Shown here: positions 1-64,000 of the stretch, piece after piece
Numbering within the stretch: position 1 is the stretch's first letter
Layout of the letters: each line of letters starts with the position of its first letter
Assembly: GCA_038736355.1 (NCBI GenBank)
Contig: JAVYML010000002.1
Location: forward strand, 186,001 to 250,000
DNA length: 64,000 nt
Direction: 5' to 3'
Origin: Candidatus Hadarchaeales archaeon
GTDB taxonomy: Archaea > Hadarchaeota > Hadarchaeia > Hadarchaeales > WYZ-LMO6
Notes under the pieces: model-generated
Told to the model about the DNA's origin: nothing
The model's input: only the letters and a program-made list of their open reading frames with translations
The model's database searches: none
Program-made: the position numbers and the translations under genes

Positions 1-328
1 GGTATCCACCCCAGGGGAGCGCCCTGGGCGGTGGAACCTCTGAGGGAAGGAACCTGGGTCCATCCCGGAGCTCCCTGAGCTTCTCGTCCACGATCCTGGC
101 TATGTCCCCGAAACCCACCAACACGCATGGTACCCCCTTTAGTTTGGCCAACTCCGAAACTCTCTGCTCCTGTGTCACCAGCACCAGTCCCTTCTTCACG
201 GCATGCTCCACCACCCTCTCATCCTCCGCCCCCCTTAACCCTTCCTCCTCCACCGTGTACACTTCCCAGCCTAGGAGCTTGAGGAAGGGTTTGAGTCCGC
301 TGTACATTTCATCCAGAAGGACCCTCAT
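1..328 (-). CDS. DUF5615-type PIN-like protein (3' end cut by window)
   Basis: Reading leftward from an ATG at 328, an open frame continues without a stop to base 1. The product begins MRVLLDEMYSGLKPFLKLLG and later has the segment LVLVTQEQRVSELA. An acidic residue near the N-terminus, a conserved D/E in the middle and a late 'vT-x-D/E'-like motif are the hallmarks of small PIN-like ribonuclease-fold proteins (DUF5615), often toxin-like. A GGGAGGGG ribosome-binding site lies just upstream. It is transcribed divergently from the hydrolase at 429. The C-terminus is outside the window, so function stays tentative. Confidence 0.6.
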   Translation of the reverse strand, partial: MRVLLDEMYSGLKPFLKLLGWEVYTVEEEGLRGAEDERVVEHAVKKGLVLVTQEQRVSELAKLKGVPCVLVGFGDIARIVDEKLRELRDGPRFLPSEVPPPRALPWGGY

Positions 329-390
329 TCCCCTCCCTTTGGTCGCTTGGGTAAAAATTTTCTCTCGGAGACACAAAGTGGAGTAACACA

Positions 391-399
391 TATAAAAGG
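391..399 (+). promoter_or_regulatory. TATA box for the hydrolase gene
   Basis: The sequence tataaaagg sits about 30 bp before the GTG start at 429, the expected spacing for an archaeal TATA element giving a short 5' leader. A purine-rich stretch (gggtaggggg) between them can serve as ribosome-binding site. Confidence 0.55.
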
Positions 400-428
400 A
401 TGAAGGAAAAAAGGGTAGGGGGTTTGGG

Positions 429-1202
429 GTGCCCTTTGCTGAGGTGGGCGGAATAAAAATCTTCTACGAGAAGGTGGGAAACGGCTTCCCCGTTTACCTT
501 CTCCACGGGGCCGTCCTCACGCACTCCCTCTGGAAACCACAGCTGGAGGTCCTCAAGGAAAGATACACGGCGATCGCCCCAGACCTGCCAGGACACGGAA
601 AATCCAACCCCATATCCTCAGACGAGCCCTCCATCAGGGGTTACTCGGAAGTGGTGGCTGGACTGATGGACTACCTGGGGACGAAGGAAGCGGTGGTGGT
701 GGGCCACTCGATGGGTGGAGCCGTGGCCCTACAGTTCACCCTGGACCATCCGGAAAAGGTCAGGGCTCTCATCCTCGCCAACACCGGTGCCAAGCTGGGA
801 GTTTCACCCCTCCTCCTTCAGGTACTCAGGGAAAACTTCAGGGGGGCCATGGAAGCCGGATGGAAAAGCATGCTGGGTGGAAAGGGGAGGAGGATGGAAA
901 GGGAGCTGGAAGGGCTCAGGAGGGAAATGGAGGACACGGAACCCAAGGTTGGGGTGGCGGACTTCGAGGCCTGCAATGCCTTCGATTGCAGGAGCAGGCT
1001 CCACGAGATCAAGAAGCCCACCCTCATCATAGGAGGCTACGACGATACCCTCACCCCTCCCTGGTACCACGAGTACCTCCACAAGAATATCCAGGGTTCT
1101 TCCCTCGCCCTCCTAAGGGACGTGGGACATCTCTCCATGGTGGAGGACCCGTCCTCCTTCAACTCCCTCCTCCTAGACTTCCTGGGGAGGACGGTGGGAT
1201 AG
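429..1202 (+). CDS. alpha/beta-fold hydrolase
   Basis: This 257-residue protein is a typical soluble alpha/beta hydrolase of the haloperoxidase/esterase group. The oxyanion region HGAV is at residues 26-29, the nucleophile elbow GHSMGG places Ser94 as the catalytic serine, an acidic residue lies at Asp205/Asp206 in GGYDDTLTP, and the catalytic histidine is His234 in VGHLSM. No signal peptide is visible, so it should be cytoplasmic. The start is GTG at 429, behind a G-rich ribosome-binding site. Its last 30 bp overlap the convergent rsmA gene. The substrate cannot be read from sequence. Confidence 0.85.
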   Translation: MPFAEVGGIKIFYEKVGNGFPVYLLHGAVLTHSLWKPQLEVLKERYTAIAPDLPGHGKSNPISSDEPSIRGYSEVVAGLMDYLGTKEAVVVGHSMGGAVALQFTLDHPEKVRALILANTGAKLGVSPLLLQVLRENFRGAMEAGWKSMLGGKGRRMERELEGLRREMEDTEPKVGVADFEACNAFDCRSRLHEIKKPTLIIGGYDDTLTPPWYHEYLHKNIQGSSLALLRDVGHLSMVEDPSSFNSLLLDFLGRTVG

Positions 1203-2045
1203 GTCCTTCTCCATTCCCGCGAGGAGGTTGGCGAGACGGGCCAATTCTTCGGGGGGAAGATCCCTCACCCTGGCCTCCGCCAGCTCTGCGGGAAGGAAGG
1301 AATCCAGCGCTTCCCTCCTCTCCTTCTTCTCCAGCCTAAGCCTTGGGAAGAGTTCCGTGAAGGAGTGATAGAGGGCATTCCTCACCTTCTGCCTGGGATG
1401 GTGGAAGAGCACCCTCAGCACCCTCCGAAAACCCTCTTCGCTCTCCACCTCGAAGGGAGGAGTTTTTCTGGGCCTGAGCCTCACCACCGCCGACCTCACC
1501 TTGGGACGGGGGAAGAAGGCGGAGGGGGGAACTTCTTCGAGGATCTCCACCTGTGCCCGATAGAAGACGCTCACGGTCAGACGTCCGTAATCTTCCGATC
1601 CCGGTCTGGCCACGAGTCTCTTCGCGAACTCCAGCTGGTACATGAGCACCGCCACCTCGAAATCCTCCTCCAAAAGTCTGAAGGTGAGTTCCGAGGAGAG
1701 CGAATACGGCAGGTTCGAAACCACCTTGTTGAAAGGGGGGAGGGGGAGTTTCAGCACGTCCCCCACAAGGATCCTCACGTTCCCAAGGCCCTTCTCCCTG
1801 AGCACTTCCCTCAGGATGGAGACCAGGCGGGGATCCCTCTCTACCGCTATCACCTCTCCGGCCCTCTCTGCTAGGAGGAGGGTGAGACCCCCCGTCCCGG
1901 CGCCCACCTCCAGCACCGTATCCTCCCTATCAACCTCCGCGTATTCCACCATCCTCCGCAACAGATCCCAGTCCAGCACCAGGTGCTGGCCGTATCTCCT
2001 GCTGAGCCTTATCCCTTCCCTCTCCAGCCTTTCCCTCATCTCCAT
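1173..2045 (-). CDS. rsmA: 16S rRNA dimethyladenosine transferase RsmA/KsgA/Dim1
   Basis: The 290-residue protein is the archaeal Dim1/KsgA enzyme that dimethylates the two adjacent adenosines near the 3' end of 16S rRNA, using S-adenosylmethionine. The N-terminal GQHLVLD segment (about residues 19-25), the SAM motif LEVGAGTGGL (45-54), the acidic E69-R-D71 and the catalytic NLPY motif (111-114) are all present, and the length is normal for the family. It starts with ATG 10 bp after the macrodomain gene and is probably co-transcribed with it. Confidence 0.93.
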   Translation of the reverse strand: MEMRERLEREGIRLSRRYGQHLVLDWDLLRRMVEYAEVDREDTVLEVGAGTGGLTLLLAERAGEVIAVERDPRLVSILREVLREKGLGNVRILVGDVLKLPLPPFNKVVSNLPYSLSSELTFRLLEEDFEVAVLMYQLEFAKRLVARPGSEDYGRLTVSVFYRAQVEILEEVPPSAFFPRPKVRSAVVRLRPRKTPPFEVESEEGFRRVLRVLFHHPRQKVRNALYHSFTELFPRLRLEKKERREALDSFLPAELAEARVRDLPPEELARLANLLAGMEKDLSHRPPQEV

Positions 2046-2055
2046 GAAACACCGC

Positions 2056-2613
2056 CTACTGCTGTCCGAAAATCTCTTTGGCCGCTTCCTCGTAAACCCT
2101 CAGATCGCTCTCCGTGAAGAGCACGAACCTTACCTCCTCCAACTTGTCCTCCCTCTCGAGGAACTCCTTCACCGCCTGCAGGGCCACCCTGCTGGCCTTC
2201 TCCACCGGATACCCGTAAGCACCCGTGCTTATGGAAGGAAAGGAAATCCTCTTTATACCCTTGGAGACCGCCAGGCTCAGGCTGCTTCTGTAGGCCTTCG
2301 CCAGCAACTGGGGCTCCCTCTTGTTCCCTCCCCTCCAGATGGGTCCAACCGTGTGGATGACGTATTTGGCCTTGAGGCGTCCGCCGGAGGTGATCACCGC
2401 CTCACCCACGGGCAGGCCATCAGGCCACTCCCTTTCCCTTATCCTGGCGCATTCCTCCCTGATGGTGGGTCCTCCCTTCCTGTGGATGGCCCCGTCCACC
2501 CCTCCTCCTCCCATCAGGCTGGGATTGGCCGCATTCACGATTGCCTCCGTTTCCTGCTCCGTGATGTCTCCCTGCACCAGCCTGACGACGGCCTTTCCCA
2601 CCTTGAACTCCAA
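2056..2613 (-). CDS. macrodomain ADP-ribose-binding protein (YmdB-like deacetylase type)
   Basis: This 185-residue single macrodomain carries GDIT (15-18), the catalytic-type IVNAANPSL with Asn27 and Asn30, and the glycine-rich GGGGVDGAI loop (35-43) with Asp40. These match MacroD/YmdB proteins that remove O-acetyl groups from O-acetyl-ADP-ribose or ADP-ribose from acidic side chains. The start appears to be TTG at 2613, preceded by an AGAGGAAGAG ribosome-binding site; no ATG gives the complete first strand. It lies upstream of rsmA in the same direction and 42 bp after hppA. Confidence 0.88.
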   Translation of the reverse strand: MEFKVGKAVVRLVQGDITEQETEAIVNAANPSLMGGGGVDGAIHRKGGPTIREECARIREREWPDGLPVGEAVITSGGRLKAKYVIHTVGPIWRGGNKREPQLLAKAYRSSLSLAVSKGIKRISFPSISTGAYGYPVEKASRVALQAVKEFLEREDKLEEVRFVLFTESDLRVYEEAAKEIFGQQ

Positions 2614-2655
2614 GCTCTCTTCCTCTTTACTCCCTCCGCCTCAAAAAACCTGAGG

Positions 2656-4683
2656 TTAGAGGAGGGGGAGGATGGCGGGGGAGAAGACCAGAGCGCTCAC
2701 GGCCATCAGTTTGAGAAAGATGTTGATGGAGGGACCCGAAGCATCCTTCATGGGATCCCCCACCGTATCACCCGTCACCGCCGCCGCGTGCGTGGGGCTT
2801 CCCTTTCCGCCGAAGTGGCCCTCCTCCACGTACTTCTTGGCGTTGTCCCAGGTGTTTCCCACGTTCCCCTGGAACATGCCCAGCAGGAGTCCGGAACCTA
2901 TGGCACCAGCAAGGAAACCCACCAGCCCCTCGGGTCCCAGCAGGAAGAGTATCAGTGGGGGAAAGAGGATGGCCAGAAGACCGGGGAGGAGGAGGTTCCT
3001 CAGGGCATTCCCCGTTGCCATGGAAACGCACCTCGCATAATCCGGTTTGGCCCTTCCTTCCATCAGCCCGGGAATTTCCCTGAACTGCCTCCTTATCTCA
3101 TCCACCAGCCTGAAGGCTCCCCCGCTCACCGCCAGCACCACCAGGGCGGTGAAGAGGGCGGGAACGGCCACCCCTATCAGGAGGCCCGCGAACGTGTGGG
3201 CGTTGATCAGGCTCAGGACCTTGTCCAACCCCCCTACCCGCGAGGCGTATTCCTGGAACTCCGGAAGCTGGGTGAGGGTGAAGAAGAAGGCGATGGCCGT
3301 GAGGGCAGCCGACCCTATGGCGAACCCCTTACAGATGGACTTCATCGTGTTTCCCACCGAATCCAGCCTGTCCGTGATCTTCCTCACCTTCCCAGGCAGA
3401 CCTGCCTGCTCCGCGATTCCGGCTGCATTGTCGGTGATGGGTCCGTAGGCATCCGCCGCCACGATCACCCCCGCGACCGAAAGCATGCCCACGGCGGAGA
3501 GGGCCACTCCGTAGAAGCCTGCCGCCAGGTAGGAGACCAAACCAGCGACCGCTATCGAGAGCACGGGAACGAAGGTGCTGAACCAGCCCATGGAAAAGCC
3601 TTCCAGGATGTCCAGTGCCGCCCCCGCCCTGGCCGCCTCCGCCACCCTCCTGGCCGGTGGTCTGTCCTTGGAGGTGAAGTAGTCCGAAGTCTCCCCCACC
3701 ACTATCCCCACCAGGAGGCCGCTCACCACGGCCGTGAAGGGTCCCCTCCATCCTTCCCCGAGCAACCAGCGGATGGCGAGGAAGGAAGAGAGGATGGTGA
3801 GGGAGGTGGCTAGGAGGGAGGAACGGGTGAGGGCCTTAGCGGGATCTCCCCTCACCGAGAAACAGGCCAGGAGGGAAGAGAGGATGCCGAGGGCGGAAAC
3901 GAGGAGGGGGAGGAGTACCCTTTCCTCCTCGATGTAAAGGAGGGCTCCCAGGGCCATGGCGGAGATCAGGGAACCCACGTAGGACTCGAAGAGGTCGGCG
4001 CCCATTCCAGCCACGTCCCCGACGTTGTCCCCGACGTTGTCCGCAATCACCCCTGGATTCCTGGGATCGTCTTCGGGAATCTTCTCCTCGACCTTTCCCA
4101 CCAGATCGGCACCTATATCCGCCGACTTCGTGTAGATTCCCCCTCCCACCCTAGCGAAGAGGGCCACGGTACTGGCCCCGAAACTGAACCCTATCACATC
4201 CTTCATGGCCTCTTCCATCCTGGAAGGATCCGTACCCCCATAGGCCAGGGAGAGGAGGGAAACCCCCAGCAAACCCACCGCCACCACACCCATGCCCAGA
4301 ACGCTCCCTCCCCTGAAGGCTAAGGAGAGGGCCTTTCCCATTCCCTCCTTCCTGGCGGCGTTGGCGGTCCTGGCATTGCTCCTTATGGCCGTGTGGAGGC
4401 CCACGAAGCCCGTGAGGGCCGAGCATCCCGCACCCACCAGGTAAGAAAGGGCCATCCTCCAGCCCAGGAAGAAGAGGAGGACCAGCACGAGGGCCAGGAC
4501 CACGCCCGCGATGATGGTGTACTGCCTTTTCATGTAGGCCCTTGCACCCTCCCTGATGTACTCGGCAATCTCCACCATCCTCTCCGTTCCTTCTTCCTCC
4601 CTCAGAACCTTCCAAACCGCGTAGAGGACGTAGAGGAAGGCGACCAGCACCGAAAGGAAGACCAAGGAGAGGACGGGCTCCAC
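2656..4683 (-). CDS. hppA: membrane-bound proton-pumping pyrophosphatase
   Basis: The 675-residue, highly hydrophobic protein is a membrane pyrophosphatase that couples PPi hydrolysis to ion pumping. The substrate loop GADLVGKVE (191-199) and the DNVGDNVGD metal motif (215-223) are intact, as is the C-terminal motif around NTWDNAKKYVE. At the site that sets potassium dependence it reads GNTMKSICKG: Lys448 replaces the alanine of K+-dependent enzymes, indicating a K+-independent, H+-pumping type, while Cys451 stands where Thr is usual. It starts with GTG at 4683 beside a 14-bp palindrome. PPi made by acyl-CoA or aminoacyl-tRNA synthesis would feed it. Confidence 0.95.
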   Translation of the reverse strand: MEPVLSLVFLSVLVAFLYVLYAVWKVLREEEGTERMVEIAEYIREGARAYMKRQYTIIAGVVLALVLVLLFFLGWRMALSYLVGAGCSALTGFVGLHTAIRSNARTANAARKEGMGKALSLAFRGGSVLGMGVVAVGLLGVSLLSLAYGGTDPSRMEEAMKDVIGFSFGASTVALFARVGGGIYTKSADIGADLVGKVEEKIPEDDPRNPGVIADNVGDNVGDVAGMGADLFESYVGSLISAMALGALLYIEEERVLLPLLVSALGILSSLLACFSVRGDPAKALTRSSLLATSLTILSSFLAIRWLLGEGWRGPFTAVVSGLLVGIVVGETSDYFTSKDRPPARRVAEAARAGAALDILEGFSMGWFSTFVPVLSIAVAGLVSYLAAGFYGVALSAVGMLSVAGVIVAADAYGPITDNAAGIAEQAGLPGKVRKITDRLDSVGNTMKSICKGFAIGSAALTAIAFFFTLTQLPEFQEYASRVGGLDKVLSLINAHTFAGLLIGVAVPALFTALVVLAVSGGAFRLVDEIRRQFREIPGLMEGRAKPDYARCVSMATGNALRNLLLPGLLAILFPPLILFLLGPEGLVGFLAGAIGSGLLLGMFQGNVGNTWDNAKKYVEEGHFGGKGSPTHAAAVTGDTVGDPMKDASGPSINIFLKLMAVSALVFSPAILPLL

Positions 4684-4690
4684 GTCTCCA

Positions 4691-4704
4691 ATTCACATGT
4701 GAAT
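4691..4704. promoter_or_regulatory. perfect 14-bp palindrome between hppA and the SWIM gene
   Basis: attcacatgtgaat is a perfect inverted repeat lying 7 bp upstream of the hppA start and about 42 bp upstream of the divergent gene at 4747. Its position in a 63-bp divergent intergenic region suggests an operator or a dyad regulator site. No matching regulator is known. Confidence 0.35.
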
Positions 4705-4746
4705 AATAAGCCTTTTTCGGAAACCGGAAGAAGCCTTCGTGGGAAC

Positions 4747-5442
4747 ATGCGCCTCCTGAGGGTTAGGACGGAATCGGCGGGAGTGGTGGAGGTGGAGCTC
4801 ACAGGGGAGAATCCCCTCACCGAGGAAGCCCTCTGGAAGGCCCTGCCCTTCGAGGGGAGGGCCAAGAAGTGGGGGGAGGAAATTTACTTCGAAGTGCCCG
4901 TGAAGATGGGGGAGGAAAAGGCTAGGAGGGAGGTGGAGGTGGGGGAGGTGGCTTACTGGCCGGAGGGTGGATGTCTTTGCTTTTTCTTCGGGCCCACCCC
5001 TGCCAGCGAGGACGAGAAACCCGTGGCATACAGCCCGGTGAACGTGATAGGGAGGGTGAGGGGGGATCCGAAGGTGCTCGGGAAGATCGGGGTGGGTGAA
5101 AGGGTGAGGGTGGAGAGGGGAGGAACCGAAGAGGAGTGGAGGGAAAGGAGGGACTCCCTCTTCTCCAGGCTGAGGGAGGAGGGAAGGCTCACCCCCGAGC
5201 TGGAGGAGGAAGTGGTAAGGGTGTACGGTAAGAGGGGAAAGCATGCCCTCCAGGCGGTGAAGGAGGGGAGGGTGGTGAGGAGGGGGGGAAGATGGTTCGT
5301 GAAGGGGGAAACGGACGAATACGAGGTGGTGCGCTCGATGTGTAGCTGTAAGGACTACGTGCTCAACGTGGTGACGGGAAAGGCGGGGGTGGACATGTGC
5401 TACCACGCTCTGGCCAAAAGGATATGCGAACTCTTGAGGTGA
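4747..5442 (+). CDS. cyclophilin-like (TM1367/PF04126) domain fused to a SWIM zinc finger
   Basis: The 231-residue protein begins MRLLRVRTESAG at ATG 4747; longer upstream frames run into hppA and lack coding support. Residues about 1-115 match the archaeal cyclophilin-like fold, with GEIYFEVPV, VGEVAYWPEGGCLCFFFGP and SPVNVIGRV. A charged linker follows, and the C-terminus carries a SWIM-type C-x-C...C-x-H finger (CSCKDYV ... DMCYHAL). SWIM fingers bind DNA or proteins. The fusion suggests a protein- or nucleic-acid-binding adaptor rather than a prolyl isomerase. It overlaps the EndoIII gene by 19 bp. Confidence 0.72.
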   Translation: MRLLRVRTESAGVVEVELTGENPLTEEALWKALPFEGRAKKWGEEIYFEVPVKMGEEKARREVEVGEVAYWPEGGCLCFFFGPTPASEDEKPVAYSPVNVIGRVRGDPKVLGKIGVGERVRVERGGTEEEWRERRDSLFSRLREEGRLTPELEEEVVRVYGKRGKHALQAVKEGRVVRRGGRWFVKGETDEYEVVRSMCSCKDYVLNVVTGKAGVDMCYHALAKRICELLR

Positions 5443-6059
5443 GGGGGAGGCTCCTCAAACTGTTGGAGGAGAGGTACGGAAGGGAGATCGGGAAAAGATG
5501 GTACTCCGATCCCTTCCACGTGCTGGTCTCCTGCATCCTCTCCCAGCGGACGAGGGAGGAGAACACCGAAAAGGCCTCGCGCTCCCTCCTCTCCGTCGCT
5601 TCCACCCCCTCCCAGCTCTCCTCCCTTCCCCTCCGGCAGCTCAAGAGGCTGATCAGGGGGGTGGGACTGGCGGACCAGAAAGCCAGGCGCCTGAAGGAGA
5701 CCTCCAGGATCCTCCTCGAGAGGTACGGGGGGAAGGTTCCGGAGACGAGGGAGGCCCTGATGGAACTCCCCGGGGTGGGGCCCAAAACAGCCGATGTGGT
5801 CCTCTGCTACGGTCTGGGAAAGCCAGCCATACCCGTGGACACGCACGTGAACCGCATAAGCAAGAGGCTGGGGTTGGTCAGGAAGGGGGCCAAGCCTGAA
5901 GAGGTGAGGGAGACTCTGGAGAGACTCTTTCCCGTGGAGAAGTGGCACCTGCTCAACAGGGGGATGGTGCTCTTCGGAAGGGAGATCTGCCTGCCTAGGT
6001 ACCCCAGGTGTGGGAAGTGCCCGCTGGCCGAAGTCTGTCCCTCGGAGGGAAGGGGATGA
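5424..6059 (+). CDS. nth: endonuclease III-type DNA glycosylase/AP lyase
   Basis: The HhH-GPD glycosylase removes oxidised pyrimidines and nicks abasic sites. The helix-hairpin-helix LPGVGPKTADVVLC supplies the catalytic Lys, the following PVDTHVNRISKRLGL supplies the catalytic Asp, and the C-terminal C-x6-C-x2-C-x5-C (CLPRYPRCGKCPLAEVC) binds a [4Fe-4S] cluster. I chose ATG 5424 (211 residues), which overlaps the preceding gene by 19 bp; an ATG at 5397 would add nine non-conserved residues. The stop overlaps the next start as ATGA. Confidence 0.92.
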   Translation: MRTLEVRGRLLKLLEERYGREIGKRWYSDPFHVLVSCILSQRTREENTEKASRSLLSVASTPSQLSSLPLRQLKRLIRGVGLADQKARRLKETSRILLERYGGKVPETREALMELPGVGPKTADVVLCYGLGKPAIPVDTHVNRISKRLGLVRKGAKPEEVRETLERLFPVEKWHLLNRGMVLFGREICLPRYPRCGKCPLAEVCPSEGRG

Positions 6060-6457
6060 ACTCCTTCCACCTGCTCCTCTTCCTCGGCTCCCCCTTCCTG
6101 GGACTGGAAGCGGTGATGATGGGTATGGGGGGAAGGGCGCTCACCTACTACCGATATTCCAGGAACAGGGCTTTGCTCCTCTTCACGATGGCCGGATGGA
6201 CGGTCTCCTGCGCTTCCCTCGCCACCTCTAGGATGCTGGGGATTTCGGACCTCGGAACGGTTTTCCTCCTCTTCCTCTATCTTCCCCTCACGGGGAAACT
6301 CTTCTCCCTCCTCCCCCTCCGTCCCCCCTCCAAGGTTCTTCCCCATCCTCCTTCGGAGGGAATGGAGGAGTTCCTGGAGAAGTATCGGAAACTCTTCGGG
6401 ACTCCATCCAGGAAAGGAGGTAGGAAAACTCGGGGAGGTCGCGGAGGAGGTTCCTGA
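6056..6457 (+). CDS. small membrane protein of unknown function
   Basis: The 133-residue product starts at an ATG that overlaps the EndoIII stop (ATGA), implying translational coupling. It has about three hydrophobic segments (FHLLLFLGSPFLGLEAVMM; LLLFTMAGWTVSCASLA; TVFLLFLYLPLTGKLFSLL) and a basic, glycine-rich tail. I do not recognise the family. Its last 170 bp overlap the convergent HD-domain gene, so the tail of one of the two is likely non-functional or mis-framed. The membrane part before 6288 is the more credible section. Confidence 0.5.
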   Translation: MNSFHLLLFLGSPFLGLEAVMMGMGGRALTYYRYSRNRALLLFTMAGWTVSCASLATSRMLGISDLGTVFLLFLYLPLTGKLFSLLPLRPPSKVLPHPPSEGMEEFLEKYRKLFGTPSRKGGRKTRGGRGGGS

Positions 6458-6926
6458 TCCTCCTCCCCACTTCCTCCCAGAGGTCCCTCAACCCCTCCGG
6501 CACCTTCCCCCCTCCATACCTGACGCATTGGAGAAGAACGGAGAGTCCATCCGCCAACTGGACGACCTTCGCCTCCAGGGTCTTCCCTTCCCTGTACTCC
6601 CTCCAGAGTTCCCCTATCCTCCTTCCCCACTCCCTGTCCCCCACCATCTCCTCCAGCGCCCTCTCCTCCCTTTCCCTTTTCTCTGGGGAGGAGGGAAGCA
6701 GGTCTCCGGTGAGGGCTTCTGGCCAGTCGTGGAGGACGGCCATCGTCAGGACCTTCTCCAAGTTCACCCTTCCCTTCAGCTCAAGGGAGAGGAGGAGGGA
6801 AAGGGAACATACCTCGAAGGAATGCTGGGCCACATCTTCCGCCGGGGAGAAACCCCTGAGCACCCATCCCTTTCTCTCCACACCCTTCAGCCTTCCCAGC
6901 CTCTCCATCAGCTCGAGGAGCTCCAA
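6288..6926 (-). CDS. HD-domain phosphohydrolase, YfbR/HDDC2-like (probable 5'-deoxynucleotidase)
   Basis: The protein matches HDDC2/YfbR nucleotidases: KGWVLRGFSPAEDVAQHSFEV near the N-terminus supplies the first metal His, TMAVLHDWPEALTGDL the HD pair, and QLADGLSVLL the distal Asp. These enzymes dephosphorylate dNMPs. Likely start is TTG at 6926, preceded by AGGAGGAGGG; an ATG at 6908 is possible. The core ends near LPEFSYLLSWMES. About 25 further low-complexity Gly/Arg/Pro residues overlap the opposite-strand gene and look like an unnatural extension, perhaps after a lost stop or a frameshift. Confidence 0.8.
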   Translation of the reverse strand: MELLELMERLGRLKGVERKGWVLRGFSPAEDVAQHSFEVCSLSLLLSLELKGRVNLEKVLTMAVLHDWPEALTGDLLPSSPEKREREERALEEMVGDREWGRRIGELWREYREGKTLEAKVVQLADGLSVLLQCVRYGGGKVPEGLRDLWEEVGRRIRNLLRDLPEFSYLLSWMESRRVSDTSPGTPPFPPKEDGEEPWRGDGGGGGRRVSP

Positions 6927-6995
6927 GTACCTCCCTCCTCCTGGGAAAGAAGGGTAAAAAGGCGGTAGGATTAAAAGGTATGCGACCGAAGGGGA

Positions 6996-7256
6996 ATGGG
7001 AGAAATGGAGAAGAAACTCGTGGGAAGGGTGACCCACTACTTCACAAAAATAGGCGTGGCCGTGGTGGACCTCTCGGATGAACTGAAGGTGGGGGACAGG
7101 ATCTCGATCGAGGGACCCACCACCAATTTCCAGCAGGTGGTGGAATCCATGCAGATCGAGCACCAGAACGTTCAGTCGGCCAAGGCGGGGCAATCGATAG
7201 GGTTGAAGGTGGTCCAGAGGGCTAGGGAAAAGGACCTGGTCTACAAACTCCTCTAG
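6996..7256 (+). CDS. small elongation-factor domain-2-like (translation beta-barrel) protein
   Basis: The 86-residue protein resembles the second, beta-barrel domain of EF-Tu/EF1A-type GTPases without a GTPase domain (GRVTHYFTKIGVAVVDL, KVGDRISIEG, VESMQIEHQNVQSAKAGQSIGLKV). Stand-alone versions are widespread in archaea and are annotated as translation elongation factor-like, with no defined role. A TATA-like ggattaaaagg at 6967-6977 precedes it. The stop overlaps the convergent ahcY by 4 bp. Confidence 0.75.
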   Translation: MGEMEKKLVGRVTHYFTKIGVAVVDLSDELKVGDRISIEGPTTNFQQVVESMQIEHQNVQSAKAGQSIGLKVVQRAREKDLVYKLL

Positions 7257-8503
7257 GTACCGGCTTCCCAGGACTGCAGGTATCTTCGCTGCTCTTCCGT
7301 CTGCCTCTCTAGTTTGATCCCCATGAGCCTCAGCTTTAGTTCTGCCACCCTCCTGTCTATTTCCCTGGGCACCTCATGCACACCCGGCCTCAGTTCTTTC
7401 CCATGCTTCGCCAGGTAAGCCAGGCTCAGGGCCTGGAGAGAAAAGCTTAGGTCCATGATCTCCATCGGATGTCCCAGTGAAAGCTTCCCAGCCAGGTTCA
7501 CCAGTCTTCCCTCCGCCAGCAAGTAGAGACGCCTTCCATCCTCCAGCTTGAATTCCTCCACATCCTCCACCACTTCCCTCCTGCGCACCGCCAGCCTCTC
7601 CAGAGCCTCCAAGTCTATCTCCACATTGAAATGCCCGGCATTGCAAAGGAGGGCTCCATCCTTCATCTCCCTGAAATGCTCTTCCCTGAGCACGTGGAAG
7701 CTCCCCGTGGCCGTGATGAAGATGTCCCCTTCCGGACAGGCCTCCTCCAGGTTCTTGACCGAAAAACCATCCATGACGGCCTCCAGCGCTCTTACGGGAT
7801 CCGTCTCCACCACCGTCACCAGCGCTCCCAACCCCTTGGCCCTCGAGGCTATCCCCCTACCCACATGTCCGTAACCCACCACCACTACCTTCTTCCCTCC
7901 CACCTGCATGTTGGTGATGGACATCAGGGCCTGAAGGGTGGATTCCGCCGTGCCGAAGCGATTGTCGAAGAGCCTCTTGGTGGGGGTATCGTTCACGGCG
8001 ATGACGGGAAACCTCAACTTCCCCTGGGCCTCCATCGCCTTCAACCTCAGGACCCCAGTCGTGGTTTCCTCGCATCCTCCTATCACCCCTTCCACCCCAG
8101 CCGAGTGAATCTCGGAAACCAGGTCCCCTCCGTCGTCTATCAGCAGCTGGGGACGGTCGGCGATCACCCTCCTGAGATTCTGGTAGTAATCCCTCCTGCT
8201 CTCACCCCTCCAAGCGTAGACACTCACACCCTCTTTGACGAGGGCAGCCGCCACTTCATCCTTCGTGGAGAGGGGATTGCAACCGGCGAGGGAGACCTCG
8301 GCCCCGCCTTCCTTCAACGTCTGGACCAGAACGGCGGTTTTGGCCTCCACATGAAGGGCTGCCCCCACCCTCAGTCCCCTAAGGGGTCTGGTGCGGGAGA
8401 ATTCCTTCCTTATCTCCGCCAGCACGGGCATGTGCTCCCTCGCCCACTCCACCCTCTTCCTCCCGTTGGAGGCCAGCCTGAGGCTTCTCACCTTGTACCT
8501 CAA
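7253..8503 (-). CDS. ahcY: S-adenosylhomocysteine hydrolase
   Basis: The 416-residue NAD-dependent enzyme reversibly cleaves S-adenosylhomocysteine (or S-inosylhomocysteine in some archaea) and so relieves product inhibition of methyltransferases. It has the N-terminal substrate region (GAALHVEAKTAVLVQTL), AGCNPLSTKDEVAAAL, the NAD-binding GYGHVGRGIASRAKGLGA and the C-terminal HP-EIMDLSFSLQAL. The start is TTG at 8503, overlapping the upstream HD gene stop as TTGA with GGGAGG upstream. It is the last gene of a tfe-HD-ahcY operon. Confidence 0.95.
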   Translation of the reverse strand: MRYKVRSLRLASNGRKRVEWAREHMPVLAEIRKEFSRTRPLRGLRVGAALHVEAKTAVLVQTLKEGGAEVSLAGCNPLSTKDEVAAALVKEGVSVYAWRGESRRDYYQNLRRVIADRPQLLIDDGGDLVSEIHSAGVEGVIGGCEETTTGVLRLKAMEAQGKLRFPVIAVNDTPTKRLFDNRFGTAESTLQALMSITNMQVGGKKVVVVGYGHVGRGIASRAKGLGALVTVVETDPVRALEAVMDGFSVKNLEEACPEGDIFITATGSFHVLREEHFREMKDGALLCNAGHFNVEIDLEALERLAVRRREVVEDVEEFKLEDGRRLYLLAEGRLVNLAGKLSLGHPMEIMDLSFSLQALSLAYLAKHGKELRPGVHEVPREIDRRVAELKLRLMGIKLERQTEEQRRYLQSWEAGT

Positions 8504-9033
8504 CCTCTCCCTCCCGTCATTCTCACGATCTCCTCATGAAGTTTTCTGAGGCGCTCGAGCGCGGGATGGGTGGGTCCCAGTTCCCGCTTGAACCTCTCGA
8601 GGATCTCTTCGAACCCCACCTCGTCCTCCCCCTCTATTAGTTTGTCAGCATATGTCACGAGCTTCTCCTCCACCGTGAGGGGTAGGAAATCCCTCTCGGG
8701 CAACCCCAGTTCCCCCGCCTCTTCTTTCGGTATTCCAGCTCCCAGATGGTTCTCCGCGAAACGGGAGAGTTCGGGAAAGCCCTTTTCCCTCAGAATTCTC
8801 CCACCTTCCACCCCGTGTCTTATCCCGTGCGTCACGGACCTTCCTATGTCGTGGAGAAGGGCACCTATCCCCACCAGCTCCCTATCCACCTTCACCCCGT
8901 TCCTGCTCACCAATTCGGCCAGCTCAAGGGCCTTCCTTTCCACCGCCAAACAGTGCCTTATCACCCCCTCCCCGCAACCCACTTCCCTCAAGAGGGAGAG
9001 GGCCTCCTCACGAGTTGGTTTGAAGTTTTTCAC
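8500..9033 (-). CDS. HD-domain protein, TIGR00295-like
   Basis: The 177-residue protein carries VIRHCLAVERKALELA, the HD pair in GIGALLHDIGRSVTHGIRHGVEG, and a late VTYADKLIEG, the order found in small archaeal HD phosphohydrolases of the TIGR00295 type. The substrate is unknown. The GTG start lies 26 bp inside the end of tfe, and the stop overlaps ahcY, so the three genes are probably one transcript. Confidence 0.82.
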   Translation of the reverse strand: MKNFKPTREEALSLLREVGCGEGVIRHCLAVERKALELAELVSRNGVKVDRELVGIGALLHDIGRSVTHGIRHGVEGGRILREKGFPELSRFAENHLGAGIPKEEAGELGLPERDFLPLTVEEKLVTYADKLIEGEDEVGFEEILERFKRELGPTHPALERLRKLHEEIVRMTGGRG

Positions 9034-9559
9034 CCCACTGACGCTTGAGTTCCTCCACTTGGGCTTCCAAACTGGCTATGATCTGCTTGTTATCCATGAA
9101 CTCCATAGTCTCCCCGCAGTGGGGACACTTGAACTCATGCTCCGAAGCCTCTTCGAAGGTCATGCGGGGGCAGTTGTTTTTGCAGGAGAAGAACATATGC
9201 CCCCTCTCGTATTCCAGCCTCTCCTCCAGTTTCCTAAGGAGCTCCTGCCTGATGGACTGGAGGTTCTCCAGTGCTCCTTCCATCTCCACATACCAGCGAT
9301 AGATGTACCAGCCGTTGTCCTCATTCCTGAAGCGGTGGTAGTTGACCACCCTGTTCTCGTACAGGTCGTACAGGATCTTCCTTACCAAGTTGACCCTGAG
9401 GCGGGTGAGCTTCGCCAATTCCTCATCCGTCAGCTGTTTTCCCCAAAGCTTGGAAAGGATGAGCAGTCCATTCTCTCCTGCCACTCTTTTGATAAACTCC
9501 CGCAAAACGGGATTCTTACTGAAAGGATTTTCTTTCTTCCCCCCCTTTTTCGTGCCCAT
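9008..9559 (-). CDS. tfe: transcription initiation factor E alpha subunit
   Basis: This archaeal TFE-alpha has 183 residues, with an N-terminal winged helix (GLLILSKLWGKQLTDEELAK, followed by VNLVRKILYDLYENRVV), a coiled-coil linker and a C-terminal zinc ribbon (CKNNCPRMTF ... FKCPHCG). The first knuckle is spaced C-x3-C rather than the usual C-x2-C. TFE helps open promoters at RNA polymerase. A TATA-like element on the minus strand (TGATATAAG) lies at 9584-9592, about 30 bp upstream of the ATG. Confidence 0.93.
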   Translation of the reverse strand: MGTKKGGKKENPFSKNPVLREFIKRVAGENGLLILSKLWGKQLTDEELAKLTRLRVNLVRKILYDLYENRVVNYHRFRNEDNGWYIYRWYVEMEGALENLQSIRQELLRKLEERLEYERGHMFFSCKNNCPRMTFEEASEHEFKCPHCGETMEFMDNKQIIASLEAQVEELKRQWGEKLQTNS

Positions 9560-9646
9560 CTTTATAAAGTTGCGACCTCTTTCCTTATATCAATTGTTAG
9601 AAACACGGCACCTTTTTGGGACCTCGGAAGACTGAAGGATGACTCC

Positions 9647-9735
9647 GTGATTCACACTGGCTAGAAATCGAATCACTTGAATTCAACTCCGGAACCCATG
9701 GTGAAGACCCGTCTCGCGGTCGCGAAAAGACTTTT
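9647..9735. promoter_or_regulatory. repeat-rich control region upstream of the alcohol dehydrogenase
   Basis: Three symmetric elements occur in under 80 bp: gtgattc...gaatcac (9647-9653 and 9670-9676), the perfect palindrome ttgaattcaa (9677-9686), and tcgcg-gt-cgcga (9714-9725). The last abuts a TATA-like cttttatg (9731-9738). No coding frame is seen between tfe and the dehydrogenase. The arrangement resembles operators around a regulated promoter; no regulator is identified. Confidence 0.4.
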
Positions 9736-9765
9736 ATGAACCCTCATCGAGGGAGAAGGATACCG

Positions 9766-10929
9766 GTGTGGTGGTTCCTGGCACCCAAGGTGGCTTTTGG
9801 CGAGGATGCCTTGGACGCCTTGGAAACGGTGAAAGGAAACAGGGCCATGTTGGTGACGGATCAAAACATCAAAAAGCTGGGCTTCGTGGAAGAAATTGTC
9901 CAACGCCTGAAGAAAAACGGCATGGAGGTTCTGGTCTTCGACGAAGTGGAACCCGAGCCTTCCAAGGAAACCGTGATGAAGGGTGCTGAGCTGGCCAAGG
10001 AATTCTCTCCCGACTGGTTCGTGGGGCTGGGGGGAGGTTCCTGCATGGATGCCGCCAAAGCCATCTGGGTCATGTACGAAAGACCGGATCTCAGGATAGA
10101 GGACATTACCCCAATGACGGAACTTGGACTCAGGAAGAAGGCCAGACTCGTGTGTATCCCCACGACCAGCGGTACGGGATCGGATGCCACCTGGGCAGCC
10201 GTCATCACCAGCAGAGAGGAGGAGTTCAAGGTGGAGCTGGCCTCGAGGGAGATCCTTCCCGATCTCTCCATCGTGGATCCCAAACTGGCCTCCAAGATGC
10301 CTCCTTCCCTCACCGCCAGCACGGGGATGGACGTGCTGGCCCACGCCTTCGAAGCCTATCTCTCCCAGTGGAGCAATCCCTTTTCCGATGCCCTGGCCTT
10401 CAAGGCCATCCAGCTGGCCTTCACCTACCTCCCCAGGGCCCACGCCAACGGTAACGACATGGAGGCCAGGGACAAAATGCACGTGGCAGCCACGATGGCC
10501 GGCATGGCCTTCTCCAACTCCCAGATAGGCCTCATCCACGCCATGGGACATTCCCTTGGAGCGGTGTTCCACATACCCCATGGAAGAACGGTGGGACTCT
10601 TCCTTCCCTACGGGCTGGAGTACGCCTTTGGGACCGTGAAGGGGAGGCTGGCGGAGCTGGCTTGGGCGGCGGGAATAAGGGCGGGAACGGAGGAGGAAGC
10701 GGCGGAGAAGTTGCTTGAGGAAGTGAGGAACCTGATCAGGAGATTGGGAGAACCCCTCTCGATCAGGGAACTGGGGATAAAGAGGGAAGAATTCGAAAGC
10801 AGGCTGGAGGAGCTGGTGAGGAAAGCCATGCAGAGCACGGGGATCTTCACTAGCCCCAGGGTACCGGATGAGGCGGACTGCAGGAAGCTCTTCCTCTACG
10901 CCTACGAGGGAAAGAGGGTGGACTTTTAG
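9766..10929 (+). CDS. iron-containing (group III) alcohol dehydrogenase
   Basis: The NAD(P)-dependent enzyme has the group III Fe-ADH layout: N-terminal WWFLAPKVAFGEDAL, coenzyme loop GLGGGSCMDAAKA, PTTSGTGSDAT, and metal ligands in MDVLAHAFEAYLS, IHAMGHSLGA and HIPHGRT. I prefer the GTG at 9766 (387 residues). It follows a gggagaagga ribosome-binding site and matches the usual family N-terminus, whereas an ATG at 9736 falls inside the TATA-like element. It is followed at 41 bp by an SDR. It probably interconverts an alcohol and an aldehyde; the substrate is unknown. Confidence 0.9.
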   Translation: MWWFLAPKVAFGEDALDALETVKGNRAMLVTDQNIKKLGFVEEIVQRLKKNGMEVLVFDEVEPEPSKETVMKGAELAKEFSPDWFVGLGGGSCMDAAKAIWVMYERPDLRIEDITPMTELGLRKKARLVCIPTTSGTGSDATWAAVITSREEEFKVELASREILPDLSIVDPKLASKMPPSLTASTGMDVLAHAFEAYLSQWSNPFSDALAFKAIQLAFTYLPRAHANGNDMEARDKMHVAATMAGMAFSNSQIGLIHAMGHSLGAVFHIPHGRTVGLFLPYGLEYAFGTVKGRLAELAWAAGIRAGTEEEAAEKLLEEVRNLIRRLGEPLSIRELGIKREEFESRLEELVRKAMQSTGIFTSPRVPDEADCRKLFLYAYEGKRVDF

Positions 10930-10970
10930 CCAAGGGATAAGAAGGGAAAAACCCAGTTCGTCTTGGGAAA

Positions 10971-11768
10971 ATGAGGTTGAAGGGAAAGGTGGCCCTCATC
11001 GCGGGAGCAGGCTCCAGTGGACCGGGAATAGGGATAGGAAGGGCAACCTCCATCCTCTTCGCACAGGAAGGGGCCAAGGTGGTCTGCGCCGATATCAACG
11101 AGAACGCCGCCAAGGAAACCCTGAAGATGCTCGAGGAGAGGGGAGGCGAAGGCATCGTGGTCCAAGGGGACTTCACCAAGAGCGAGGATGCCAAAAGGAT
11201 CGTGGAAACCGCTGTCTCCACCTACGGGAAGCTCGACATCCTCCACAACGTGGTGGGAATAGCCACACCCTTCGGGCTCCTCGACACCACGGAAGAGGAC
11301 TGGGACGCGGTAGTCACCACCAATCTGAAGAGCATCTTCCTCATGTCCAAGTACGCCGTTCCCCATATGATCAAGGGTGGAGGAGGGGTGATCATCAACA
11401 CCTCCTCGGCAGCCGGGTTGACTGGACATCCCAGCCTCACCTACGCCACCACGAAGGCCGCCATCATCAACATGACGAGGAGCATGGCCATAGATCTGGC
11501 GGAATATAACATCAGGGTGAACTGCATAGCCCCCGGTTTCCTGGACACACCCATGGTGGCACCCATCATGACGGAGGAACGCAGGAAGGTGCTCGAATGG
11601 ATGATACCGTTGAAGAGGATAGGAACGGCCTGGGACGCCGCTTACGGTGCCCTCTACCTCGCTTCCGATGAGGCTTCTTACGTGACCGGCATCACACTGG
11701 TGATAGACGGTGGCATCCTGGCGGGGAGGGGGATAGGGCCAGCGAAACCTCCGGGTGGGATGGTTTGA
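10971..11768 (+). CDS. short-chain dehydrogenase/reductase
   Basis: The 265-residue classical SDR has an N-terminal nucleotide motif (LIAGAGSSGPGIGIGRATS, with a short insertion), the NVVG structural motif, catalytic Ser in NTSSAAGLTG and the YATTK Tyr/Lys pair, then PGFLDTPM. It resembles bacterial-type 3-oxoacyl-ACP or alcohol-oxidising SDRs. It sits between the Fe-ADH and a NIPSNAP gene whose TTG start overlaps its stop (TTGA), pointing to a three-gene operon acting on a small alcohol, ketone or aldehyde. Confidence 0.88.
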   Translation: MRLKGKVALIAGAGSSGPGIGIGRATSILFAQEGAKVVCADINENAAKETLKMLEERGGEGIVVQGDFTKSEDAKRIVETAVSTYGKLDILHNVVGIATPFGLLDTTEEDWDAVVTTNLKSIFLMSKYAVPHMIKGGGGVIINTSSAAGLTGHPSLTYATTKAAIINMTRSMAIDLAEYNIRVNCIAPGFLDTPMVAPIMTEERRKVLEWMIPLKRIGTAWDAAYGALYLASDEASYVTGITLVIDGGILAGRGIGPAKPPGGMV

Positions 11769-12115
11769 TCTACGAACTCAGGAGCTACACGGTGAGACAG
11801 GGAAAGCTGCGGGACTTCCTCCTCTTCTACAGGGACAAGGCCATGCCGCTGGGGGCGGAAAAACTCAGGGGAAGGGGAGAACCCGTGGGACACTGGATCA
11901 CGAAGTACAGGGAAGTGGTGGACCTGGATGGGGAGGCCAAGGTGGTGGAGGAGGAAGAGGTCACCTACATGTTGGCCTTCGAGAGCAGGGAAAAGAGGGA
12001 GGAATTCTGGGAGGACTTCCTGGGCTCGGAGGAATGGCAGAGACTGATGCCCGAATGGCTCACGCTCGTGCGCAGGATGGACAACCGGCTGCTGGAGCCC
12101 ACCGAGCTCCCCTGA
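11765..12115 (+). CDS. NIPSNAP-family protein
   Basis: The 116-residue alpha/beta-barrel protein begins MIYELRSYTVRQGKLRDFL, and the segment EEFWEDFLGSEEWQRL is also typical of NIPSNAP dimers. Biochemical roles are poorly defined; bacterial members often sit with catabolic dehydrogenases, as here. Start TTG at 11765 overlaps the SDR stop by 4 bp. It ends 3 bp from the convergent hypE. Confidence 0.78.
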   Translation: MIYELRSYTVRQGKLRDFLLFYRDKAMPLGAEKLRGRGEPVGHWITKYREVVDLDGEAKVVEEEEVTYMLAFESREKREEFWEDFLGSEEWQRLMPEWLTLVRRMDNRLLEPTELP

Positions 12116-12118
12116 ACC

Positions 12119-13165
12119 TCAGCAGATCCGCGGTACCGGATCCCCGTACGGGGGAGGCAGGATTCTCTTCCCTCCGGGAGAGGTCTCCATCACCACTTCC
12201 CTGAACTCATCCGTGACCTCTCCTATCAGCTCCGCCTCCTTTCCCAGCCTCGTGGATCTGAGGGCCTCCAGTACCTCCTCCGCCTTCTGGGGCACCACCC
12301 CTATCACGACCTTCCCTTCGTTGGCCATCTCCAGAGGATCCACCCCCAGCATCTCGCAGGCCGCCCTCACCCCTTCCCTTATCGGTATCCTCTCCTCCCA
12401 GAGGAGGATCCCCACCCCGGACTTCTCGCTCCACTCGTTGAGGGCATTCGAAAGACCCCCGCGGGTGGGATCCTTCATGGCCACTATCCCGCCCACCTCC
12501 AGGATCTCCCTTATCATGTGGTTGAGGGGTGCGACATCCGACTTCACCTCCGTCTCGAACCCATAGCCCTCCCTGGCGGAGAGAATGGCCACCCCATGAT
12601 CCCCCACCGTTCCCGACACCAGGATCTTGTCCCCCGGTCTGAGGTTCGAATCCAACAACCACCTGCTCTCCATCTTCCTGTACTTCCTCACCTCCCTGAG
12701 GTTGTGCTCCAGTTCTTCCCCCCTTATCCCTATCCCGGAGGTGTTGATCACCAGCTGGTCCAGGGCCCCCTTCTCCATTACCTTCGTGTCACCCGCTATG
12801 ATGTGGACCCCTGCTTCCTTACAGGTCTCGGAGGCGCTCCTCAGGATCCTGCGCAGATCCTCCAGCGGAAAACCTTCCTCCACGATGAGACCGCAGGTCA
12901 GGGCCAAAGGCCTAGCCCCTATCACGGCCAGATCGTTCACCGTTCCCGAGACAGCAAGCCTCCCTATGTCCCCACCCGGAAAGAAGAGGGGCTTGACCGT
13001 GGAAGAGTCCGAATGGAGAGCGATGTCGTTCACCACGGAGGAATCGTCCAGCGCCTCCAGCGGAACCTCCACCCCGCTTCCACCCAGCTCCCCTACGATG
13101 AGCTGCTTGATGAGCTCCCTCATGGCCGTACCACCCGCCCCGTGAGCCATCGTTATTCTCTCCAC
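12119..13165 (-). CDS. hypE: hydrogenase maturation protein HypE
   Basis: HypE dehydrates the C-terminal thiocarboxamide to a thiocyanate that supplies CN ligands of the [NiFe] centre. The protein starts MERITMAHGAGGTAMRELI at GTG 13165, with a GGGAGG site upstream; longer frames add a basic stretch not found in the family. It contains the ATP-binding DDSSVV and GDIGRLAVSGTVND segments, the DPTRGGL motif and the diagnostic C-terminal PRIC with the modified cysteine. It is divergent from hypA, and the intergenic tract at 13166-13230 has a TATA-like element usable in both directions (around 13199-13207). Confidence 0.95.
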   Translation of the reverse strand: MERITMAHGAGGTAMRELIKQLIVGELGGSGVEVPLEALDDSSVVNDIALHSDSSTVKPLFFPGGDIGRLAVSGTVNDLAVIGARPLALTCGLIVEEGFPLEDLRRILRSASETCKEAGVHIIAGDTKVMEKGALDQLVINTSGIGIRGEELEHNLREVRKYRKMESRWLLDSNLRPGDKILVSGTVGDHGVAILSAREGYGFETEVKSDVAPLNHMIREILEVGGIVAMKDPTRGGLSNALNEWSEKSGVGILLWEERIPIREGVRAACEMLGVDPLEMANEGKVVIGVVPQKAEEVLEALRSTRLGKEAELIGEVTDEFREVVMETSPGGKRILPPPYGDPVPRIC

Positions 13166-13230
13166 CAAGCACCTCCCTCTCACCACCCGGGAAAAAAAGG
13201 TTTTAGCCTTCTTCCCTCCCTCCTTAATCA

Positions 13231-13623
13231 ATGCACGAGTGGGCAATAGCGGAGGGAATAGTGGAGGCCCTGCTGGAGAGGGGAAAGAAGGAAGGGGCGA
13301 GGAGGATCACGGGCTTTAGGGTCGTCCTGGGGGAAATTCAGGGAGTGGAGGAGGGACTCCTCAGGTTCGCCCTGGAGGAACTCTCAAGGGGAACCATCCT
13401 CGAGGGAGCGGAGATAACCTTCGAGAGGGAGAAGGGAAGGGTGGGCTGCAGGTCCTGCGGGTTCGAGTGGTCACCGGAAAGGGGAAGCATGGAGGAGGAG
13501 GCCCTACATTTCCTCCCGGATCTCCTTCCCCTCTTCCTCAGATGTCCGAGGTGTGGGGGCTTGGATTTGGAAATCAAAGGAGGAAGGGGAGTATGGGTGA
13601 ACTCGTTAGAGATAGAAAAATAG
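13231..13623 (+). CDS. hypA: hydrogenase nickel-insertion protein HypA
   Basis: The 130-residue HypA begins with the nickel-binding MHE motif and has a zinc domain with C-x2-C pairs (CRSCG and CPRCG). The zinc loop is extended by an acidic insertion (SMEEEALHFLPDLLPLF), as in archaeal HypA proteins. It delivers Ni to the large subunit of a [NiFe]-hydrogenase. Its 3' end overlaps the MinD-type HypB gene by 31 bp. Confidence 0.93.
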   Translation: MHEWAIAEGIVEALLERGKKEGARRITGFRVVLGEIQGVEEGLLRFALEELSRGTILEGAEITFEREKGRVGCRSCGFEWSPERGSMEEEALHFLPDLLPLFLRCPRCGGLDLEIKGGRGVWVNSLEIEK

Positions 13624-14324
13624 ATCCGAGGGAGGCCGCCCTGAGGAAAAGGCTTCCCGAACTGGGAGTCGTTCTTCCCGTGGTCAGTTCCAAAGGGGGA
13701 GTGGGGAAGAGCCTCCTCTCCACCACCATGGCCCTCCTCCTGTCGAGGAGGGGATATTCGACGGGACTCCTAGATTTGGACTTCCACAATCCCTCCGTGC
13801 ACCTCATCTTGGGCAAAAGGGGAGAGCCCCTCGAGGAAAGGGGTCTGATACCCCCCGACGTGGAGGGGGTGAAGTTCCTCTCGGTGGTCCACTTCTCAGG
13901 CGACCTCCCCCTCCTCCTCAGAAAGGGGGGGATAACCTCCTCCCTCCTCGACCTCCTTTCCCTCACCCGCTGGGGAAGGCTGGATTACCTCCTGATCGAC
14001 ATGCCACCGGGGAGTGGGGACGAGCTCTTGGAAGTCCTCAGACTCCTGAAGGGGGCGGAGTTCCTAGTGGTCACCACGCCTTCCAAGCTCTCCAGGAAGA
14101 GCGTGGAGAGGATGATAGAGGGCCTTAAGGGGGCGGGTGGAAGGATTGCCGGAATAGTGGAGAACTTCTCCTCTTCCCCTTCCCAATGGGAAGGCGTGCG
14201 ACTGCTCGGATGGATAAGGTATGACCCCGAGGTGGAGGAGGCCCTGGGCAACGTGGAAAGACTTCTCGCGACCTCCTTCGCCTCCGATGTCGGAAAGGTG
14301 GTGGAGGAGTACCTGAAGGGATGA
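13593..14324 (+). CDS. Mrp/MinD-type HypB (ATPase partner of HypA)
   Basis: The 243-residue ATPase carries a deviant Walker A SSKGGVGKS (about 32-40), a switch segment LDLDFHNPS and IDMPPGSGDE. It starts at ATG 13593 inside hypA. In Thermococcales the HypB function is performed by such a Mrp/MinD-family ATPase (mmHypB), which binds HypA; placement between hypA and hypF makes that the best call. The alternative is a general Fe-S scaffold of the Mrp/Nbp35 group, but no C-terminal C-x2-C is seen. The stop overlaps hypF as ATGA. Confidence 0.82.
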   Translation: MGELVRDRKIDPREAALRKRLPELGVVLPVVSSKGGVGKSLLSTTMALLLSRRGYSTGLLDLDFHNPSVHLILGKRGEPLEERGLIPPDVEGVKFLSVVHFSGDLPLLLRKGGITSSLLDLLSLTRWGRLDYLLIDMPPGSGDELLEVLRLLKGAEFLVVTTPSKLSRKSVERMIEGLKGAGGRIAGIVENFSSSPSQWEGVRLLGWIRYDPEVEEALGNVERLLATSFASDVGKVVEEYLKG

Positions 14325-16639
14325 GGATGGCATCCAGGGCGGAAATAGGGGTCACGGGAGTGGTCCAGGGAGTGGGTTTCAGACCCTTCGTCTACAGGCT
14401 GGCGCAGAGATACGGTCTGCTGGGCTTCGTGAGGAACATGGGGGATGCGGGGGTACAGATCGTGGTGGAGGGGGGGAGGGAAGAAATAGAGGAGTTCCTC
14501 TCCTCCCTGAGAAGGGAAGCCCCACCCCTCTCCAGGATAGAGGAGGTGAGGGTGAAATGGACCTCCCCCACGGGTGAGTTCCGGAGTTTCAAGGTGGAGG
14601 AAAGCAGAATAGAGGGCCTGGGCGGTCCCTCCGTGATCCCTCCCGATCTGGCGGTCTGTAAGGAGTGCACAAGGGAGATGTTGAATCCCATGGACAGAAG
14701 ATACGCCTATCCCTTCACCACCTGTGTCGACTGCGGTCCACGTTTCACGGTGATCCTCGATCTCCCCTACGACAGGGAAAGGACCTCGATGGTGGACTTC
14801 CCCCTCTGTCCCGCCTGCCTCCGAGAATACACGAATCCTTCCGATAGACGCTACCATGCCGAAACCACTTGCTGTCCTTCCTGTGGTCCCAGCCTGGAAC
14901 TCCATGAACTCCACGAAGGGGGAGGGAGAAGGCTGGAGGTGAGGGACCCGTTAAGGGAAACCGCCAGACTGCTGGACGAGGGCTTCATCGTGGGAATAAA
15001 GGGAATAGGGGGAACCCACTTGGCCTGCAGAACGGTGGAGGACGAACCCCTCAGGAGGCTGAGGGCGACCTTTCGTCGTCCCCAGCAACCCTTTGCGGTT
15101 ATGTCCAGGGACCTGGAAACCGTGCGCACGTTCGCACAGGTGAGCGAGGAGGAGGCGAGGGAACTCACCTCTCATCGCCGCCCCATCGTGATCCTCAAAC
15201 GCTCCAGGGATTTCCCCCTCTCCGAGCTTGTCTCCCCCGGCCTGGATTCCGTGGGGGTGATGCTCCCCTACTCCGGCATCCATCTCCTCCTCCTCCACCA
15301 CGGAAGGGAACCGGCCTACGTGATGACGAGTGCCAACCCACCCGGCCTTCCCATGATCGTGGAGAACGAGAAAGCCTTCAGGGAGCTCAGGGGGAAGGTG
15401 GATTACCTCCTCCTCCACAACCGAAGGATCGTGAACAGGTGTGACGACTCCGTGCTCAAGGTGGTGGAGGGAGAAGCCATCTTCCTCAGGCGCTCGAGGG
15501 GGTACGTTCCCGAACCCATCGTCCTCCCCTTCTCCTCAGAGAAGGCAGTGCTGGGGGTGGGTGCGGAGGAAAATGTAACCGCATCCTTCCTCCTGGGAAA
15601 CAGGTGCTTCCCAAGCCAGCACATTGGGGATACCGGAAAGCTGGAGACGCTCGCCTACCTCAGGGAAGCCGTGGCTTCCCTCGGGAAGCTCCTTAGAGTG
15701 GAAAGGGTGGAGGCGGTGGCACATGACCTCAACCCCCTCTATCCCACGACCAGGCTGGCGGGAGAGTGGGCGGAGGAATGGGGGGCGGAGAGGGTGGGGG
15801 TCCAGCATCATCACGCACACCTTTGTTCCCTCATGGCGGAGGGAGGGGTGGAAGAAATGGTGGGAATAGCGTGCGATGGAGCGGGTTACGGAACGGATGG
15901 AACGGTCTGGGGAGGGGAGGTGATGGTCGCTGACTTCTCCACCTTCGAGAGGGTGGGAGGACTCCAGCCCCAACCCATGCCCGGAGGAGACGCTGCTACG
16001 AAGTTCCCGGCGAGGATGGTGGCGGGCATCCTCTGGAGGAGGTTGGGAAGGGAGGAAACCGAGAGGATTCTGGCCGAACTCTGTCCCGCGGGTTTCCCAA
16101 AGGGGGAAAGGGAGAGGGAAGTGGTGCTGAGACAGCTGGAGAGGGGTCACCTCCCCCTCACGAGCAGCTGCGGGAGGGTGCTGGATGCCATTTCCTGTCT
16201 CCTGGGCCTCTGCTGGGAGAGGACCTACGAGGGGGAACCTGCTATGAAACTTGAGGCTGCAGCGGGGGAAGGTGATCCCGACACCCTCCGCCTCCCATGC
16301 GAACGCTCCGGGAAGGTGGTAGACACTTCTTCCCTGCTCGAAGGGGTGGTAGAAGCCATGAGGAAGAGAGTACCGAGGAAACACGTGGCGGCTTCCGCCC
16401 ATAAAGCCCTGGCCCTAGCCCTGGCAGAGGTGGCCTGCGAAACGGCGGAAGAGAAGGGAATAGAGGTGGTGGGAGTTTCGGGAGGGGTCTTCTGCAATAG
16501 GTACTTCACGGTGGAGGTGAGGAGGGAAGTGGAGAGGAGGGGACTGAGCTTCCTAAGGCATAAACTCCTCCCGCCGGGAGATGGGGGAATTTCCGTAGGT
16601 CAAGCCGTCTCCGCTGCCCAGAGACTCAGGACTTCCTGA
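14321..16639 (+). CDS. hypF: carbamoyltransferase HypF
   Basis: The 772-residue HypF makes carbamoyl-AMP and transfers the carbamoyl group to HypE for CN ligand synthesis. Domains in order are: acylphosphatase (GVVQGVGFRPFVYRLA), two zinc fingers (CKEC ... CVDCG and CPAC ... CPSCG), a YrdC domain (KGIGGTHLACR ... MTSANPPGLP) and a Kae1-like domain with QHHHAH and IACDGAGYGTDG. It starts ATG at 14321, overlapping mmHypB by 4 bp, and overlaps the convergent mvhD by 14 bp at its end. Confidence 0.96.
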   Translation: MRMASRAEIGVTGVVQGVGFRPFVYRLAQRYGLLGFVRNMGDAGVQIVVEGGREEIEEFLSSLRREAPPLSRIEEVRVKWTSPTGEFRSFKVEESRIEGLGGPSVIPPDLAVCKECTREMLNPMDRRYAYPFTTCVDCGPRFTVILDLPYDRERTSMVDFPLCPACLREYTNPSDRRYHAETTCCPSCGPSLELHELHEGGGRRLEVRDPLRETARLLDEGFIVGIKGIGGTHLACRTVEDEPLRRLRATFRRPQQPFAVMSRDLETVRTFAQVSEEEARELTSHRRPIVILKRSRDFPLSELVSPGLDSVGVMLPYSGIHLLLLHHGREPAYVMTSANPPGLPMIVENEKAFRELRGKVDYLLLHNRRIVNRCDDSVLKVVEGEAIFLRRSRGYVPEPIVLPFSSEKAVLGVGAEENVTASFLLGNRCFPSQHIGDTGKLETLAYLREAVASLGKLLRVERVEAVAHDLNPLYPTTRLAGEWAEEWGAERVGVQHHHAHLCSLMAEGGVEEMVGIACDGAGYGTDGTVWGGEVMVADFSTFERVGGLQPQPMPGGDAATKFPARMVAGILWRRLGREETERILAELCPAGFPKGEREREVVLRQLERGHLPLTSSCGRVLDAISCLLGLCWERTYEGEPAMKLEAAAGEGDPDTLRLPCERSGKVVDTSSLLEGVVEAMRKRVPRKHVAASAHKALALALAEVACETAEEKGIEVVGVSGGVFCNRYFTVEVRREVERRGLSFLRHKLLPPGDGGISVGQAVSAAQRLRTS

Positions 16640-17042
16640 GGGGGCTGGGACCCAGCTGCTTCAGCTGCTGGGTCATCTCCTCCACCACCTTCGCGAATTT
16701 CTCCCCCTCGGAGGCCGAGATCCATTCCAGCCTCAGACGCTCCGGCTCTATGCCCATCTGTTCCAGAACTTTTTTCAGGAGAAGGACCCTGCGCTCGGCC
16801 TTGAAGTTCCCTGAGGTGTAATGGCAGTCCGTGGGGGTATGACATCCAGCTACCAGCACCCCGTCGGCCCCGTATTTGAAGGCCTCCAGCACGAAGACGG
16901 GATCCAACCTCCCACTACACATGAGCCTCACGATCCTCACCGTGGGTGGATACTGCAGCCTCCTGAGACCCGCCTGATCCGCCCCCGCATAGGAACACCA
17001 ATTGCAGCAGAAGGCCACTATCTTCGGCTGGAACTCGCTCAT
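16626..17042 (-). CDS. mvhD: MvhD-like electron-transfer subunit (hydrogenase delta / Hdr partner)
   Basis: The 138-residue [2Fe-2S] protein has CCNWCSYAGAD, MCSGRLDP and AGCHTPTDCHY, the cysteine pattern of MvhD/FlpD. In hydrogenotrophic methanogens MvhD links a hydrogenase or formate dehydrogenase to HdrA. It lies directly downstream of hdrA with an ATGA overlap. No MvhA/G is in the window, so the electron donor is not known. The nearby hyp genes make a hydrogenase plausible. Confidence 0.92.
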   Translation of the reverse strand: MSEFQPKIVAFCCNWCSYAGADQAGLRRLQYPPTVRIVRLMCSGRLDPVFVLEAFKYGADGVLVAGCHTPTDCHYTSGNFKAERRVLLLKKVLEQMGIEPERLRLEWISASEGEKFAKVVEEMTQQLKQLGPSPLRKS

Positions 17043-19033
17043 ACTCCCACCAAGATGCCCCTCACCTGGGCCCTTATCTGCTCATCCGTGAAGTGCTGGG
17101 TGGTGATGGCTGCCGTCGGACAGGAAGCTGCACAGAGCCCACAACCCTTGCAAAGCACCTCCTCCACCTTAGCCACGAACTTACCCTCTCCCCTGTCCTC
17201 CATCTTGATGGCATCAAAGGGGCATACCGAAACGCAAACCCTACACCCGCTACAAAGGTCCTCGTTCACCTTGGCTACGATGGGTTCCTTCACAATTTCT
17301 CCTGCCGCCAGGAAGCCCATGATCTTCGAAGCCGCGGCCATGGCCTCAGAGGTGGCATCGTGGATGTCCATGGGACCCAGACAGCTGCCGGCCACGAAAA
17401 TGCCCTCGGTGAGGGTCTCCACCGGCCTCAACTTCTCGTGGGCCTCGAGCAGGAAACCGTCATGACCCCTGGAGAGTTTCAGGAGCTTCGCCATCTTTTC
17501 TATATCTGGGGTTGGTGTCAGCCCTATGGCCAAGACCACGAGATCGGCGTTGACCTCGTAAAGGGTCTCGGTGGTGGTATCGAAAACGTTGAAGGTAAGG
17601 GATCCGTCGGGTTTCTGCTTCACCTCGGAGGGGAGGCCTCTGATGAACTTTACCCCAAGGTCCCTAACCCTCCTGTAAAACTCCTCAAAACCTTTCCCCA
17701 CCGTGCGCATGTCGTTATAGCAAATGTAGACATCTATGTCCTTGCTCACGTACTCCTTCAAGAGAACGGCATGCTTCAAAGAGGCCGTACATCCTATCCT
17801 GCAGCAATAGGGATTATACTTCTCATCCCTACTCCCCACGCACTGTATGAAGGCCACCACCTTTGGGGTTTCCCCGGTAACGGGGTTTATCACCTTCCCA
17901 CCGGTGGGACCGTCGGAGTTGATCATGCGTTCGAACTCCATGCTGGTGATGACATTTTTGTAGAGACCATATCCGAGCTGTGGAACCTTCTTGGCATCGA
18001 AGACCTCGCTACCGATCGTGAGCAGGATGGCCCCCGCCTCCACCTCCACCACTTCGGGCTTCATCTCGAAGTTTATCGCCTTGGCCTTACAGACTTCCAC
18101 GCACTTCCCACATACCGGCTTTCCGGGTTTGCTGTACTTCAAGTAAAGACAGTTGGCCTCATCCACGGTCGCGATCCTGGGAACGGCCTCGGGGAAGGGT
18201 ATGTAGATGGCAGTCCTCTTATCCATCCCCATGTTCCACTCGTTGGGCACCTTCACCGGACAAACCGTGGTGCAATCCCTACAGCCCGTACAAAGGGCGG
18301 CGTCCACATACCTGGGCTTCCTGAGGATCTTCACCTTGAAGTTACCGGCGGAGCCGCTCACCTCCAGGATCTCGGAATAGGTGAGAAGGGTGATGTTTTT
18401 GTGGGACTCCACCTCCGCCATTCTGGGGGTGAGGATGCAAGAAGCACAGTCTAGGGAGGGGAAGACCTTGGAGAACTTGGCCATCCTCCCACCGATGGTG
18501 GGAGACTTTTCCACCAGGTACACGCGGTGGCCCCCATAGGCCAGCTCGAGGGAGGCGATGATCCCCGCCACTCCTCCCCCCACCACCACCACGTTCTTGT
18601 TCACCTTCTCCACGATGGGGGAGAGCTCCGAGAGGTACCTGGCCCTAGCGATTCCTCCCCTCACGAGGTCGATGACCTTCTGGGTGGCCTCCTTGGGATT
18701 GTCCTTGTGAACCCAAGAGCACTGCTCCCTGGCGTTCACCCTCTCCAGGAGATAGGGATTGAGACCAGCCTCCTGCAGCACTTCCATGAAGTGGGGTTGA
18801 TGCATGTTGAGGGTGCAGGCTACGATGACCACCCTGTCAAGGTTCTTCTCCTTTATCACTTCCTTTATCCTCTTCCCGGCAGGCGAAGAACACCAGTGCT
18901 CATCCACTTCTACCGCCACTACTCCATCGATCTTCTCCACGGCCTTCTTCACTTCCTCCAAGTCCACGAAGTCGGAGATGTTTCCCCCGCATTTGCAAAG
19001 AAAAACGCCTATCCTACGAGCACTTGCCGGCAT
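17039..19033 (-). CDS. hdrA: heterodisulfide reductase subunit A (flavin-bifurcating)
   Basis: The 664-residue HdrA has an N-terminal Cys region (LCKCGGNI), the FAD motif VVVGGGVAGIIASLELA, CTGCRDCTTVCP and CGKCVEVC clusters, a mid-protein QCVGSRDEKYNPYCCRIGC segment, and two C-terminal [4Fe-4S] motifs (CSGCRVCVSVCP, CKGCGLCAASCP). No selenocysteine codon interrupts it. It would accept electrons from MvhD and bifurcate them to ferredoxin and HdrBC; two HdrBC pairs lie at 39-44 kb. The ATG at 19033 is about 25-30 bp downstream of a TATA element, suggesting a near-leaderless mRNA. Confidence 0.96.
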   Translation of the reverse strand: MPASARRIGVFLCKCGGNISDFVDLEEVKKAVEKIDGVVAVEVDEHWCSSPAGKRIKEVIKEKNLDRVVIVACTLNMHQPHFMEVLQEAGLNPYLLERVNAREQCSWVHKDNPKEATQKVIDLVRGGIARARYLSELSPIVEKVNKNVVVVGGGVAGIIASLELAYGGHRVYLVEKSPTIGGRMAKFSKVFPSLDCASCILTPRMAEVESHKNITLLTYSEILEVSGSAGNFKVKILRKPRYVDAALCTGCRDCTTVCPVKVPNEWNMGMDKRTAIYIPFPEAVPRIATVDEANCLYLKYSKPGKPVCGKCVEVCKAKAINFEMKPEVVEVEAGAILLTIGSEVFDAKKVPQLGYGLYKNVITSMEFERMINSDGPTGGKVINPVTGETPKVVAFIQCVGSRDEKYNPYCCRIGCTASLKHAVLLKEYVSKDIDVYICYNDMRTVGKGFEEFYRRVRDLGVKFIRGLPSEVKQKPDGSLTFNVFDTTTETLYEVNADLVVLAIGLTPTPDIEKMAKLLKLSRGHDGFLLEAHEKLRPVETLTEGIFVAGSCLGPMDIHDATSEAMAAASKIMGFLAAGEIVKEPIVAKVNEDLCSGCRVCVSVCPFDAIKMEDRGEGKFVAKVEEVLCKGCGLCAASCPTAAITTQHFTDEQIRAQVRGILVGV

Positions 19034-19054
19034 AACGAATAAGATACCTGAAGA

Positions 19055-19068
19055 GCTATTTAAAAATT
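19055..19068. promoter_or_regulatory. shared AT-rich promoter core between hdrA and a MinD gene
   Basis: The 64-bp region between the divergent genes contains agctatttaaaaat. On the minus strand it reads as a TATA box about 25 bp before hdrA, and on the plus strand as one about 30-40 bp before the ATG at 19098. One element may serve both directions. Confidence 0.45.
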
Positions 19069-19097
19069 ATGGTAAAGGAGAGAAGAAAGAGGTTTTC

Positions 19098-19805
19098 ATG
19101 AAAAGGATTGTCCTGGCTTCTGGAAAAGGGGGTGTTGGCCGCACCACCATCACCGCCAACTTGGGTTTGGCTCTGGCAAAAAAAGGAAGGTCCACCCTCC
19201 TCGTGGATGCCTGTCTCTCCTCCCCAAACCTCGGCCTGCTCTTCAAGTTGGAGAGGGCACCCTACACCCTCAACGATGTCCTGAGGGGAGAGATCCCTCC
19301 CTCCGACGCCATATATGAGGGTCCGCACGGACTGAAGATCGTCCCCTCGAGCCCTTCGGGGGATCTTAGGGGCGTGGACTGGAACAGGCTCCCCCCCACC
19401 CTGGACTCCCTCGGGGAAAGGGTGGAGTTCATGCTCATCGATACTCCCGGAGGCCTGAGGAAGGAAACGGTGGCCACCCTCAGAACGGGACAGGAAATCC
19501 TGCTGCTCACCCTCCCCGAAATAACTTCCCTCTCCGACACCCTGAGGACCAAGGTCCTGCTCGAGTTCCTGGGCCTTCGCCCCCAGGGAATTTTGCTCAA
19601 CAGGGTAAGGGGAAAAGACTATGAATTTCCTGCCGGGGAAATAAAACGCCTGCTGGATCTTCCCATCCTAGGGGAGATACCCGAGGATCTAAACGTGAGA
19701 AGGGCCTGGAGGAAGGGGGAACCTTTTCTGGAACTCTATCCGCGCTCTCCTGCTTCCAAATCCCTAACCGAGCTGGCGGAGAAACTGAGCAGAAGGCTCA
19801 GCTAG
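19098..19805 (+). CDS. MinD-like P-loop ATPase
   Basis: This 235-residue MinD/ParA-family ATPase starts MKRIVLASGKGGVGRTTITA at ATG 19098. The deviant Walker A has Arg where Lys usually occurs at the end (KGGVGRTT); the signature Lys (K10) is present. It also has VDACLSSPNLGLLF and IDTPGGLRKETV. A C-terminal amphipathic helix (SLTELAEKLSRRLS) could bind membrane. It is the first of two MinD paralogues converging on a small coiled-coil membrane protein. Likely roles are positioning of envelope or surface structures; this is an inference. Confidence 0.82.
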   Translation: MKRIVLASGKGGVGRTTITANLGLALAKKGRSTLLVDACLSSPNLGLLFKLERAPYTLNDVLRGEIPPSDAIYEGPHGLKIVPSSPSGDLRGVDWNRLPPTLDSLGERVEFMLIDTPGGLRKETVATLRTGQEILLLTLPEITSLSDTLRTKVLLEFLGLRPQGILLNRVRGKDYEFPAGEIKRLLDLPILGEIPEDLNVRRAWRKGEPFLELYPRSPASKSLTELAEKLSRRLS

Positions 19806-20154
19806 CCTCCTCAAAGTGTTCTAGAAGGGCCTTCCTGTACCTGGAAAGGAGCAATTCCCTACTCCGCTCCAACCTCTTGACCCTTCCCTCCAACCTCCCC
19901 ACGAAGTAGAGAGTCGCCAGAAGGGGAGCAGCGGCGGCGAGCGCGAGGAGGGGAAGGGCCTCCGGAAGCTCTTGGAGGAGGGAGGGCTCGTAGGCATATA
20001 CCAACAAGAAGAAGAAAGATACCCCTACAAACCAAGAGAAGAGGCTAAACCTCCAGAGTCTCTTGGTGTAATCCCACTCGAACTTGGAAAGACGACGAAG
20101 TTCCTTCTCAGCCACCTCTAGACGGCGACGCAATTCCAGAACTTCCTTTTTCAT
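19798..20154 (-). CDS. small coiled-coil membrane protein
   Basis: From ATG 20154 the 118-residue product has a charged heptad-like N-terminus (KKEVLELRRRLEVAEKELRRLS), two membrane segments (SLFSWFVGVSFFFLLVYAY and LPLLALAAAAPLLATLYFV) and a basic C-terminal helix. I do not recognise the family. A TATA-like TTTATA lies inside a small hairpin (20179-20194), correctly spaced for this ATG, and GGGGG precedes the start; a TTG at 20205 is less likely. It stands between two MinD-like genes and may be their membrane partner. Confidence 0.6.
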   Translation of the reverse strand: MKKEVLELRRRLEVAEKELRRLSKFEWDYTKRLWRFSLFSWFVGVSFFFLLVYAYEPSLLQELPEALPLLALAAAAPLLATLYFVGRLEGRVKRLERSRELLLSRYRKALLEHFEEAS

Positions 20155-20201
20155 ATCCCCCTTTAAAAAATGGTCAAAACCTCTATAAAGAGGTACATTT
20201 T

Positions 20202-20906
20202 TCAACCGCCCTTCAGGATAACCTCGGCTATCCTTTCCAGGGCCTTGGAGGAGGGTGCTTTTGGGGCCTGAAGGACCACTGGCCTACCGCTGGCTAATGA
20301 CCTGGCCACCTCCTCATCCTCCGGTATCGTCCCCAGCAGTGGAAGTTCCAACAACCCCTCTATCTCCCTCAAGGGAAGGTCCGTGTCCTTCCCCACCACC
20401 CTGTTCACCACCAAACCGAGAGGCCTGACCTTGAACTTTTCCGCCATCCTCTTCACCTTCATGGCCTCCGCTACGGAGAGGGGATCGGGGTTGATCACCA
20501 AAACCATCTGGGAGGAAACCGTAAGGGCGGTGATGAAGTCCTGCTCGAAACCAGAGGGACAATCTATCAACACGTAATCCGCTCTTTTCGCGAGCTTCCT
20601 CACCACTATTTTCAAACGCTCTAACCTAATCTGTCCTATGTCCTTCAGGGAGAGACCTCCCTGCAGGACTTCCAGCTTGGGGAAGACCTCGTGGAGGGCC
20701 TCCTCCGTTTCCGCCTTTCCCGCAAGGACATCGTGAAGGGTGAACCTTTCTTCCAGGCCAAAAAGAAGACCGAGATTGGCCATGGTGAGGTCCGCATCCA
20801 GTGCGACCACTTTCCTCCCCCTCTTCGCCAAACATATCCCAAGATTAGCCACCACCATGGTCTTGCCCGTCCCACCTTTACCAGAAGCAAAGGAAATCAC
20901 GTGCAT
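20202..20906 (-). CDS. MinD-like P-loop ATPase (second copy)
   Basis: The product starts MHVISFASGKGGTGKTMVV; ATGs at 20909 and 20906 and a TTG at 20912 are all in frame behind GGGAGG. The deviant Walker A KGGTGKT, ALDADLTMANLGLLF and VLIDCPSGFEQDFITAL are intact, so this copy is a canonical MinD-type ATPase, unlike the K-to-R copy at 19098. It is upstream of and probably partly co-transcribed with the coiled-coil membrane protein, and divergent from the pilin-like gene. Confidence 0.85.
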   Translation of the reverse strand: MHVISFASGKGGTGKTMVVANLGICLAKRGRKVVALDADLTMANLGLLFGLEERFTLHDVLAGKAETEEALHEVFPKLEVLQGGLSLKDIGQIRLERLKIVVRKLAKRADYVLIDCPSGFEQDFITALTVSSQMVLVINPDPLSVAEAMKVKRMAEKFKVRPLGLVVNRVVGKDTDLPLREIEGLLELPLLGTIPEDEEVARSLASGRPVVLQAPKAPSSKALERIAEVILKGG

Positions 20907-20976
20907 CATCAATTTTCTTTCCCTCCCAAGCTAAAAACTCGGTGAAAAAGAGCTCTCGGAAACTTTATAATGTCCA

Positions 20977-20985
20977 TTTAAAAAA
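20977..20985 (+). promoter_or_regulatory. TATA box of the pilin-like gene
   Basis: tttaaaaaa lies about 22-27 bp upstream of the ATG at 21004, so transcription would begin almost at the start codon (near-leaderless). A second AT-rich box (ctttataat) lies about 15 bp further upstream. Confidence 0.5.
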
Positions 20986-21003
20986 CCTTAAAATGGTGTT
21001 AAA

Positions 21004-21381
21004 ATGTGGGGAAGAAAGGGCCAAGGCGCTATTGAGTACCTGTTGATCCTGGCCGCAGTGCTCATCGTGGTGGCTGGAGCTGTTTACTACGTCACAAGAA
21101 TGGGAGGTTTTCCCGCCATGACTTTTAGAGCCACCCTCTCCGATAACACCATCACGTTAGAAGTAGACGTCGGGAGCGGCACCATTAAACAGGTGGACTG
21201 GCAGTATCGTATCGTGCCCCGCACGGGTACGGCAGGGAGTTGGAGAGACGGCGTAGGGGATTTGAGCCCAGGTGAATCGGTCACTCTAACGGACTTTGGA
21301 GGTGCAACACCAACCTCCGGGGACGAGCTCCAGATCAAGCACACACCCTCAGGACATATTTATAAGGTAAAAATCTACTGA
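21004..21381 (+). CDS. class III signal-peptide (type IV pilin-like) protein
   Basis: The 125-residue precursor begins MWGRKGQGAIEYLLILAAVL. KG|QGAIEY is the class III signal cleaved by prepilin peptidase after Gly6, with Q at +1 and Glu at +5 of the mature protein, followed by a hydrophobic helix (ILAAVLIVVAGAVYYV). The rest is a Thr/Gly-rich beta domain typical of an archaeal surface filament subunit. No pilus ATPase or membrane platform gene is in the window, so it is an orphan. An oligo-T terminator follows. Confidence 0.88.
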   Translation: MWGRKGQGAIEYLLILAAVLIVVAGAVYYVTRMGGFPAMTFRATLSDNTITLEVDVGSGTIKQVDWQYRIVPRTGTAGSWRDGVGDLSPGESVTLTDFGGATPTSGDELQIKHTPSGHIYKVKIY

Positions 21382-21392
21382 GCGAAATAAAC

Positions 21393-21407
21393 TTTCTTTT
21401 TTTCTTT
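21393..21407 (+). terminator. oligo-T transcription terminator
   Basis: A run of 14 thymines interrupted by two cytosines begins 12 bp after the pilin stop, matching archaeal T-rich intrinsic terminators. The next promoter (ctttttaatcc) begins about 20 bp later. Confidence 0.5.
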
Positions 21408-21466
21408 CCAACTCTTCTTCTGTGAACTTTTTAATCCTCCCGTGGAAGGAGTAAGAAGGTGGCAGG

Positions 21467-22267
21467 ATGTCCCTCTTGGGCAAACGCATAAGGCTGGAGC
21501 GTATTATCGACCGCAAGACCAAGCGAACGGTCATCGTGCCCATGGACCATGGACTCAGCATGGGACCCCTTCAGGGACTCGAAAACATGGAGGAGACCAT
21601 AGACAAGGTGGCTAGGGGAGGAGCCAACGCGGTGGTCTTGCACAAGGGGATAGTGAGGGCGGGACACAGGGGATATGGAAGGGACATAGGACTCATCGTT
21701 CATCTTTCGGGAAGCACTTCCCTCGGACCCAATCCCAACTGCAAGGTCCCTGTGGCCACGGTGGAGGAGGCGATAAGGCTGGGAGCGGATGGTGTTTCCG
21801 TCCACATCAACGTGGGGGCGGAAAACGAAGGGGAACAGCTCACCCACCTCGGGGAGGTGGCGAAGACCTGCGAACTATGGGGCATGCCCCTTTTCGCCAT
21901 GATGTACCCGAGGGGACCCAAGGTCAAGAGCGAGCACGATCCCGTCGCCGTGGCCCATGCAGCCAGAGTGGGGGCGGAGCTGGGGGCCGACATCGTGAAA
22001 ACCGTCTACACGGGGGATATCGATTCCTTCAGGAAGGTGGTCAGGGGATGCCCCGTCCCGGTGGTGATAGCCGGAGGACCCAAACTGGAAACGGAGGCCG
22101 ATGTGCTCAGACTCGCCAAAGACGCCATCGAAGCCGGTGCCATAGGGGTTTCCATAGGAAGAAACGTGTTCCAGCACCCAGACCCCGAAAAGATGGTGAG
22201 GGCCCTCTGCAGGATCGTGCACGAGAACTGGTCCGTGGAAGAGGCGTTGGAAGAACTCAAGCGGTGA
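21467..22267 (+). CDS. 2-amino-3,7-dideoxy-D-threo-hept-6-ulosonate synthase (ADTH synthase; class I aldolase family)
   Basis: The 266-residue protein is the DhnA/archaeal class I aldolase type that opens the archaeal route to 3-dehydroquinate from aspartate semialdehyde and a 6-deoxy-ketohexose phosphate. Markers are [29 protein letters not shown] with the Schiff-base lysine, and IAGGPK. Its direct fusion to the next gene (GTGA overlap) encoding DHQ synthase II selects ADTH synthase over fructose-bisphosphate aldolase. A ctttttaatcc promoter lies at about 21427. Confidence 0.92.
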
Positions 22268-23376
22268 AGGGTTTGAAACGTAAGCTCTTTTGGGTCAGGG
22301 CGGAGAAGGAGGGAAGCCTAGATGGCTCCATCCTCTCCGCGGCCCTTGAGGCCGGAGCGGAGGCCCTTCTCGTCCCCAGCAGGGAGGCTGAAAGGGCAAG
22401 GGAGAAGGGGGTGATCAAAATCATCACGGAAGAACTGGTGCCACAGACGGATATCCTCCTGTGCAGGGTCCCCTCCCCCACGGAGCTGGGAAAGGCGGAG
22501 GGCCTGGTGGAAGAGGCCAGGAAAAGGGGGAAGGAAACCGCCCTCCTGGTGGAAATCAGGGACAAGGAAACCGAAGGGATGGCGGTCAAGGCTGCGAGGG
22601 GGGTGGACTACTTGGTGGTGTGGGGGAAAGACTGGAAGATCATACCGCTCGAGAACCTCATCGCCGCCCTCCACGGGAGGGGAAGGCTACTGGCCCTCGT
22701 GAAGAGCGCCGAGGAAGCCAAGATCGCGCTGGAGACCCTGGAGTTGGGAGCCGACGGAATCCTGCTGGACCCGGAGGTACCCCTGGAGGTGAAGAAGACG
22801 GGAGAGGTGATCCGGGGCATGGGGTTGGGGAGGGTGGAACTCATTCCCGCGAAGGTGATCGGGGTAAAGGCCGTGGGCTCGGGTGACAGGGCATGTGTGG
22901 ATACCTGTTCCATCCTGAGGGAGGGAGAGGGAATGCTCGTGGGAAGCCAGGCGGAAGGAATGTTCCTCGTCCATTCCGAGACCCTCAAAAGCGAATTCGT
23001 GGAAACCCGTCCCTTCAGGGTGAACGCCGGTGCGGTGCACGGTTACATCATGGTACCGGGGGGGAAGACCAAATACCTCTCCGAACTCTCCTCGGGGGAG
23101 GAGGTGTTGGTGGTGGATACGTCGGGAAGGGCTAGGGCGGAGGTGGTGGGAAGGGTCAAGATAGAGAGGAGACCGCTGGTGCTCGTGGAGGCAGAAGTGG
23201 GTGGAAGGAACTTGAAAGTGGTGCTACAGAATGCCGAGACCATAAACCTTGTGGGCAAGGACGGGAAACCCATCTCCGTGACCAAGCTCAGAGAGGGAGA
23301 CGAGGTCCTCGTTCACCTCTCCGGAAAGGGGAGACACTTCGGCATGGCCGTGGAAGAATTCGTGATCGAGAGGTGA
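22264..23376 (+). CDS. 3-dehydroquinate synthase II (archaeal type)
   Basis: The product performs oxidative deamination and cyclisation of ADTH to 3-dehydroquinate. From GTG 22264 (370 residues) it begins [17 protein letters not shown] and contains [15 protein letters not shown], the conserved [24 protein letters not shown] split region, [23 protein letters not shown] and a C-terminal beta-domain. Both borders overlap their neighbours by 4 bp (GTGA), indicating a tight operon with ADTH synthase and aroD. Confidence 0.93.
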
Positions 23377-24089
23377 GGGACCTGACCGGAGTCCTGCGGC
23401 TGGGTGGAAAGGAACTGAAAACACCCGCCGTTTGTGGCTCCGTGATGGGATCCACGGTAGAAGAAATGGTGAGGGGAAGGAGGAGGGCTGAGAGGATGGG
23501 GGCGGATTTGGTGGAGCTCAGGTTGGATGGACTGAAGGAGGAGCCGGACTGGGAGAGGTTGCTGGGGGGAGGTCTTCCCATCATCCTCACCTGCCGTTCT
23601 AGGAGGGAAGGGGGTCTCTTCCGTGGGAGGGAAGAGGAGAGGGTGGAAAGGCTGCTGGAGGGGATGGAACGGGACGTCCCCTGCCTCGACTTGGAATTCT
23701 CCACCCCCTCCCCGCTGCTCGGTGAGGTCGTCTCCCAAGCCAAGAAGAAGGGAACCTCTATCCTCCTCTCCCATCACGAACTCTCCGGTACCCCTCCCCT
23801 CCCATCTCTCTTGAGGATGGCCAGGAGGATGGAAAAGGTGGGGGATCTGGTGAAGGTAGTTACCTTCGCCAGGGAAACGGAGGAGGTCATTAGAGTGCTG
23901 GAGTTCCTCCACAGGGCAAGGCTCTCCGTTCCCCTCATCTCCTTCGCCATGGGGGAAGTGGGCACCTTGAGCAGGATTCTCTCCGCCCTCCTCGGCTCAC
24001 CTCTGGTCTATGCTTCGGTGGGGAGACCCACCGCCCCGGGACAGCTGGATGTGAAGACCACCAAGCGCCTTCTGGAGATGATGGTATGA
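23373..24089 (+). CDS. aroD: type I 3-dehydroquinate dehydratase
   Basis: The 238-residue Schiff-base enzyme converts 3-dehydroquinate to 3-dehydroshikimate. It shows ADLVELRLDGL, PIILTCRSRREGG, the catalytic His in LLSHHELSGTP, the Schiff-base Lys in GDLVKVVTFA, and YASVGRPTAPGQLDV near the end. The GTG start overlaps the preceding stop, and its own stop overlaps aroE (ATGA). Confidence 0.94.
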   Translation: MRDLTGVLRLGGKELKTPAVCGSVMGSTVEEMVRGRRRAERMGADLVELRLDGLKEEPDWERLLGGGLPIILTCRSRREGGLFRGREEERVERLLEGMERDVPCLDLEFSTPSPLLGEVVSQAKKKGTSILLSHHELSGTPPLPSLLRMARRMEKVGDLVKVVTFARETEEVIRVLEFLHRARLSVPLISFAMGEVGTLSRILSALLGSPLVYASVGRPTAPGQLDVKTTKRLLEMMV

Positions 24090-24931
24090 TTTCCTCCAAA
24101 ACGAAGGTCTTCGCCCTCATAGGAGATCCCGTCGAAGGGAGCCTCTCCCCACCCATGCACAACGCCGCCTTTCGCCATCTCGGGCTCGACTGCGTCTACG
24201 TGGCCCTCAGGGTTCCCTCCTCCATGCTGAAGGAGGCCCTTCTGGGGGTGAGGGCGATGGGCATAGGTGGCCTGAACGTGACCTTCCCTCACAAGACCGC
24301 CATCCTTCCCCTCCTGGACGAACTGGATCCTTCCGCGGAAGAGGTGGGGGCGGTCAACACCGTGAAGAACGAGGGAGGAAAGCTGAAGGGCTTCAACACG
24401 GATGGGGAGGGGGCGGTGAGGTTCCTCAGGGAAAGGCTCGGATCCCTGAAGGGAAGGAGGGTGGTCCTGCTGGGGGCGGGGGGAGCGGCCAGGGCCCTCG
24501 CCTTTTCCCTCTTGAAGGAGGGAGTGGAGCTCACCCTCCTCAACAGGACCGTCTCCAAGGCCGAGGGACTAGCCTCCGAACTCCGAAAGAAGGGTGGTGA
24601 GGTAAAATGGGGGGGATTGGAGAGGGCCGAGTTGCGTGAAGCCCTCCGCTCGGCGGATGTGCTGATCAACGCCACGCCCGTCGGGATGGACCAAAGGGGC
24701 GGAACGCTGGTGACCCATGAGCTGATGCATCCCGAGCTCTTCGTGATGGACCTGGTGTACCATCCGCCCGAGACCGAGCTCATGAAGGAAGCCAAGAGGG
24801 CTGGGGCCAAAGCCGAGAACGGTTTGGGAATGCTGCTTTACCAAGCTGCCCTCTCCTTCAGGATCTTCACGGGGAAAAGGGCACCCCTAGAGGTCATGAG
24901 GAGGGCCCTGCGGAGGGGGATGGGATCCTGA
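24086..24931 (+). CDS. aroE: shikimate dehydrogenase
   Basis: The 281-residue NADP-dependent enzyme reduces 3-dehydroshikimate. It contains LIGDPVEGSLSPPMHNAAF, GGLNVTFPHKTAI with the catalytic Lys, GAVNTVKNE, GFNTDGEGA, the nucleotide motif LLGAGGAARA and LLNRTVSKAE, and a C-terminal QAALSFRIFTG. It starts at ATG 24086, 4 bp inside aroD, and is followed immediately by the tyrA frame. Confidence 0.95.
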   Translation: MISSKTKVFALIGDPVEGSLSPPMHNAAFRHLGLDCVYVALRVPSSMLKEALLGVRAMGIGGLNVTFPHKTAILPLLDELDPSAEEVGAVNTVKNEGGKLKGFNTDGEGAVRFLRERLGSLKGRRVVLLGAGGAARALAFSLLKEGVELTLLNRTVSKAEGLASELRKKGGEVKWGGLERAELREALRSADVLINATPVGMDQRGGTLVTHELMHPELFVMDLVYHPPETELMKEAKRAGAKAENGLGMLLYQAALSFRIFTGKRAPLEVMRRALRRGMGS

Positions 24932-25794
24932 AGCTGGGCATAGCTGGAGCCGGGGCGATGGGGGGTTGGTTCGCCTCGCTCGCGGGGAGGGAAGGATGGG
25001 AGGTATACCTCTTCGACCTCCTCCCCAAGAGGGCGGAGGAACTCGCCAGAAAAATTGGTGGATGCAGGGTGGCCACCCTCAAAGAGCTTGGGGAAAAGGC
25101 GGAAATCCTGCTGGTGGCAGTCCCCATCTCCAAGACTCCTCAGGTGGTGGAGGAGCTGGCGGGAATGGTGGGGGAGGAGAAGCTTCTGATGGACATAGCT
25201 TCGGTGAAGGGAGAGGTGGTACGCACCATGAAAGGGGTGAAGGGGAGAATGGAACTGGCCTCCCTCCATCCCCTCTTCGGGCCAGGTGCGAAGGATTTGA
25301 AAAACAAAACGGTGATTTCCGTTCCCGTAAAGGTTGGGAGGAGATATGAGGAGTTCACCCGTTTCCTTTCCTCGAAGGGTGCCAGGGTGGTGGAGATGGG
25401 GGCGGAGGAACACGACAGGTTCATGGCCGTCACCCAGGCCCTCACCCACTTCCTCCTCCTCTCCTGCGCCGAGGCCCTAGGGGAGCTCGGGTTCGAGGAG
25501 AAACTATCCACCCCCCTCTTTTCCTCCCTCCTCCAGCTGGTTAGGGCCTCCCTAGCCTCCGATCCCCTCCTCTGCGGGGAAATCCAGCTCCTCAATCCCC
25601 ATTCGAAGGAGGCAAGGAGGAAGCTCGTCGGGATAATGGAGGAGCTGGACAGGGAACTTTCCTCCGGAAGGATGGAGAAACTCCGCAGGATCCTCGAGCA
25701 CTGGGGGAGGAAGTGGAGGAGGGAAGTGGAAAGGGCGTACGAGGAACTCTACGAGGAGTGGGAAGGGCGAACACCCTCTGGCTCCAACCCGTAA
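24928..25794 (+). CDS. tyrA: prephenate dehydrogenase, probable CTG start
   Basis: This NAD(P)-dependent enzyme makes 4-hydroxyphenylpyruvate for tyrosine. The first ATG (24958) would remove half of the Rossmann motif. Reading from CTG at 24928, which overlaps the aroE stop as CTGA and follows GGAGGGGG, gives MKLGIAGAGAMGGWF with an intact GxGxxG at residues 7-12. No ATG, GTG or TTG exists in frame between the previous stop region and the motif. LHPLFGPGAKDL and the later helical dimerisation domain fit TyrA; no chorismate mutase domain is fused. It overlaps the convergent UPF0282 gene by 46 bp. Confidence 0.88.
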   Translation: MKLGIAGAGAMGGWFASLAGREGWEVYLFDLLPKRAEELARKIGGCRVATLKELGEKAEILLVAVPISKTPQVVEELAGMVGEEKLLMDIASVKGEVVRTMKGVKGRMELASLHPLFGPGAKDLKNKTVISVPVKVGRRYEEFTRFLSSKGARVVEMGAEEHDRFMAVTQALTHFLLLSCAEALGELGFEEKLSTPLFSSLLQLVRASLASDPLLCGEIQLLNPHSKEARRKLVGIMEELDRELSSGRMEKLRRILEHWGRKWRREVERAYEELYEEWEGRTPSGSNP

Positions 25795-26699
25795 AGTTCC
25801 TTCCTCCTGGCTTCGAGGGGTTCGGGTTCCCTCCCCACCAGCTCCGCCGCCGTGCAAACCCTGTTTCCCCTCTCCTCGGCCTCCTTCCTAAGCCTCTGGA
25901 GGTATTCCGGGTAGTCAAGGGAACGTAGAAGGTGATGATCCACCACCAGGAGCGGAACCTTTCTGGCCAACCTCCTAAGGCTCGCGAGGGCCTCCTCCAG
26001 CTTCTCCTCCCCCACTATTCCACGGAGGTAAAGGGGAGGACCTCCCACCACCACCAGCTGCGGTTCACCCCTCAGGATGAAGGAGAGGGAGGGAGGGGAG
26101 AGAAAACCCTGTATATCGGGGGCATGCACCACCCGGCACCTCCCCACCTTCACGGAGAGCATGAGCACATAACCCATCCTGGAGCTTTCCTTCCCATGGG
26201 GAACGGGGTCGGAGAACTCCAACTCCGTTTCCCCGAACCTGAACCTTTTCCCGTCCGCCACCTCCATTTCCCTGACCAAATCGGAGCAGAACTTACGCAG
26301 GAGATAACCCCTCTTCCTCTGGGAGGGAGTGACCTTTGAAGAAAAATCCTTCATCAGGAGAACCTTTCCCCTGTAAAGCCTCTCGGCCAGGGAAGGGGAG
26401 CTCCAGAGCCAGAGCCAGTTCTCGAAGGGGGGAAGGTAGTGATCGTAATGGAAGTGGCTCACCGTCAGGACTTCCGCCCTCCTGGCCATCCTCTGGATGA
26501 GTTCCCTGGAGGAGGAAAGGGCAAGATACTCCCTCCTGTGCGGGGTCAAGCCAAACCTAGGACCCAAACAGGACCCTGGATCCACCACCATCTCCAGATC
26601 CTCCGTTTTCAGGTAGAGGGACATTCCCCTCACTCCCAAGCTCTCGAAGGCGAGGGGCATTACCGAAATCTCGCCTCCACCCACGGGAACGGGCCTCAC
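25749..26699 (-). CDS. UPF0282-family metallo-beta-lactamase-fold protein
   Basis: The 316-residue archaeal MBL-fold protein matches UPF0282: MPLAFESLGVRGMSLYLKT, VDPGSCLGPRFGLTPHRREY, the metal motif SHFHYDHYLP and a late VVDHHLLRSLDY. The physiological substrate is unknown. A GTG at 26699 with GGAG upstream was chosen; the ATG at 26660 (MPLAFESLG) is a good alternative. Its promoter region is shared with the divergent PAC2 gene. Confidence 0.85.
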   Translation of the reverse strand: MRPVPVGGGEISVMPLAFESLGVRGMSLYLKTEDLEMVVDPGSCLGPRFGLTPHRREYLALSSSRELIQRMARRAEVLTVSHFHYDHYLPPFENWLWLWSSPSLAERLYRGKVLLMKDFSSKVTPSQRKRGYLLRKFCSDLVREMEVADGKRFRFGETELEFSDPVPHGKESSRMGYVLMLSVKVGRCRVVHAPDIQGFLSPPSLSFILRGEPQLVVVGGPPLYLRGIVGEEKLEEALASLRRLARKVPLLVVDHHLLRSLDYPEYLQRLRKEAEERGNRVCTAAELVGREPEPLEARRKELYGLEPEGVRPSHSS

Positions 26700-26747
26700 A
26701 CATACTCCAAGGCCCTTCCCTTCATATCCCTATCCACCACCCTTCCG

Positions 26748-26756
26748 GTATAAATC
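26748..26756. promoter_or_regulatory. TATA box between UPF0282 and PAC2 genes
   Basis: ggtataaat lies 21-29 bp before the ATG at 26777. Its complement (atttatacc) also faces the divergent gene, about 50 bp upstream of its start. Confidence 0.5.
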
Positions 26757-26776
26757 CCCACAGACGAAGAAGGTTG

Positions 26777-27493
26777 ATGCTCTTAGTGAAAAGGATAGAT
26801 CGCCGGAACTTTCGGGCCCCTCTCCTCATAGCGGGCTTCCCCGGCATAGCCAACGTGGGCAGGGTGTCGGCGGAGTTCTTGATCCAGGAGCTGAAGGCCA
26901 AACCCTTCATGGAAATCTACTCCTCCTACCTTCCCGAGTGGGTGCTCAGGGAAGGAAGCGGCATAAGTGCCTTCAAGATAAGGCTCTATCGAACGAAGGC
27001 CAAGGGAAAAAACTTGATCCTGGCCACTTCGGATGCCCAGGCCATCTCCCCCTTCGGACAGTACAAGCTCTCGGACCAGCTCCTGGATGCGGTAAAGGAC
27101 TACGGTGTGAACACGGTAATAACCATGGCGGCCTACGTCCTTCCCCCCCACGAGAGGAAGAAGGGTGTCTTCGCCGCCGCCACGAACCCGGCTGCCTTCA
27201 AGAAGTTCTGGGAAAAGGGGGCCGTGGCCTTGGATGGGGGAATGATCGTGGGGATGAACGGACTGCTGATAGGCCTGGCAGGACTGAGGGGCTGGGAGGG
27301 GATCTGCCTGATGGGGGCCACCCATGGGGGGCTGCTGGATTTGGAAGCTTCCTCCCACATCCTAAGGCTTCTCTCCGAGGTCTATGAACTGAACCTGAAA
27401 GTGGAGAACTTGGAAAAGTACGTCACGGGTCTTCCCGATCTCAGGGCGCCCTCGGGCCTAGAACCCACCTCCGAGGAAAGTCCCTACATCTGA
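26777..27493 (+). CDS. PAC2-family proteasome assembly chaperone-like protein
   Basis: The 238-residue protein has the PAC2 fold markers LLIAGFPGIANVGRVSAEFLI, the middle LILATSDAQA, NTVITMAAY and GMNGLLIGLAGLRGWEGICLMG. Archaeal PbaA/PbaB-like members act as proteasome-related chaperones. ATG 26777 was preferred over the TTG three bases upstream. It heads a run of translation and protein-quality genes (PUA, NAC, SfsA). Confidence 0.85.
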   Translation: MLLVKRIDRRNFRAPLLIAGFPGIANVGRVSAEFLIQELKAKPFMEIYSSYLPEWVLREGSGISAFKIRLYRTKAKGKNLILATSDAQAISPFGQYKLSDQLLDAVKDYGVNTVITMAAYVLPPHERKKGVFAAATNPAAFKKFWEKGAVALDGGMIVGMNGLLIGLAGLRGWEGICLMGATHGGLLDLEASSHILRLLSEVYELNLKVENLEKYVTGLPDLRAPSGLEPTSEESPYI

Positions 27494-27502
27494 GGTCTGG
27501 GG

Positions 27503-27979
27503 ATGATAAGGGAGCCCACCCCTAGGGAGCTGTTGAAGCTCAAAGCCGTGGCGAACTATCAGTTCGGAAAAGGGGTGGGGGATCACCTCTTTCCCCCGGG
27601 CCTGAAGGTGGTGGTGAGCAAGGGGAGGATCAGGCAGGTCTGGAGGGGGGAGAAACCCATCTGTGCGGTAAGGGCCACGGATGGTTTCATCCTACCCCAC
27701 AGGGAAGGTGCCAGGATCCTCCACGGGATTCTGCCCCCCGGAAGGTTGAGGGTGACGGTGGTGGAAGAGGCCGTACCGGCGGTGGAGAAAGGGAGAACGG
27801 TTTTCGCCAAGCATGTAAAGGATGCCGACCCCCTGATAAGACCCAAACAAGAAGTCCTGGTGGTGAGTCCCTCCAACAAACTGCTCGCGACGGGCACCGC
27901 CCTCCTGAGCGGGGAGGAAATGAAAGTGTTTAAGCAGGGAAAGGCGGTGAAGGTGAGGTGGGGGATGGGTGTTCCCTAG
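27503..27979 (+). CDS. PUA-domain RNA-binding protein
   Basis: The 158-residue protein combines an N-terminal pre-PUA-like region (LKLKAVANYQFGKGVGDHLFP) with a C-terminal PUA domain (GRTVFAKHVKDADPLIRPKQEVLVVSPSNKLLATGTA). The organisation resembles the stand-alone PUA partner of archaeosine tRNA-guanine transglycosylase, but no catalytic domain is present. It overlaps the NAC gene by 11 bp. Confidence 0.82.
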   Translation: MIREPTPRELLKLKAVANYQFGKGVGDHLFPPGLKVVVSKGRIRQVWRGEKPICAVRATDGFILPHREGARILHGILPPGRLRVTVVEEAVPAVEKGRTVFAKHVKDADPLIRPKQEVLVVSPSNKLLATGTALLSGEEMKVFKQGKAVKVRWGMGVP

Positions 27980-28298
27980 AAAGCTGGATCGAAGACAACT
28001 GGACAAACTCATGCGACAGATGGGAATGAAGACCACCGAACTGGAGGAGGTGGAGGAGGTCAGGATAAGGACCAAGAAGGAGGAAATCGTCCTCACCCAT
28101 CCCACCGTCCTCCTCACCGAGATAGGGGGGATGCGCACCTATCAAGTCTCGGGAGAGGAAAGGAGGGAAATGGTCTTTCCGGAGGAGGATGTGAGGCTGG
28201 TCATAGAACAGACCGGAGCAAGCGAGCAGGAGGTCAGGGAGGAACTGAAGAGGACGGGGGGAAACTTGGCGGAAGCCATCCTCAGGCTGAAGAAATAA
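27969..28298 (+). CDS. nac: nascent polypeptide-associated complex protein (archaeal NAC)
   Basis: The 109-residue archaeal alpha-NAC homologue has an N-terminal basic ribosome-binding region, a NAC beta-barrel (VEEVRIRTKKEEIVLTHPTV, then TYQVSGEE) and a C-terminal UBA domain (DVRLVIEQTGASEQEVREEL). It binds emerging nascent chains as a homodimer. Start is GTG at 27969 within the PUA gene; the final base of its TAA is the first base of the sfsA start. Confidence 0.94.
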   Translation: MFPRKLDRRQLDKLMRQMGMKTTELEEVEEVRIRTKKEEIVLTHPTVLLTEIGGMRTYQVSGEERREMVFPEEDVRLVIEQTGASEQEVREELKRTGGNLAEAILRLKK

Positions 28299-29044
28299 TG
28301 GAACTCCTGAGACTGGGAGGGGTTCTGGAGTGCCAAGTGTGGAGGAGGGTCAACCGCTTCACGGTAGAAGTCTTTGTGGGGAGGAGGAAGAGCAGGGCCT
28401 ACCTCAACAACACGGGAAGGTTGGAGGAGTTTTTAATCCGAGGGAGGAAGGGATACTGCCTGCCGGGCTCGGGCAGGCTTCCCTACAGGCTCTTCGCGAT
28501 GGAGGAGGGAACCCACGGGAGTGTGGTGGACACGGCCCTCCAGGCTAGGGCCTTCGAGGAGGCCCTGAAGCGGGACTCGCTCCCCTCCCTCAAGGGATAT
28601 CGGGTGAGGAGGAGGAATCTCAGGACGGACGGAGCCCTGTTGGACTACGAGCTGGTCAGGAACGGGAAAGAGTTGGTGGTGGAGCTCAAGAGCGCCGTCC
28701 TGCGCTTGGGAGAGTTCGCTTCCTATCCGGACTGTCCCACCCAAAGGGGAAGGAAACACCTTAAGGAACTGATCAGGCTTTCCGGGGAGGGAAGAAAGGT
28801 TGCCCTCTTCTTCATGACGAGCCTGGAGGGGATTAGGGGAATCCTTCCCAACGGGAGGGCGGATCCCGCCCTCTATCACCTGATGGTGAAGGCCAGAAAA
28901 GCGGGAGTCCTCATGCTTGGGGCGAACATCCTCTTCCAACCTGAAAGCTCCAGCGTGATCCTCCTCCAGCCGGATTTACCCGTTTTCCTCTATCCCAGAA
29001 CTTCCGTTTTTTCCACGTGGCCCCCACAGTACCTGCGGGCGTAG
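28298..29044 (+). CDS. sfsA: SfsA-like DNA-binding/nuclease-fold protein
   Basis: The 248-residue protein resembles SfsA (sugar fermentation stimulation protein A): RRVNRFTVEVFVG, NNTGRLEEFLIRG, a nuclease-like ELVVELKSAVLRLGEFASYPDCPTQRG core and LKELIRLSGEGRKVALFFM. The conserved E-x-K with later Asp residues suggests a PD-(D/E)xK-type active site. The cellular role in archaea is not established. It overlaps the convergent B3/B4 gene by 55 bp. Confidence 0.85.
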   Translation: MELLRLGGVLECQVWRRVNRFTVEVFVGRRKSRAYLNNTGRLEEFLIRGRKGYCLPGSGRLPYRLFAMEEGTHGSVVDTALQARAFEEALKRDSLPSLKGYRVRRRNLRTDGALLDYELVRNGKELVVELKSAVLRLGEFASYPDCPTQRGRKHLKELIRLSGEGRKVALFFMTSLEGIRGILPNGRADPALYHLMVKARKAGVLMLGANILFQPESSSVILLQPDLPVFLYPRTSVFSTWPPQYLRA

Positions 29045-29637
29045 GTGGCGACAGCTTTCAGGACCTCCTCCACCTTCTGGCGTGGGATCCCGGGGGCATT
29101 CCAGGCTACAAAGATCACGCCCGAGGTCTCGAAACCCACCCTGGCCACCGTTCCTTCTCCCCTGCTGTAGGAGGAGAGGATCCTCTCCTGATCCCTGAGG
29201 ATCACCTCTCCCGCGGGGGGAACCACCTTCGAACCGTCCTGAAGGATGAGGGGCCTATCCCCGGCCGAAAGGGTCACCTCCACCTCCCCCTTCAACTTCA
29301 GGAGATCAAACGGGCTGAGGGGGACTAGGTGTTCTAGGGAAGCCAGGACGCAGGAATCGAGCACGTTGTTGTTCCTTCCCGGAAACTCTCCCTTCAGTAT
29401 CCTCTCCATCCAGAGCCTGAGGGGAAAGGAGGTCTCCTCCACCCCCATACGTTTGAGGAATTCCATGTAAGGTAGAAGACCCTCCAGCGCCCCCTCCCTT
29501 CCCCTGTAGTTCTCCACCAACTCCCTGACCTTTCCCTCGAGGGCCTCCACGGAGGTCTCTACGGTCAAACCCGTTACGAGGGCGTAACCGCAGAAGAAGC
29601 CGGGATAAAGAGAGGTCACCTTCGGATCGAGCTTCAG
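28990..29637 (-). CDS. B3/B4 tRNA-binding-domain protein (PheT B3/B4-like), possible CTG start
   Basis: The protein resembles the B3/B4 editing domain of phenylalanyl-tRNA synthetase beta as a stand-alone unit: NNVLDSCVLASLEHLVPLSPFDL, the strand LKGEVEVTLSAGDRPLILQD, VILRDQERILSSYSRGEGT and SGVIFVAWNAPGIPRQKV. Such proteins may hydrolyse mischarged tRNA or free aminoacyl species. A CTG at 29637 behind GAGGTGGG gives MKLDPKVTSLYPGFF, closer to the family start than the GTG at 29619, which has no good ribosome-binding site. Confidence 0.78.
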   Translation of the reverse strand: MKLDPKVTSLYPGFFCGYALVTGLTVETSVEALEGKVRELVENYRGREGALEGLLPYMEFLKRMGVEETSFPLRLWMERILKGEFPGRNNNVLDSCVLASLEHLVPLSPFDLLKLKGEVEVTLSAGDRPLILQDGSKVVPPAGEVILRDQERILSSYSRGEGTVARVGFETSGVIFVAWNAPGIPRQKVEEVLKAVATYARRYCGGHVEKTEVLG

Positions 29638-29646
29638 CTTCCCACC

Positions 29647-29901
29647 TCAGACCAAGGTTATTCCTACCACCTGCACGCTCCCCACGCCGGGAAGGGACTG
29701 GAGGGCCCTCTCCAAGGGCTCGGTGCCTCCGGCCGCATCGGGAACGACGGCCACGAGGAGGAGGGCCTCCAACCCGAAGGCTATGGGTTCCCTAGAGAGG
29801 GAGACTACTTCCGCCAGCTCCCTTATCTTCCTCTCCAACTCTTCCAGGTTCACTTCCGTTCCCTCAGGCATTACCCTCACGGTCACGGCCACTTTCCCCA
29901 T
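29647..29901 (-). CDS. ef1b: translation elongation factor aEF-1 beta
   Basis: The 84-residue protein is the archaeal nucleotide-exchange factor for aEF-1A: MGKVAVTVRVMPEGTEVNLEEL, EPIAFGLEALLLVAVVPDAAGG and LPGVGSVQVVGITL. Length and the single alpha-beta sandwich are typical. It lies 9 bp after the zinc-ribbon gene, a pairing common in euryarchaeal genomes. Confidence 0.95.
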   Translation of the reverse strand: MGKVAVTVRVMPEGTEVNLEELERKIRELAEVVSLSREPIAFGLEALLLVAVVPDAAGGTEPLERALQSLPGVGSVQVVGITLV

Positions 29902-29910
29902 TCCCTCACC

Positions 29911-30072
29911 TCAAGGACCGACGAAACCGCATTTCGAACATCTGTAGGGGTTGCTCAGCTTCCTGCACTTCCTGCACCTCCAAATCTCCTCCTCCCCACA
30001 CTGGGGACAGAGGAAGTGCACCGCCACTTCAGCCACGATGGGCCGAAGGCAGGAACTGCACACCTTCAGCAT
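29911..30072 (-). CDS. small zinc-ribbon RNA-binding protein (HVO_2753-like)
   Basis: A 53-residue frame starts [20 protein letters not shown] at ATG 30072. Four C-x2-C pairs (CSSC, CPQC, CRKC, CSKC) predict two zinc fingers of the DUF1610 type. The gene is immediately upstream of aEF-1 beta on the same strand, as in many archaea, which supports it being real despite its size. A GGAGAGGGAGG ribosome-binding site precedes it. Confidence 0.88.
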
Positions 30073-30096
30073 CCTCCCTCTCCTCCGCTCCAGCCT

Positions 30097-30936
30097 TTAA
30101 AAGTTGCTCCTGGGCCCTATCCTCGCATCCACCACCACATGCACCACTCCGGGAGCGTACCCCTTGACCTTCCTCACCCCCAAGATCTCCACCTCCCTGT
30201 CCGGAAAGGCCTCCCTCACCCTCCGCACCGGACGGACCCGATGGAGGGAAACGGGAACGCTCTCGTGGTAGTGTATGGTACCTCCGGATGGTTTCAGGAC
30301 CTGGCCCGCTAGGGGGAGATACCGATGGGTCACGTGGAGAATGCCCAGGATCACCCTATCCGCCACCCCCCTAGGAGCCACCTGTTCGCAGTCTCCAAGG
30401 ATGGGCACCACCACTCCCCCCAATCCGTTCAACCTGATGTTCTCACAGAGGTAGCCATAGGCCACGGGATTGAGCTCCACCGCATAAACCCTAGAGGGTC
30501 TGGCCAGCTTGGCGATGGGTAAGGAGAACTGTCCCACCCCGGCGAAAAGGTCCACGACTACCTCCCCAGGTTGTACCAGTCTCGGAATCCTTCCCCTCTC
30601 GTACAGGTTTCCGGGGGAGAACATCACCTTCAGGGGATCCAGTTTGAAGAAACAGCCATGCTCCCTGTGAAGGGTGACCGTTTCCCGATCCCCAGCGACT
30701 ACCTCCAGCCTCGGTCTCCTCTCCCTTCCCTCCATTCCACCGACCTTGACGGCGACCGTCCTTATCCCGTTCTTTCCCAGCGGGGCCTCTCCTATCTCCC
30801 TCCTCCTCTCCCAGAGCTCGGGGGGAAGGGAGAGAATGGCCACATGCCCTATCCTCTGGAAACCCCTGGGGAGCCTCTCGAGTTCCTCCCCATCCAGTTT
30901 CCCTTCCAGGATTTTCCGGAGATATCCCCCACTCAC
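30097..30936 (-). CDS. taw2: tRNA wyosine-pathway aminocarboxypropyltransferase Taw2 (Trm5/TYW2 family)
   Basis: The 279-residue Rossmann-fold enzyme has FSPGNLYERGRIPRLVQPGE, VVDLFAGVGQFSLPIAK, VELNPVAYGYLCENIRLN and a final VILGILHVTHRYLPL...HYHES. The HYHE segment and the 'GILHvTHr' in place of an NLP motif point to Taw2 (transfer of the 3-amino-3-carboxypropyl group to tRNA-Phe G37 derivatives) rather than the m1G37 methylase Trm5, although the two are close. It starts GTG 30936 overlapping the DHH gene stop (GTGA). Confidence 0.8.
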   Translation of the reverse strand: MSGGYLRKILEGKLDGEELERLPRGFQRIGHVAILSLPPELWERRREIGEAPLGKNGIRTVAVKVGGMEGRERRPRLEVVAGDRETVTLHREHGCFFKLDPLKVMFSPGNLYERGRIPRLVQPGEVVVDLFAGVGQFSLPIAKLARPSRVYAVELNPVAYGYLCENIRLNGLGGVVVPILGDCEQVAPRGVADRVILGILHVTHRYLPLAGQVLKPSGGTIHYHESVPVSLHRVRPVRRVREAFPDREVEILGVRKVKGYAPGVVHVVVDARIGPRSNF

Positions 30937-32342
30937 TTCCCCTTTCTCCTTCTGGGGCCTATGCCCAAGCGCTTGAGGAAGGGTTCTGCCACGGCCCTGT
31001 CGAGCTGTCTGCGGAAGGTCCTTTCATGAGGGCTGACCTTCACGAGCTGTCCCACGGGGATGGAACCCGCCGCCATGCTGGCATGCCCACCCGCGAATCC
31101 GGGAAAGAGTTCCCTGAAGATCTGCCCCAAATGAACACTCTTGTCCCTGGTCCTGGCGGAGATCCTCACCATCCCCTCGTGCAGGCCGTAGACTAGGGAG
31201 TGGGAAATCCCCTCTCTCTGGAGCAGGAAATCCGCGATCTGCGGAACTGCCTCCGAATCCTCTATCTCTCCCAGGTTCACGAGGAAGCAGTTTTCCACGA
31301 TTTTGGCCCTCTTCAGGGCGGAGGCCAGGGAATCGAAGGCGCTCTTGGAAAGGAGGGGAGAATGGAGACTCCTGAGAAGGTCCAAGTCCGCCTTCTCCAG
31401 GAGCTGCTGGAAGACCTCAAGGTCCAGGCGGGTCACCCCCCTCGTGAAGTACAGGGTATCCGTGACTATTCCCATCGCGAGTGCCGCCGCCAAGGTAGGG
31501 TCCACCTCCACCCCTCCGCACCACAGGTACTTGGCAAGCAAGGTGGAGGTGGCCCCCGTAATCCTTATGTCCTTGAACTTTCCCTGCACCTCGCTGGCCG
31601 GGACCGAATGGTGGTCTATCACAACGGTGGGGAAGATCTCCTTGGGAAGGGCCGATCCGGAGTGGGTGGAAACATCCACCAAGGCTATGATGGAATATTT
31701 TTCGAAATCCACTGCCCTGAGGTTCAGGAGCTCCAGCTCCAGCAGATTCCTCATCACCCTGTTTTGGTAGTATCCGCCCACCTCTCCAGCGCAGGAAAGG
31801 TCAGCCTCCATCCCAAAGGCCCTAGCGTACTTCTTGAGGGCTGCCGCGCTGGCCAGGGCATCGGGATCGGGATTGACCTGCATAACCACCAACATCCTCC
31901 CCTTCCTGGAGAGGAGGAGCCTCCTGAGTTCCCTTTCCTTCCTCATACACTCCAAGTCCTCCAGGGCACCGAGCAATCTATCCGCCAGGAGCTGGGAGAG
32001 GGGAAGGACCATGTCCGCCCCTTTCTCCTTGAAATCCAGCTCGAAGAGTTCGTCCGGGACGAGCGCCAACACGGGAGGAAGATCCTTCTTCCTTTCTCCT
32101 ATCACCTTCAGCATCTCCTCCGCCGAGGGGAGATCCTGGGAGGCCACCACCAGTGCCTCGGCTTCCCTGAAGACCTGTGGAAGTTCACCCGCCGGATCCC
32201 ATCTCTCCACCTTGAAAGCCCTACCCGAAAGGAGGCTGGCCTGCCTGGAATCGGTGACTGCGAAACCCACTTCCCTCCCCTGCCTCCTCAGACGTTCCGC
32301 CACCTCCAACCCCACATCGCCCACTCCCAGAATCAAGTACAT
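30933..32342 (-). CDS. TrkA-N/DHH-DHHA1 phosphoesterase
   Basis: This 469-residue protein fuses an N-terminal TrkA-N Rossmann domain (MYLILGVGDVGLEVAERL) to a DHH phosphoesterase with VNPDPDALASAAAL, IALVDVSTHSG and VVIDHHSVP, and a DHHA1 domain ending in a glycine-rich GFAGGHASMAAGS. This is an archaeal-type fusion; DHH members cleave short oligonucleotides, pAp or cyclic dinucleotides, and the TrkA-N part may sense nucleotide. ATG 32342 follows the apgM stop by 4 bp. The exact substrate is unknown. Confidence 0.88.
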   Translation of the reverse strand: MYLILGVGDVGLEVAERLRRQGREVGFAVTDSRQASLLSGRAFKVERWDPAGELPQVFREAEALVVASQDLPSAEEMLKVIGERKKDLPPVLALVPDELFELDFKEKGADMVLPLSQLLADRLLGALEDLECMRKERELRRLLLSRKGRMLVVMQVNPDPDALASAAALKKYARAFGMEADLSCAGEVGGYYQNRVMRNLLELELLNLRAVDFEKYSIIALVDVSTHSGSALPKEIFPTVVIDHHSVPASEVQGKFKDIRITGATSTLLAKYLWCGGVEVDPTLAAALAMGIVTDTLYFTRGVTRLDLEVFQQLLEKADLDLLRSLHSPLLSKSAFDSLASALKRAKIVENCFLVNLGEIEDSEAVPQIADFLLQREGISHSLVYGLHEGMVRISARTRDKSVHLGQIFRELFPGFAGGHASMAAGSIPVGQLVKVSPHERTFRRQLDRAVAEPFLKRLGIGPRRRKGK

Positions 32343-32346
32343 ATCC

Positions 32347-33552
32347 TCAAGCCCCAAACTTCTTCGATTTTCCCATTAGGTTCACTAGGATGGGCAAAAG
32401 CTCTACTCCCCTTATCCTGCCCAGTCCCCCCCTCGCACAGGCCCTTTCCCCGAACCTCTCCACCTCATCCGTCCGCACTCCAGGACCCACTATCACGAGG
32501 GGCACGGGATCGGCCGTGTGTTCCCTAACTTCAACGGGGGTGGTGTGATCGGCCGTGAGGATGAGGAAATCCGCCAGTTCCTTCAAGCGGGAAAGGTGCT
32601 CATCGAAGCGCTCCGTGAACTCCACCTTCTTCTCCACCTGACCGTCGTGGCTTACCTCGTCGAATCCCTTTACGGAGTAGAGCACGAAATCGTTTTTTTC
32701 CAACATTTCTTCCACCTTCTTTTCTTCGGCCTTTAGGTCGGTATCGATTCCCGTGGTGGAGGTGGGGATTTCTACCGTCTGCATACCCAACAGCCTGCAG
32801 ACCCCCCTCACGAGGGCGGCGGCGGCCACGCATCCTCCCTTCAAAGAGAATTTCTTTTCCAGGGGTTCAAGTGCGGAAAAAGTTCCTCCTCCCCTTATGA
32901 GAAGATAGTTGGCGGGTGGAAGGCCCCTTTCCTCCCTCTCCAGGTTCAGGGGAGCCTTCTTCAGGAGCTCGTGGGCCTTCTTTATGAACTCGTTGAGTAT
33001 CCTCGCCGTCTTCTTCGCCCTCTCATTCAGGGGCTCGATGGCCTTCACCTTGACCCCCGTGAGATGGGGGTCGTTGCTGGAGACCTCATGGGAAAGGCCC
33101 TTTCCCCTCAAGACCAAAACGGCCCTGTGGGAGGAGGTACTCTTGAAGATGATCTCCACCCCATCCACCTTGATCTCCCTGAGCAACTTCTCCAGCTCTC
33201 CACCGTCACGAAGACGACCCGCCCTCCTGTCCTTCAGTAGAAGGTCTTTGTCCACGGTGGCGAAGTTCACCCTGAAGGCCACATCTCCTTTCTTCAGTGA
33301 AATTCCTGCACCGGCGGCCTCGAAGGGTCCCCTTCCCAAATAGGTCTTGAAGGGATCATAGCCCAAGAGGGAGAGGTGGGCCGTGTCGCTTCCGGGGGTA
33401 ATACCTGGTGCAATGGGGTCCATCATACCGCATATGCCCTTTCTCGCCAATTCATCCATGTTTGGAGTCCTGGCTTTCTCCAAAGGAGTTAATCCCCATC
33501 CCTTGATGGGACGGTCCGCCAACCCATCACAGACTATCATAAGAGCCTTCAA
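32347..33552 (-). CDS. apgM: 2,3-bisphosphoglycerate-independent phosphoglycerate mutase (archaeal ApgM)
   Basis: The enzyme interconverts 3- and 2-phosphoglycerate in glycolysis/gluconeogenesis. It has an alkaline-phosphatase-like fold with IVCDGLADRP, GMMDPIAPGITPGSDTAHLSLLGYDPF (metal Ser), DTDLKAEEKKVEE, KGFDEVSHDG and LTADHTTPV. From TTG 33552 it starts MKALMIVCDG; ATG 33540 and TTG 33561 are also possible. A TATA-like CTTTTTATC (33578-33587, minus strand) lies about 30 bp upstream. Confidence 0.93.
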   Translation of the reverse strand: MKALMIVCDGLADRPIKGWGLTPLEKARTPNMDELARKGICGMMDPIAPGITPGSDTAHLSLLGYDPFKTYLGRGPFEAAGAGISLKKGDVAFRVNFATVDKDLLLKDRRAGRLRDGGELEKLLREIKVDGVEIIFKSTSSHRAVLVLRGKGLSHEVSSNDPHLTGVKVKAIEPLNERAKKTARILNEFIKKAHELLKKAPLNLEREERGLPPANYLLIRGGGTFSALEPLEKKFSLKGGCVAAAALVRGVCRLLGMQTVEIPTSTTGIDTDLKAEEKKVEEMLEKNDFVLYSVKGFDEVSHDGQVEKKVEFTERFDEHLSRLKELADFLILTADHTTPVEVREHTADPVPLVIVGPGVRTDEVERFGERACARGGLGRIRGVELLPILVNLMGKSKKFGA

Positions 33553-33630
33553 AGCCCTCAAAAAAAATGGTCCGGGAGATAAAAAGGTCTGCGGGAAAAA
33601 GTCAAAATGAAAAGGAAGAGAAGTTAAAAA

Positions 33631-33719
33631 GGGCCCGTGGCGCAGCCAGGAAAGCGCGGCAGGCTTCGGATCCCCGAGAAGAAACCTGTAGGTCGCGGGT
33701 TCGAATCCCGCCGGGCCCG
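33631..33719 (+). tRNA. tRNA-Arg (anticodon UCG) with a 14-nt intron
   Basis: Acceptor arms gggcccg/cgggccc, D stem gcgc/gcgc, T arm gcggg-ttcgaat-cccgc and discriminator G fold well. The anticodon stem gcagg (33659-33663) pairs with cctgt (33685-33689). The loop is cttcgg plus a, giving anticodon TCG (33666-33668). An intron at 33670-33683 sits at the canonical 37/38 site; ttcgg/ccgag pairing across the junction supplies the bulge-helix-bulge. No CCA is encoded. Confidence 0.88.
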
Positions 33720-33826
33720 TCCGTAAATTCCTGCCCCTGAAGTCAAAAGCTGGACCATGGAGCTCTGTTCCGATAGGCGATGAAGCCCTACGTAAACCTT
33801 TCCTTTATTTTCTCCTCATTTTCTCT
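33720..33826. other. spacer between the two tRNA-Arg genes
   Basis: No coding frame is visible. The right half (from about 33797) is pyrimidine- and T-rich and could terminate transcription of the first tRNA. A gcgatga motif at 33777-33783 resembles a C box but no matching D box follows. Together with 33553-33630 this forms the only stretch over 300 bp without a protein gene. Confidence 0.5.
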
Positions 33827-33900
33827 GGGCCGGTGGTCCAGCCAGGATAAGACACAGGCCTCCGGAGCCTGTAACACGGGTTCGAATCCCGTCCGGCCCG
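33827..33900 (+). tRNA. tRNA-Arg (anticodon CCG)
   Basis: The 74-nt gene has acceptor gggccgg/ccggccc with discriminator G, anticodon stem caggc/gcctg around loop ctccgga (anticodon CCG at 33862-33864), and T arm acggg-ttcgaat-cccgt. There is no intron and no encoded CCA. It stands 12 bp before the Lon-like gene. Confidence 0.93.
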
Positions 33901-33912
33901 CTCTAAAAGGGA

Positions 33913-34758
33913 ATGAACCCGTTTAATGTGAAAGCTGAGAAAATATTTGGAATGAAAGCCAGAAAAACCTCCAATCAGTTAAAGTTTGCCGTGGCTTTCC
34001 TCTTGGGGCTGGTATGCGGTGTCCTAGGCTACCACCTTTTCCAACTCCCCCGATCACATGGCGGAGAATTTCAAGTGGATGTGGGGAAGTGGCTGGAAAA
34101 TTCCGGCTCAACCATTCCCATCGTGGCCGTGAGCTCGGGGGAGAATCCTGTGGGGGTGATGTGTACCCTAGCCGTCAAGATCAAAGCTGGGGAGGGCTAC
34201 GTGTACGTGAGCGTGGACCCCACGTTGGTGGGTTTCGACTTCCAAGATTCCGAGAGGAAGGCCATAAAGGTGGCCGGAACCTTGGCAGGCTATCCGCTGG
34301 ATGAAGATGGGATAGGACTGAAGGGATACGACATCTACTTCCTAGTGGCCGGACCAGGGGAGGAAAAGGAGATCAGGGTGGAAGCCATAGACGGGCCTAG
34401 TGCGGGGGCGGCTATCACCGTGGCCCTCCTCTCCGTGCTGGAGAATAGAAGGATAAGGGAAGGTTATGTGATCACGGGAACGATAGAGGAAGACGGGAAG
34501 ATAGGTCAAGTGGGGGGAATCTTTTACAAAGCCCTGGCGGCGGCGAAAAAAGGCGCCACGCATTTCCTCGTACCCAAAGGTCAGAGCAAGGTCACCATCT
34601 ACGAACAGGTGACCTATGAACCCCTTCCGGGATGGCGATGGATTACTTATCGTCCCAAACTCGTGGACTTGAGCTCCTATCTTCGTGAAAAGGGTTGGAA
34701 TCTTCAAGTACTGGAGGTTTCCAGGATAGAGGAGGCGGTGGCCCTCATGCTGGAGTGA
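33913..34758 (+). CDS. membrane-anchored Lon (S16) protease-domain protein
   Basis: The 281-residue protein has one N-terminal membrane helix (FAVAFLLGLVCGVLGYHLF) and then a Lon-type proteolytic domain without an ATPase domain. The catalytic Ser lies in IDGPSAGAAITVALL and the Lys in GGIFYKALAAAKKGA. ATPase-less Lon-like proteases occur in archaea and bacteria and act without ATP. ATG 33913 follows agggaat; ATG 33952 just before the helix is an alternative. The active domain probably faces outward because it follows a single uncleaved-looking helix, but topology is uncertain. Confidence 0.82.
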   Translation: MNPFNVKAEKIFGMKARKTSNQLKFAVAFLLGLVCGVLGYHLFQLPRSHGGEFQVDVGKWLENSGSTIPIVAVSSGENPVGVMCTLAVKIKAGEGYVYVSVDPTLVGFDFQDSERKAIKVAGTLAGYPLDEDGIGLKGYDIYFLVAGPGEEKEIRVEAIDGPSAGAAITVALLSVLENRRIREGYVITGTIEEDGKIGQVGGIFYKALAAAKKGATHFLVPKGQSKVTIYEQVTYEPLPGWRWITYRPKLVDLSSYLREKGWNLQVLEVSRIEEAVALMLE

Positions 34759-35275
34759 TCCCTTTTTTCTTCGGAAACCTGAAGAAAGAGAGCAGATGTT
34801 CTAAAAGGTCTGGTGGAAACACCCCATTTCCCAGTCCCATCTCATCCAGATAGTAGAGCTTTCCACCCTTGATCCCGAAATTGGGCATTTTCACATCCAG
34901 CACATAGCCCTTCTCGGCCACCTCCATGATGAAGTTCAGAACCTTCCTGAATTCCTGGATGGAGCGATATTTGAGGGGTTTCACGTATTCGTGGAAGGTG
35001 AGGGGGGTCACCTGCTTTTTGCCCCCCCTTTCCACGTATCCCACCACCATTCCGTAGTAACGGGGAAAGAAAGAGAACTTTTCATGGGCTTCCCTTATTC
35101 TGGCATCCAATTGTTTGGGCTCCACCAAGGGATTTTTCCCCGCATACCTTCCTTTGTATGCCTTCACCACCATTGGGCCCACCCTAAAAACACTCTTGAA
35201 AAGACCCTCCCCGACGAAAACCATCCTTCCCCTTATGCATGGGATTTTGGCTTTCTTGTTGAGGCTAAATTTCAT
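34745..35275 (-). CDS. small protein-kinase-fold (RIO-like) protein
   Basis: From ATG 35275 (behind GGGGGAAG) the 176-residue product shows a reduced kinase-like pattern: VFVGEGLFKSVFRVGPMVVKAYKG (glycine-loop-like region and possible ATP-lysine), VLDVKMPNFGIKGGKLYYLDE (catalytic Asp, Asn and a late Asp-Glu in place of DFG). It is shorter than RIO kinases and lacks the RIO N-terminal winged helix. It could be a phosphotransferase or a pseudokinase. It overlaps the convergent Lon-like gene by 14 bp. Confidence 0.6.
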   Translation of the reverse strand: MKFSLNKKAKIPCIRGRMVFVGEGLFKSVFRVGPMVVKAYKGRYAGKNPLVEPKQLDARIREAHEKFSFFPRYYGMVVGYVERGGKKQVTPLTFHEYVKPLKYRSIQEFRKVLNFIMEVAEKGYVLDVKMPNFGIKGGKLYYLDEMGLGNGVFPPDLLEHLLSFFRFPKKKGITPA

Positions 35276-35327
35276 TCTTCCCCCTTTTAGCCACAAGGGT
35301 TAAAATCCCATCCACCTTCTTCCGAAA

Positions 35328-35387
35328 GGGGCGAGGAAGAGGCTTTCGAGGACTGAGCCGAGGCGATGAAGAAAGGCACTGAGCCCC
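35328..35387 (+). ncRNA. candidate C/D-box small RNA
   Basis: In an otherwise empty intergenic region, ggggc/gcccc (35328-35332 and 35383-35387) can close a stem around C-like gcgagga (35331-35337), D' ctga (35353-35356), C' gcgatga (35363-35369) and D ctga (35379-35382). A TATA-like ttaaaat at 35300-35306 lies about 25 bp upstream of the putative 5' end, as expected for an independent RNA gene. Weak points are that the first C box differs from RUGAUGA at two positions and the second guide is only 9 nt. The targets are unknown. Confidence 0.4.
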
Positions 35388-35804
35388 TCACCCCACATAA
35401 GTAGGTTTGTCTTCCCTTTCCTCTAGGGGCTTGGAAAGGAGAGGGAGGGGGAGAGGAGGGGGAAGCTGAAGGGAACGAGACAGGATGGTAGCCTCCACCA
35501 GCACGGCCCCCATGAGGGGCTGGAGGAGCTCGAGCGGAGGGGCCTTTCTCTTCTCGTAGTTTTCCAAGATCTTGTTTAGCTCCTCCTTTTCTCCCTTCAC
35601 GAGGACCTTTCCTTTCAAGTTCACCTGAGCCACCGAGGGAGAATAGTGGATGGAGGCGGTATAGGAGATGACCATCCTTTCTCCCTCGTATTTCACTTCC
35701 GTCAGGCTCAGGTTGGTGGAAAGATGCATCTCCCTAGGGAAGGGCTTCTCATGGTCCCAAAGCCTTTCGGCAGAAAGGTATTCCAATCTTATCGTAATCT
35801 CCAT
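35388..35804 (-). CDS. conserved-looking protein of unknown function
   Basis: The 138-residue product begins MEITIRLEYLSAERLWDHEK and is a mostly beta protein with alternating strands (YTASIHYSPSVAQVNLKGKVLV), an acidic helix (KEELNKILENYEKRKAPP) and a helix LELLQPLMGAVLVEATILSRSL, then a proline/leucine-rich tail. The strand pattern and 'LKGKVLVKGEKEEL' loosely recall SecB-like folds, but I would not assign that. A TATA-like GTTAAATTG and GGGAGGAGAAGG precede ATG 35804. Confidence 0.5.
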   Translation of the reverse strand: MEITIRLEYLSAERLWDHEKPFPREMHLSTNLSLTEVKYEGERMVISYTASIHYSPSVAQVNLKGKVLVKGEKEELNKILENYEKRKAPPLELLQPLMGAVLVEATILSRSLQLPPPLPLPLLSKPLEEREDKPTYVG

Positions 35805-35882
35805 CAATCCTTCTCCTCCCTTTCCCCAATTTAACTAGGGGGTTGGGAATAATCTTTAAGGGAGGGTGGAGGAAAAAGAGAA

Positions 35883-36007
35883 GGGGCCGTGGTGTAGCTT
35901 GGCAGCACGGCAGGCTCCAGTGAAACCGCAGGTCTACTGACGAAAGGATGATGTATCACTGGAGCTGGGGAGACCTGCAAACCCGGGTTCAAATCCTGGC
36001 GGCCCCA
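35883..36007 (+). tRNA. tRNA-Trp (anticodon CCA) with a 52-nt intron
   Basis: Acceptor ggggccg/cggcccc, D stem gtgt/gcac, anticodon stem gcagg/cctgc and T arm ccggg-ttcaaat-cctgg fold with discriminator A; bases 36008-36010 encode CCA. The anticodon CCA is at 35917-35919 and the intron (35921-35972) is at the 37/38 site. Exon ctccag pairs with intron ctggag to form the bulge-helix-bulge substrate for the splicing endonuclease. Confidence 0.92.
35921..35972 (+). ncRNA. tRNA-Trp intron with box C/D-like guide elements
   Basis: Many euryarchaeal tRNA-Trp introns act as box C/D guides that 2'-O-methylate their own pre-tRNA at positions 34 and 39. Here ctga (35937-35940) is a D' box. The 8 nt gcaggtct before it are the exact complement of agacctgc around position 39 (35971-35978), and counting five from the box gives C39. 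A C'-like atgatgt (35950-35956) is followed by tcactggag, complementary to ctccagtga at the anticodon. The first C box and the last D box are degenerate, so activity is not certain. Confidence 0.55.
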
Positions 36008-36027
36008 CCATCCAAAAACAAAAGTTT

Positions 36028-36038
36028 TTTATATAAAG
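36028..36038 (+). promoter_or_regulatory. TATA box of the etfBA operon
   Basis: tttatataaag is a strong archaeal TATA element 17-27 bp upstream of the etfB ATG at 36055, implying a very short or absent leader. It stands 18 bp after the tRNA-Trp gene. Confidence 0.65.
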
Positions 36039-36054
36039 AGAAAGCAAAAGGGCG

Positions 36055-36846
36055 ATGCGTGTAGTAGTTTGCATCAAGCAGGTTTTTGATCCTGCGGAAC
36101 TCAAAGTGGACCCGAGCACCCGTCTCCTGATCACGGATGGAGTTTCAAAAAAGATCAGCGATTTCGACAAGAACGCCATAGAGGAGGCCGTAAGGCTCAA
36201 GGAGAAGTATCAGGCCGAAACCTTTGTAATAACCATGGGGCCAGCGGATGCCATGAGGGCCCTGAGGGAAGCCCTCGCGATGGGAATAGATAACGCCTAT
36301 CTCCTCAGCGACCCTGCCTTCGAGAATTCCGATACCCTAGCCACCGCCAAGGTGCTGGCGGCGGCAATAAAGAAGATAGGAAACGTTGACCTCGTCCTCT
36401 TGGCCGAAGCCAGCATGGATGGCTATTCCGGGATGGTGGGTCCCCGTCTGGCCGCCCTCCTCAACCTCCCCCAGCTCACTTACGTGAGGAGCATCGTCTC
36501 GATAGGCGATGGGAAGATAGTGGTGGAAAGGGACCTGGAGGAAGGATATGAAGTGGTGGAAGCCAAGCTTCCCGCACTGGTCACCGTTACGAAGGAAATA
36601 AACGAACCCAGGTTTGCCACCCTACCCAAGATCATGGCCGCTTCCAAGAAAAAGGTAGACACGTGGGGTGCCGCGGAGCTGGGACTGGCAAAGGAAGAGG
36701 TGGGGCTCGCGGGCTCGGCCATCCAAGTCATGAAAGCGGAAGCGCCGGTGATGGGTAGAAAAAACATCATCTTCCAGGGTGAACTCCAGCAGCAGGTTGA
36801 AGAGCTGGTGAAAGCCCTCGTGAAGGAGGGAGTGCTGAAGGTGTGA
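36055..36846 (+). CDS. etfB: electron transfer flavoprotein beta subunit
   Basis: The 263-residue subunit has the typical start MRVVVCIKQVFDPAELKVDP, SKKISDFDKNAIEEAVRLKE, TMGPADAMRALREALAMG, the AMP/FAD-binding segment EASMDGYSGMVGPRLAALL and VVEAKLPALVTVTKEIN. Etf dimers take electrons from acyl-CoA dehydrogenases or similar flavoproteins. It is co-transcribed with etfA (GTGA overlap). Whether a second, bifurcating FAD is bound cannot be decided from sequence alone. Confidence 0.94.
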   Translation: MRVVVCIKQVFDPAELKVDPSTRLLITDGVSKKISDFDKNAIEEAVRLKEKYQAETFVITMGPADAMRALREALAMGIDNAYLLSDPAFENSDTLATAKVLAAAIKKIGNVDLVLLAEASMDGYSGMVGPRLAALLNLPQLTYVRSIVSIGDGKIVVERDLEEGYEVVEAKLPALVTVTKEINEPRFATLPKIMAASKKKVDTWGAAELGLAKEEVGLAGSAIQVMKAEAPVMGRKNIIFQGELQQQVEELVKALVKEGVLKV

Positions 36847-37814
36847 GGATGACCGTGCTGGTCTTCTCCGAAAATATGGAAGTTGCTGCCGAGCTCCTGG
36901 GTAAGGGGAAGGAGCTCGCTGGAGAACTGGGAACCAAGCTTGCCGCCGCCCTCTTGGGAACTGGGGTAAAAGGCAAGGAAGGGGAACTCTTCGCTTATGG
37001 AGCGGACGTGGTCTATGTGGTGGATCACCCCGCCCTGACCCCCTTCTTCCCAGAGACCTACGCCGACGCCCTAGCGAAGGTGGTGGAGGAGGCCAAGCCC
37101 GAGGTGATCCTGATAGGCGCCACGAAGAGGGGAAAGGAGACTGCACCCAGACTGGCCACCAAACTCAACGCGGGCTGTGCGGCGGGGGCTACCAACCTGA
37201 GGATAGACAAGGAAAAGAGGCTCCTCATAGCGGAGCGTCCGGCCATTTCCGCCATGGTGGTGGCTACGGAATATTCAAAGACCAAGCCCCAGATAGCCAC
37301 GGTGGCTCCGAGGACCTTCGAGAAGCCTCCAAGGGATGACTCCAGAAAGGGAGAAGTGGTGGAAGTGAAAGTGGACCTGACCGTTCCGGAAAAGAAAGTT
37401 TTGGAGCTGAAGAAGAAAGAAGTGAAAGGAATAAAGATCGAAGACGCCGAACTCATCACTTCCTGCGGAAGGGGTTTCAGGAAGAAGGAAGATCTGAAGA
37501 TGCTGGAGGAGCTGGCGAGCCTGATAGGGGCCACGCTGGGATGCTCCAGACCGATAGCCGCCGATCTCAAGTGGCTTCCCGAAGATCACTGGGTGGGTCT
37601 GTCCGGGCACAAGGTGAAACCCAAGATGTACATGGCCGTAGGTATTTCGGGGCAGGTACAGCACCTGGCCGGAATGAGGGACTCGAAGATCATCGTGGCC
37701 ATCAACAAGGACCCCGAGGCCCCCATCTTCAAAGTGGCCGATTATGGAATCGTGGGAGACCTCTACCAGGTCCTACCCGCCCTCATCAATTACTTGAAGA
37801 GCAGGAAGGGCTAA
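36843..37814 (+). CDS. etfA: electron transfer flavoprotein alpha subunit
   Basis: The 323-residue EtfA has a Rossmann-like N-terminal half ([23 protein letters not shown]) and the FAD-binding C-terminal domain with [72 protein letters not shown]. It starts at GTG 36843 or ATG 36849. The convergent operon on its right (acyl-CoA synthetase, HdrBC, thiolase) suggests the Etf serves acyl-CoA oxidation with electrons passed to HdrBC-type proteins. Confidence 0.95.
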
Positions 37815-39267
37815 CTTTCTTGGACCTTTTCTCCCAATAATCCACGAACCTCCTCAGAGCCCTGGCTGCCCTTTCCGTTGAGGGAAAGACGGGTATTCCA
37901 CCCTCCACCATCTTTTTCCTCATCTCTCCGATGGCCCCCCACCTCCATTTCTTCATTTCCTTGGCATCCAACCCTGCATATGGAACCACTGCGAGCAGGG
38001 GTTTTCCCTTCTTTCTAAACTTCAGGAGATCGTTCACCTGCTCTTCCATCCAAAACCTCCAGATATCCTCTGGAAGGGGATCGTCTTCCGTTAGGTTGAA
38101 AACGAAAAAGTCGAAGATCCCACTTTCTTCCATCAGCTCCAGCCACTCCTGCGGCATGACAGGACGCTCCTGGAGGATGGAGAAGTCAACGGGATTCCCC
38201 ACCCAATCCCATTCCCCAGGACACAGTTCTTTTAACCTCTCCCTCAAAGAGGGGGGCAGATCTGGAAGCTCGAAACCTTCCCTTTCCCAAAGGTCGGCGG
38301 AAAGAACGCTCTTTCCTCCCCCACCTCCCAAAACCGCTACCCTTCTTCCCACCGAAGGGGGAAGAAAGACAAAAGCCACGAGTTGATCCAGCAATTCTTC
38401 GAAGGTGTTTACTTCCACGGCTCCACTCGCCCTCAGGATCGCGCTCCAAACTTCCTCCCTTCCAGCCACCGATGCCGTGTGGGAGCGAATGGCCCTAGCT
38501 CCGGTTCTTCCCTTCCCCCCCTTCAGGACCACCACGGGTTTCTTCTCCGCCGTCTCCTTCAAAGCCTCGACGAATTTTCTTCCGTCCCTCACACCTTCCA
38601 AATACATCGCTATCACCTTGGTGGAGGGATGCCAACAGAAGTAGCGTAAAAGTTCCGCTTCATCCAAGTCCCTCCCGTTCCCATAGCTCACCACCCTGCT
38701 AAACCTCAGTCCCCTCAGGGCCCCATAATGAATGAAATCTGTGGAAAGACCTCCGCTCTGGAAAATTCCTCCCACCGGTCCTGGTTCATCCGGGAAATAA
38801 TAACCGTAGGTGAGACCCACTTCTGGATTATACAATCCCATGCAGTTGGGTCCCAACAATCTTATTCCCAGTCTCCGGGCCTTCTCCACGATCTCCCTTT
38901 CCAGCCTTTCCCCTTCCCCTCTTCCCGTTTCGGACATCCTTGCCGTGAAGAGATGGATTATCTTCACTCCTTTCCTGCCACAGTCCTCTAGGAGGGAGGG
39001 AACTTTTTCCGAAGAGATACAACATATCACGTAGTCCACCTCTTCGGGGATGTCCAATAGGCTGGGGTAAGTCCTTACCCCCAGAACCTCTCCCACCTTG
39101 GGATTCACGAAAAAGAACTTCCCCTTAAAATCCTGCAGGAGATGAACGGCATAAGCATGGCCTCCCGAGTAAGGATTGGGAGAGGCTCCTACCAAAGCCA
39201 CACTTTTGGGATTGAAGAGTTCGTCAAGGAGCTGGGGATCCGTGCTCTCCCTCAGATCCTCAGCCAA
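37786..39267 (-). CDS. acyl-CoA synthetase (NDP-forming) alpha-subunit-like protein
   Basis: The 493-residue protein has the alpha-subunit domains of ADP-forming acyl-CoA synthetases: a CoA-binding Rossmann domain (FNPKSVALVGASPNPYSGG) and a ligase domain with the phospho-His motif SHTASVAGREEVW. The ATP-grasp beta part is absent, and no beta gene is in the window. It would convert acyl-CoA, ADP and Pi to acid, CoA and ATP with a separate beta subunit. TTG 39267 overlaps the upstream hdrB stop. It ends convergently with etfA, overlapping by 29 bp. Confidence 0.85.
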   Translation of the reverse strand: MAEDLRESTDPQLLDELFNPKSVALVGASPNPYSGGHAYAVHLLQDFKGKFFFVNPKVGEVLGVRTYPSLLDIPEEVDYVICCISSEKVPSLLEDCGRKGVKIIHLFTARMSETGRGEGERLEREIVEKARRLGIRLLGPNCMGLYNPEVGLTYGYYFPDEPGPVGGIFQSGGLSTDFIHYGALRGLRFSRVVSYGNGRDLDEAELLRYFCWHPSTKVIAMYLEGVRDGRKFVEALKETAEKKPVVVLKGGKGRTGARAIRSHTASVAGREEVWSAILRASGAVEVNTFEELLDQLVAFVFLPPSVGRRVAVLGGGGGKSVLSADLWEREGFELPDLPPSLRERLKELCPGEWDWVGNPVDFSILQERPVMPQEWLELMEESGIFDFFVFNLTEDDPLPEDIWRFWMEEQVNDLLKFRKKGKPLLAVVPYAGLDAKEMKKWRWGAIGEMRKKMVEGGIPVFPSTERAARALRRFVDYWEKRSKKVSPSCSSSN

Positions 39268-40129
39268 TTTTTTCCAAAAGGTTTTTCACTGGACTGCGGT
39301 TCAACTGCAGACCCAACTTCTCGGGCGCCAGTCCCATCGCCAAACCCAAGAGCTGGGTATAGTAGACTACGGGAAGGTTCAGGGCTTTTCCTATCGTGGT
39401 GGCTGCGGCATCCTGCCTGCCGTCCAACATGCGGTGCCCACTCGAACAGACCGTAACCAAACCATCGAAGCCCCAGTTCTGAACCGCCTCCACCTTTTCC
39501 CCAGCCAAAGTGAGAGAGGCATCCTTCCTCGTGTAGAAGAGATAGGCCCCACAGCAATCGAGGGCCTCGGGATAGTGGGGACTCTGGGCCCCCAGGGCTT
39601 CGATCAAGCTCGGGAGTTTCTTTGGATATTCTGGATCATCAATGGACCTGAGCTTCCTAGGACGGATGGCCTGACATCCCGTGTGGGCTGCCAGCTTCAG
39701 CCCCTTCAGGGGTTTCTTGATCCTCTTCTTTATCTCTTCCACCCCTATCCTATCGTGGAAAAGTTCCAGCGGGTGGAGGATTTCCACCCCGTCCAAGGGT
39801 CCCCTCCCTTCCTCCTTGAGGAGGGAGGAGATCTTTTCCCTTAGCTCGGAATTGGTCGTCAGGAGGAACTTGGCTTCGTAGAACATACGATTGCATACGT
39901 TGCAGAGGGTGATGAGGGGCACACCCTTTTCGGCCGCCAATGCCATGTTCCTAGCAGCCAAATAGACCCAGCCCACCGTCCCCACGTTCTGGAGGGGCCA
40001 GCCACAACAGGAGAAGCCGGGAACTTCCACCACTTCCACTCCTAGTTCACGCAGGACCTCACGGGTTGACAGCTCACACGCGTATTGTTCCGTTGCCGCA
40101 ATGCACCCGGGGAAAATCGCGACCTTCAT
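39260..40129 (-). CDS. hdrB: heterodisulfide reductase subunit B-like protein, second cluster motif incomplete
   Basis: The 289-residue protein has two CCG domains. The first is intact (Cys9, Cys41-Cys42, Cys76, Cys79). The second has Cys152, Cys192-Cys193 and Cys228 but reads CSSGH, so the last cysteine (position 231) is glycine. HdrB normally carries two noncubane [4Fe-4S] clusters that reduce CoM-S-S-CoB; loss of a ligand at the second suggests an altered cluster or another disulfide/thiol substrate. It is coupled to hdrC upstream (ATGA) and to the acyl-CoA synthetase downstream. Confidence 0.88.
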   Translation of the reverse strand: MKVAIFPGCIAATEQYACELSTREVLRELGVEVVEVPGFSCCGWPLQNVGTVGWVYLAARNMALAAEKGVPLITLCNVCNRMFYEAKFLLTTNSELREKISSLLKEEGRGPLDGVEILHPLELFHDRIGVEEIKKRIKKPLKGLKLAAHTGCQAIRPRKLRSIDDPEYPKKLPSLIEALGAQSPHYPEALDCCGAYLFYTRKDASLTLAGEKVEAVQNWGFDGLVTVCSSGHRMLDGRQDAAATTIGKALNLPVVYYTQLLGLAMGLAPEKLGLQLNRSPVKNLLEKIG

Positions 40130-40653
40130 TCTATCTGCTCCTCCATGGCCTTCATGAGAACCGAGCTGAACTTTTCCAGGTTGGGAAGGGTTATCGGTGG
40201 GAGGCCTAGTTGTTCCCTGTCCACCGAAGTCTCACCCACCTTCACCTTCTGGATACCCTGGATGAACCCGGTTTCGGTTACGTTCATGATGATTTTGGAG
40301 AGGTCCTCGGGAATTTCCGCACCGGAACTAACCGTCATCCTCCTCAAGAGGAAGATCACATCCACAGGGGCCACATCCTGGGGACACCTCTCCTTGCATT
40401 TCAAACACTGGCAACAAGCCCAGAGGAGCTCGGATCTCATCATGTCCTCCACGAATCCTAGTCTGACGAAATTCACGAAGGAATGGGGCATGATTTCCGT
40501 GAGCCTGAAGGAAGTACAGCCACTCGTACATTTGAAGCACTGATAGCAGTGGAAGGGGTTCTCCAGCTTGAGTTTCTCCACTACCTTGTAGAACCTATCC
40601 ACCAAATCCGGTTGGGGTTTGGTGGCCCTCAACTGATCCGTTATACCTACCAT
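40126..40653 (-). CDS. hdrC: heterodisulfide reductase subunit C-like ferredoxin protein
   Basis: The 175-residue protein carries two [4Fe-4S] motifs, CYQCFKCTSGCTSF and CCQCLKCKERCPQDVAPVD, and a helical C-terminus, the layout of HdrC. It partners the hdrB overlapping its stop. ATG 40653 has its own TATA element about 30 bp upstream, so the hdrC-hdrB-synthetase unit can be transcribed apart from the thiolase genes. Confidence 0.9.
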   Translation of the reverse strand: MVGITDQLRATKPQPDLVDRFYKVVEKLKLENPFHCYQCFKCTSGCTSFRLTEIMPHSFVNFVRLGFVEDMMRSELLWACCQCLKCKERCPQDVAPVDVIFLLRRMTVSSGAEIPEDLSKIIMNVTETGFIQGIQKVKVGETSVDREQLGLPPITLPNLEKFSSVLMKAMEEQIE

Positions 40654-40677
40654 TTTGGACCGACTTATTACTCCCGA

Positions 40678-40689
40678 CCTATATTTAAC
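40678..40689 (-). promoter_or_regulatory. TATA box of the hdrC-hdrB-synthetase unit
   Basis: On the minus strand this reads GTTAAATATAGG, about 25-36 bp before the hdrC ATG at 40653. Transcription would start at or just before the start codon. Confidence 0.55.
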
Positions 40690-40705
40690 TTTATCGTGTT
40701 GGCTT

Positions 40706-41095
40706 TTACTCCAGGCTGAAGACGGGGCTAACCCTCTCTCCTGCCGAGTACTTGTCCGACCAAACGTGTACCCCCGAAAGTCTGACCCTTTTTCCCAGGA
40801 TCTCCTGTCCTGCTCCTTCCGGAACTTCCAACCTTCCCATCACCCACGGTCCCTCTTCCGTCTTCACCAAACAGACGGCATATGGACCCTCCATTCCCTC
40901 TGGTGGTACCCTTATGATGGTGAAAGTCATCAATTCACCCCTCCCACTCAGCTCAGTCTCCTCCAACCTCCTGCTCCCGCATTTGCGACATGTCGCTAGG
41001 GGAGGACAGGTAATGGCTCCGCAGTCCAAGCATCTCAGCCCGAGCAATTTTCCCTTCTTCAATCCTTCCTCGTAATCCTTGGAAGAGAGCCTCAT
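40706..41095 (-). CDS. DUF35 (zinc-ribbon plus OB-fold) acyl-CoA-binding partner of thiolase
   Basis: The 129-residue protein has an N-terminal rubredoxin-like zinc ribbon (LRCLDCGAITCPPLATCRKCGS) and a C-terminal OB-fold (GELMTFTIIRVPPEGMEGPYAVCLVK, GVHVWSDKYSAGE). Archaeal DUF35 proteins bridge thiolase and HMG-CoA synthase, channelling acetoacetyl-CoA. ATG 41095 overlaps the thiolase stop (ATGA) with GGGAGG upstream. No HMG-CoA synthase is adjacent, so the pair may serve another acyl-CoA route. Confidence 0.9.
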   Translation of the reverse strand: MRLSSKDYEEGLKKGKLLGLRCLDCGAITCPPLATCRKCGSRRLEETELSGRGELMTFTIIRVPPEGMEGPYAVCLVKTEEGPWVMGRLEVPEGAGQEILGKRVRLSGVHVWSDKYSAGERVSPVFSLE

Positions 41096-42282
41096 CCTTT
41101 CCTCCCCAGGATGATATGGCAAAGGGTACCGTAGGCTCCACCCATGGTATCAACCATTCCCCTTTCGGGTATGGGATCCACCTGATTTCCCTTGGGTGCC
41201 TCTCCCCTCAACTGCTGCACGATCATGCAGACCTGTGAGGCCCCCGTGGCCCCTATCGGATGTCCCTTCCCTATCAGACCTCCAGACATATTGGTCGGGA
41301 GCTTTCCACCGCTTTCCGTTTGTCCCTCCTCCACCGCCTCTCCAGCTTTTCCCTCAGGGAAGAACCCCATCGCCTCGAGGGCAACGATTTCAGCAATGGT
41401 GAAGCAGTCATGAAGCTCGAGCACCTGTATGTCCTTGGGTTCCAAACCTGCCTGCTTGAAAGCCATTCTGGCCGAGAAAACCCTGGAAGGTGGTTTCACC
41501 AGTTCCTCCTCATAGAGGGCCATGGGACCTCCGGTCCCTTGACCTGTCCCTAGGATGTAAACAGGCGTGTCCGTGTATTCTCTGGCCCTTTCCCCCGCAC
41601 AGAGGATGAGGGCGGCTGCCCCATCGGTAAAGGGACAACAATCCAAAAGGGTAAGGGGATCGCAGACCATCCTGGAATTGAGTACCTCTTCCACCCTCAG
41701 GTTCTCATACTTTCCATAGAACTGTGCCAGGGGATTCCGGGCTCCATGTCTGTGGTTCTGGATCGAAACGCATGCCATCTGCTCCCTCAACCTCTCCAAG
41801 GGCACTCCGTAGATCCTGGAGTAGAGTCTTGCCACTAGGGCGAAAACCCCCGGAAAGGTGAGACCGGCTGGGACCTCATAAACCGAGTGCATGGCCATGG
41901 CAAAGGTCCTGGTGGCCAGGGGAGTACCCATCGGAAGAACCCTCTCCGTTCCCCCCACCAGCACCAAATCGTAGACCCCGGAAGCCACCCACATCCAGGC
42001 ATCCCTCACCGCCACGGTGGAAGAAGCACAGGCCCCTTCGAAGCGGGTGGAGGGGATGGGGCCCAGCCCTAGGTTTGCACGGCAGTGGACCGGCACCATG
42101 GCCTGACCCTCCTCGAAGTCCCCCAGGGCCGAACCCACGAAGAGGGCCTCTATTTCCTTTCCCTCCACGCCGGCATCCTCCATGGCCTGCTGAGCGGCTT
42201 CCGAAAAGAGTTCGACCGCCGTCTTGTTCTCCCATTTGCCGAACTTGGTGTGTCCTATCCCTATTACCGCCACCTCACGCAT
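41092..42282 (-). CDS. thiolase-family acyl-CoA acetyltransferase
   Basis: The 396-residue enzyme belongs to the archaeal/SCP-x-like thiolases. The acyl-accepting Cys85 lies in FEGACASSTVAV, with a conserved ELHDCFTIAE, NMSGGLIGKGHPIGATG and the C-terminal MGGAYGTLCHIILG. It would condense or cleave acyl-CoA. Coupling to DUF35 resembles the mevalonate-entry complex, but the neighbouring Hdr, Etf and acyl-CoA synthetase genes also allow a role in beta-oxidation. Confidence 0.92.
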   Translation of the reverse strand: MREVAVIGIGHTKFGKWENKTAVELFSEAAQQAMEDAGVEGKEIEALFVGSALGDFEEGQAMVPVHCRANLGLGPIPSTRFEGACASSTVAVRDAWMWVASGVYDLVLVGGTERVLPMGTPLATRTFAMAMHSVYEVPAGLTFPGVFALVARLYSRIYGVPLERLREQMACVSIQNHRHGARNPLAQFYGKYENLRVEEVLNSRMVCDPLTLLDCCPFTDGAAALILCAGERAREYTDTPVYILGTGQGTGGPMALYEEELVKPPSRVFSARMAFKQAGLEPKDIQVLELHDCFTIAEIVALEAMGFFPEGKAGEAVEEGQTESGGKLPTNMSGGLIGKGHPIGATGASQVCMIVQQLRGEAPKGNQVDPIPERGMVDTMGGAYGTLCHIILGRKG

Positions 42283-42314
42283 TTTTTACCCCTCCCATCC
42301 CACGGTAAAAACCT

Positions 42315-43205
42315 TTACTGTAATCCCAGCTTTCTCAAGAGGGACTCACAGGAAACGGCGTGGGCATCCATCCCCAACTCAGAGGGACTCATCCCCATCG
42401 CCAAACCCAAGAGCTGGGAATAGTGTACCACCGGGATACCGAAGACCTTCCCGAAGAGATTCTCGATTTCCTTCTGACCCCTATCGAACTGGAGATGGCA
42501 GAAGGAACAAACATCCACGATACAGTCCACCCCTATTTCCTTCAACTCCTTCAGTTTCCTCAGGGTGAACTCCAGCGAGTATTTCAAGAAAGCAGACCTC
42601 ACCCCCCCTCCAGCACCACAGCACATCAGTTTGCTGGGATAGTCCACGCTCTTACATCCCAACACTTCCACCAATTCGTCCACCAGCCTCGGTGCTAGGG
42701 GATTATCTATGCCCTTGTGCTCCGAGGGGCGGAGGAGATGACAGCCATAATGAACCGCCACCCTAAGGTCCAGGGTTCTTTTGATCCGTTGTTTCAATCT
42801 CTCTAGCCCATAATCGCGAAGTACCTCGGTGAAGTGATGGACCCCTATCGTACCGGAATACTTCCTCCCCACGCTGGCGAGTATCTCGTTGACTTTTTCC
42901 CTTATCCCCACATCTTCTCTCAACACCCTGTTCACCTCGAAGAGGGTATCGAAACACCCGTTGCATACGGTGAGGATATCCAGTCCCATCCCCTCGGCGA
43001 TGGAAAGGTTCCTAGCCCCCAGCAAGAGCCAGGTTAAGGCATCGAAAGATCCCACCACACCAGGAGCCGGACAACAGGAGGCCCCCTCCATATCCCTCAG
43101 TTTTATTCCCAAGCGCTCGAAGACCTTCCTAGTGGCTGCTTCTATTCCTGGGTAACGGTTAGGGGTGATGCAACCTAAGTAAAACGCGTATTCTTCTTTA
43201 ACCAT
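42315..43205 (-). CDS. hdrB: heterodisulfide reductase subunit B-like protein (both cluster motifs intact)
   Basis: The 296-residue protein has two complete CCG domains: LGCITP...ASCCPAPG...VCNGCFDTL and VHYGCHLLRPSE...KLMCCGAGGG...VCSFCHLQFD. It should hold two noncubane clusters. It is paralogous to the copy at 39260; both share the C-terminal segment QLLGLAMG, identical over 25 bp. The ATG lies 8 bp inside hdrC2, and the thiolase follows after 32 bp. Confidence 0.92.
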   Translation of the reverse strand: MVKEEYAFYLGCITPNRYPGIEAATRKVFERLGIKLRDMEGASCCPAPGVVGSFDALTWLLLGARNLSIAEGMGLDILTVCNGCFDTLFEVNRVLREDVGIREKVNEILASVGRKYSGTIGVHHFTEVLRDYGLERLKQRIKRTLDLRVAVHYGCHLLRPSEHKGIDNPLAPRLVDELVEVLGCKSVDYPSKLMCCGAGGGVRSAFLKYSLEFTLRKLKELKEIGVDCIVDVCSFCHLQFDRGQKEIENLFGKVFGIPVVHYSQLLGLAMGMSPSELGMDAHAVSCESLLRKLGLQ

Positions 43206-43749
43206 CCTTTCCCTCCCCGAGCAATTTCTTGAAACCAGAGCGTTTCACCAACTCCCCCACCTCCTCAAGGGCCCTCGGGAAGGAATGGGTAGTGGGAGGA
43301 TCCCCCGGGAGCCCCAGTTTTCTCCTGAGTTCCCTCACGGCATCGTTGACCGGAACCAAGTGTCCGGTCTTTATCAAATAACCCGCTATCTTGCGATGAT
43401 CCTCTATTGCCCTTCCCTCCTTCACGGCCAGCCTTCTGGCCGCCTTCACCACGTCCACAGGCGCCACGCGCTGTGGACATACTTCCTTGCAGTACGAACA
43501 GGTTGTGCAGTTCCATATCACCTCCGAACCCACTATCCTCTCCTTCAATCCCAACCTAGCAAAGCCCACGAGCTGATGGGGCTTGTACCCAGGCTGGAAC
43601 TTGAAAGCATCGCATCCACTGGTGCACTTCATGCACTGAAAGCAGAGATCGGGCTCCTGGTCCCCAACTTCCCCCTTCAAACCCTTGAGGAACTCTGGAT
43701 CTTCCCCCTGCATGGAAAAGAGATCGAGGAGTCCCCTCTTGGGTCTCAA
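43198..43749 (-). CDS. hdrC: heterodisulfide reductase subunit C-like ferredoxin protein (second copy)
   Basis: The 183-residue HdrC paralogue carries CFQCMKCTSGCDAF and CTTCSYCKEVCPQRVAPVDVV cluster motifs, then a helical tail. TTG 43749 overlaps the preceding acetyltransferase stop (TTGA). It forms the hdrC2-hdrB2-thiolase-DUF35 series. Confidence 0.9.
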   Translation of the reverse strand: MRPKRGLLDLFSMQGEDPEFLKGLKGEVGDQEPDLCFQCMKCTSGCDAFKFQPGYKPHQLVGFARLGLKERIVGSEVIWNCTTCSYCKEVCPQRVAPVDVVKAARRLAVKEGRAIEDHRKIAGYLIKTGHLVPVNDAVRELRRKLGLPGDPPTTHSFPRALEEVGELVKRSGFKKLLGEGKDG

Positions 43750-44225
43750 CCTTCCACCTCCTTTTCATAGGTCTGTACCCACATTCCCTTCTCCTGTTCC
43801 CAGAGTCCCCCCCTCTTCCTGAAACCGAGCTGATCCACGCATTTCTTGCTTGGTAGCTGGTCGGGGAGGATGTTCACAACCACTTTCTTGAAACCCTTCT
43901 CCCTAGCAAACTCCAGCAAATGACGATACATGGCAATGGCCAATCCCTTCCCCCTCCACTCCGGGTCCACCGTCTGATGCTCCCCCAGCACTTCTTCGCC
44001 CAGGGGTACTGCCTTGTACATTCCCACGAGCTTTCCCTCCTTCCGGACACCGAAATAATAAATTCCTTTTTCCATCTCCTCTAAAATCTTTTCCCTAGGC
44101 AAGGTCCTCTTCCTTCTCCATGCCTCCGGGTATTCAAGAGCCCAAGGCCACACCTTTTTCAAAAGTTCTTCTATTTCTGGAGCATCTTGGGGAAGGAGGC
44201 GTTCAACCTTTATCTCCTCTCCCAT
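43746..44225 (-). CDS. GNAT-family N-acetyltransferase
   Basis: The 159-residue protein has a GNAT core with EHQTVDPEWRGKGLAIAMYRHLLEFAREKGFKKV, where the R-G-x-G-L/A segment binds acetyl-CoA, and a C-terminal N-x-x-D-Q-L-P-S-K-K. The acceptor is unknown. It is first in the operon leading to hdrC2 and is divergent from the DUF2117 gene by 38 bp. Confidence 0.85.
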   Translation of the reverse strand: MGEEIKVERLLPQDAPEIEELLKKVWPWALEYPEAWRRKRTLPREKILEEMEKGIYYFGVRKEGKLVGMYKAVPLGEEVLGEHQTVDPEWRGKGLAIAMYRHLLEFAREKGFKKVVVNILPDQLPSKKCVDQLGFRKRGGLWEQEKGMWVQTYEKEVEG

Positions 44226-44263
44226 CCCGAAAGAATAGAGGATAGATAAAAAAAGGTGGAGGT

Positions 44264-45592
44264 TTGCTCCTCTTCTACGACATAAAACCGGAAGAAGACA
44301 GGCACGGAGCCAGAATACGTCTGGTCAGACTCCTCCGCAAAAAGGGTGGCATCCCCATCCAGCGCTCCACCTGGCTCCTCCCCGCCCTGGACGAAGAACT
44401 CATGCACCTCCTCGAAGAAATCAGGGAAAAAGGCGGAGTGATTTTCCTCTCCGAATGGAAACCCATCCCCCTGCGCGAGATAAAAAAGTCAGGACCCATC
44501 CGCGTGGGTGTGGTGATCCAAGGGACAAGAACCATAGAGGAGGGAATAGCGGAGAGGATCTTGAGGTTGTTGGAAGGGTGGGGCATCAAAACGGAAATCA
44601 AGATCAGTGGCACGATGGGGAGGATGGCCGCCCTGAGTCAGGGATGGGAAGGCGACGGGAAGGAGTTTTCTCTCCCAAGCCAAGCCTTGGAGGAACTGAG
44701 CAAAAAGAATCCCGACTTCCTTCTCCTCCTCACGGGATGCAAGTCCTTGGAAAACGGGGTGTACATGGGGAGGAAAATCGTGGAGAACGCCAAACTGGTA
44801 AGACTCTTGAGGATTCCCTTAACGCAGGTGGAGACGGCCGAAGGTGGGACGGTCATCCACTGGTCGGGCGATCCCTTTTTGAGCGAAAAGCTTGCCAAAT
44901 CCCTCTCCCTCGAGCTGAGGTCCCCCCCACCCTTCACCTCCAGAATTGAAAGAAAGGGGGGAAGGGTCTACCGGAAACTGATGGGGGTGAGGCCTGGAGA
45001 AAAGATCTTGGTGAACGGATACGTGGTGGGTGAGAGCCTCTCCTCTAACGTTACGCTGATAGCTAAGGATGGAAGACTGGAGGAAATCCTGGGGGGAAAG
45101 AAGTATCCCCGCGGTATCCAAAAGGTGGGGAAAATAGATCTCGCCAAAGCAACCGTCAAAACCCTTCGTACCTTGAGGATCCTTGGTCCCAAGGAAGCGA
45201 GAGGGGAAGAAAGAAGGGGGAATAGACTGGTTCTGATAGAAAGGGCCGATACCTCCTTGGAAAAGGCTCAGGGGGCGAGGATGGTGATCACGGTGGGTGA
45301 CGACACTACCTTCATCACCCACGAAATCCTCTCCAAGTTGGGCATACCCGTTCTGGGGCTGATAGATGGTGATGCCGATGGATTGTTGGAGAAATCGGGG
45401 GGGAAGGAAGCCGGGTCGAATCTCTACCTCGTGAGGGTGAGTGCGGGAAAGGATGACGAAGCGGGGAGGATCCTAAAGAAGAGGCTTTTCAAAGAGAAAC
45501 CCTGGATAAGGATGAGGGGAACCCCGGAGGAGGTGAGGAGGAAGGTGGTGAGGATCCTAGGAGAACTGGTCAGGGAGGTAGTGACCCTTTAA
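44264..45592 (+). CDS. DUF2117 protein with an N-terminal Cas2-like segment
   Basis: Residues from about 78 onward match the DUF2117 family of methanogens and relatives (VVIQGTRTIEEGIAERIL, SGTMGRMAALSQ, GGRVYRKLMGVRPGEKILVNGYVVGE, VGDDTTFITHEILSKLGIPVLGLIDGD). The first 70 residues (LLFYDIKPEEDRHGARIRLV, GGIPIQRSTWLLP) resemble the ferredoxin-like fold of Cas2 nucleases, with the YDI strand and Q-x-S. No other cas gene or repeat array is present. TTG 44264 is the likely start. The molecular function is unknown. Confidence 0.65.
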   Translation: MLLFYDIKPEEDRHGARIRLVRLLRKKGGIPIQRSTWLLPALDEELMHLLEEIREKGGVIFLSEWKPIPLREIKKSGPIRVGVVIQGTRTIEEGIAERILRLLEGWGIKTEIKISGTMGRMAALSQGWEGDGKEFSLPSQALEELSKKNPDFLLLLTGCKSLENGVYMGRKIVENAKLVRLLRIPLTQVETAEGGTVIHWSGDPFLSEKLAKSLSLELRSPPPFTSRIERKGGRVYRKLMGVRPGEKILVNGYVVGESLSSNVTLIAKDGRLEEILGGKKYPRGIQKVGKIDLAKATVKTLRTLRILGPKEARGEERRGNRLVLIERADTSLEKAQGARMVITVGDDTTFITHEILSKLGIPVLGLIDGDADGLLEKSGGKEAGSNLYLVRVSAGKDDEAGRILKKRLFKEKPWIRMRGTPEEVRRKVVRILGELVREVVTL

Positions 45593-45654
45593 ACTCGATT
45601 TTCCTCAAAGTGAAACAGACAAACCTTTTTAGGCAAAAGGACGAAGGAAGGCGG

Positions 45655-46809
45655 ATGAAATCCGGAGAACTTCTCCGGGAACTCTACCACTGCCTCCACT
45701 GTCATTTATGTAACTTCGCCGACTGGCATGCCCTCGACGAGTGGCTACCCCTCTGTCCCTCCTATTCCTACTTCGGCTTCGAATCCTTTTCCGCCTCCGG
45801 TAAGATGGAGATCGCCAGGGCCCTTCTCTCTGGAGAGCTGAAGCCCTCCGCCCGCACCCTCCAAATCCTCTTCAGCGATCTGGGGTGCGGTGCCTGCCAC
45901 AGCCAATGCCATGGCCTCACAGGATTGAAGGTGGATCACGTCGAACTCTTTGAAGAGTTGAAGGCCATGCTAGTGGAGCGGGGTTACGGTCCCATGCCCA
46001 AACAAAAATCCTACGCGGAAAGCATCCGAAAGAACCATAACCCCTATGGAGAAAAACACGAAAAGAGGACGGCTTGGTTGGAGAAGGAGCTTCCCTCTCA
46101 GGCCAAGACGGTCTATTTCGTGGGTTGCACCTCCTCCTATCGTCAGAAAGAGATAGCGAGAAACACCATCGAGATCTTGCTGCGTTCGGGAGAGGAGTTT
46201 GCCTTACTCGGGGGGGAAGAATGGTGCTGTGGCTCTCCCCTCCTGCGCACCGGACAGAGGAAGCTGGCCAAGGAGCTGGCGGAACACAACTTGGAGGCCC
46301 TCAGGAAGGCCGGTGCCAAAACCGTGGTCTTTTCCTGTGCCGGCTGCTATAAAACCTTCTCCAAAGACTATCCACGCCTGCTGGGGAGGGAATTGGGGAT
46401 GGAACTCCTCCACACCAGCCAATATTTCCTGAGGATCCTCTCCGGAAGAAAGCTGAAGGGGAACGGCAGGAAGGTCACCTACCACGATCCATGTCACCTG
46501 GGAAGGGGAATGGGGGTCTACGAACCTCCCAGGGAACTCCTGAGGCTCGTCTCCGGAAGTCTAATAGAGATGAAGAGGTCTAGGGAGAATTCCTGGTGCT
46601 GTGGGGCAGGAAGCGGGGTGAAATCGGCCTTTCCCGACTTCGCCCTTTGGTCCGCCTCCAAACGCTTGGAAGAAGCCGAGAAAACGGGTGCGGAAGTGCT
46701 GGTTTCCTCCTGTCCTTTCTGCAAAAGAAACCTTGAAGATGCTGGGAGGAAAAGGGGAGGGATGGAAGTAAAGGATTTGAGCGAACTACTGGCGGAGGCC
46801 CTCGCATGA
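45655..46809 (+). CDS. HdrD/GlcF-type Fe-S oxidoreductase
   Basis: The 384-residue protein combines N-terminal ferredoxin-like motifs (CLHCHLC...LCP and CGACHSQC) with two CCG domains (VGCTSSYRQ...EWCCGSPL...CAGCYKTF; HDPCHLGRG...WCCGAGSG...CPFCKRNLED), the HdrC-HdrB fusion layout of HdrD and glycolate-oxidase GlcF. ATG 45655 follows gaaggaaggcgg. It overlaps the FAD oxidase by ATGA and will form a complex with it, taking electrons from an organic substrate or an Etf. Confidence 0.9.
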   Translation: MKSGELLRELYHCLHCHLCNFADWHALDEWLPLCPSYSYFGFESFSASGKMEIARALLSGELKPSARTLQILFSDLGCGACHSQCHGLTGLKVDHVELFEELKAMLVERGYGPMPKQKSYAESIRKNHNPYGEKHEKRTAWLEKELPSQAKTVYFVGCTSSYRQKEIARNTIEILLRSGEEFALLGGEEWCCGSPLLRTGQRKLAKELAEHNLEALRKAGAKTVVFSCAGCYKTFSKDYPRLLGRELGMELLHTSQYFLRILSGRKLKGNGRKVTYHDPCHLGRGMGVYEPPRELLRLVSGSLIEMKRSRENSWCCGAGSGVKSAFPDFALWSASKRLEEAEKTGAEVLVSSCPFCKRNLEDAGRKRGGMEVKDLSELLAEALA

Positions 46810-48227
46810 GTCCCAAAAGTCTTGAGAAGGAGCTGGCCAAACTCGTGGGGGAAGAAAATGTCTCCTCCGATCCCACCGACCTCATCCCCTTCGAGAGGGA
46901 TGATCAGTTCTTCCTGGTTCCTCCCCATCGACCGGATGTGGTCGTGAGGCCTGGTTCCACCAAGGAGGTGCAGGCCGTTCTTAGACTGGCCCACCGCCTG
47001 AAAATTCCCGTGGTACCCCTGGCCTCTGGGATCAACCGCAAGGGGCTCTGCATCCCCTCAAAGGGAGGAATCCTACTGGACCTCAGAAGAATGAACCGCA
47101 TCCTCGAAATCAACGAGGAGATGATGACGGCCACGATAGAACCAGGAGTGAGCTTCGGACAGCTGGTAAACGAGGTGAAGGGGACTGGACTCAGGGTGAT
47201 CACCCCTTGGGCTCCCTCCACGGCTTCGGTTCTAGCCAACTACATGCTCAGGGGAATCTACGGACCGGCCACCCGCTACGGAACCGACCACCTCATCTCC
47301 ATAGAGGTGGTGCTTCCCGATGGAAGGCTCCTCAGGACGGGCTCCCTCAACACTCCCACCTCCCGTCCCCTCCCCTACTGCAACATCGTGAACGGACCCG
47401 ACCTCTGCAAACTCTTCCAAGCCAACCCCGGAACGATGGGGGTGATCACGAAGGGAACGATAAGACTCTACCCCATGCCGGAGGTGATAAAACCCTTCAT
47501 GGCTTCCTTCCCCAATTACGAAGCCATGGTGAAACCCGCCATCGAGCTCACCGTCAGGGACGTGGTGGAGGCCTGCTGGACGATGACCTTCACTCCCTCT
47601 TCCCTGCGCACCCTCACCAGCGGGGGAAGGCTGGAGGGTCTGGCCGATCTCTTCGAGCAGGATTTCTTCAGCATGTGGCTCTACGTGGCGGGGGATAGGG
47701 AGAGGGTGGAAAGGGATGAGGAAAAGATGAGGAAGATCGTGGAGGAAAACGGTGGGACCTTCCTCCCCTTGCCCCCCGAAACGGAAGAGGAGATGATCAA
47801 GGATGAAATCTGGGAAAGGACGAGCGTGAGGGGCTGGAAGAAGGGGAACCTCTACGGATGCTCCTTCTACGGCGTGATGAAGCTGGCCCCGGAATATTAC
47901 AGGGTATGCAGGGAAATCAGCTTCAAGTACGGTTTCGACGAGTTCCATTATGAAGCCGTTCCCGTGGCCCCCTTCCACGGCCAGCTGGCCTACAACGATC
48001 CCTGCATCCTCTGGGATGCAGGAGATCCCGAACAGGTGAGGAAGATGAGGAGGCTCCACAGGGAAATCATGAGGGCCCTCCTGAAAGTGGGAATTTATGG
48101 CTGGTTCAGGCCTTTCCCAGGCGTGGTGGAGAGTAGAAAGCTAGGAGAATACGGGAGGCTGTGGAGGGCCCTGAAAGACCTCATCGACCCCCATCACATC
48201 ATGAATCCTGGAAAGCCTCCCCTTTAG
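46806..48227 (+). CDS. GlcD-like FAD-linked oxidase/dehydrogenase
   Basis: The 473-residue protein of the VAO/PCMH flavoprotein fold has PDVVVRPGSTKEVQAVLRLA, VPLASGINRKG, IEPGVSFGQLV, YGTDHLISIEVVLPDGRLLRTG and a C-terminal LIDPHHIMNPGK. Relatives oxidise D-lactate, glycolate or aryl alcohols. With the HdrD-like partner it could feed electrons from a hydroxy acid or accept them from EtfAB. Its end overlaps the convergent acyl-CoA synthetase by 29 bp. Confidence 0.88.
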   Translation: MSPKSLEKELAKLVGEENVSSDPTDLIPFERDDQFFLVPPHRPDVVVRPGSTKEVQAVLRLAHRLKIPVVPLASGINRKGLCIPSKGGILLDLRRMNRILEINEEMMTATIEPGVSFGQLVNEVKGTGLRVITPWAPSTASVLANYMLRGIYGPATRYGTDHLISIEVVLPDGRLLRTGSLNTPTSRPLPYCNIVNGPDLCKLFQANPGTMGVITKGTIRLYPMPEVIKPFMASFPNYEAMVKPAIELTVRDVVEACWTMTFTPSSLRTLTSGGRLEGLADLFEQDFFSMWLYVAGDRERVERDEEKMRKIVEENGGTFLPLPPETEEEMIKDEIWERTSVRGWKKGNLYGCSFYGVMKLAPEYYRVCREISFKYGFDEFHYEAVPVAPFHGQLAYNDPCILWDAGDPEQVRKMRRLHREIMRALLKVGIYGWFRPFPGVVESRKLGEYGRLWRALKDLIDPHHIMNPGKPPL

Positions 48228-49650
48228 CCCTCTTTTCCCTGACCTCCCTCAGGAAAGCTAGGTGGGAAAGGGCCCTTGCCGCCCTGGCCGTGGTGGGAAA
48301 AACGCACATCCCACTCTTCACGAGTCTTTCCCTCACTTCCACCTTTTTCTTTTGAACCTCGAAATCCGATTCCACTGCAAGTACGACGGCTAGGGGTTTT
48401 TCTGGGAACTCCTCCATATCTTTCTTTATCCTTGCCAAAACCCTGAGCACTTCCTCCTCGGGAGTGGGGAGGGCCTTCATCATCATGTCCAAGTGGCTCA
48501 CATGTGCTATCAACATGTCAATTCCGGGATCGGCGGCGAGGATCTTCACACACTCCTCCATGAGGGAGAAGTTGAAGAGCACGAAGTAGGAGAGGTCGAC
48601 CGGATTCTTCACAGAGGTGCCCAGAGGTGGAACTACCCTCTCCAGTTTTCTCATCGTCTCCTCTTGAAGGGGGGCCACCCTCAGACCGTTTTTCTCACAC
48701 GCGTCGGTAGAAGCCACCCCTGCTCCCCCTCCCGCCCCCACCACTGCCACCCTCCTCCCCTTGGGCAGGGGAAGGAGCCTGAGGGCGGAAATGACATCCG
48801 CCATTTCCTCGAAATCCTCCACTTGGATGGCCCCTGCCTGTCTGATGGCCGCCCTCCACACCTGGGCTGAGCCCGCCAGCGAACCGGTATGGGAGGCCAC
48901 CGCCCTTGCTCCCGCCTCCGTTTCTCCCCCCTTCCAAACCACCACGGGCTTCTTCGCCGCCGTCCTCTTCAGCACTTCGAAGAACTTCCTTCCGTTCTTT
49001 GCCCCTTCCACGTACATTCCTATGATCTTGGTATCCGGATCCTCCTCCAAGTATTCGAGGAGTTCTTCGCAGGTAACATCACAAGAATTCCCGAAACTCA
49101 CGATCTTGCTGAAGCCTATTCCCCAGTTTTCCGCCTTATAGGCGAATTCCTCGGCATGTCCTCCGCTTTGGGAAAGAAAAGCCACATCACCTTCCCAGAG
49201 GGGGAGACCGGCGAAGAAGGAGAGCCTGCCCTTGGGACAGTAAACCCCTATGCAATTCGGTCCTATCACCCTCACCCCGCTCCTCCTAGCCGTCTCCGCC
49301 AGCTCCCTTTCCCTCCTCCTCCCCTCCTCCGTCCCCTCCTCCCCATAACCGGCCGTGTAAATGCTGACGGCCTTCACACCCTTCCTGCCGCAATCCTCTA
49401 TCACCTTGGGCACGGAGGCCGCGGGGATGGAAATCACTGCATAGTCCACGGGATGGGGAATGGCATCCACCGTGGGATAGGCCTTGTCCCCCAGCACCTC
49501 CTCCTCTTTGGGGTTGACGGGATAGACGGTGGCACCGGAATTCTTCAGACCATAGTAGAAGATGAAACCGAACTTGGAAGGGTTGTTGGAGGCCCCAACC
49601 ACCGCCACCCCCCTGGGACGGAAAACGAGGTCGAAGTCCCCTCTTTCCAT
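48199..49650 (-). CDS. acyl-CoA synthetase (NDP-forming) alpha-subunit-like protein (second copy)
   Basis: The 483-residue protein has a CoA-binding domain (FRPRGVAVVGASNNPSKFGF), a succinyl-CoA-ligase-like domain and the phospho-His motif SHTGSLAGSAQVW. Like the copy at 37786 it lacks the ATP-grasp beta domain. It is the final gene of the Mcr-maturation operon, 4 bp after the PLP-enzyme stop when ATG 49650 is used; a TTG at 49662 would overlap. It may activate or discharge an acyl-CoA made by the Mcr-linked pathway. Confidence 0.85.
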   Translation of the reverse strand: MERGDFDLVFRPRGVAVVGASNNPSKFGFIFYYGLKNSGATVYPVNPKEEEVLGDKAYPTVDAIPHPVDYAVISIPAASVPKVIEDCGRKGVKAVSIYTAGYGEEGTEEGRRRERELAETARRSGVRVIGPNCIGVYCPKGRLSFFAGLPLWEGDVAFLSQSGGHAEEFAYKAENWGIGFSKIVSFGNSCDVTCEELLEYLEEDPDTKIIGMYVEGAKNGRKFFEVLKRTAAKKPVVVWKGGETEAGARAVASHTGSLAGSAQVWRAAIRQAGAIQVEDFEEMADVISALRLLPLPKGRRVAVVGAGGGAGVASTDACEKNGLRVAPLQEETMRKLERVVPPLGTSVKNPVDLSYFVLFNFSLMEECVKILAADPGIDMLIAHVSHLDMMMKALPTPEEEVLRVLARIKKDMEEFPEKPLAVVLAVESDFEVQKKKVEVRERLVKSGMCVFPTTARAARALSHLAFLREVREKRAKGEAFQDS

Positions 49651-49654
49651 CCTC

Positions 49655-50800
49655 TCACCCAAAACTCAATGCCTTCTCCAAATCACTTATTATATCTTCC
49701 GCATCCTCCACCCCCACCGACATCCTCACCAATCCCTCCCCTATCCCTATCCTCTCCCTCTCCTCTTGGGGAAGGGAGCGGTGGGTCATGGAGGCCGGAT
49801 GCTCTATGAGGGAAGAAACATCACCCAGACTGACCGCGCACCTCACCAGTTCAAGCTTGCCCATCATCCTGTAAACCTCCTCCATTCCCTCCAGCTCGAA
49901 GGCCAGCATTCCACCAAAACCTTTCATCTGCCTCCTGGCCAGCTCATGCTGCGGATGGGAGGGGAGCCCTGGATACTTCACCCCCTTCACCTTCGGATGG
50001 GAGCTGAGGAACTCCGCCACCTTGAGGGCGTTCTGACTGTGTTTCTCCATCCGCAGGGGAAGGGTTTTGAGTCCCCTCACGATCAACCAAGCGTTGAAGG
50101 GACTTATCGCTCCCCCCGTGAGAACCAACATCTTCCTAGCCTCCTCCACCAATTCCCTTTCCCCCACCACTATTCCTCCAAGGGCATCCCCATGACCGCA
50201 CAGGTACTTGGTGGCGCTGTACACCACCACCTTCGCTCCCAGCTCCAGCGGTCGCTGGTAATAAGGGGTCATGAAAGTATTGTCCACCACCACCTCAGCC
50301 CCCTTTTCCTCCGCCAGGTCACCCACCTCCTTCAGATCCACCAAATCGAGGGTCGGATTGGTGGGGGTCTCCAAGAAGAGGATCTTGGCCCCCTTCCTCA
50401 GAACCCCTTCCACCTCCTCCCTTTTCCTGGGATCGAACATCTGCACCTCCATCCCCAGCCTGGGGAGGAGGTTCCTCATCAGATTGTATGTCCCCCCGTA
50501 GACCGCCAAAGAGCAAGCCATCTTCTTCCCCTTCTCCGCCAGGGCAAGGAGGGAGACTAGGATGGCCGCCATTCCGGAAGCCGTGGCCAAGGCCGCCTCC
50601 CCTCCCTCCAGGAGGGCCATTTTCTTCTCCAGCACCTCTTGGGTGGGGTTTCCGTGTCTGGTGTAAACGTACCTGGGAGGGAGTTCCTTGCCGAGCACAA
50701 AGGTGGAGGTCTGGTAGATGGGAACAACGTGTGCTCCCGTCAGGGGACAGGGCTCCTCACCCCCATGGACCGCCTTGGTGGCGAAACCCTTCCTCTCCAT
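49655..50800 (-). CDS. cystathionine gamma-synthase/lyase-type PLP enzyme
   Basis: The 381-residue Cys/Met-metabolism PLP enzyme starts MERKGFATKAVHGGEEPCP at ATG 50800. It has YQTSTFVLGK, YTRHGNPTQEVLEKKMALLEGGEAALATASGMAAI, DNTFMTPYYQRPLELGA and the lysine motif YSATKYLCGHGDALGG. Members make or break C-S bonds (cystathionine synthase, lyase, O-acylhomoserine sulfhydrylase, methionine gamma-lyase). Its place within the Mcr-maturation operon suggests a link to a sulfur-containing cofactor or modification, which is only an inference. Confidence 0.88.
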   Translation of the reverse strand: MERKGFATKAVHGGEEPCPLTGAHVVPIYQTSTFVLGKELPPRYVYTRHGNPTQEVLEKKMALLEGGEAALATASGMAAILVSLLALAEKGKKMACSLAVYGGTYNLMRNLLPRLGMEVQMFDPRKREEVEGVLRKGAKILFLETPTNPTLDLVDLKEVGDLAEEKGAEVVVDNTFMTPYYQRPLELGAKVVVYSATKYLCGHGDALGGIVVGERELVEEARKMLVLTGGAISPFNAWLIVRGLKTLPLRMEKHSQNALKVAEFLSSHPKVKGVKYPGLPSHPQHELARRQMKGFGGMLAFELEGMEEVYRMMGKLELVRCAVSLGDVSSLIEHPASMTHRSLPQEERERIGIGEGLVRMSVGVEDAEDIISDLEKALSFG

Positions 50801-50808
50801 TTTCCCCC

Positions 50809-51381
50809 TCAAACCCTCTTCCTCACCCCGAAGGGGAGGTCATGCCCCGGTATGATCACTTCCGCCACTTCCGCTATCCTCCGCATGCTTTCCCTGGCCT
50901 TTTCCGCATTCGTGTGGATCCTGGGGATAATCCCCTCCTCATGATGCTTTCTGGTTGGGATGGCATCACCCGCCACCACCACCCCTTCGAAGAGCACCGA
51001 GAGATGTCCTTCCACGTGACCGGGAGTTTCCATCACCCTCACCCTCGCCGAAAGCTTGGAAGGACAGGGGAGATACCCATCCACACCCGTCCTCTCTATT
51101 TCGAGGGGATGGGCGTAATGCTCCGCCTCGAACTTATCGTTACATCCCATGTGATCCGGATGGAGATGGGTGTTCACCACCATTTCCACCTCGGAGGGAT
51201 GGAAGCCGGCTCTCCTTATTCCCTCCAGCAATAGGGGCCAATCCTCGGACAGGGCGGTATCCACCAGGATCAGCTTTCCATCGTCGATGAGAACCACAGA
51301 GGAAGAGGCGTACTGGACCGAAACTTCATCGTAAATCACCTTTCCTGGCTTCACCAGGTAAATTCCTTCCCTCACCTTCAT
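50809..51381 (-). CDS. metallo-beta-lactamase-fold hydrolase
   Basis: The 190-residue protein begins MKVREGIYLVKPGKVIYDE and has the metal motif NTHLHPDHMGC, ETPGHVEGHLSVLFEG, VVAGDAI and a final IIPGHDLPF, the pattern of small MBL-fold thioesterases or glyoxalase II-like enzymes. ATG 51381 is 4 bp after the mmp8 stop. The PLP-enzyme start lies just beyond its stop. The substrate is unknown; thioester or lactone hydrolysis is plausible. Confidence 0.85.
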   Translation of the reverse strand: MKVREGIYLVKPGKVIYDEVSVQYASSSVVLIDDGKLILVDTALSEDWPLLLEGIRRAGFHPSEVEMVVNTHLHPDHMGCNDKFEAEHYAHPLEIERTGVDGYLPCPSKLSARVRVMETPGHVEGHLSVLFEGVVVAGDAIPTRKHHEEGIIPRIHTNAEKARESMRRIAEVAEVIIPGHDLPFGVRKRV

Positions 51382-51385
51382 GTTC

Positions 51386-52231
51386 TCAGCGCAAGGGGGA
51401 GGGAGGACGGGGAGTTTCAACCTTCACCGCCCTCTCGCTTTTCCCCACCTTTTCCTCCTGCATCCTCAGCACCCTTTCCCCAAGCTCCGTCAGGGCATAA
51501 ACGGGGATGCTCTTTCCGAAGGAGGCCCTGGCCGAGGGACCTATCTTCTCCCTCACCACCTTCGAAGCACAGGCATGAACCATGTCCGCCTTCAGAAGGT
51601 ATGGAACTAGCTCCTCCCCTATTCCCGTCGTATGGATCACGATGATCAAAAGGAGAGCCCCCTTCTCCCTCTCCACCCTCCTCATTTCCTCTATGAGGGT
51701 GGCCTCCGTACCCATCACCGTCACCCCTATTTTACGATAACCCAACGAAAGGGCCTTCTTCACCCCTTCCACTTGGTCCATCTTTGCCGTGGAGGGATCT
51801 AGGACCACTGCCCCCTTTTCCTCCAGTCTCCGTATCACCTCGGGAAGGGGACTCGTCTCGAGCAGGGCGCTCATGGCCATTCCTATGCCCTGAACGAGCT
51901 CGGGTTTATTCGTGATCACGGTCCCAGCCCCATCGCAGACCGTCACCGTGGTTTCTATTATCCCCCTCTCCAAAGCCGTGGCCAAACACTCCGAGGCCCC
52001 AAAGCCCACACCCAACACCTCCAGCTCCAAGACCCTCCGGGGGGTGGAAAGCCCCAAGAGCTCCATCCTCCTCTCCATGGATTCCCTCACCCCCTCCCTA
52101 CTCCTTTCCCCCTTTCCGCTGAGGGCCTCGAGCACGGGACAGAAGCGAGTGAGGGGTTCCCCGACGGAAACTATTTTTCCTCCCTCCACCACCACCCTAG
52201 CCTTGGCCACTTCCCAAACGTGCCTGTCCAT
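51386..52231 (-). CDS. mmp8: methanogenesis marker protein 8 (DUF2099)
   Basis: The 281-residue protein matches marker 8: VWEVAKARVVVEGGKIVSVGEPLTRFCP, LGVGFGASECLATALERGIIE, VCDGAGTVITNKPELVQGIGMAMSALLETSP, KIGVTVMGTEA and VHACASKVVREKIG. Its biochemical role is not established, but it co-occurs with Mcr. ATG 52231 lies 35 bp inside the end of mcrC. Confidence 0.92.
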   Translation of the reverse strand: MDRHVWEVAKARVVVEGGKIVSVGEPLTRFCPVLEALSGKGERSREGVRESMERRMELLGLSTPRRVLELEVLGVGFGASECLATALERGIIETTVTVCDGAGTVITNKPELVQGIGMAMSALLETSPLPEVIRRLEEKGAVVLDPSTAKMDQVEGVKKALSLGYRKIGVTVMGTEATLIEEMRRVEREKGALLLIIVIHTTGIGEELVPYLLKADMVHACASKVVREKIGPSARASFGKSIPVYALTELGERVLRMQEEKVGKSERAVKVETPRPPSPLR

Positions 52232-52838
52232 CCTTTAGCCTCTCCATCCAATACTTCACTTTTCCTATGATCTCGTCCAGTTTCTCCTGAGAGCAAGTCT
52301 GTCCTCTTATCACTCCCGTCACCACCTCCACCACCATCCCTTTCGTCTCAGGAACTTCTGGCTCATATTCCCTCGTTCTTATCCCAGCCTCTGCGAAATC
52401 CTTCATGGTGACGGGTGCCTGTGAAACCACCACGGCAGGAAGGGCAACGTTTCGGAGGAAGACCTTGACCTTGGGTATGAAGTGCCTCGGAACGTTTCCC
52501 ACATGGATGAGGGCCAGCTTGTGCCTGCGTATCTGTTCCTCCTCCTCTGGAAAGAGGTTGGAATAGGCAGCACCCACCACTTGATCCATGAGTTCTTCTG
52601 GAGGACCTATTCCCATCTTGAGCACGAGCACGCTGACGTTGAAGCCTGCCTCCCTCAAACCATAGGTGATCTCACACACGGGCTTGGTGATGTGCCTAGG
52701 ACTGGGGCCCATCGAGAGAACGATGATGTCCGGTTCAGCGGCCTCCGCGAGCGTCCCCCTTTGGGCCAGACCCCCTCCCAGTCCCAAACCAGCCGTCTCC
52801 CTGCAGTCCACCACCCTGCACTTCCTTCCCAGTCTCAC
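52197..52838 (-). CDS. mcrC: methyl-coenzyme M reductase operon protein C
   Basis: McrC belongs to the ATP-dependent activation machinery that reduces the nickel of F430 in Mcr. From GTG 52838 (GTGA overlap with mcrD) the 213-residue product starts MRLGRKCRVVDCRETAGLGLGGG and contains AQRGTLAEAAEPDIIVLSMG, RHITKPVCEITYGLREAG, HKLALIHVGNV and ALPAVVVSQAPVTMKDFA. Longer frames run into the mcrD reading region and are not conserved. Confidence 0.95.
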   Translation of the reverse strand: MRLGRKCRVVDCRETAGLGLGGGLAQRGTLAEAAEPDIIVLSMGPSPRHITKPVCEITYGLREAGFNVSVLVLKMGIGPPEELMDQVVGAAYSNLFPEEEEQIRRHKLALIHVGNVPRHFIPKVKVFLRNVALPAVVVSQAPVTMKDFAEAGIRTREYEPEVPETKGMVVEVVTGVIRGQTCSQEKLDEIIGKVKYWMERLKDGQARLGSGQG

Positions 52839-53209
52839 TCCTCTCCTCCCTCCAAAAAACAAGTGTCCATTCTGAGCACCAATCTCCTCCCGCTCAGGGG
52901 TTCCTTTTCCATGGTGAACCTCCCCACTTTGAGCTCGAATCCGTAGGGGAAGACCCGCTTGCAAAGCTCCCTGATGGCCTCCAGCTCCTCCAAACTCTCC
53001 ATTTCCACCCAGAACTTCCCCACCTGGATGCGGAGGATGATCTTCTTCCCCCCAACTTCTATGTACCTCCGGTAGTAAACGGAGGGACCATGCATCATCA
53101 CCCTCAAGACTCCCTTTATTTCCCTCAGTCCGTTGAGGAATTTGGAAACGGTCTCATCGCTGGGCAGTCTGTAGGGGAAAATCTCAACCTCTGGCTTCTG
53201 GGCCTCCAC
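52835..53209 (-). CDS. mcrD: methyl-coenzyme M reductase operon protein D
   Basis: The 124-residue protein matches McrD: EVEIFPYRLPSDETVSKFLNGL, IKGVLRVMMHGPSVYYRRYIEVGGKKIILRIQVGKFWVEME, and ELCKRVFPYGFELKVGRFTMEK. McrD associates loosely with Mcr assembly intermediates in methanogens. GTG 53209 lies 3 bp after the mmp7 stop. Normally mcrD is inside mcrBDCGA; here it is joined to mcrC and marker genes instead. Confidence 0.9.
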   Translation of the reverse strand: MEAQKPEVEIFPYRLPSDETVSKFLNGLREIKGVLRVMMHGPSVYYRRYIEVGGKKIILRIQVGKFWVEMESLEELEAIRELCKRVFPYGFELKVGRFTMEKEPLSGRRLVLRMDTCFLEGGEE

Positions 53210-53212
53210 CTC

Positions 53213-54163
53213 TTAAACTTCCATCCCTCCGCTTATAGCCCTGACTCCTTTCGGAGAGAGCTCCAATCTCGAAAGTGGGAGGAGGTCCACCAGGATATAA
53301 TCTCTCATCAAAGAGCGACGGATTTCGGCTATCTCTCCCAGCCTATAGCCCGCCACCTCCATCTCCCTCAACACTCCCGCGAACCTGGAGTAGGGAAGCT
53401 TGACCCTCACCCCCTTTAGCCTCGGGGTGACGGGGAGGGGGGCTCCGCATTTCCTGATCTCCTCCAGCCTGTTCTCTATCTCTCCCTTCAAAACCAGGGG
53501 TGAGAGAAGGGGAGGATCCAACGAAATTTTTTTTCTCCTTTCCTCAAGCGCTTTCTCCACCGCCCTTGCCACCTCGTCCAGTTTCCCTATCTCCGTGAAG
53601 GTCCTAGTCCTGTACGGAAGCCTTCCCATTCCTGAAATGTAGGAGAAGGCGTAGGGAAGGGAGGGAAGCTCCGGACCACCCGTGACGATCACGGGAACGG
53701 AAAGATCCTTGAAGAGCTTCCACTTGTATTCCTTCAAGCAGTGCTCGAAATTCCCCAGCACGAAGACCGCCGCATCGTGTTCCTCTATCAGTTTCTTCTC
53801 CTCCACACCCAGCTGACATGTCCTCTGTCCCGGTCCTCTGGCCAGTCCTATCATGTTGGTCTTGGCACCCTCCCTGCGCAGGTACTCCGCCACATCGCAG
53901 AGGGGATGGGGAAGGTGGTGGCGGGTGATGGTGGGGGAAACCACCGCGATCTCAGAACCTATCAGGGGAAGCTTTTTCAGCTTCCCCTGCAGGTCCCTCA
54001 CCAAATCCTCCACCACCCCCACATCCTCGTGGGGAACGAAGAAGGTGATGGTGACCTCCGTTCCTATCGTCCTGGTCTGTAAGACGGAGCCCCCCAAGTC
54101 CTCCACCAGCTCCAGGAGCTCCTGATGCCTGTAACCTCCACCCTCAAAAAGAAAGCCGGGCAA
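53213..54163 (-). CDS. mmp7: methanogenesis marker protein 7 (Mcr activation complex)
   Basis: Mmp7 is an Mcr-activation protein. The conserved body begins FLFEGGGYRHQELLELVEDLGG and has GSEIAVVSPTITRHHLPHPLC, AKTNMIGLARGPGQRTCQLG, EEHDAAVFVLGNFEHC, VPVIVTGGPELPSLP and MRDYILVDLLPLSRLELS. I start it at TTG 54163, which follows GGAGG at 8 nt and lies 2 bp after the mmp17 stop, giving 316 residues; upstream in-frame sequence is not family-like. Confidence 0.92.
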   Translation of the reverse strand: MPGFLFEGGGYRHQELLELVEDLGGSVLQTRTIGTEVTITFFVPHEDVGVVEDLVRDLQGKLKKLPLIGSEIAVVSPTITRHHLPHPLCDVAEYLRREGAKTNMIGLARGPGQRTCQLGVEEKKLIEEHDAAVFVLGNFEHCLKEYKWKLFKDLSVPVIVTGGPELPSLPYAFSYISGMGRLPYRTRTFTEIGKLDEVARAVEKALEERRKKISLDPPLLSPLVLKGEIENRLEEIRKCGAPLPVTPRLKGVRVKLPYSRFAGVLREMEVAGYRLGEIAEIRRSLMRDYILVDLLPLSRLELSPKGVRAISGGMEV

Positions 54164-54165
54164 CT

Positions 54166-54843
54166 CTACAACCTCCAGGGCATGGCCCCATCCTTGAACT
54201 TGGGAAGGATTTCGGCCGCCTCTACCTTTCTCCTTATCCCCTCCATTTTCTCCGGGGGAATGGGGGAGGGTGGCTTTCTCAGGGCCTCCTTCACCTCCTC
54301 GACCCATCCATCGGGAATGGGATTTTCAGAAGCCAAGATGAGGAGGGAGTTCCCTTCCCTCTCCGCATAGCGTACTCTGAAGCCCACGGGTATCACCCTC
54401 TCCAGGGCATCCATGATCCTCTCCCTCATCCTCTCCTGCGGATGGGAGACCACCAACCTCTCGAGCTCCTTCGCCGGCATCGCTCCAGCCGGTACCACCA
54501 CTTCCCATCTATCCAGCTGCTCCAGCGATCCCCCAAACTTTTCCCTCAGGAGCTTGGCCAGGAAAGGGGCCTGCCCCTCATCCAGAAGCACCACATGGAT
54601 TCCGTCCGCGGCTTCCTGCACCCTGGCACAGTCCATTACCCTTATGGGGGGAAGGGGGGGACCTAGAAGGGCCCTGACGGCTACGAGGGGTTTTCTCATG
54701 TCCACCAGGATCCTCAGCTCCTCCAGCGCCCCTCCAAGGGAAAGCTCCGAAAGGGCGTGCTCCGCTATCACCTTGAGCATGAGAACCCCGTAACCGTACT
54801 GGTAGGAGGGATCCAGGGATTCGACGAAAACCTTCTCGCTCAC
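54166..54843 (-). CDS. mmp17: methanogenesis marker protein 17 (Mcr activation complex)
   Basis: The 225-residue protein resembles Mmp17: VFVESLDPSYQYGYGVLMLKVIAEHAL, LEELRILVDMRKPLVAVRALLG, VMDCARVQEAADG and VVVPAGAMPAKELERLVVSH. Mmp17 has been found in the Mcr activation complex with McrC, Mmp3, Mmp7 and A2. The GTG start overlaps the mmp15 stop (GTGA). Confidence 0.88.
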   Translation of the reverse strand: MSEKVFVESLDPSYQYGYGVLMLKVIAEHALSELSLGGALEELRILVDMRKPLVAVRALLGPPLPPIRVMDCARVQEAADGIHVVLLDEGQAPFLAKLLREKFGGSLEQLDRWEVVVPAGAMPAKELERLVVSHPQERMRERIMDALERVIPVGFRVRYAEREGNSLLILASENPIPDGWVEEVKEALRKPPSPIPPEKMEGIRRKVEAAEILPKFKDGAMPWRL

Positions 54844-56060
54844 TCCCTCACCCCAGAAGCCAAGAGGGCTGCACCCACCGCACCCCCGAACTGCGGAAGG
54901 GGAGGAACCCTTATGTCCACCCTCAGGATTTCTCTCATCTCCTTCACCAAACCATCCACCAGGGCCGTTCCACCCACCTCTATCACGGGCAACCTGAGGT
55001 CTATCTCCTGGAGTTGCGTCTCGAAGACCTGCCTAGCCACGCTCCTGCAGGCCGCTGCGGCTATGTCCTCTCTGCTGTTCCCGCCCGCCAGTCCCGCCAC
55101 CAGATCTTGGATCCCGAAGATGGCACAGTAGCTGTCCATCCTTACCTTTTCGGGATCACCCTTCAGGGCCAGCTTGCCCAAAGTGGGAACGTCCACTCCC
55201 AGTCTCGCAGCGGCTAATTCCAGGAACCTCCCGGAAGAACCCGCACATACCCCTCCCATCGTGAAGCTATCGGGAATGCCGTTGAGGAGGGTCATCACCT
55301 TGTTGTCCAACCCTCCTATGTCTATCACCGTGGCTTCCCCCCTCTGGACCCCCGATAGGAAGGCCGTACCCTTCGAAACCACCGTAAGCTCTTCCTGCAC
55401 CAGATCCGCCTTAAGGACCTCTCCGAGGAGAAACCTCCCATATCCCGTGACCCCAACCGCTTCTATCTCCTCCTCCTTTACCCCGGCCTGCGAAAGCGCC
55501 TCCCTTTTCACCCTCTCGGCCGCTTCCACCACCTCCGTGGTGGGCGTCCAACCCGTGCCTATCACTTCGTTGTCCCTCATCACCACGGCCTTAGTGGTGG
55601 AGGAACCGGAGTCTATCCCGAGGGTGAGCCCCTCCTGCTTTTCCCTGGCCAGGAGGGTCTTCTTTTCGGCCAAGGTAACAAGGGCCTCCATCCTGATGAG
55701 GAGTTCCCCAAGCTTGGGCTTCTCGGTGAAGGAATACATCACCAACGGAAGGTTCGTGCGTTCCTGCAGGTACCTCCTCACCGCGTGCTTGACGAGCACA
55801 CCCTCCGCACACCTGAAGCAGGTGAGGATGAGGGCAGCATCGGCCGGAACACCGTCGGCCAACGCCTTGGCCCTGGCTATCATGAGTTTGAGGTTGGGGC
55901 TCTGTACCTCCAATCCCATTTCCTCCACTGCCCTATCGATGCCCTCGAGGTCGACCTCGGGGAAAAAGAGCTCCGCGCCCACCATCCTTGCCGCCCTTTC
56001 CAGCATGGCCTGAACACCGCTCCACTCTGTACCACAGGAGAGCTGTGCTATCCTCGTCAT
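54840..56060 (-). CDS. mmp15: methanogenesis marker protein 15 (BcrAD/BadFG-type ATPase)
   Basis: The 406-residue protein has a short N-terminal domain (IAQLSCGTEWSGVQAMLERA, LTCFRCAEG) and an ASKHA ATPase domain (LTLGIDSGSSTTKAVVM, GVTGYGRFLL, VIDIGGLDNKVMTL, MGGVCAGSSGRFLELAAARLG, IEVGGTALVDGL). Related ATPases drive low-potential electron injection into benzoyl-CoA reductase. Analogy suggests ATP-driven reduction linked to Mcr; this is not proven. It overlaps mmp5 (ATGA) and mmp17 (GTGA). Confidence 0.93.
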   Translation of the reverse strand: MTRIAQLSCGTEWSGVQAMLERAARMVGAELFFPEVDLEGIDRAVEEMGLEVQSPNLKLMIARAKALADGVPADAALILTCFRCAEGVLVKHAVRRYLQERTNLPLVMYSFTEKPKLGELLIRMEALVTLAEKKTLLAREKQEGLTLGIDSGSSTTKAVVMRDNEVIGTGWTPTTEVVEAAERVKREALSQAGVKEEEIEAVGVTGYGRFLLGEVLKADLVQEELTVVSKGTAFLSGVQRGEATVIDIGGLDNKVMTLLNGIPDSFTMGGVCAGSSGRFLELAAARLGVDVPTLGKLALKGDPEKVRMDSYCAIFGIQDLVAGLAGGNSREDIAAAACRSVARQVFETQLQEIDLRLPVIEVGGTALVDGLVKEMREILRVDIRVPPLPQFGGAVGAALLASGVRE

Positions 56061-56494
56061 CCCTTCAGCCCCCTCAAGAACTCCGCGATCTTTCTCACCA
56101 TCTCCCTGGCTTCTTCCTTCGTTGAAGGGTACTCCACTTCCAGCATGGGAATCCCCCTCCTCTTCAGCATGTAAAGGACTTGGAGACTGGCCCTGGCGCA
56201 GCCAGAACAGCCAAAGGCATAATCCGGATTCTTCACCACCACTGCTGCCTCCGCCTGCTCCACGAGAGGACCCAGAACCCCCATCCTCCCCCTAACCCCC
56301 GAGGGGGCCTCTATGGATACGTACCTCAGTCCCCTCACCAGATCCTCCTCCGTGAGGTTGAGGGGAGGATTATCCAACCCAGGATCCCTCACCCTTTCTC
56401 CTATTTCCCTCCCGAGCGAGAGGGGGGTGTGACCGAATCTCTCCACCAAGTCGGAGAGGATGAGACTGTTGGGTGGAAAGATGAAGATTTTCAC
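56057..56494 (-). CDS. mmp5: methanogenesis marker protein 5
   Basis: From GTG 56494, which overlaps the mmp6 stop as GTGA, the 145-residue product begins MKIFIFPPNSLILSDLVERFGH and contains YVSIEAPSGVRGRMGVLGPLV and VVKNPDYAFGCSGCARASLQVLYMLKRRGIP, the conserved signature of marker 5 with a C-x2-C pair. Function is unknown beyond co-occurrence with Mcr. The final helix ends 4 bp into mmp15. Confidence 0.92.
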   Translation of the reverse strand: MKIFIFPPNSLILSDLVERFGHTPLSLGREIGERVRDPGLDNPPLNLTEEDLVRGLRYVSIEAPSGVRGRMGVLGPLVEQAEAAVVVKNPDYAFGCSGCARASLQVLYMLKRRGIPMLEVEYPSTKEEAREMVRKIAEFLRGLKG

Positions 56495-56919
56495 GGAAAT
56501 TCCTCCACCATCACTTCCCTGAGTTCCTTCAGGGGGAGCTTTTTCCTCTTTTCCTTCTCCCTTACCTCCAGCTTCCCCTCCTCGAGTTCCCTCAGGGCCT
56601 CCTCTATGAGGGGAAGTTTTTCCACCTCGTAATCCAAGAAAGAAAAGCCCATCCTGGGGCTCCCTCCCCTGGAGGCCCTGCATATCCTGGGGTCTCCGGG
56701 AGGATAACCCCTTATCTTGGAGAAGATCCCATACCTATCCAGCTCCCTCGCACTCTTCAGGGCCTCTTCCAGCACTTCCTCCTCACCCTCCAACACCAGA
56801 CCAAAACATGTTTCCTTCATCTTGGCCCTAACCCCCTTCTCCATCAAATACCTGCATAGAACCTCTGGAGTAAGCCCTGAGGTGGGGGAAATCACCAGGA
56901 TGCGTCCCAACCTCTTCAC
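56491..56919 (-). CDS. mmp6: methanogenesis marker protein 6
   Basis: The 142-residue protein has LGRILVISPTSGLTPEVLCRYLMEKG, MKETCFGLVLEGEEEVLEEAL and SKIRGYPPGDPRICRASRGG, all typical of marker 6, and an acidic-basic C-terminal helix. Its role is not known in detail. GTG 56919 overlaps the mmp3 stop, and its own stop overlaps mmp5. Confidence 0.92.
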   Translation of the reverse strand: MKRLGRILVISPTSGLTPEVLCRYLMEKGVRAKMKETCFGLVLEGEEEVLEEALKSARELDRYGIFSKIRGYPPGDPRICRASRGGSPRMGFSFLDYEVEKLPLIEEALRELEEGKLEVREKEKRKKLPLKELREVMVEEFP

Positions 56920-58442
56920 CTTTCTTCCATCACGTATATCACATCACCCACTTCTCTGTTTTTTAGACCCTCCAGACCCTCAACCACCTCTCCTATCAGG
57001 TTGGTGGCTTCTAAAGCCTCACCGGTGGGTCCAAAGGTCTTGCTGGACTTCAGCCTGACCCCCAGCAAACCCGTAAGCCTGCGGAAAGAGTTGGTCACGC
57101 CCAGCGCTCCCTCCTTCACCTCTTCCTCTGGCACGTTTTCCGCAGGAAGGGATTTGAAAGTCTTACCCCTCACGCTCGAGAGGAGAAGGATCTCGTCCGT
57201 GAGGGCCACTACGCTCAGCTTCCCCACGCTGGATGTCACCATTTCGGCCACGGCCCTGAAATGGGCCACGCTCTTGGGTGCCCTATCCTCCCAAAGCCTC
57301 ACCTTTATGACGGCGCTGGGATCCACTCCGAGAGTCGCTACCATTCCCTCCTCCCTGACCTCCAGCGTGAGCTCCGGTCTCTGCTCTATGATCACGGCTT
57401 CATCCCTCTCGTCACCCACCCTCACATGCCTTATCCCCTCCTCCTGCAGAAAACGGGAGGCCTCCCCTTGCGTCATTCCCACCACCACCATCCTCTTCGG
57501 AACCGTTTTGATGAGCAGCCTCTCACCCTTCAGCGTGTAATCCAACATCTCCACCCCCATCTCCACCCTGCCCACCACGCTGTGGTGGAGGGAGGGAGGC
57601 GCATCCTTGCGATAAAGATAGATGGATCCCGTCCTCCTCCCTGCGTTCCTCACGGTAACCGTTCCCCTGAACCTCATGGTGGTGTTCTCCCTGGGAAGGT
57701 TTTCAACGGGGATTCCGTCCATCGAAAGGAAAGCCGATCCCATCTGACTTATCCTCCAAACCCCTTCCCTGGTGAGACCGAGGAGGTGCTCGGCACAGAC
57801 CTTCGCTTGGGGGAAGAGGACTACACGCAGGAAGGTGAAGATCTCCATCCCCTCTTCTACCCCTATCCTGGCTGGATTACCCTTGACCTGTTCCCACTTT
57901 TCCTTGAGCCTCGGACGGATTCCCAGCAAACGGTCTCCACGTCCCAGCCTTTCGAGCAGATGTCCTCCCCTCACCACCCTACCCAAGAGAGGTGCCTCCT
58001 GGGGCACTCCGTAAACCCCTTCATGGACCTCCCTGCTGAATCCCAGGAAAGCTTGGGAGGGATCAAAGCCTCCAAAACCCAGAAAGATCTCCCCTTCTTC
58101 GAACCTCCTTTTCATCCTGCTGGGTTTCAGCCCCTTGCCCCTGAGGTCGAAGGGCCCAAAAACCGCCACTTGTCTAGTCTCCCACCACATCCCTCCCTCA
58201 GAGAAAGAACGGAAATTTTCCTTCCACCAGGGAAGGATCCCTTCCTCTACTCCAACCGTAATTATCCCCCTCGTGGTCTCGAGCTCATATTCCCTCGTTT
58301 CCTCCCTCTCCTCCAGCCTCCTCATGACCAAGATCTTGCAATCCTCTCTGTAAGGTGCACCCAAACTCTCCAAGGCCTTCAGAACCGAAAGATGGGGGGA
58401 AACTTCCTTTTCCTCCCCATTCACAAAAATCCTGACCATCAT
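56916..58442 (-). CDS. mmp3: methanogenesis marker protein 3 (UPF0288; Mcr activation complex)
   Basis: The 508-residue protein has an N-terminal ubiquitin-like segment (MVRIFVNGEEKEVSPHLSVLKAL), a central domain with EIFLGFGGFDPSQAFLGFSREVHEGVYG, AGRRTGSIYLYRKDAPPSLHHSVVGRVEMG and a C-terminal EVVEGLEGLKNREVGDVIYVME. It matches marker 3, reported as a component of the methanogen Mcr activation complex. Tandem ATGs at 58442/58439 overlap the stop of the radical SAM gene. Confidence 0.94.
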   Translation of the reverse strand: MMVRIFVNGEEKEVSPHLSVLKALESLGAPYREDCKILVMRRLEEREETREYELETTRGIITVGVEEGILPWWKENFRSFSEGGMWWETRQVAVFGPFDLRGKGLKPSRMKRRFEEGEIFLGFGGFDPSQAFLGFSREVHEGVYGVPQEAPLLGRVVRGGHLLERLGRGDRLLGIRPRLKEKWEQVKGNPARIGVEEGMEIFTFLRVVLFPQAKVCAEHLLGLTREGVWRISQMGSAFLSMDGIPVENLPRENTTMRFRGTVTVRNAGRRTGSIYLYRKDAPPSLHHSVVGRVEMGVEMLDYTLKGERLLIKTVPKRMVVVGMTQGEASRFLQEEGIRHVRVGDERDEAVIIEQRPELTLEVREEGMVATLGVDPSAVIKVRLWEDRAPKSVAHFRAVAEMVTSSVGKLSVVALTDEILLLSSVRGKTFKSLPAENVPEEEVKEGALGVTNSFRRLTGLLGVRLKSSKTFGPTGEALEATNLIGEVVEGLEGLKNREVGDVIYVMEER

Positions 58443-59821
58443 TTTCCTCTACTTTTTTCCCTAAAAACGGTTCCCGAAAATCCCAGGAGCCTTTTGAGAT
58501 CCCTAGTGTTGGCCCTTACCTCCTCCCCCTGCTTCTTCACTTCTTCCACCAACCTGTGATAGAACCCATCGGTGAGGAGGATGGGTCTCGAACGGGCGCA
58601 GGAGGCGGTGAGCATGAGATCCAGGGCCCTAGCCTCCGCCACCGTCAAACCCAACCTCCCCCACTTTCCCTCCTCCTTCTGGAAAACGGGATTTTCCTCC
58701 TCCGGAAGCCTGCACACTTCCTCCGCAAGGGGAGTTCCGGGAAGGGGGTCAGCTAAGCTGATGGTATACTCGTCGAGCATGAGTTCTTCCACCATCTCTT
58801 TCGTCTCCAAGTAGTCCTCCTCTGTCTCACCGGGATAACCCACGATGAAAGCCCCACCCACCTCCAGCCCCACCTCCCTAGCCTTCTCCACACCTTCCCA
58901 GATTTGCTCTACCGTAATTCCCTTCCTCATCTTCCTGAGCATCCTCGTACTCCCCGACTCTATTCCAAAGATCAGAAAACCTATCGTGTACCTCTTCAGG
59001 GCTTCCAACACCTCCCGGTCTACCTCATCCACCCTGAGGTCTGGAACGGAAACGTTCTTCGGACCCAAGAGCTTGCTCACCCTTTCCAGGAGATCTATAA
59101 AGTCCCCTTCCCCATCTCTGCCGTAATGGGTAGAAGTACCACCGAAAAAGGAAATCCTCCGTACTCCCTTTTCCATGAAGGCTTTCACTTCCTTCTCTAT
59201 CTCTTCCGGCGGCCTGGACCTTACCCTGCGACCGAAGAAGCAGGGGACTTGGCAAAAACCACATCCCCCCAGACAACCCCTGTGAGTTTCGAGGTAAACT
59301 TGGGCTCCACGTATGTCCTGCTTCCAAACATCGGAAGGTATTTCCGGTAGGGGTCTTCCGGAGAGGTCTGGAGGTCGGCGGGGAGGGGTCTTGACCTCTT
59401 CACCTTCTCTGAGAAAAGCCACCCCCTCCACCCCTTCCAGCTCTCCCCTTTCCAAGAGGACCCCGAAAACCTCAGGAGCCGTCTCTTCGCCTTCCCCCAC
59501 CACCACCGCATCCACCTCGGGAAGGGACCTCAAGACCAGCTCTGGTACCTGGGTGATGGGTCCCCCTATCACCACCTTTTTTCCACCCTTCTTCAGGGCA
59601 GGGACTAATCGAGCGGCTTCCCTGAGATGGGAGAGGGAGGTGAGACTGAGTCCCACTACCTCTCCCTCCAGTCCCTCCCAACCCCTCACCACCTTGACCC
59701 CATAACCCCTTTCCCTGAGGATCCCTCCTATGAGCATGGCACCGTAAGAATAGACTTCTGGAGAAGCCACCGTGACCTTCCTCACATCGAGAGAATGGGG
59801 GAGGCTTCCTTTTAGTTTCAT
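58439..59821 (-). CDS. mgmA: cobalamin-binding radical SAM protein, MgmA-like (Mcr glutamine C-methyltransferase type)
   Basis: From ATG 59821 the 460-residue protein has an N-terminal B12-binding domain (VASPEVYSYGAMLIGGILRERGY, GGPITQVPELV, VVVGEGEETAPEVF) and a radical SAM domain with Cys183, Cys187, Cys190 (RGCLGGCGFC), plus IFGIESGSTRMLRKMRKG and GYPGETEEDY. This domain order differs from Mmp10 and fits the B12-radical SAM enzyme that C-methylates a glutamine of McrA. GTG 59785 is an alternative, shorter start. It heads the marker operon. Substrate assignment is inferred from context. Confidence 0.78.
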   Translation of the reverse strand: MKLKGSLPHSLDVRKVTVASPEVYSYGAMLIGGILRERGYGVKVVRGWEGLEGEVVGLSLTSLSHLREAARLVPALKKGGKKVVIGGPITQVPELVLRSLPEVDAVVVGEGEETAPEVFGVLLERGELEGVEGVAFLREGEEVKTPPRRPPDLSGRPLPEIPSDVWKQDIRGAQVYLETHRGCLGGCGFCQVPCFFGRRVRSRPPEEIEKEVKAFMEKGVRRISFFGGTSTHYGRDGEGDFIDLLERVSKLLGPKNVSVPDLRVDEVDREVLEALKRYTIGFLIFGIESGSTRMLRKMRKGITVEQIWEGVEKAREVGLEVGGAFIVGYPGETEEDYLETKEMVEELMLDEYTISLADPLPGTPLAEEVCRLPEEENPVFQKEEGKWGRLGLTVAEARALDLMLTASCARSRPILLTDGFYHRLVEEVKKQGEEVRANTRDLKRLLGFSGTVFREKSRGK

Positions 59822-59840
59822 CGAGGCTTTAATAGGGAGG

Positions 59841-61574
59841 ATGGAAACTGACGAGATCCTCCTGAACGTCAAAGGGCTCTACAAAACCTACCAGCTCGAA
59901 GGGGGAGGGAAGGTAGAAGCGCTGGAAAACGTTTCCTTCGAACTGAAGAGGGGAGAAATCCTGGGTGTCATAGGAAGGAGTGGGGGAGGAAAGAGCACCC
60001 TCATCAGGATCCTGAGGGGCTCTCTCCCCTTCGAGCGGGGGGAAATAAGGATAGGTGGAATAACCATCACTCCCTCTTCCCCTCCGGAGATGGTTAGAAA
60101 ACTGGGCGAGCTCACCGGTCTTCATCTCCAGCGCTCCTTCGGTCTCTGGGAGGGAACCGTGCTGGAAAATGTGATGAGGAGGCTCAACGCCTTGGAAACG
60201 GGGGATGAAACCGCACCCCTTCCACCCGAGGATTCTCCGGAGTTTCAAGAGCTTAGGGAAAGGGGAAGGAAGATCCTCGAGAGAATGGGGCTAGCGCACA
60301 AAGCCAACCACCCTGCCTTCACCCTGAGCGGTGGGGAGAAGCAAAGGTTGGTGCTCGCCAGGCAGCTGCCCCTAGCAGGGAGATCCCCCCTCCTCTTACT
60401 CGACGAACCTGTGACCATGACTTGTCCTGCCACCAAAAGGCAGGCGGTGGATGAGATAAAGAGGGTCAGAGAGGAGTGGGGGGTCTCCGTGCTGGTGGCC
60501 TCCCATCTCCCCTCCCTTCTGCTAGCGCTCTCCGACAGGGTGATGTGGTTGGAGAAAAGGGTGGTGGAGATAGGTGCTCCCAAGGAGGTCATTTCGCATT
60601 TCCTCTCCGGACTGGAGCCCCCCCTCCCCCTCTCGAAACCCAAGCGCAGGATCCTCCTCCATGTCAGGAACTTGCGTAAGAAGTACTATGCGGAGGTTCT
60701 GAGGGAAACCTTCGAGCTCCAGGGTGTGAGTTTCTCGGTCAGGGAAGGGGAAATCCTATCCATCGTTGGACCTTCCGGGGTGGGAAAAACCGTGCTCCTT
60801 CGATTGCTTTCGGGTTTGGAACTCCCCGACGAGGGGGAGGTAATCTATAGGATGGAAGGGAAAACGGTAGACATCACAAAACTCAGCTATCGTGCTATGG
60901 AGGTCAGGAGAAGGATAGGGAGGATCCACCAAGAACTCGACCTCCCCTACCATGCGACCGTGAAGGAACTTGCTATGGCTAGGGTGGGGGTGAAAGGGGA
61001 AAGGGCCCTCGCCCACGCCAAACTGAGGGCCAAGGAATTGGGCCTAAAAGAGGAAGTGGCGGATGCCCTCTACAGGCTCACCGATTATCCGGAAAGGGAA
61101 GCGGAAGCCAGGCTGAGGGAGCTGGGACTGGACATGAACCTCGTGAAGGAACTCTTCCCCGTGGCTCCCTGGCAGGCCGTTTCCAAGATAATAAAACCCA
61201 CGCTAAGGCTCTGTCGCCTGCCCGAAGAGGCGGTGGAAAGGAAAACCTTCGAGCTTTCCTGGGGGGAAAGGATAAGACTGGCCATTGCCCTGGAACTCCT
61301 CTTCCGTCCCCGCATCCTCTTCCTGGATGAACCCTTCGGTGACTTGGATCCCCTCACCCTCCGCGGAATAACCAACGTTTTGAAGCTCCTCAACAAGGAG
61401 TTGGGCCTCACCATGATCGTGGTGAGTCACCATCTTGATTTCGTCCGCGAGGTTTCCCATAGGGCCCTTCTCCTCCTGAACGGAAGATTGGTGAAGGAGG
61501 GAAGCCCGGAAGAGGTGATAAGGGCCTTCAGGGAAATTCCAGGTGCGGAATTCCTCTCCGAGCTCGAAGGGTAG
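59841..61574 (+). CDS. atwA: methyl-coenzyme M reductase component A2 (tandem ABC ATPase)
   Basis: AtwA is the ATP-carrying component that activates Mcr. The 577-residue protein has two ABC domains: P-loop GRSGGGKST (45-53), signature LSGGE (162-166), Walker B LLLLDEP (184-190); then P-loop GPSGVGKT (310-317), signature LSWGE (472-476, with Trp in place of Gly) and LFLDEP (493-498). No membrane segment is present. ATG 59841 follows agggagg; its start lies 19 bp from the divergent mgmA-like start, so both share a promoter region. Confidence 0.95.
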   Translation: METDEILLNVKGLYKTYQLEGGGKVEALENVSFELKRGEILGVIGRSGGGKSTLIRILRGSLPFERGEIRIGGITITPSSPPEMVRKLGELTGLHLQRSFGLWEGTVLENVMRRLNALETGDETAPLPPEDSPEFQELRERGRKILERMGLAHKANHPAFTLSGGEKQRLVLARQLPLAGRSPLLLLDEPVTMTCPATKRQAVDEIKRVREEWGVSVLVASHLPSLLLALSDRVMWLEKRVVEIGAPKEVISHFLSGLEPPLPLSKPKRRILLHVRNLRKKYYAEVLRETFELQGVSFSVREGEILSIVGPSGVGKTVLLRLLSGLELPDEGEVIYRMEGKTVDITKLSYRAMEVRRRIGRIHQELDLPYHATVKELAMARVGVKGERALAHAKLRAKELGLKEEVADALYRLTDYPEREAEARLRELGLDMNLVKELFPVAPWQAVSKIIKPTLRLCRLPEEAVERKTFELSWGERIRLAIALELLFRPRILFLDEPFGDLDPLTLRGITNVLKLLNKELGLTMIVVSHHLDFVREVSHRALLLLNGRLVKEGSPEEVIRAFREIPGAEFLSELEG

Positions 61575-61575
61575 G

Positions 61576-61585
61576 TTTTTTTAAC
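61576..61585 (+). promoter_or_regulatory. TATA-like element before the ferredoxin-AOR pair
   Basis: tttttttaac lies 22-31 bp upstream of the ATG at 61607, directly after the atwA stop. It could let the ferredoxin/AOR pair be expressed independently of atwA, and the T run may also weaken read-through. Confidence 0.45.
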
Positions 61586-61606
61586 CCTGAAGTAGGAAAG
61601 GGAGGA

Positions 61607-62104
61607 ATGCGCCAGTATCTAAAGGTTGATCTGGACAAGTGTACTGGTTGCAGAACTTGTGAAGTGGTCTGCGCGGAAGTCAAAACGAAGGAATGCAATC
61701 CCAAGAAGTCGTTGATAAGGGTAACTTTTGTCCCACCCTATTTCTTTCTTCCCATCAACTGTCAATTCTGCGATCGACCCCCGTGTGTCAGCTCCTGTCC
61801 TGAAAGCGCTCTGGAGGTGGACGAAAAACACAGGATAAGGGTGGATCCCAAGAAATGCATAGGATGCAGCTGGTGTCTGAACGTTTGCCCCTTTGGAGCC
61901 ATCGTACTGGACGAAGAAACGAACGTGGTCAGGATCTGTGATCTCTGCAATGGGGATCCGGAATGCGTTAAGGCCTGTCCAACCAACGCCCTGGAACTGG
62001 TGACTTCCGAGCTCGCAAGCATTAAAAACAGGTTCTCAGCCGCACAGAAGCTGCTGGCCGGGCTCATCTCTTCGAGCGGAATACTGAAAGAGGTGAAGGG
62101 ATGA
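61607..62104 (+). CDS. four-cluster ferredoxin-like electron-transfer subunit
   Basis: The 165-residue protein has sixteen cysteines arranged as four [4Fe-4S] motifs (CTGCRTCEVVC, CQFCDRPPCVSSCP, CIGCSWCLNVCP, CDLCNGDPECVKACP), as in HycB/DmsB-like subunits. It precedes the AOR catalytic gene with an ATGA overlap and probably carries its electrons. GGGAGG lies just upstream of ATG 61607. Confidence 0.93.
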   Translation: MRQYLKVDLDKCTGCRTCEVVCAEVKTKECNPKKSLIRVTFVPPYFFLPINCQFCDRPPCVSSCPESALEVDEKHRIRVDPKKCIGCSWCLNVCPFGAIVLDEETNVVRICDLCNGDPECVKACPTNALELVTSELASIKNRFSAAQKLLAGLISSSGILKEVKG

Positions 62105-63966
62105 AGGGAGGATACAAGGGCAAAATATTGAGGGTAAACCTCTCCACCGGTAGAATTGAAAAGGAGAACCTTTCCCCCGAATTGGCCAGGAAGTTTCTGG
62201 GTGGAGTAGGATTGGGAAGTTATCTCCTCTTCAAGGAGGTACCAGCCGGAACGGATCCTTTGGGTGAATCGAACAAACTCTTTTTCTGCACCGGTCCACT
62301 TACCGGCACCAGGATCCCCACGGGAAGATACGTGGTGGTTTTCAAATCACCCCTCACCTCCATCTTGGGATGGTCCAGCTCAGCCGGACACTGGGGTCCA
62401 GAATTGAAGTTCGCAGGATACGATCTCCTCATCGTAGAAGGGGCTTCTTCCTCTCCCGTCTACCTCTGGATCGATGACGACTTCGTCGAACTGAGAAAGG
62501 CCCAACATCTTTGGGGGGCCACCACGAGCGAAACACAGCGGAGGATAAGGAAGGAACTGGGAGACGAAGAGGTGAGGATTGCTTGCATAGGGCCTGCAGG
62601 TGAAAGGCTCGTAAGGTTTGCCTCCATTATCAACGATGAGGGAAGGGCGGCCGGGAGGTGCGGGGCAGGGGCGGTGATGGGTTCAAAGAAACTCAAAGCG
62701 ATAGCGGTGAGGGGACATGGGGGGGTGAAGGTAGCGGATCCGGAAAGGGTTTCCGAGCTGGTCAAAAGGATGTACGAGGTGTGGAAATCCGAACCCTTCG
62801 TCCGCTCCCTCCACCTCTACGGCACGAACGCCATGACCTCCTTCACGAGCGGTATTGCTGCCTTCCCCACTAGGAACTTCCAAAGCGGATGGTTTGAGGA
62901 ATGGGAGAAACTTTCTGGACCCACCCTCTCCAAGACTTTGTTGGTGAAAAAAGCGGGATGCTTTGGATGCCCAATAGCCTGTGGTAGGGTTTCGGTCGTG
63001 AAATCCGGTCCCTATCAAGGAATGGTGGTTTGGGGTCCTGAGTACGAACACGTGAACACCTTCGGAGCCGGATGCGGGAACTCTGACCTGGAAATCGTTT
63101 CCATCTGCCACCAACTCGTCAACGAATACGGAATGGATGGGATAAGCTGTGGAAGAGCCATCTCCTTCGCCATGGAATGCTACGAAAAGGGGCTCCTAAA
63201 GAAAGAGGAAGCGGATGGCCTGGACCTCACCTGGGGAAACAAGGAAACGATAGTGGAACTGGTGAAGAGGATAGGGGAGAGGAGGGGGATAGGAGATCTG
63301 CTGGCGGAGGGCACAAGGCTGGCCGCCAAAAGGTTGGGAAGGGGAACGGAAAAATACGCTATGCAAACTAAGGGGCTGGAGTATGCCGGCTACGAACCGA
63401 GGGGGATGAAGGGAATGGCCCTCACCTATGCCCTAGGCAACAGGGGAGGATGCCATATCACCACCGGCATGCTCTACCTCGACATAGGAACCATGACTTG
63501 GATGTATCCGCTGGATTCCCCCCTGGATCCTCAAGTGCTCGACTTGGAAAAGGTGAAGGCCGAGATAGCCCTGGAACGCAGATATACGGTGATAGAAGCG
63601 GCCGTGCTTTGCAAGTTCTTCGCCGGAATAGTCTTCACCCCTTCCCTCCTGGCCTCTTCCCTCTCCGCCGTCACGGGTTGGGAAATGGACGAAGGGGAGG
63701 TGGATCGAATTGGAGAAAGGATCTGGACCCTCCAGCGAATGTTCAACGTGAGGGAGGGAATAAGCCGAAAGGATGACACCCTGCCCGAGAGGTTCTTTAC
63801 CGAACCCCTCCCCGACGGTTTTTCCCAAGGACAGGTGCTGGATCGGAAGACCTTCGAGGAGATGCTCGACACCTATTATCGGATGGTGGGATGGGACGAA
63901 AACGGGATACCCCGAGAGGAGAAGATAAGGGAGCTGGGATTGGAAGAATTTTTACCCCTTCGCTGA
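62101..63966 (+). CDS. aor: tungsten-dependent aldehyde:ferredoxin oxidoreductase
   Basis: The 621-residue enzyme of the AOR family oxidises aldehydes to acids (or the reverse) with a bis-pyranopterin tungsten and one [4Fe-4S] cluster. It begins YKGKILRVNLSTGRIEKE, has GPLTGTRIPTGRYVVVFKSPLT, GAGAVMGSKKLKAIAVRG, the cluster motif AGCFGCPIACGR with a later Cys in AVLCKFFAG, and MKGMALTYALGNRGGCH. It is complete. The aldehyde substrate is unknown; proximity to atwA raises the option of a role between alkyl-CoM and acyl-CoA. Confidence 0.95.
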   Translation: MKGGYKGKILRVNLSTGRIEKENLSPELARKFLGGVGLGSYLLFKEVPAGTDPLGESNKLFFCTGPLTGTRIPTGRYVVVFKSPLTSILGWSSSAGHWGPELKFAGYDLLIVEGASSSPVYLWIDDDFVELRKAQHLWGATTSETQRRIRKELGDEEVRIACIGPAGERLVRFASIINDEGRAAGRCGAGAVMGSKKLKAIAVRGHGGVKVADPERVSELVKRMYEVWKSEPFVRSLHLYGTNAMTSFTSGIAAFPTRNFQSGWFEEWEKLSGPTLSKTLLVKKAGCFGCPIACGRVSVVKSGPYQGMVVWGPEYEHVNTFGAGCGNSDLEIVSICHQLVNEYGMDGISCGRAISFAMECYEKGLLKKEEADGLDLTWGNKETIVELVKRIGERRGIGDLLAEGTRLAAKRLGRGTEKYAMQTKGLEYAGYEPRGMKGMALTYALGNRGGCHITTGMLYLDIGTMTWMYPLDSPLDPQVLDLEKVKAEIALERRYTVIEAAVLCKFFAGIVFTPSLLASSLSAVTGWEMDEGEVDRIGERIWTLQRMFNVREGISRKDDTLPERFFTEPLPDGFSQGQVLDRKTFEEMLDTYYRMVGWDENGIPREEKIRELGLEEFLPLR

Positions 63967-64000
63967 ACCCCCCATCCACTTCCCTATTTCCTTCTTGAAA
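63952..64000 (-). CDS. possible 3' end of a minus-strand gene cut by the window
   Basis: Reading from the right edge on the minus strand, one frame gives FKKEIGKWMGGSAKG and a TAA stop that overlaps the AOR end by 15 bp. Such short convergent overlaps are common in this genome, but 15 residues are too few to identify anything. Confidence 0.3.
   Translation of the reverse strand, partial: FKKEIGKWMGGSAKG

Follow-up and report, generated by a model that had tools for sequence, protein, structure and literature searches.

How does a member of the methanogen-associated DUF2117 family come to begin with a stretch that recalls the CRISPR protein Cas2, and what might such a stretch do there? The question is raised by a gene in the window, the whole 64-kb stretch of DNA analysed here, which belongs to a 1.27-Mb draft genome (95.8% complete) of a Candidatus Hadarchaeales archaeon. 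The literature we searched yielded neither experiments on any DUF2117 protein nor a known function for the family, and searches on DUF2117/PF09890 and on Cas2-like domains found no named Cas2–DUF2117 fusion; the family itself turned up in a single paper, which concerns Sinorhizobium. According to the accessible part of PMC9635834, 155 archaeal DUFs have been surveyed for co-occurrence with methane metabolism, and the supplementary data of that work may already tabulate a link between DUF2117 and methanogenesis.

Architecture and distribution of the fusion

The gene is a 442-codon open frame that opens with a TTG start preceded by a purine-rich stretch. Its parts are as follows, with the domain borders of the DUF2117 body being our own.

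44264..45592, + strand: Cas2-like + DUF2117 fusion gene, 442 aa, TTG start, stop included
44264..44488, + strand: predicted Cas2/VapD-type ferredoxin-like domain (N-domain), residues 1–75
44276..44281, + strand: Tyr5-Asp6, putative counterpart of the Cas2 Tyr-Asp (Cas2 residues as given in the accessible part of PMC9510766), invariant in 14/14 rows of the N-domain alignment
44312..44338, + strand: basic helix Arg17–Arg25, with R17, R19, R22, and R25 invariant in 14/14 rows
44498..44938, + strand: DUF2117 domain A, Rossmann-like, residues 79–225 (borders from the model)
44945..45163, + strand: DUF2117 domain B, β-rich, residues 228–300
45215..45589, + strand: DUF2117 domain C with GDDTT/DGDxDG, residues 318–442, absent from the short forms described below

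The PF09890 (DUF2117) profile matches residues 83–412 over all of its 325 positions (E = 1.6e-73, 248 bits against a cut-off of 25), and the invariant DUF2117 motifs GTMGR, GDDTT, and DGDxDG are also present. By curated cut-off over the whole profile, the product classifies as a full member of the family, which bears out the DUF2117 body proposed in the first-pass annotation. For residues 71–218, Foldseek and VIA returned generic Rossmann-like matches only (ribose-binding proteins, B12 domains of aminomutases, and NAD kinase; best Z 8.7). An NAD kinase assignment for domain C is weak (PF01513 at 0.013, below its cut-off; the NCBIfam NAD kinase model at 0.0045 in 2/14 sequences), and we make no enzymatic claim.

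A scan of genome contigs found 297 relatives, the best 80 of which were compared. Three of these 80 carry the N-terminal extension: two from Hadarchaeota (L026 and L027) and one from Bathyarchaeota BA2 (L028). In the other 77, mostly from methanogens and ANME, the protein begins at the DUF2117 core or close to it, whereas the window protein has ∼75 residues more; one of the 77 (L086) lies on a contig that begins at the core, so that the state of its extension cannot be judged. A profile of the extension found no match inside the DUF2117 gene of any of these 77 relatives. The Cas2-type extension is an addition to DUF2117, and the opposite view, that residues 1–75 are integral to the fold in all members, proved false. 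A second DUF2117 gene, without the extension, is present in the same genome as the window (G000:C1:345780).

Strong matches to the N-domain occur in 3 of the 31 Hadarchaeota genomes searched (G000, which is the window's own, G001, and G003). G002, from the same family as the window's genome, holds DUF2117 pieces, and the N-domain was not found in this draft; a weak PF09890 match in G006 (4.2e-4), located in an ORF that by eye resembles a P-type ATPase, was discarded. In BA2's phylum (Thermoproteota in current usage), DUF2117 was found in 27 of 398 genomes and the N-domain in 20 of 398 at E < 1e-20, leaving out of the count three further genomes with weak matches (3.1e-4 to 8.6e-3). No credible match was obtained among 392 genomes of the phylum of the GoM-Arc1 archaeon, where seven matches at E 0.002–0.005 were taken as chance, or among 151 genomes of a methanogen phylum (that of G029), with one match at 0.0022. 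In genomes with more than 14 candidates, the first pass of these searches scored at most 14 and could miss a divergent copy.

Within the 20 N-domain genomes of BA2's phylum, BA2 itself has the full-length fusion and the other 19 have short proteins. These short forms are open frames of 302–370 codons that comprise the Cas2-like domain followed by DUF2117 domains A and B. Their N-domain is 39–56% identical to that of the fusion (ten compared), and domains A and B are common to both, but unlike the window fusion they are without domain C and the motifs of domain A. Their DUF2117 match stops no later than profile position 231 of 325, ahead of the last, GDDTT-bearing domain; in the ten that were aligned, the GGTMGR-type motif of domain A is missing as well. 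A divergent CBS-domain gene adjoins the short-form gene in 9/10 loci. We know of no family name for these proteins. The fusion is not a one-off: the family to which it belongs extends over Hadarchaeota, Bathyarchaeota BA2, and another 19 genomes of the phylum of BA2, and represents a known DUF2117 family with a new, conserved domain architecture.

We calculated a tree from DUF2117 domains A and B (77 rows, ten of them of odd amino-acid make-up). The short forms fall on one side of a branch with support 100/100, and the four long fusions on one side of a second branch (99/94). Short and long fusions are adjacent, but the branch that unites them is weak (83/49), so that a single fusion event for both is possible but not shown. 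A set of 17 proteins with support 100/100 includes the unfused Hadarchaeota paralogue together with 13 full-length members from BA2's phylum. A record labelled “Bacteroidales” (L056) groups with Methanococci and is probably a mis-binned contig.

Cas2/VapD likeness of the N-domain

Searched alone, residues 1–78 give sub-threshold matches to PaaX_M (“Cas2-like”; 5.7e-4), CRISPR_Cas2 (0.014), TIGR01573 cas2 (0.02), and ChrB_N (0.022), and the curated Cas2 cut-offs are missed (PF09827, 16.7 against 23.8 bits; TIGR01573, 15.1 against 24.5 bits). Over the 14 rows of the N-domain alignment, sub-threshold Pfam matches are to ChrB_N in 12, PaaX_M in seven, Cas2 in six, and HTH_22 in five. PaaX_M (PF20803) and ChrB_N (PF20229), the commonest of these, are parts of regulators in which the partner domains differ from DUF2117.

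In profile–profile alignment, the 14-row N-domain profile matches one built from 13 true Cas2 proteins over 35 columns (residues 1–40; probability 65.6, E = 5.8e-5, score 28.4), compared with a maximum score of 15.9 in 100 column shuffles and 7.7 for the reversed profile. The two families are linked by Cas2-like proteins that stand alone in other Hadarchaeota and that match the N-domain with a probability of 98.2 and Cas2 with one of 94.6; the YDI, R.R helix, and Q.S.[FW] motifs of the N-domain and Cas2 align in order. When PDB sequences were searched with the 14-row profile, Cas2 did not appear, and the best match, at E 0.14, was unrelated.

AlphaFold predicts the N-domain alone as β-α-β-β-α-β with a mean pLDDT of 89.7 (b1, 2–6; a1, 16–26; b2, 30–33; b3, 36–38; a2, 44–55; b4, 59–63). 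The C-terminal strand b5 is absent from this 80-residue model, which has a helix at 70–75 and no strand after residue 63. Foldseek against the PDB ranks VapD (6zn8) first and the Cas2 ribonuclease SSO8090 (3exc) second, with Cas2 structures also at the top, although E-values are modest (5.0e-3 and up, none < 1e-3). In VIA-align, Cas2 chains reach Z 6.3–7.8 (2ivy: Z 7.0, rmsd 2.7, 65 residues aligned), and VapD chains are not among the 50 matches listed, despite first place in Foldseek. The top match there is an uncharacterised protein (Z 8.1), and because domains of BipA (7.4), LepA (6.8), and EF-G (6.6) score like Cas2, the fold alone is indecisive.

Profile alignment, predicted structure, and Foldseek nevertheless agree on the Cas2-type ferredoxin-like fold first proposed for the initial ∼70 residues. 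With Cas2 (PF09827, TIGR01573), the N-domain shares the predicted β-α-β-β-α-β fold and the three motifs; unlike Cas2, it is fused to DUF2117, stands outside a cas operon, lacks b5 in the model, and scores below the cut-offs. VapD toxins (6zn8, 3ui3) have a ferredoxin-like RNase fold, and the likeness of the modeled N-domain to them is one of fold only (best Foldseek E-value 5.0e-3, 16% identity to 6zn8). Given the sub-cut-off scores, the PDB sequence search without Cas2, and the missing b5, the N-domain is best described, from sequence and model, as Cas2/VapD-like rather than Cas2 proper. The profile check of residues 1–75 suggested earlier thus succeeds between profiles and fails at every curated Cas2 cut-off, and structure prediction returns the expected order of elements short of b5.

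Twenty-one of the 80 columns of the N-domain alignment are invariant in all 14 rows, including Y5, D6, I7, R17, R19, R22, R25, S35, W37, E64, and W65. In the Cas2 protein SSO1404, six residues are cited as important for RNase activity in the accessible part of PMC9510766 (Tyr9, Asp10, Arg17, Arg19, Arg31, and Phe37). By our own correspondence, drawn by motif order from an alignment with other Cas2 proteins, four of these (Tyr9, Asp10, Arg17, and Arg19) have identical counterparts in 14/14 N-domain rows, whereas Phe37 is replaced by Trp and Arg31 by Pro or Gln. The same source, as far as accessible, describes strand b5 as used by Cas2 for dimerisation; because b5 is absent from our model, the dimer interface may be unable to build an active site of the Cas2 kind.

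The N-domain of the window protein is 75, 59, and 60% identical to those of three other genomes, and in each of these comparisons it has a lower dN than the remainder of the protein. Against L026, dN is 0.18 for the N-domain, 0.20 for domains A and B, and 0.24 for domain C, at dS values of 0.86–1.78 (0.86 for the N-domain). Between the long fusions and ten short forms, mean identity is 46% in the N-domain, 25% in domain A, and 35% in domain B. With the highest identity and the lowest dN, the added domain is the most conserved part of the protein. This pattern shows that, in two archaeal phyla, strong selection has maintained a Cas2-type domain outside a CRISPR context.

Genomic setting

The fusion gene is followed by genes for redox proteins and, 6–14 kb away, by an island of mcr accessory genes (51386–59872).

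43746..44225, − strand: GNAT acetyltransferase, divergent; a similar ORF (by eye) is likewise divergent in L027, whereas in the BA2 locus it lies at a distance of 6.5 kb
45610..46809, + strand: Fer4/CCG iron-sulphur protein (HdrD/TfrB-like), next gene; homologue at the same place in L026, L027, and L028 (BA2)
46806..48227, + strand: FAD-linked oxidase (GlcD-like); similar ORF at the same place in L027 and L028 (BA2)
51386..52231, − strand: methanogenesis marker 8 (TIGR03275, 8.6e-80)
52197..52964, − strand: mcrC (TIGR03264, 3e-76)
52964..53212, − strand: mcrD-like stretch (TIGR03260, 4.5e-15, 55.9 bits, below the cut-off of 100)
53213..54307, − strand: methanogenesis marker 7 (TIGR03274, 6.5e-110)
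54166..54843, − strand: methanogenesis marker 17 (TIGR03291, 1.2e-28)
54840..56060, − strand: methanogenesis marker 15 (TIGR03286, 3.1e-192)
56057..56683, − strand: methanogenesis marker 5 (TIGR03271, 2e-61)
56916..58442, − strand: Mmp3 (TIGR03268, 8.5e-128)
58439..59872, − strand: Mcr glutamine C-methyltransferase (B12/radical SAM; TIGR04014, 1.1e-163)

The window thus reads mmp8-mcrC-(mcrD-like)-mmp7-mmp17-mmp15-mmp5-mmp3-Mcr Gln methylase. In BA2, mmp8-mcrC-(mcrD-like)-mmp7-mmp17-mmp15-mmp5-mmp6-mmp3 lies 3–10 kb from the fusion, and mcrA is found ∼16 kb from it on the same contig. We compared 55 DUF2117 loci, identifying one member per gene cluster by profile and the rest by BLAST linkage. 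An mmp2-type gene follows DUF2117 in nine of the 55 (six from Methanobacteriaceae or its genera, one “Euryarchaeota,” and two without a taxon name), and in five of these nine mmp3-mmp6-mmp5-mmp15-mmp17 come next. At seven of the 55 loci, DUF2117 stands directly after a DUF2098 gene (Methanothrix, Methanotrichaceae, Methanosarcinales, and ANME-2).

In the accessible part of PMC12176620, DUF2098, Mmp3, Mmp7, Mmp17, and A2 co-purify with McrC in the MCR activation complex; that of PMC9584954 reports the same partners without DUF2098. The genes for McrC, Mmp3, Mmp7, and Mmp17 are in the window's island, and DUF2098 neighbours DUF2117 elsewhere. Neither source, so far as its text is accessible, names DUF2117 among the proteins co-purified with McrC. 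DUF2117 is linked to known mcr accessory genes.

The distribution of DUF2117 also follows McrA. Among the 398 genomes of BA2's phylum, DUF2117 occurs in 27, McrA in 28, and both in 25, and all 20 N-domain genomes have McrA (Fisher test, 3.8e-34 for DUF2117 and 1.2e-27 for the N-domain, not corrected for kinship). In a relatives set of 61 genomes, DUF2117 scores over the cut-off in ten and McrA occurs in nine, all within those ten. Exceptions, in draft genomes, are McrA without DUF2117 in G224, G271, and G301 and DUF2117 without McrA in G242, G283, and G001. The association with Mcr lineages noted in the first-pass annotation is therefore upheld both by these counts (25/27 and 20/20) and by the accessory island beside the gene. 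The Cas2-type domain appears dispensable for Mcr as such, because it is absent from the classical methanogen and ANME members examined and from 8 of the 28 McrA genomes of BA2's phylum. Neighbourhood and co-occurrence are no demonstration of function for DUF2117.

In the window's family and in BA2, McrA matches the canonical model weakly, at ∼9e-21 to 2e-25 compared with 1e-63 or better for most other matches, as expected of alkyl-CoM reductases. Acr is restricted to one Hadarchaeota family in the accessible part of PMC10811742, which also describes Ca. Cerberiarchaeum oleivorans, a hexadecane-oxidising enrichment archaeon. The fusion-bearing L027 (“Hadesarchaea archaeon S4B3_HD70”) is probably this organism.

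A search of the 64-kb window for CRISPR-like arrays found none, and no cas genes are among the neighbours of the fusion gene. The early statement that the window holds neither array nor cas gene stands as far as checked, but a Cas4-Cas1-Csa1-Cas2 module (C2:182645-185454) ends only 0.55 kb left of the window start. This true Cas1/Cas2 pair lies 45 kb from the fusion gene, and the genome's Cas2 is separate from the fused domain, which is neither a CRISPR component nor the Cas2 of this genome.

Possible roles of the fused domain

We consider it reasonably probable that the protein is an accessory factor for Mcr/Acr maturation or activation, in which DUF2117 acts with the McrC/Mmp machinery and carries a conserved Cas2/VapD-type module. 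Judging from linkage and distribution, the DUF2117 body would work with the McrC/Mmp activation machinery encoded nearby. In one paralogue line, which Acr-bearing Hadarchaeota share with BA2 and with many genomes of its phylum that carry Mcr, a small Cas2/VapD-type ferredoxin domain would have been fused N-terminally; it is now the most conserved part. The module would present either a nucleic-acid- or nucleotide-binding face (Tyr-Asp plus the R.R..R..R helix) or a docking surface. More tentatively, the module may use its Tyr-Asp/Arg face to bind, or cut, RNA or some other polyphosphate, and could in this way tie the factor to mcr/acr expression rather than serve as a docking tag only. The polar residues that are conserved speak for a ligand; with b5 lost and the short forms degenerate, docking is at least equally open.

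That the N-domain is a dimerisation or docking module only, joining two DUF2117 proteins or DUF2117 to the McrC/Mmp complex, with Tyr-Asp/Arg as structural leftovers, has in our estimate somewhat less than an even chance. Escherichia coli Cas2 bridges Cas1 dimers non-catalytically (PMC9510766, accessible part), and the N-domain persists in short forms that have lost domain C and the GGTMGR-type motif, which is what a scaffold subunit would be expected to show. A full-length DUF2117 is present in 12 of the 19 short-form genomes, but none was seen in the other seven, a poor fit to a simple partner-subunit picture. Conservation, moreover, peaks at Tyr-Asp and the basic helix and not only at hydrophobic positions, and the strand that Cas2 usually employs for dimerisation is missing in the model.

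A regulator that binds or cleaves RNA in the manner of VapD and Cas2 RNases, acting on mcr/acr or other mRNA and coupling expression to maturation state, seems to us rather unlikely as the role of the N-domain. The two leading Foldseek matches, the retention of Y5, D6, R17, and R19, and the regulator-associated relatives PaaX_M and ChrB_N are consistent with it, and RNA binding or cleavage is possible given these residues, but R31 is not retained and b5 is missing. The stronger version, in which methane/alkane metabolism has domesticated a Cas2/VapD-type ribonuclease that binds or cleaves specific RNA, perhaps mcr/acr transcripts, so as to couple enzyme synthesis to activation state, is doubtful.

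We regard it as improbable that the N-domain is an unrelated ferredoxin-like domain with a chance resemblance and no Cas2 ancestry. Such a view would account for the single-sequence scores below all curated cut-offs, the PDB profile search without Cas2, and the similar VIA Z of EF-G, LepA, BipA, and an uncharacterised protein at the top, but the alignment with the Cas2 profile beats all 100 shuffles, stand-alone Hadarchaeota proteins link both families, and the motifs follow in order. Although the genomes are mostly MAGs, two genes joined by assembly error, or a functionless passenger fusion, can practically be dismissed, because the same junction recurs in three Hadarchaeota genomes and BA2, a further 19 genomes have a related junction, and the region spanning it shows a dN that is low relative to dS.

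Mcr/Acr maturation is a central unsolved problem of methane/alkane metabolism, and DUF2117, as a probable accessory factor, is likely one of its missing parts. This hypothesis is testable, as Methanococcus maripaludis is tractable for DUF2117. The extra Cas2-type domain suggests that the production of Mcr/Acr includes a nucleic-acid or docking step not suspected before and, if the domesticated ribonuclease were true, the synthesis of these very abundant enzymes would be linked to the state of their activation machinery.

Stand-alone relatives of the fused domain and their repeats

The nearest relatives found for the fused Cas2/VapD-type domain are stand-alone Cas2-like genes of Hadarchaeota. 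These genes (∼75 amino acids) are present in Hadarchaeota genomes without McrA matches, at loci L021, L022, L024, and L025 (longer stretches L218, L215, L220, and L221) and also in L217, L219, and L222. Four of them are surrounded by copies of a 16-nucleotide palindrome-like repeat, the sequence of which varies between genomes.

Repeat-bearing regions of stand-alone Cas2-like genes
L022, 1096-1960: TGTCCCATATGGGACA, 7 copies
L024, 1372-1741: TGACACACGTRTGTCA-type, 5 copies
L025, 1440-1938: TGACACACGTRTGTCA-type, 8 copies
L021, 1379-1712: TGTCACACCTGTGACA-type, 3 copies

Among the eight longer stretches counted, recurring perfect palindromes occur only in L215 (eight) and L221 (two). The 16-nucleotide repeats could represent an operator-like or mobile repeat system.

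A cas module beside the window

Genes for Cas4, Cas1, Csa1, and Cas2 lie left of window position 1, their end separated from it by 0.55 kb; no CRISPR array was found in L209, the stretch that holds them, or in the window.

L209, 4645-7454 (G000:C2:182645-185454): Cas4, Cas1, Csa1, and Cas2 genes

Copies and neighbors of DUF2117

The window's genome (G000) and its relatives G002 and G003 each possess two McrA-type matches, along with two or more DUF2117 genes or fragments. In the tree of DUF2117 domains A and B (77 rows), one DUF2117 paralogue of these genomes groups with full-length proteins from the phylum of BA2, the Bathyarchaeota genome with a full-length fusion. In that phylum, a divergent CBS-domain gene neighbors the short Cas2-DUF2117 gene at nine of ten loci (L136-L140, L142, and L145-L147). 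The tree also places a methanogen-type DUF2117 from a record labeled Bacteroidales (L056, JASGMZ010000053.1) with Methanococci, and this contig is probably mis-binned.

In Methanothrix, Methanotrichaceae, Methanosarcinales, and ANME-2 loci (L053, L065, L073, L075, L084, L092, and L098), a DUF2098 gene is located directly upstream of DUF2117, as assigned by profile for L053 and via BLAST linkage for the other six. The MCR activation complex includes DUF2098 among its subunits (PMC12176620).
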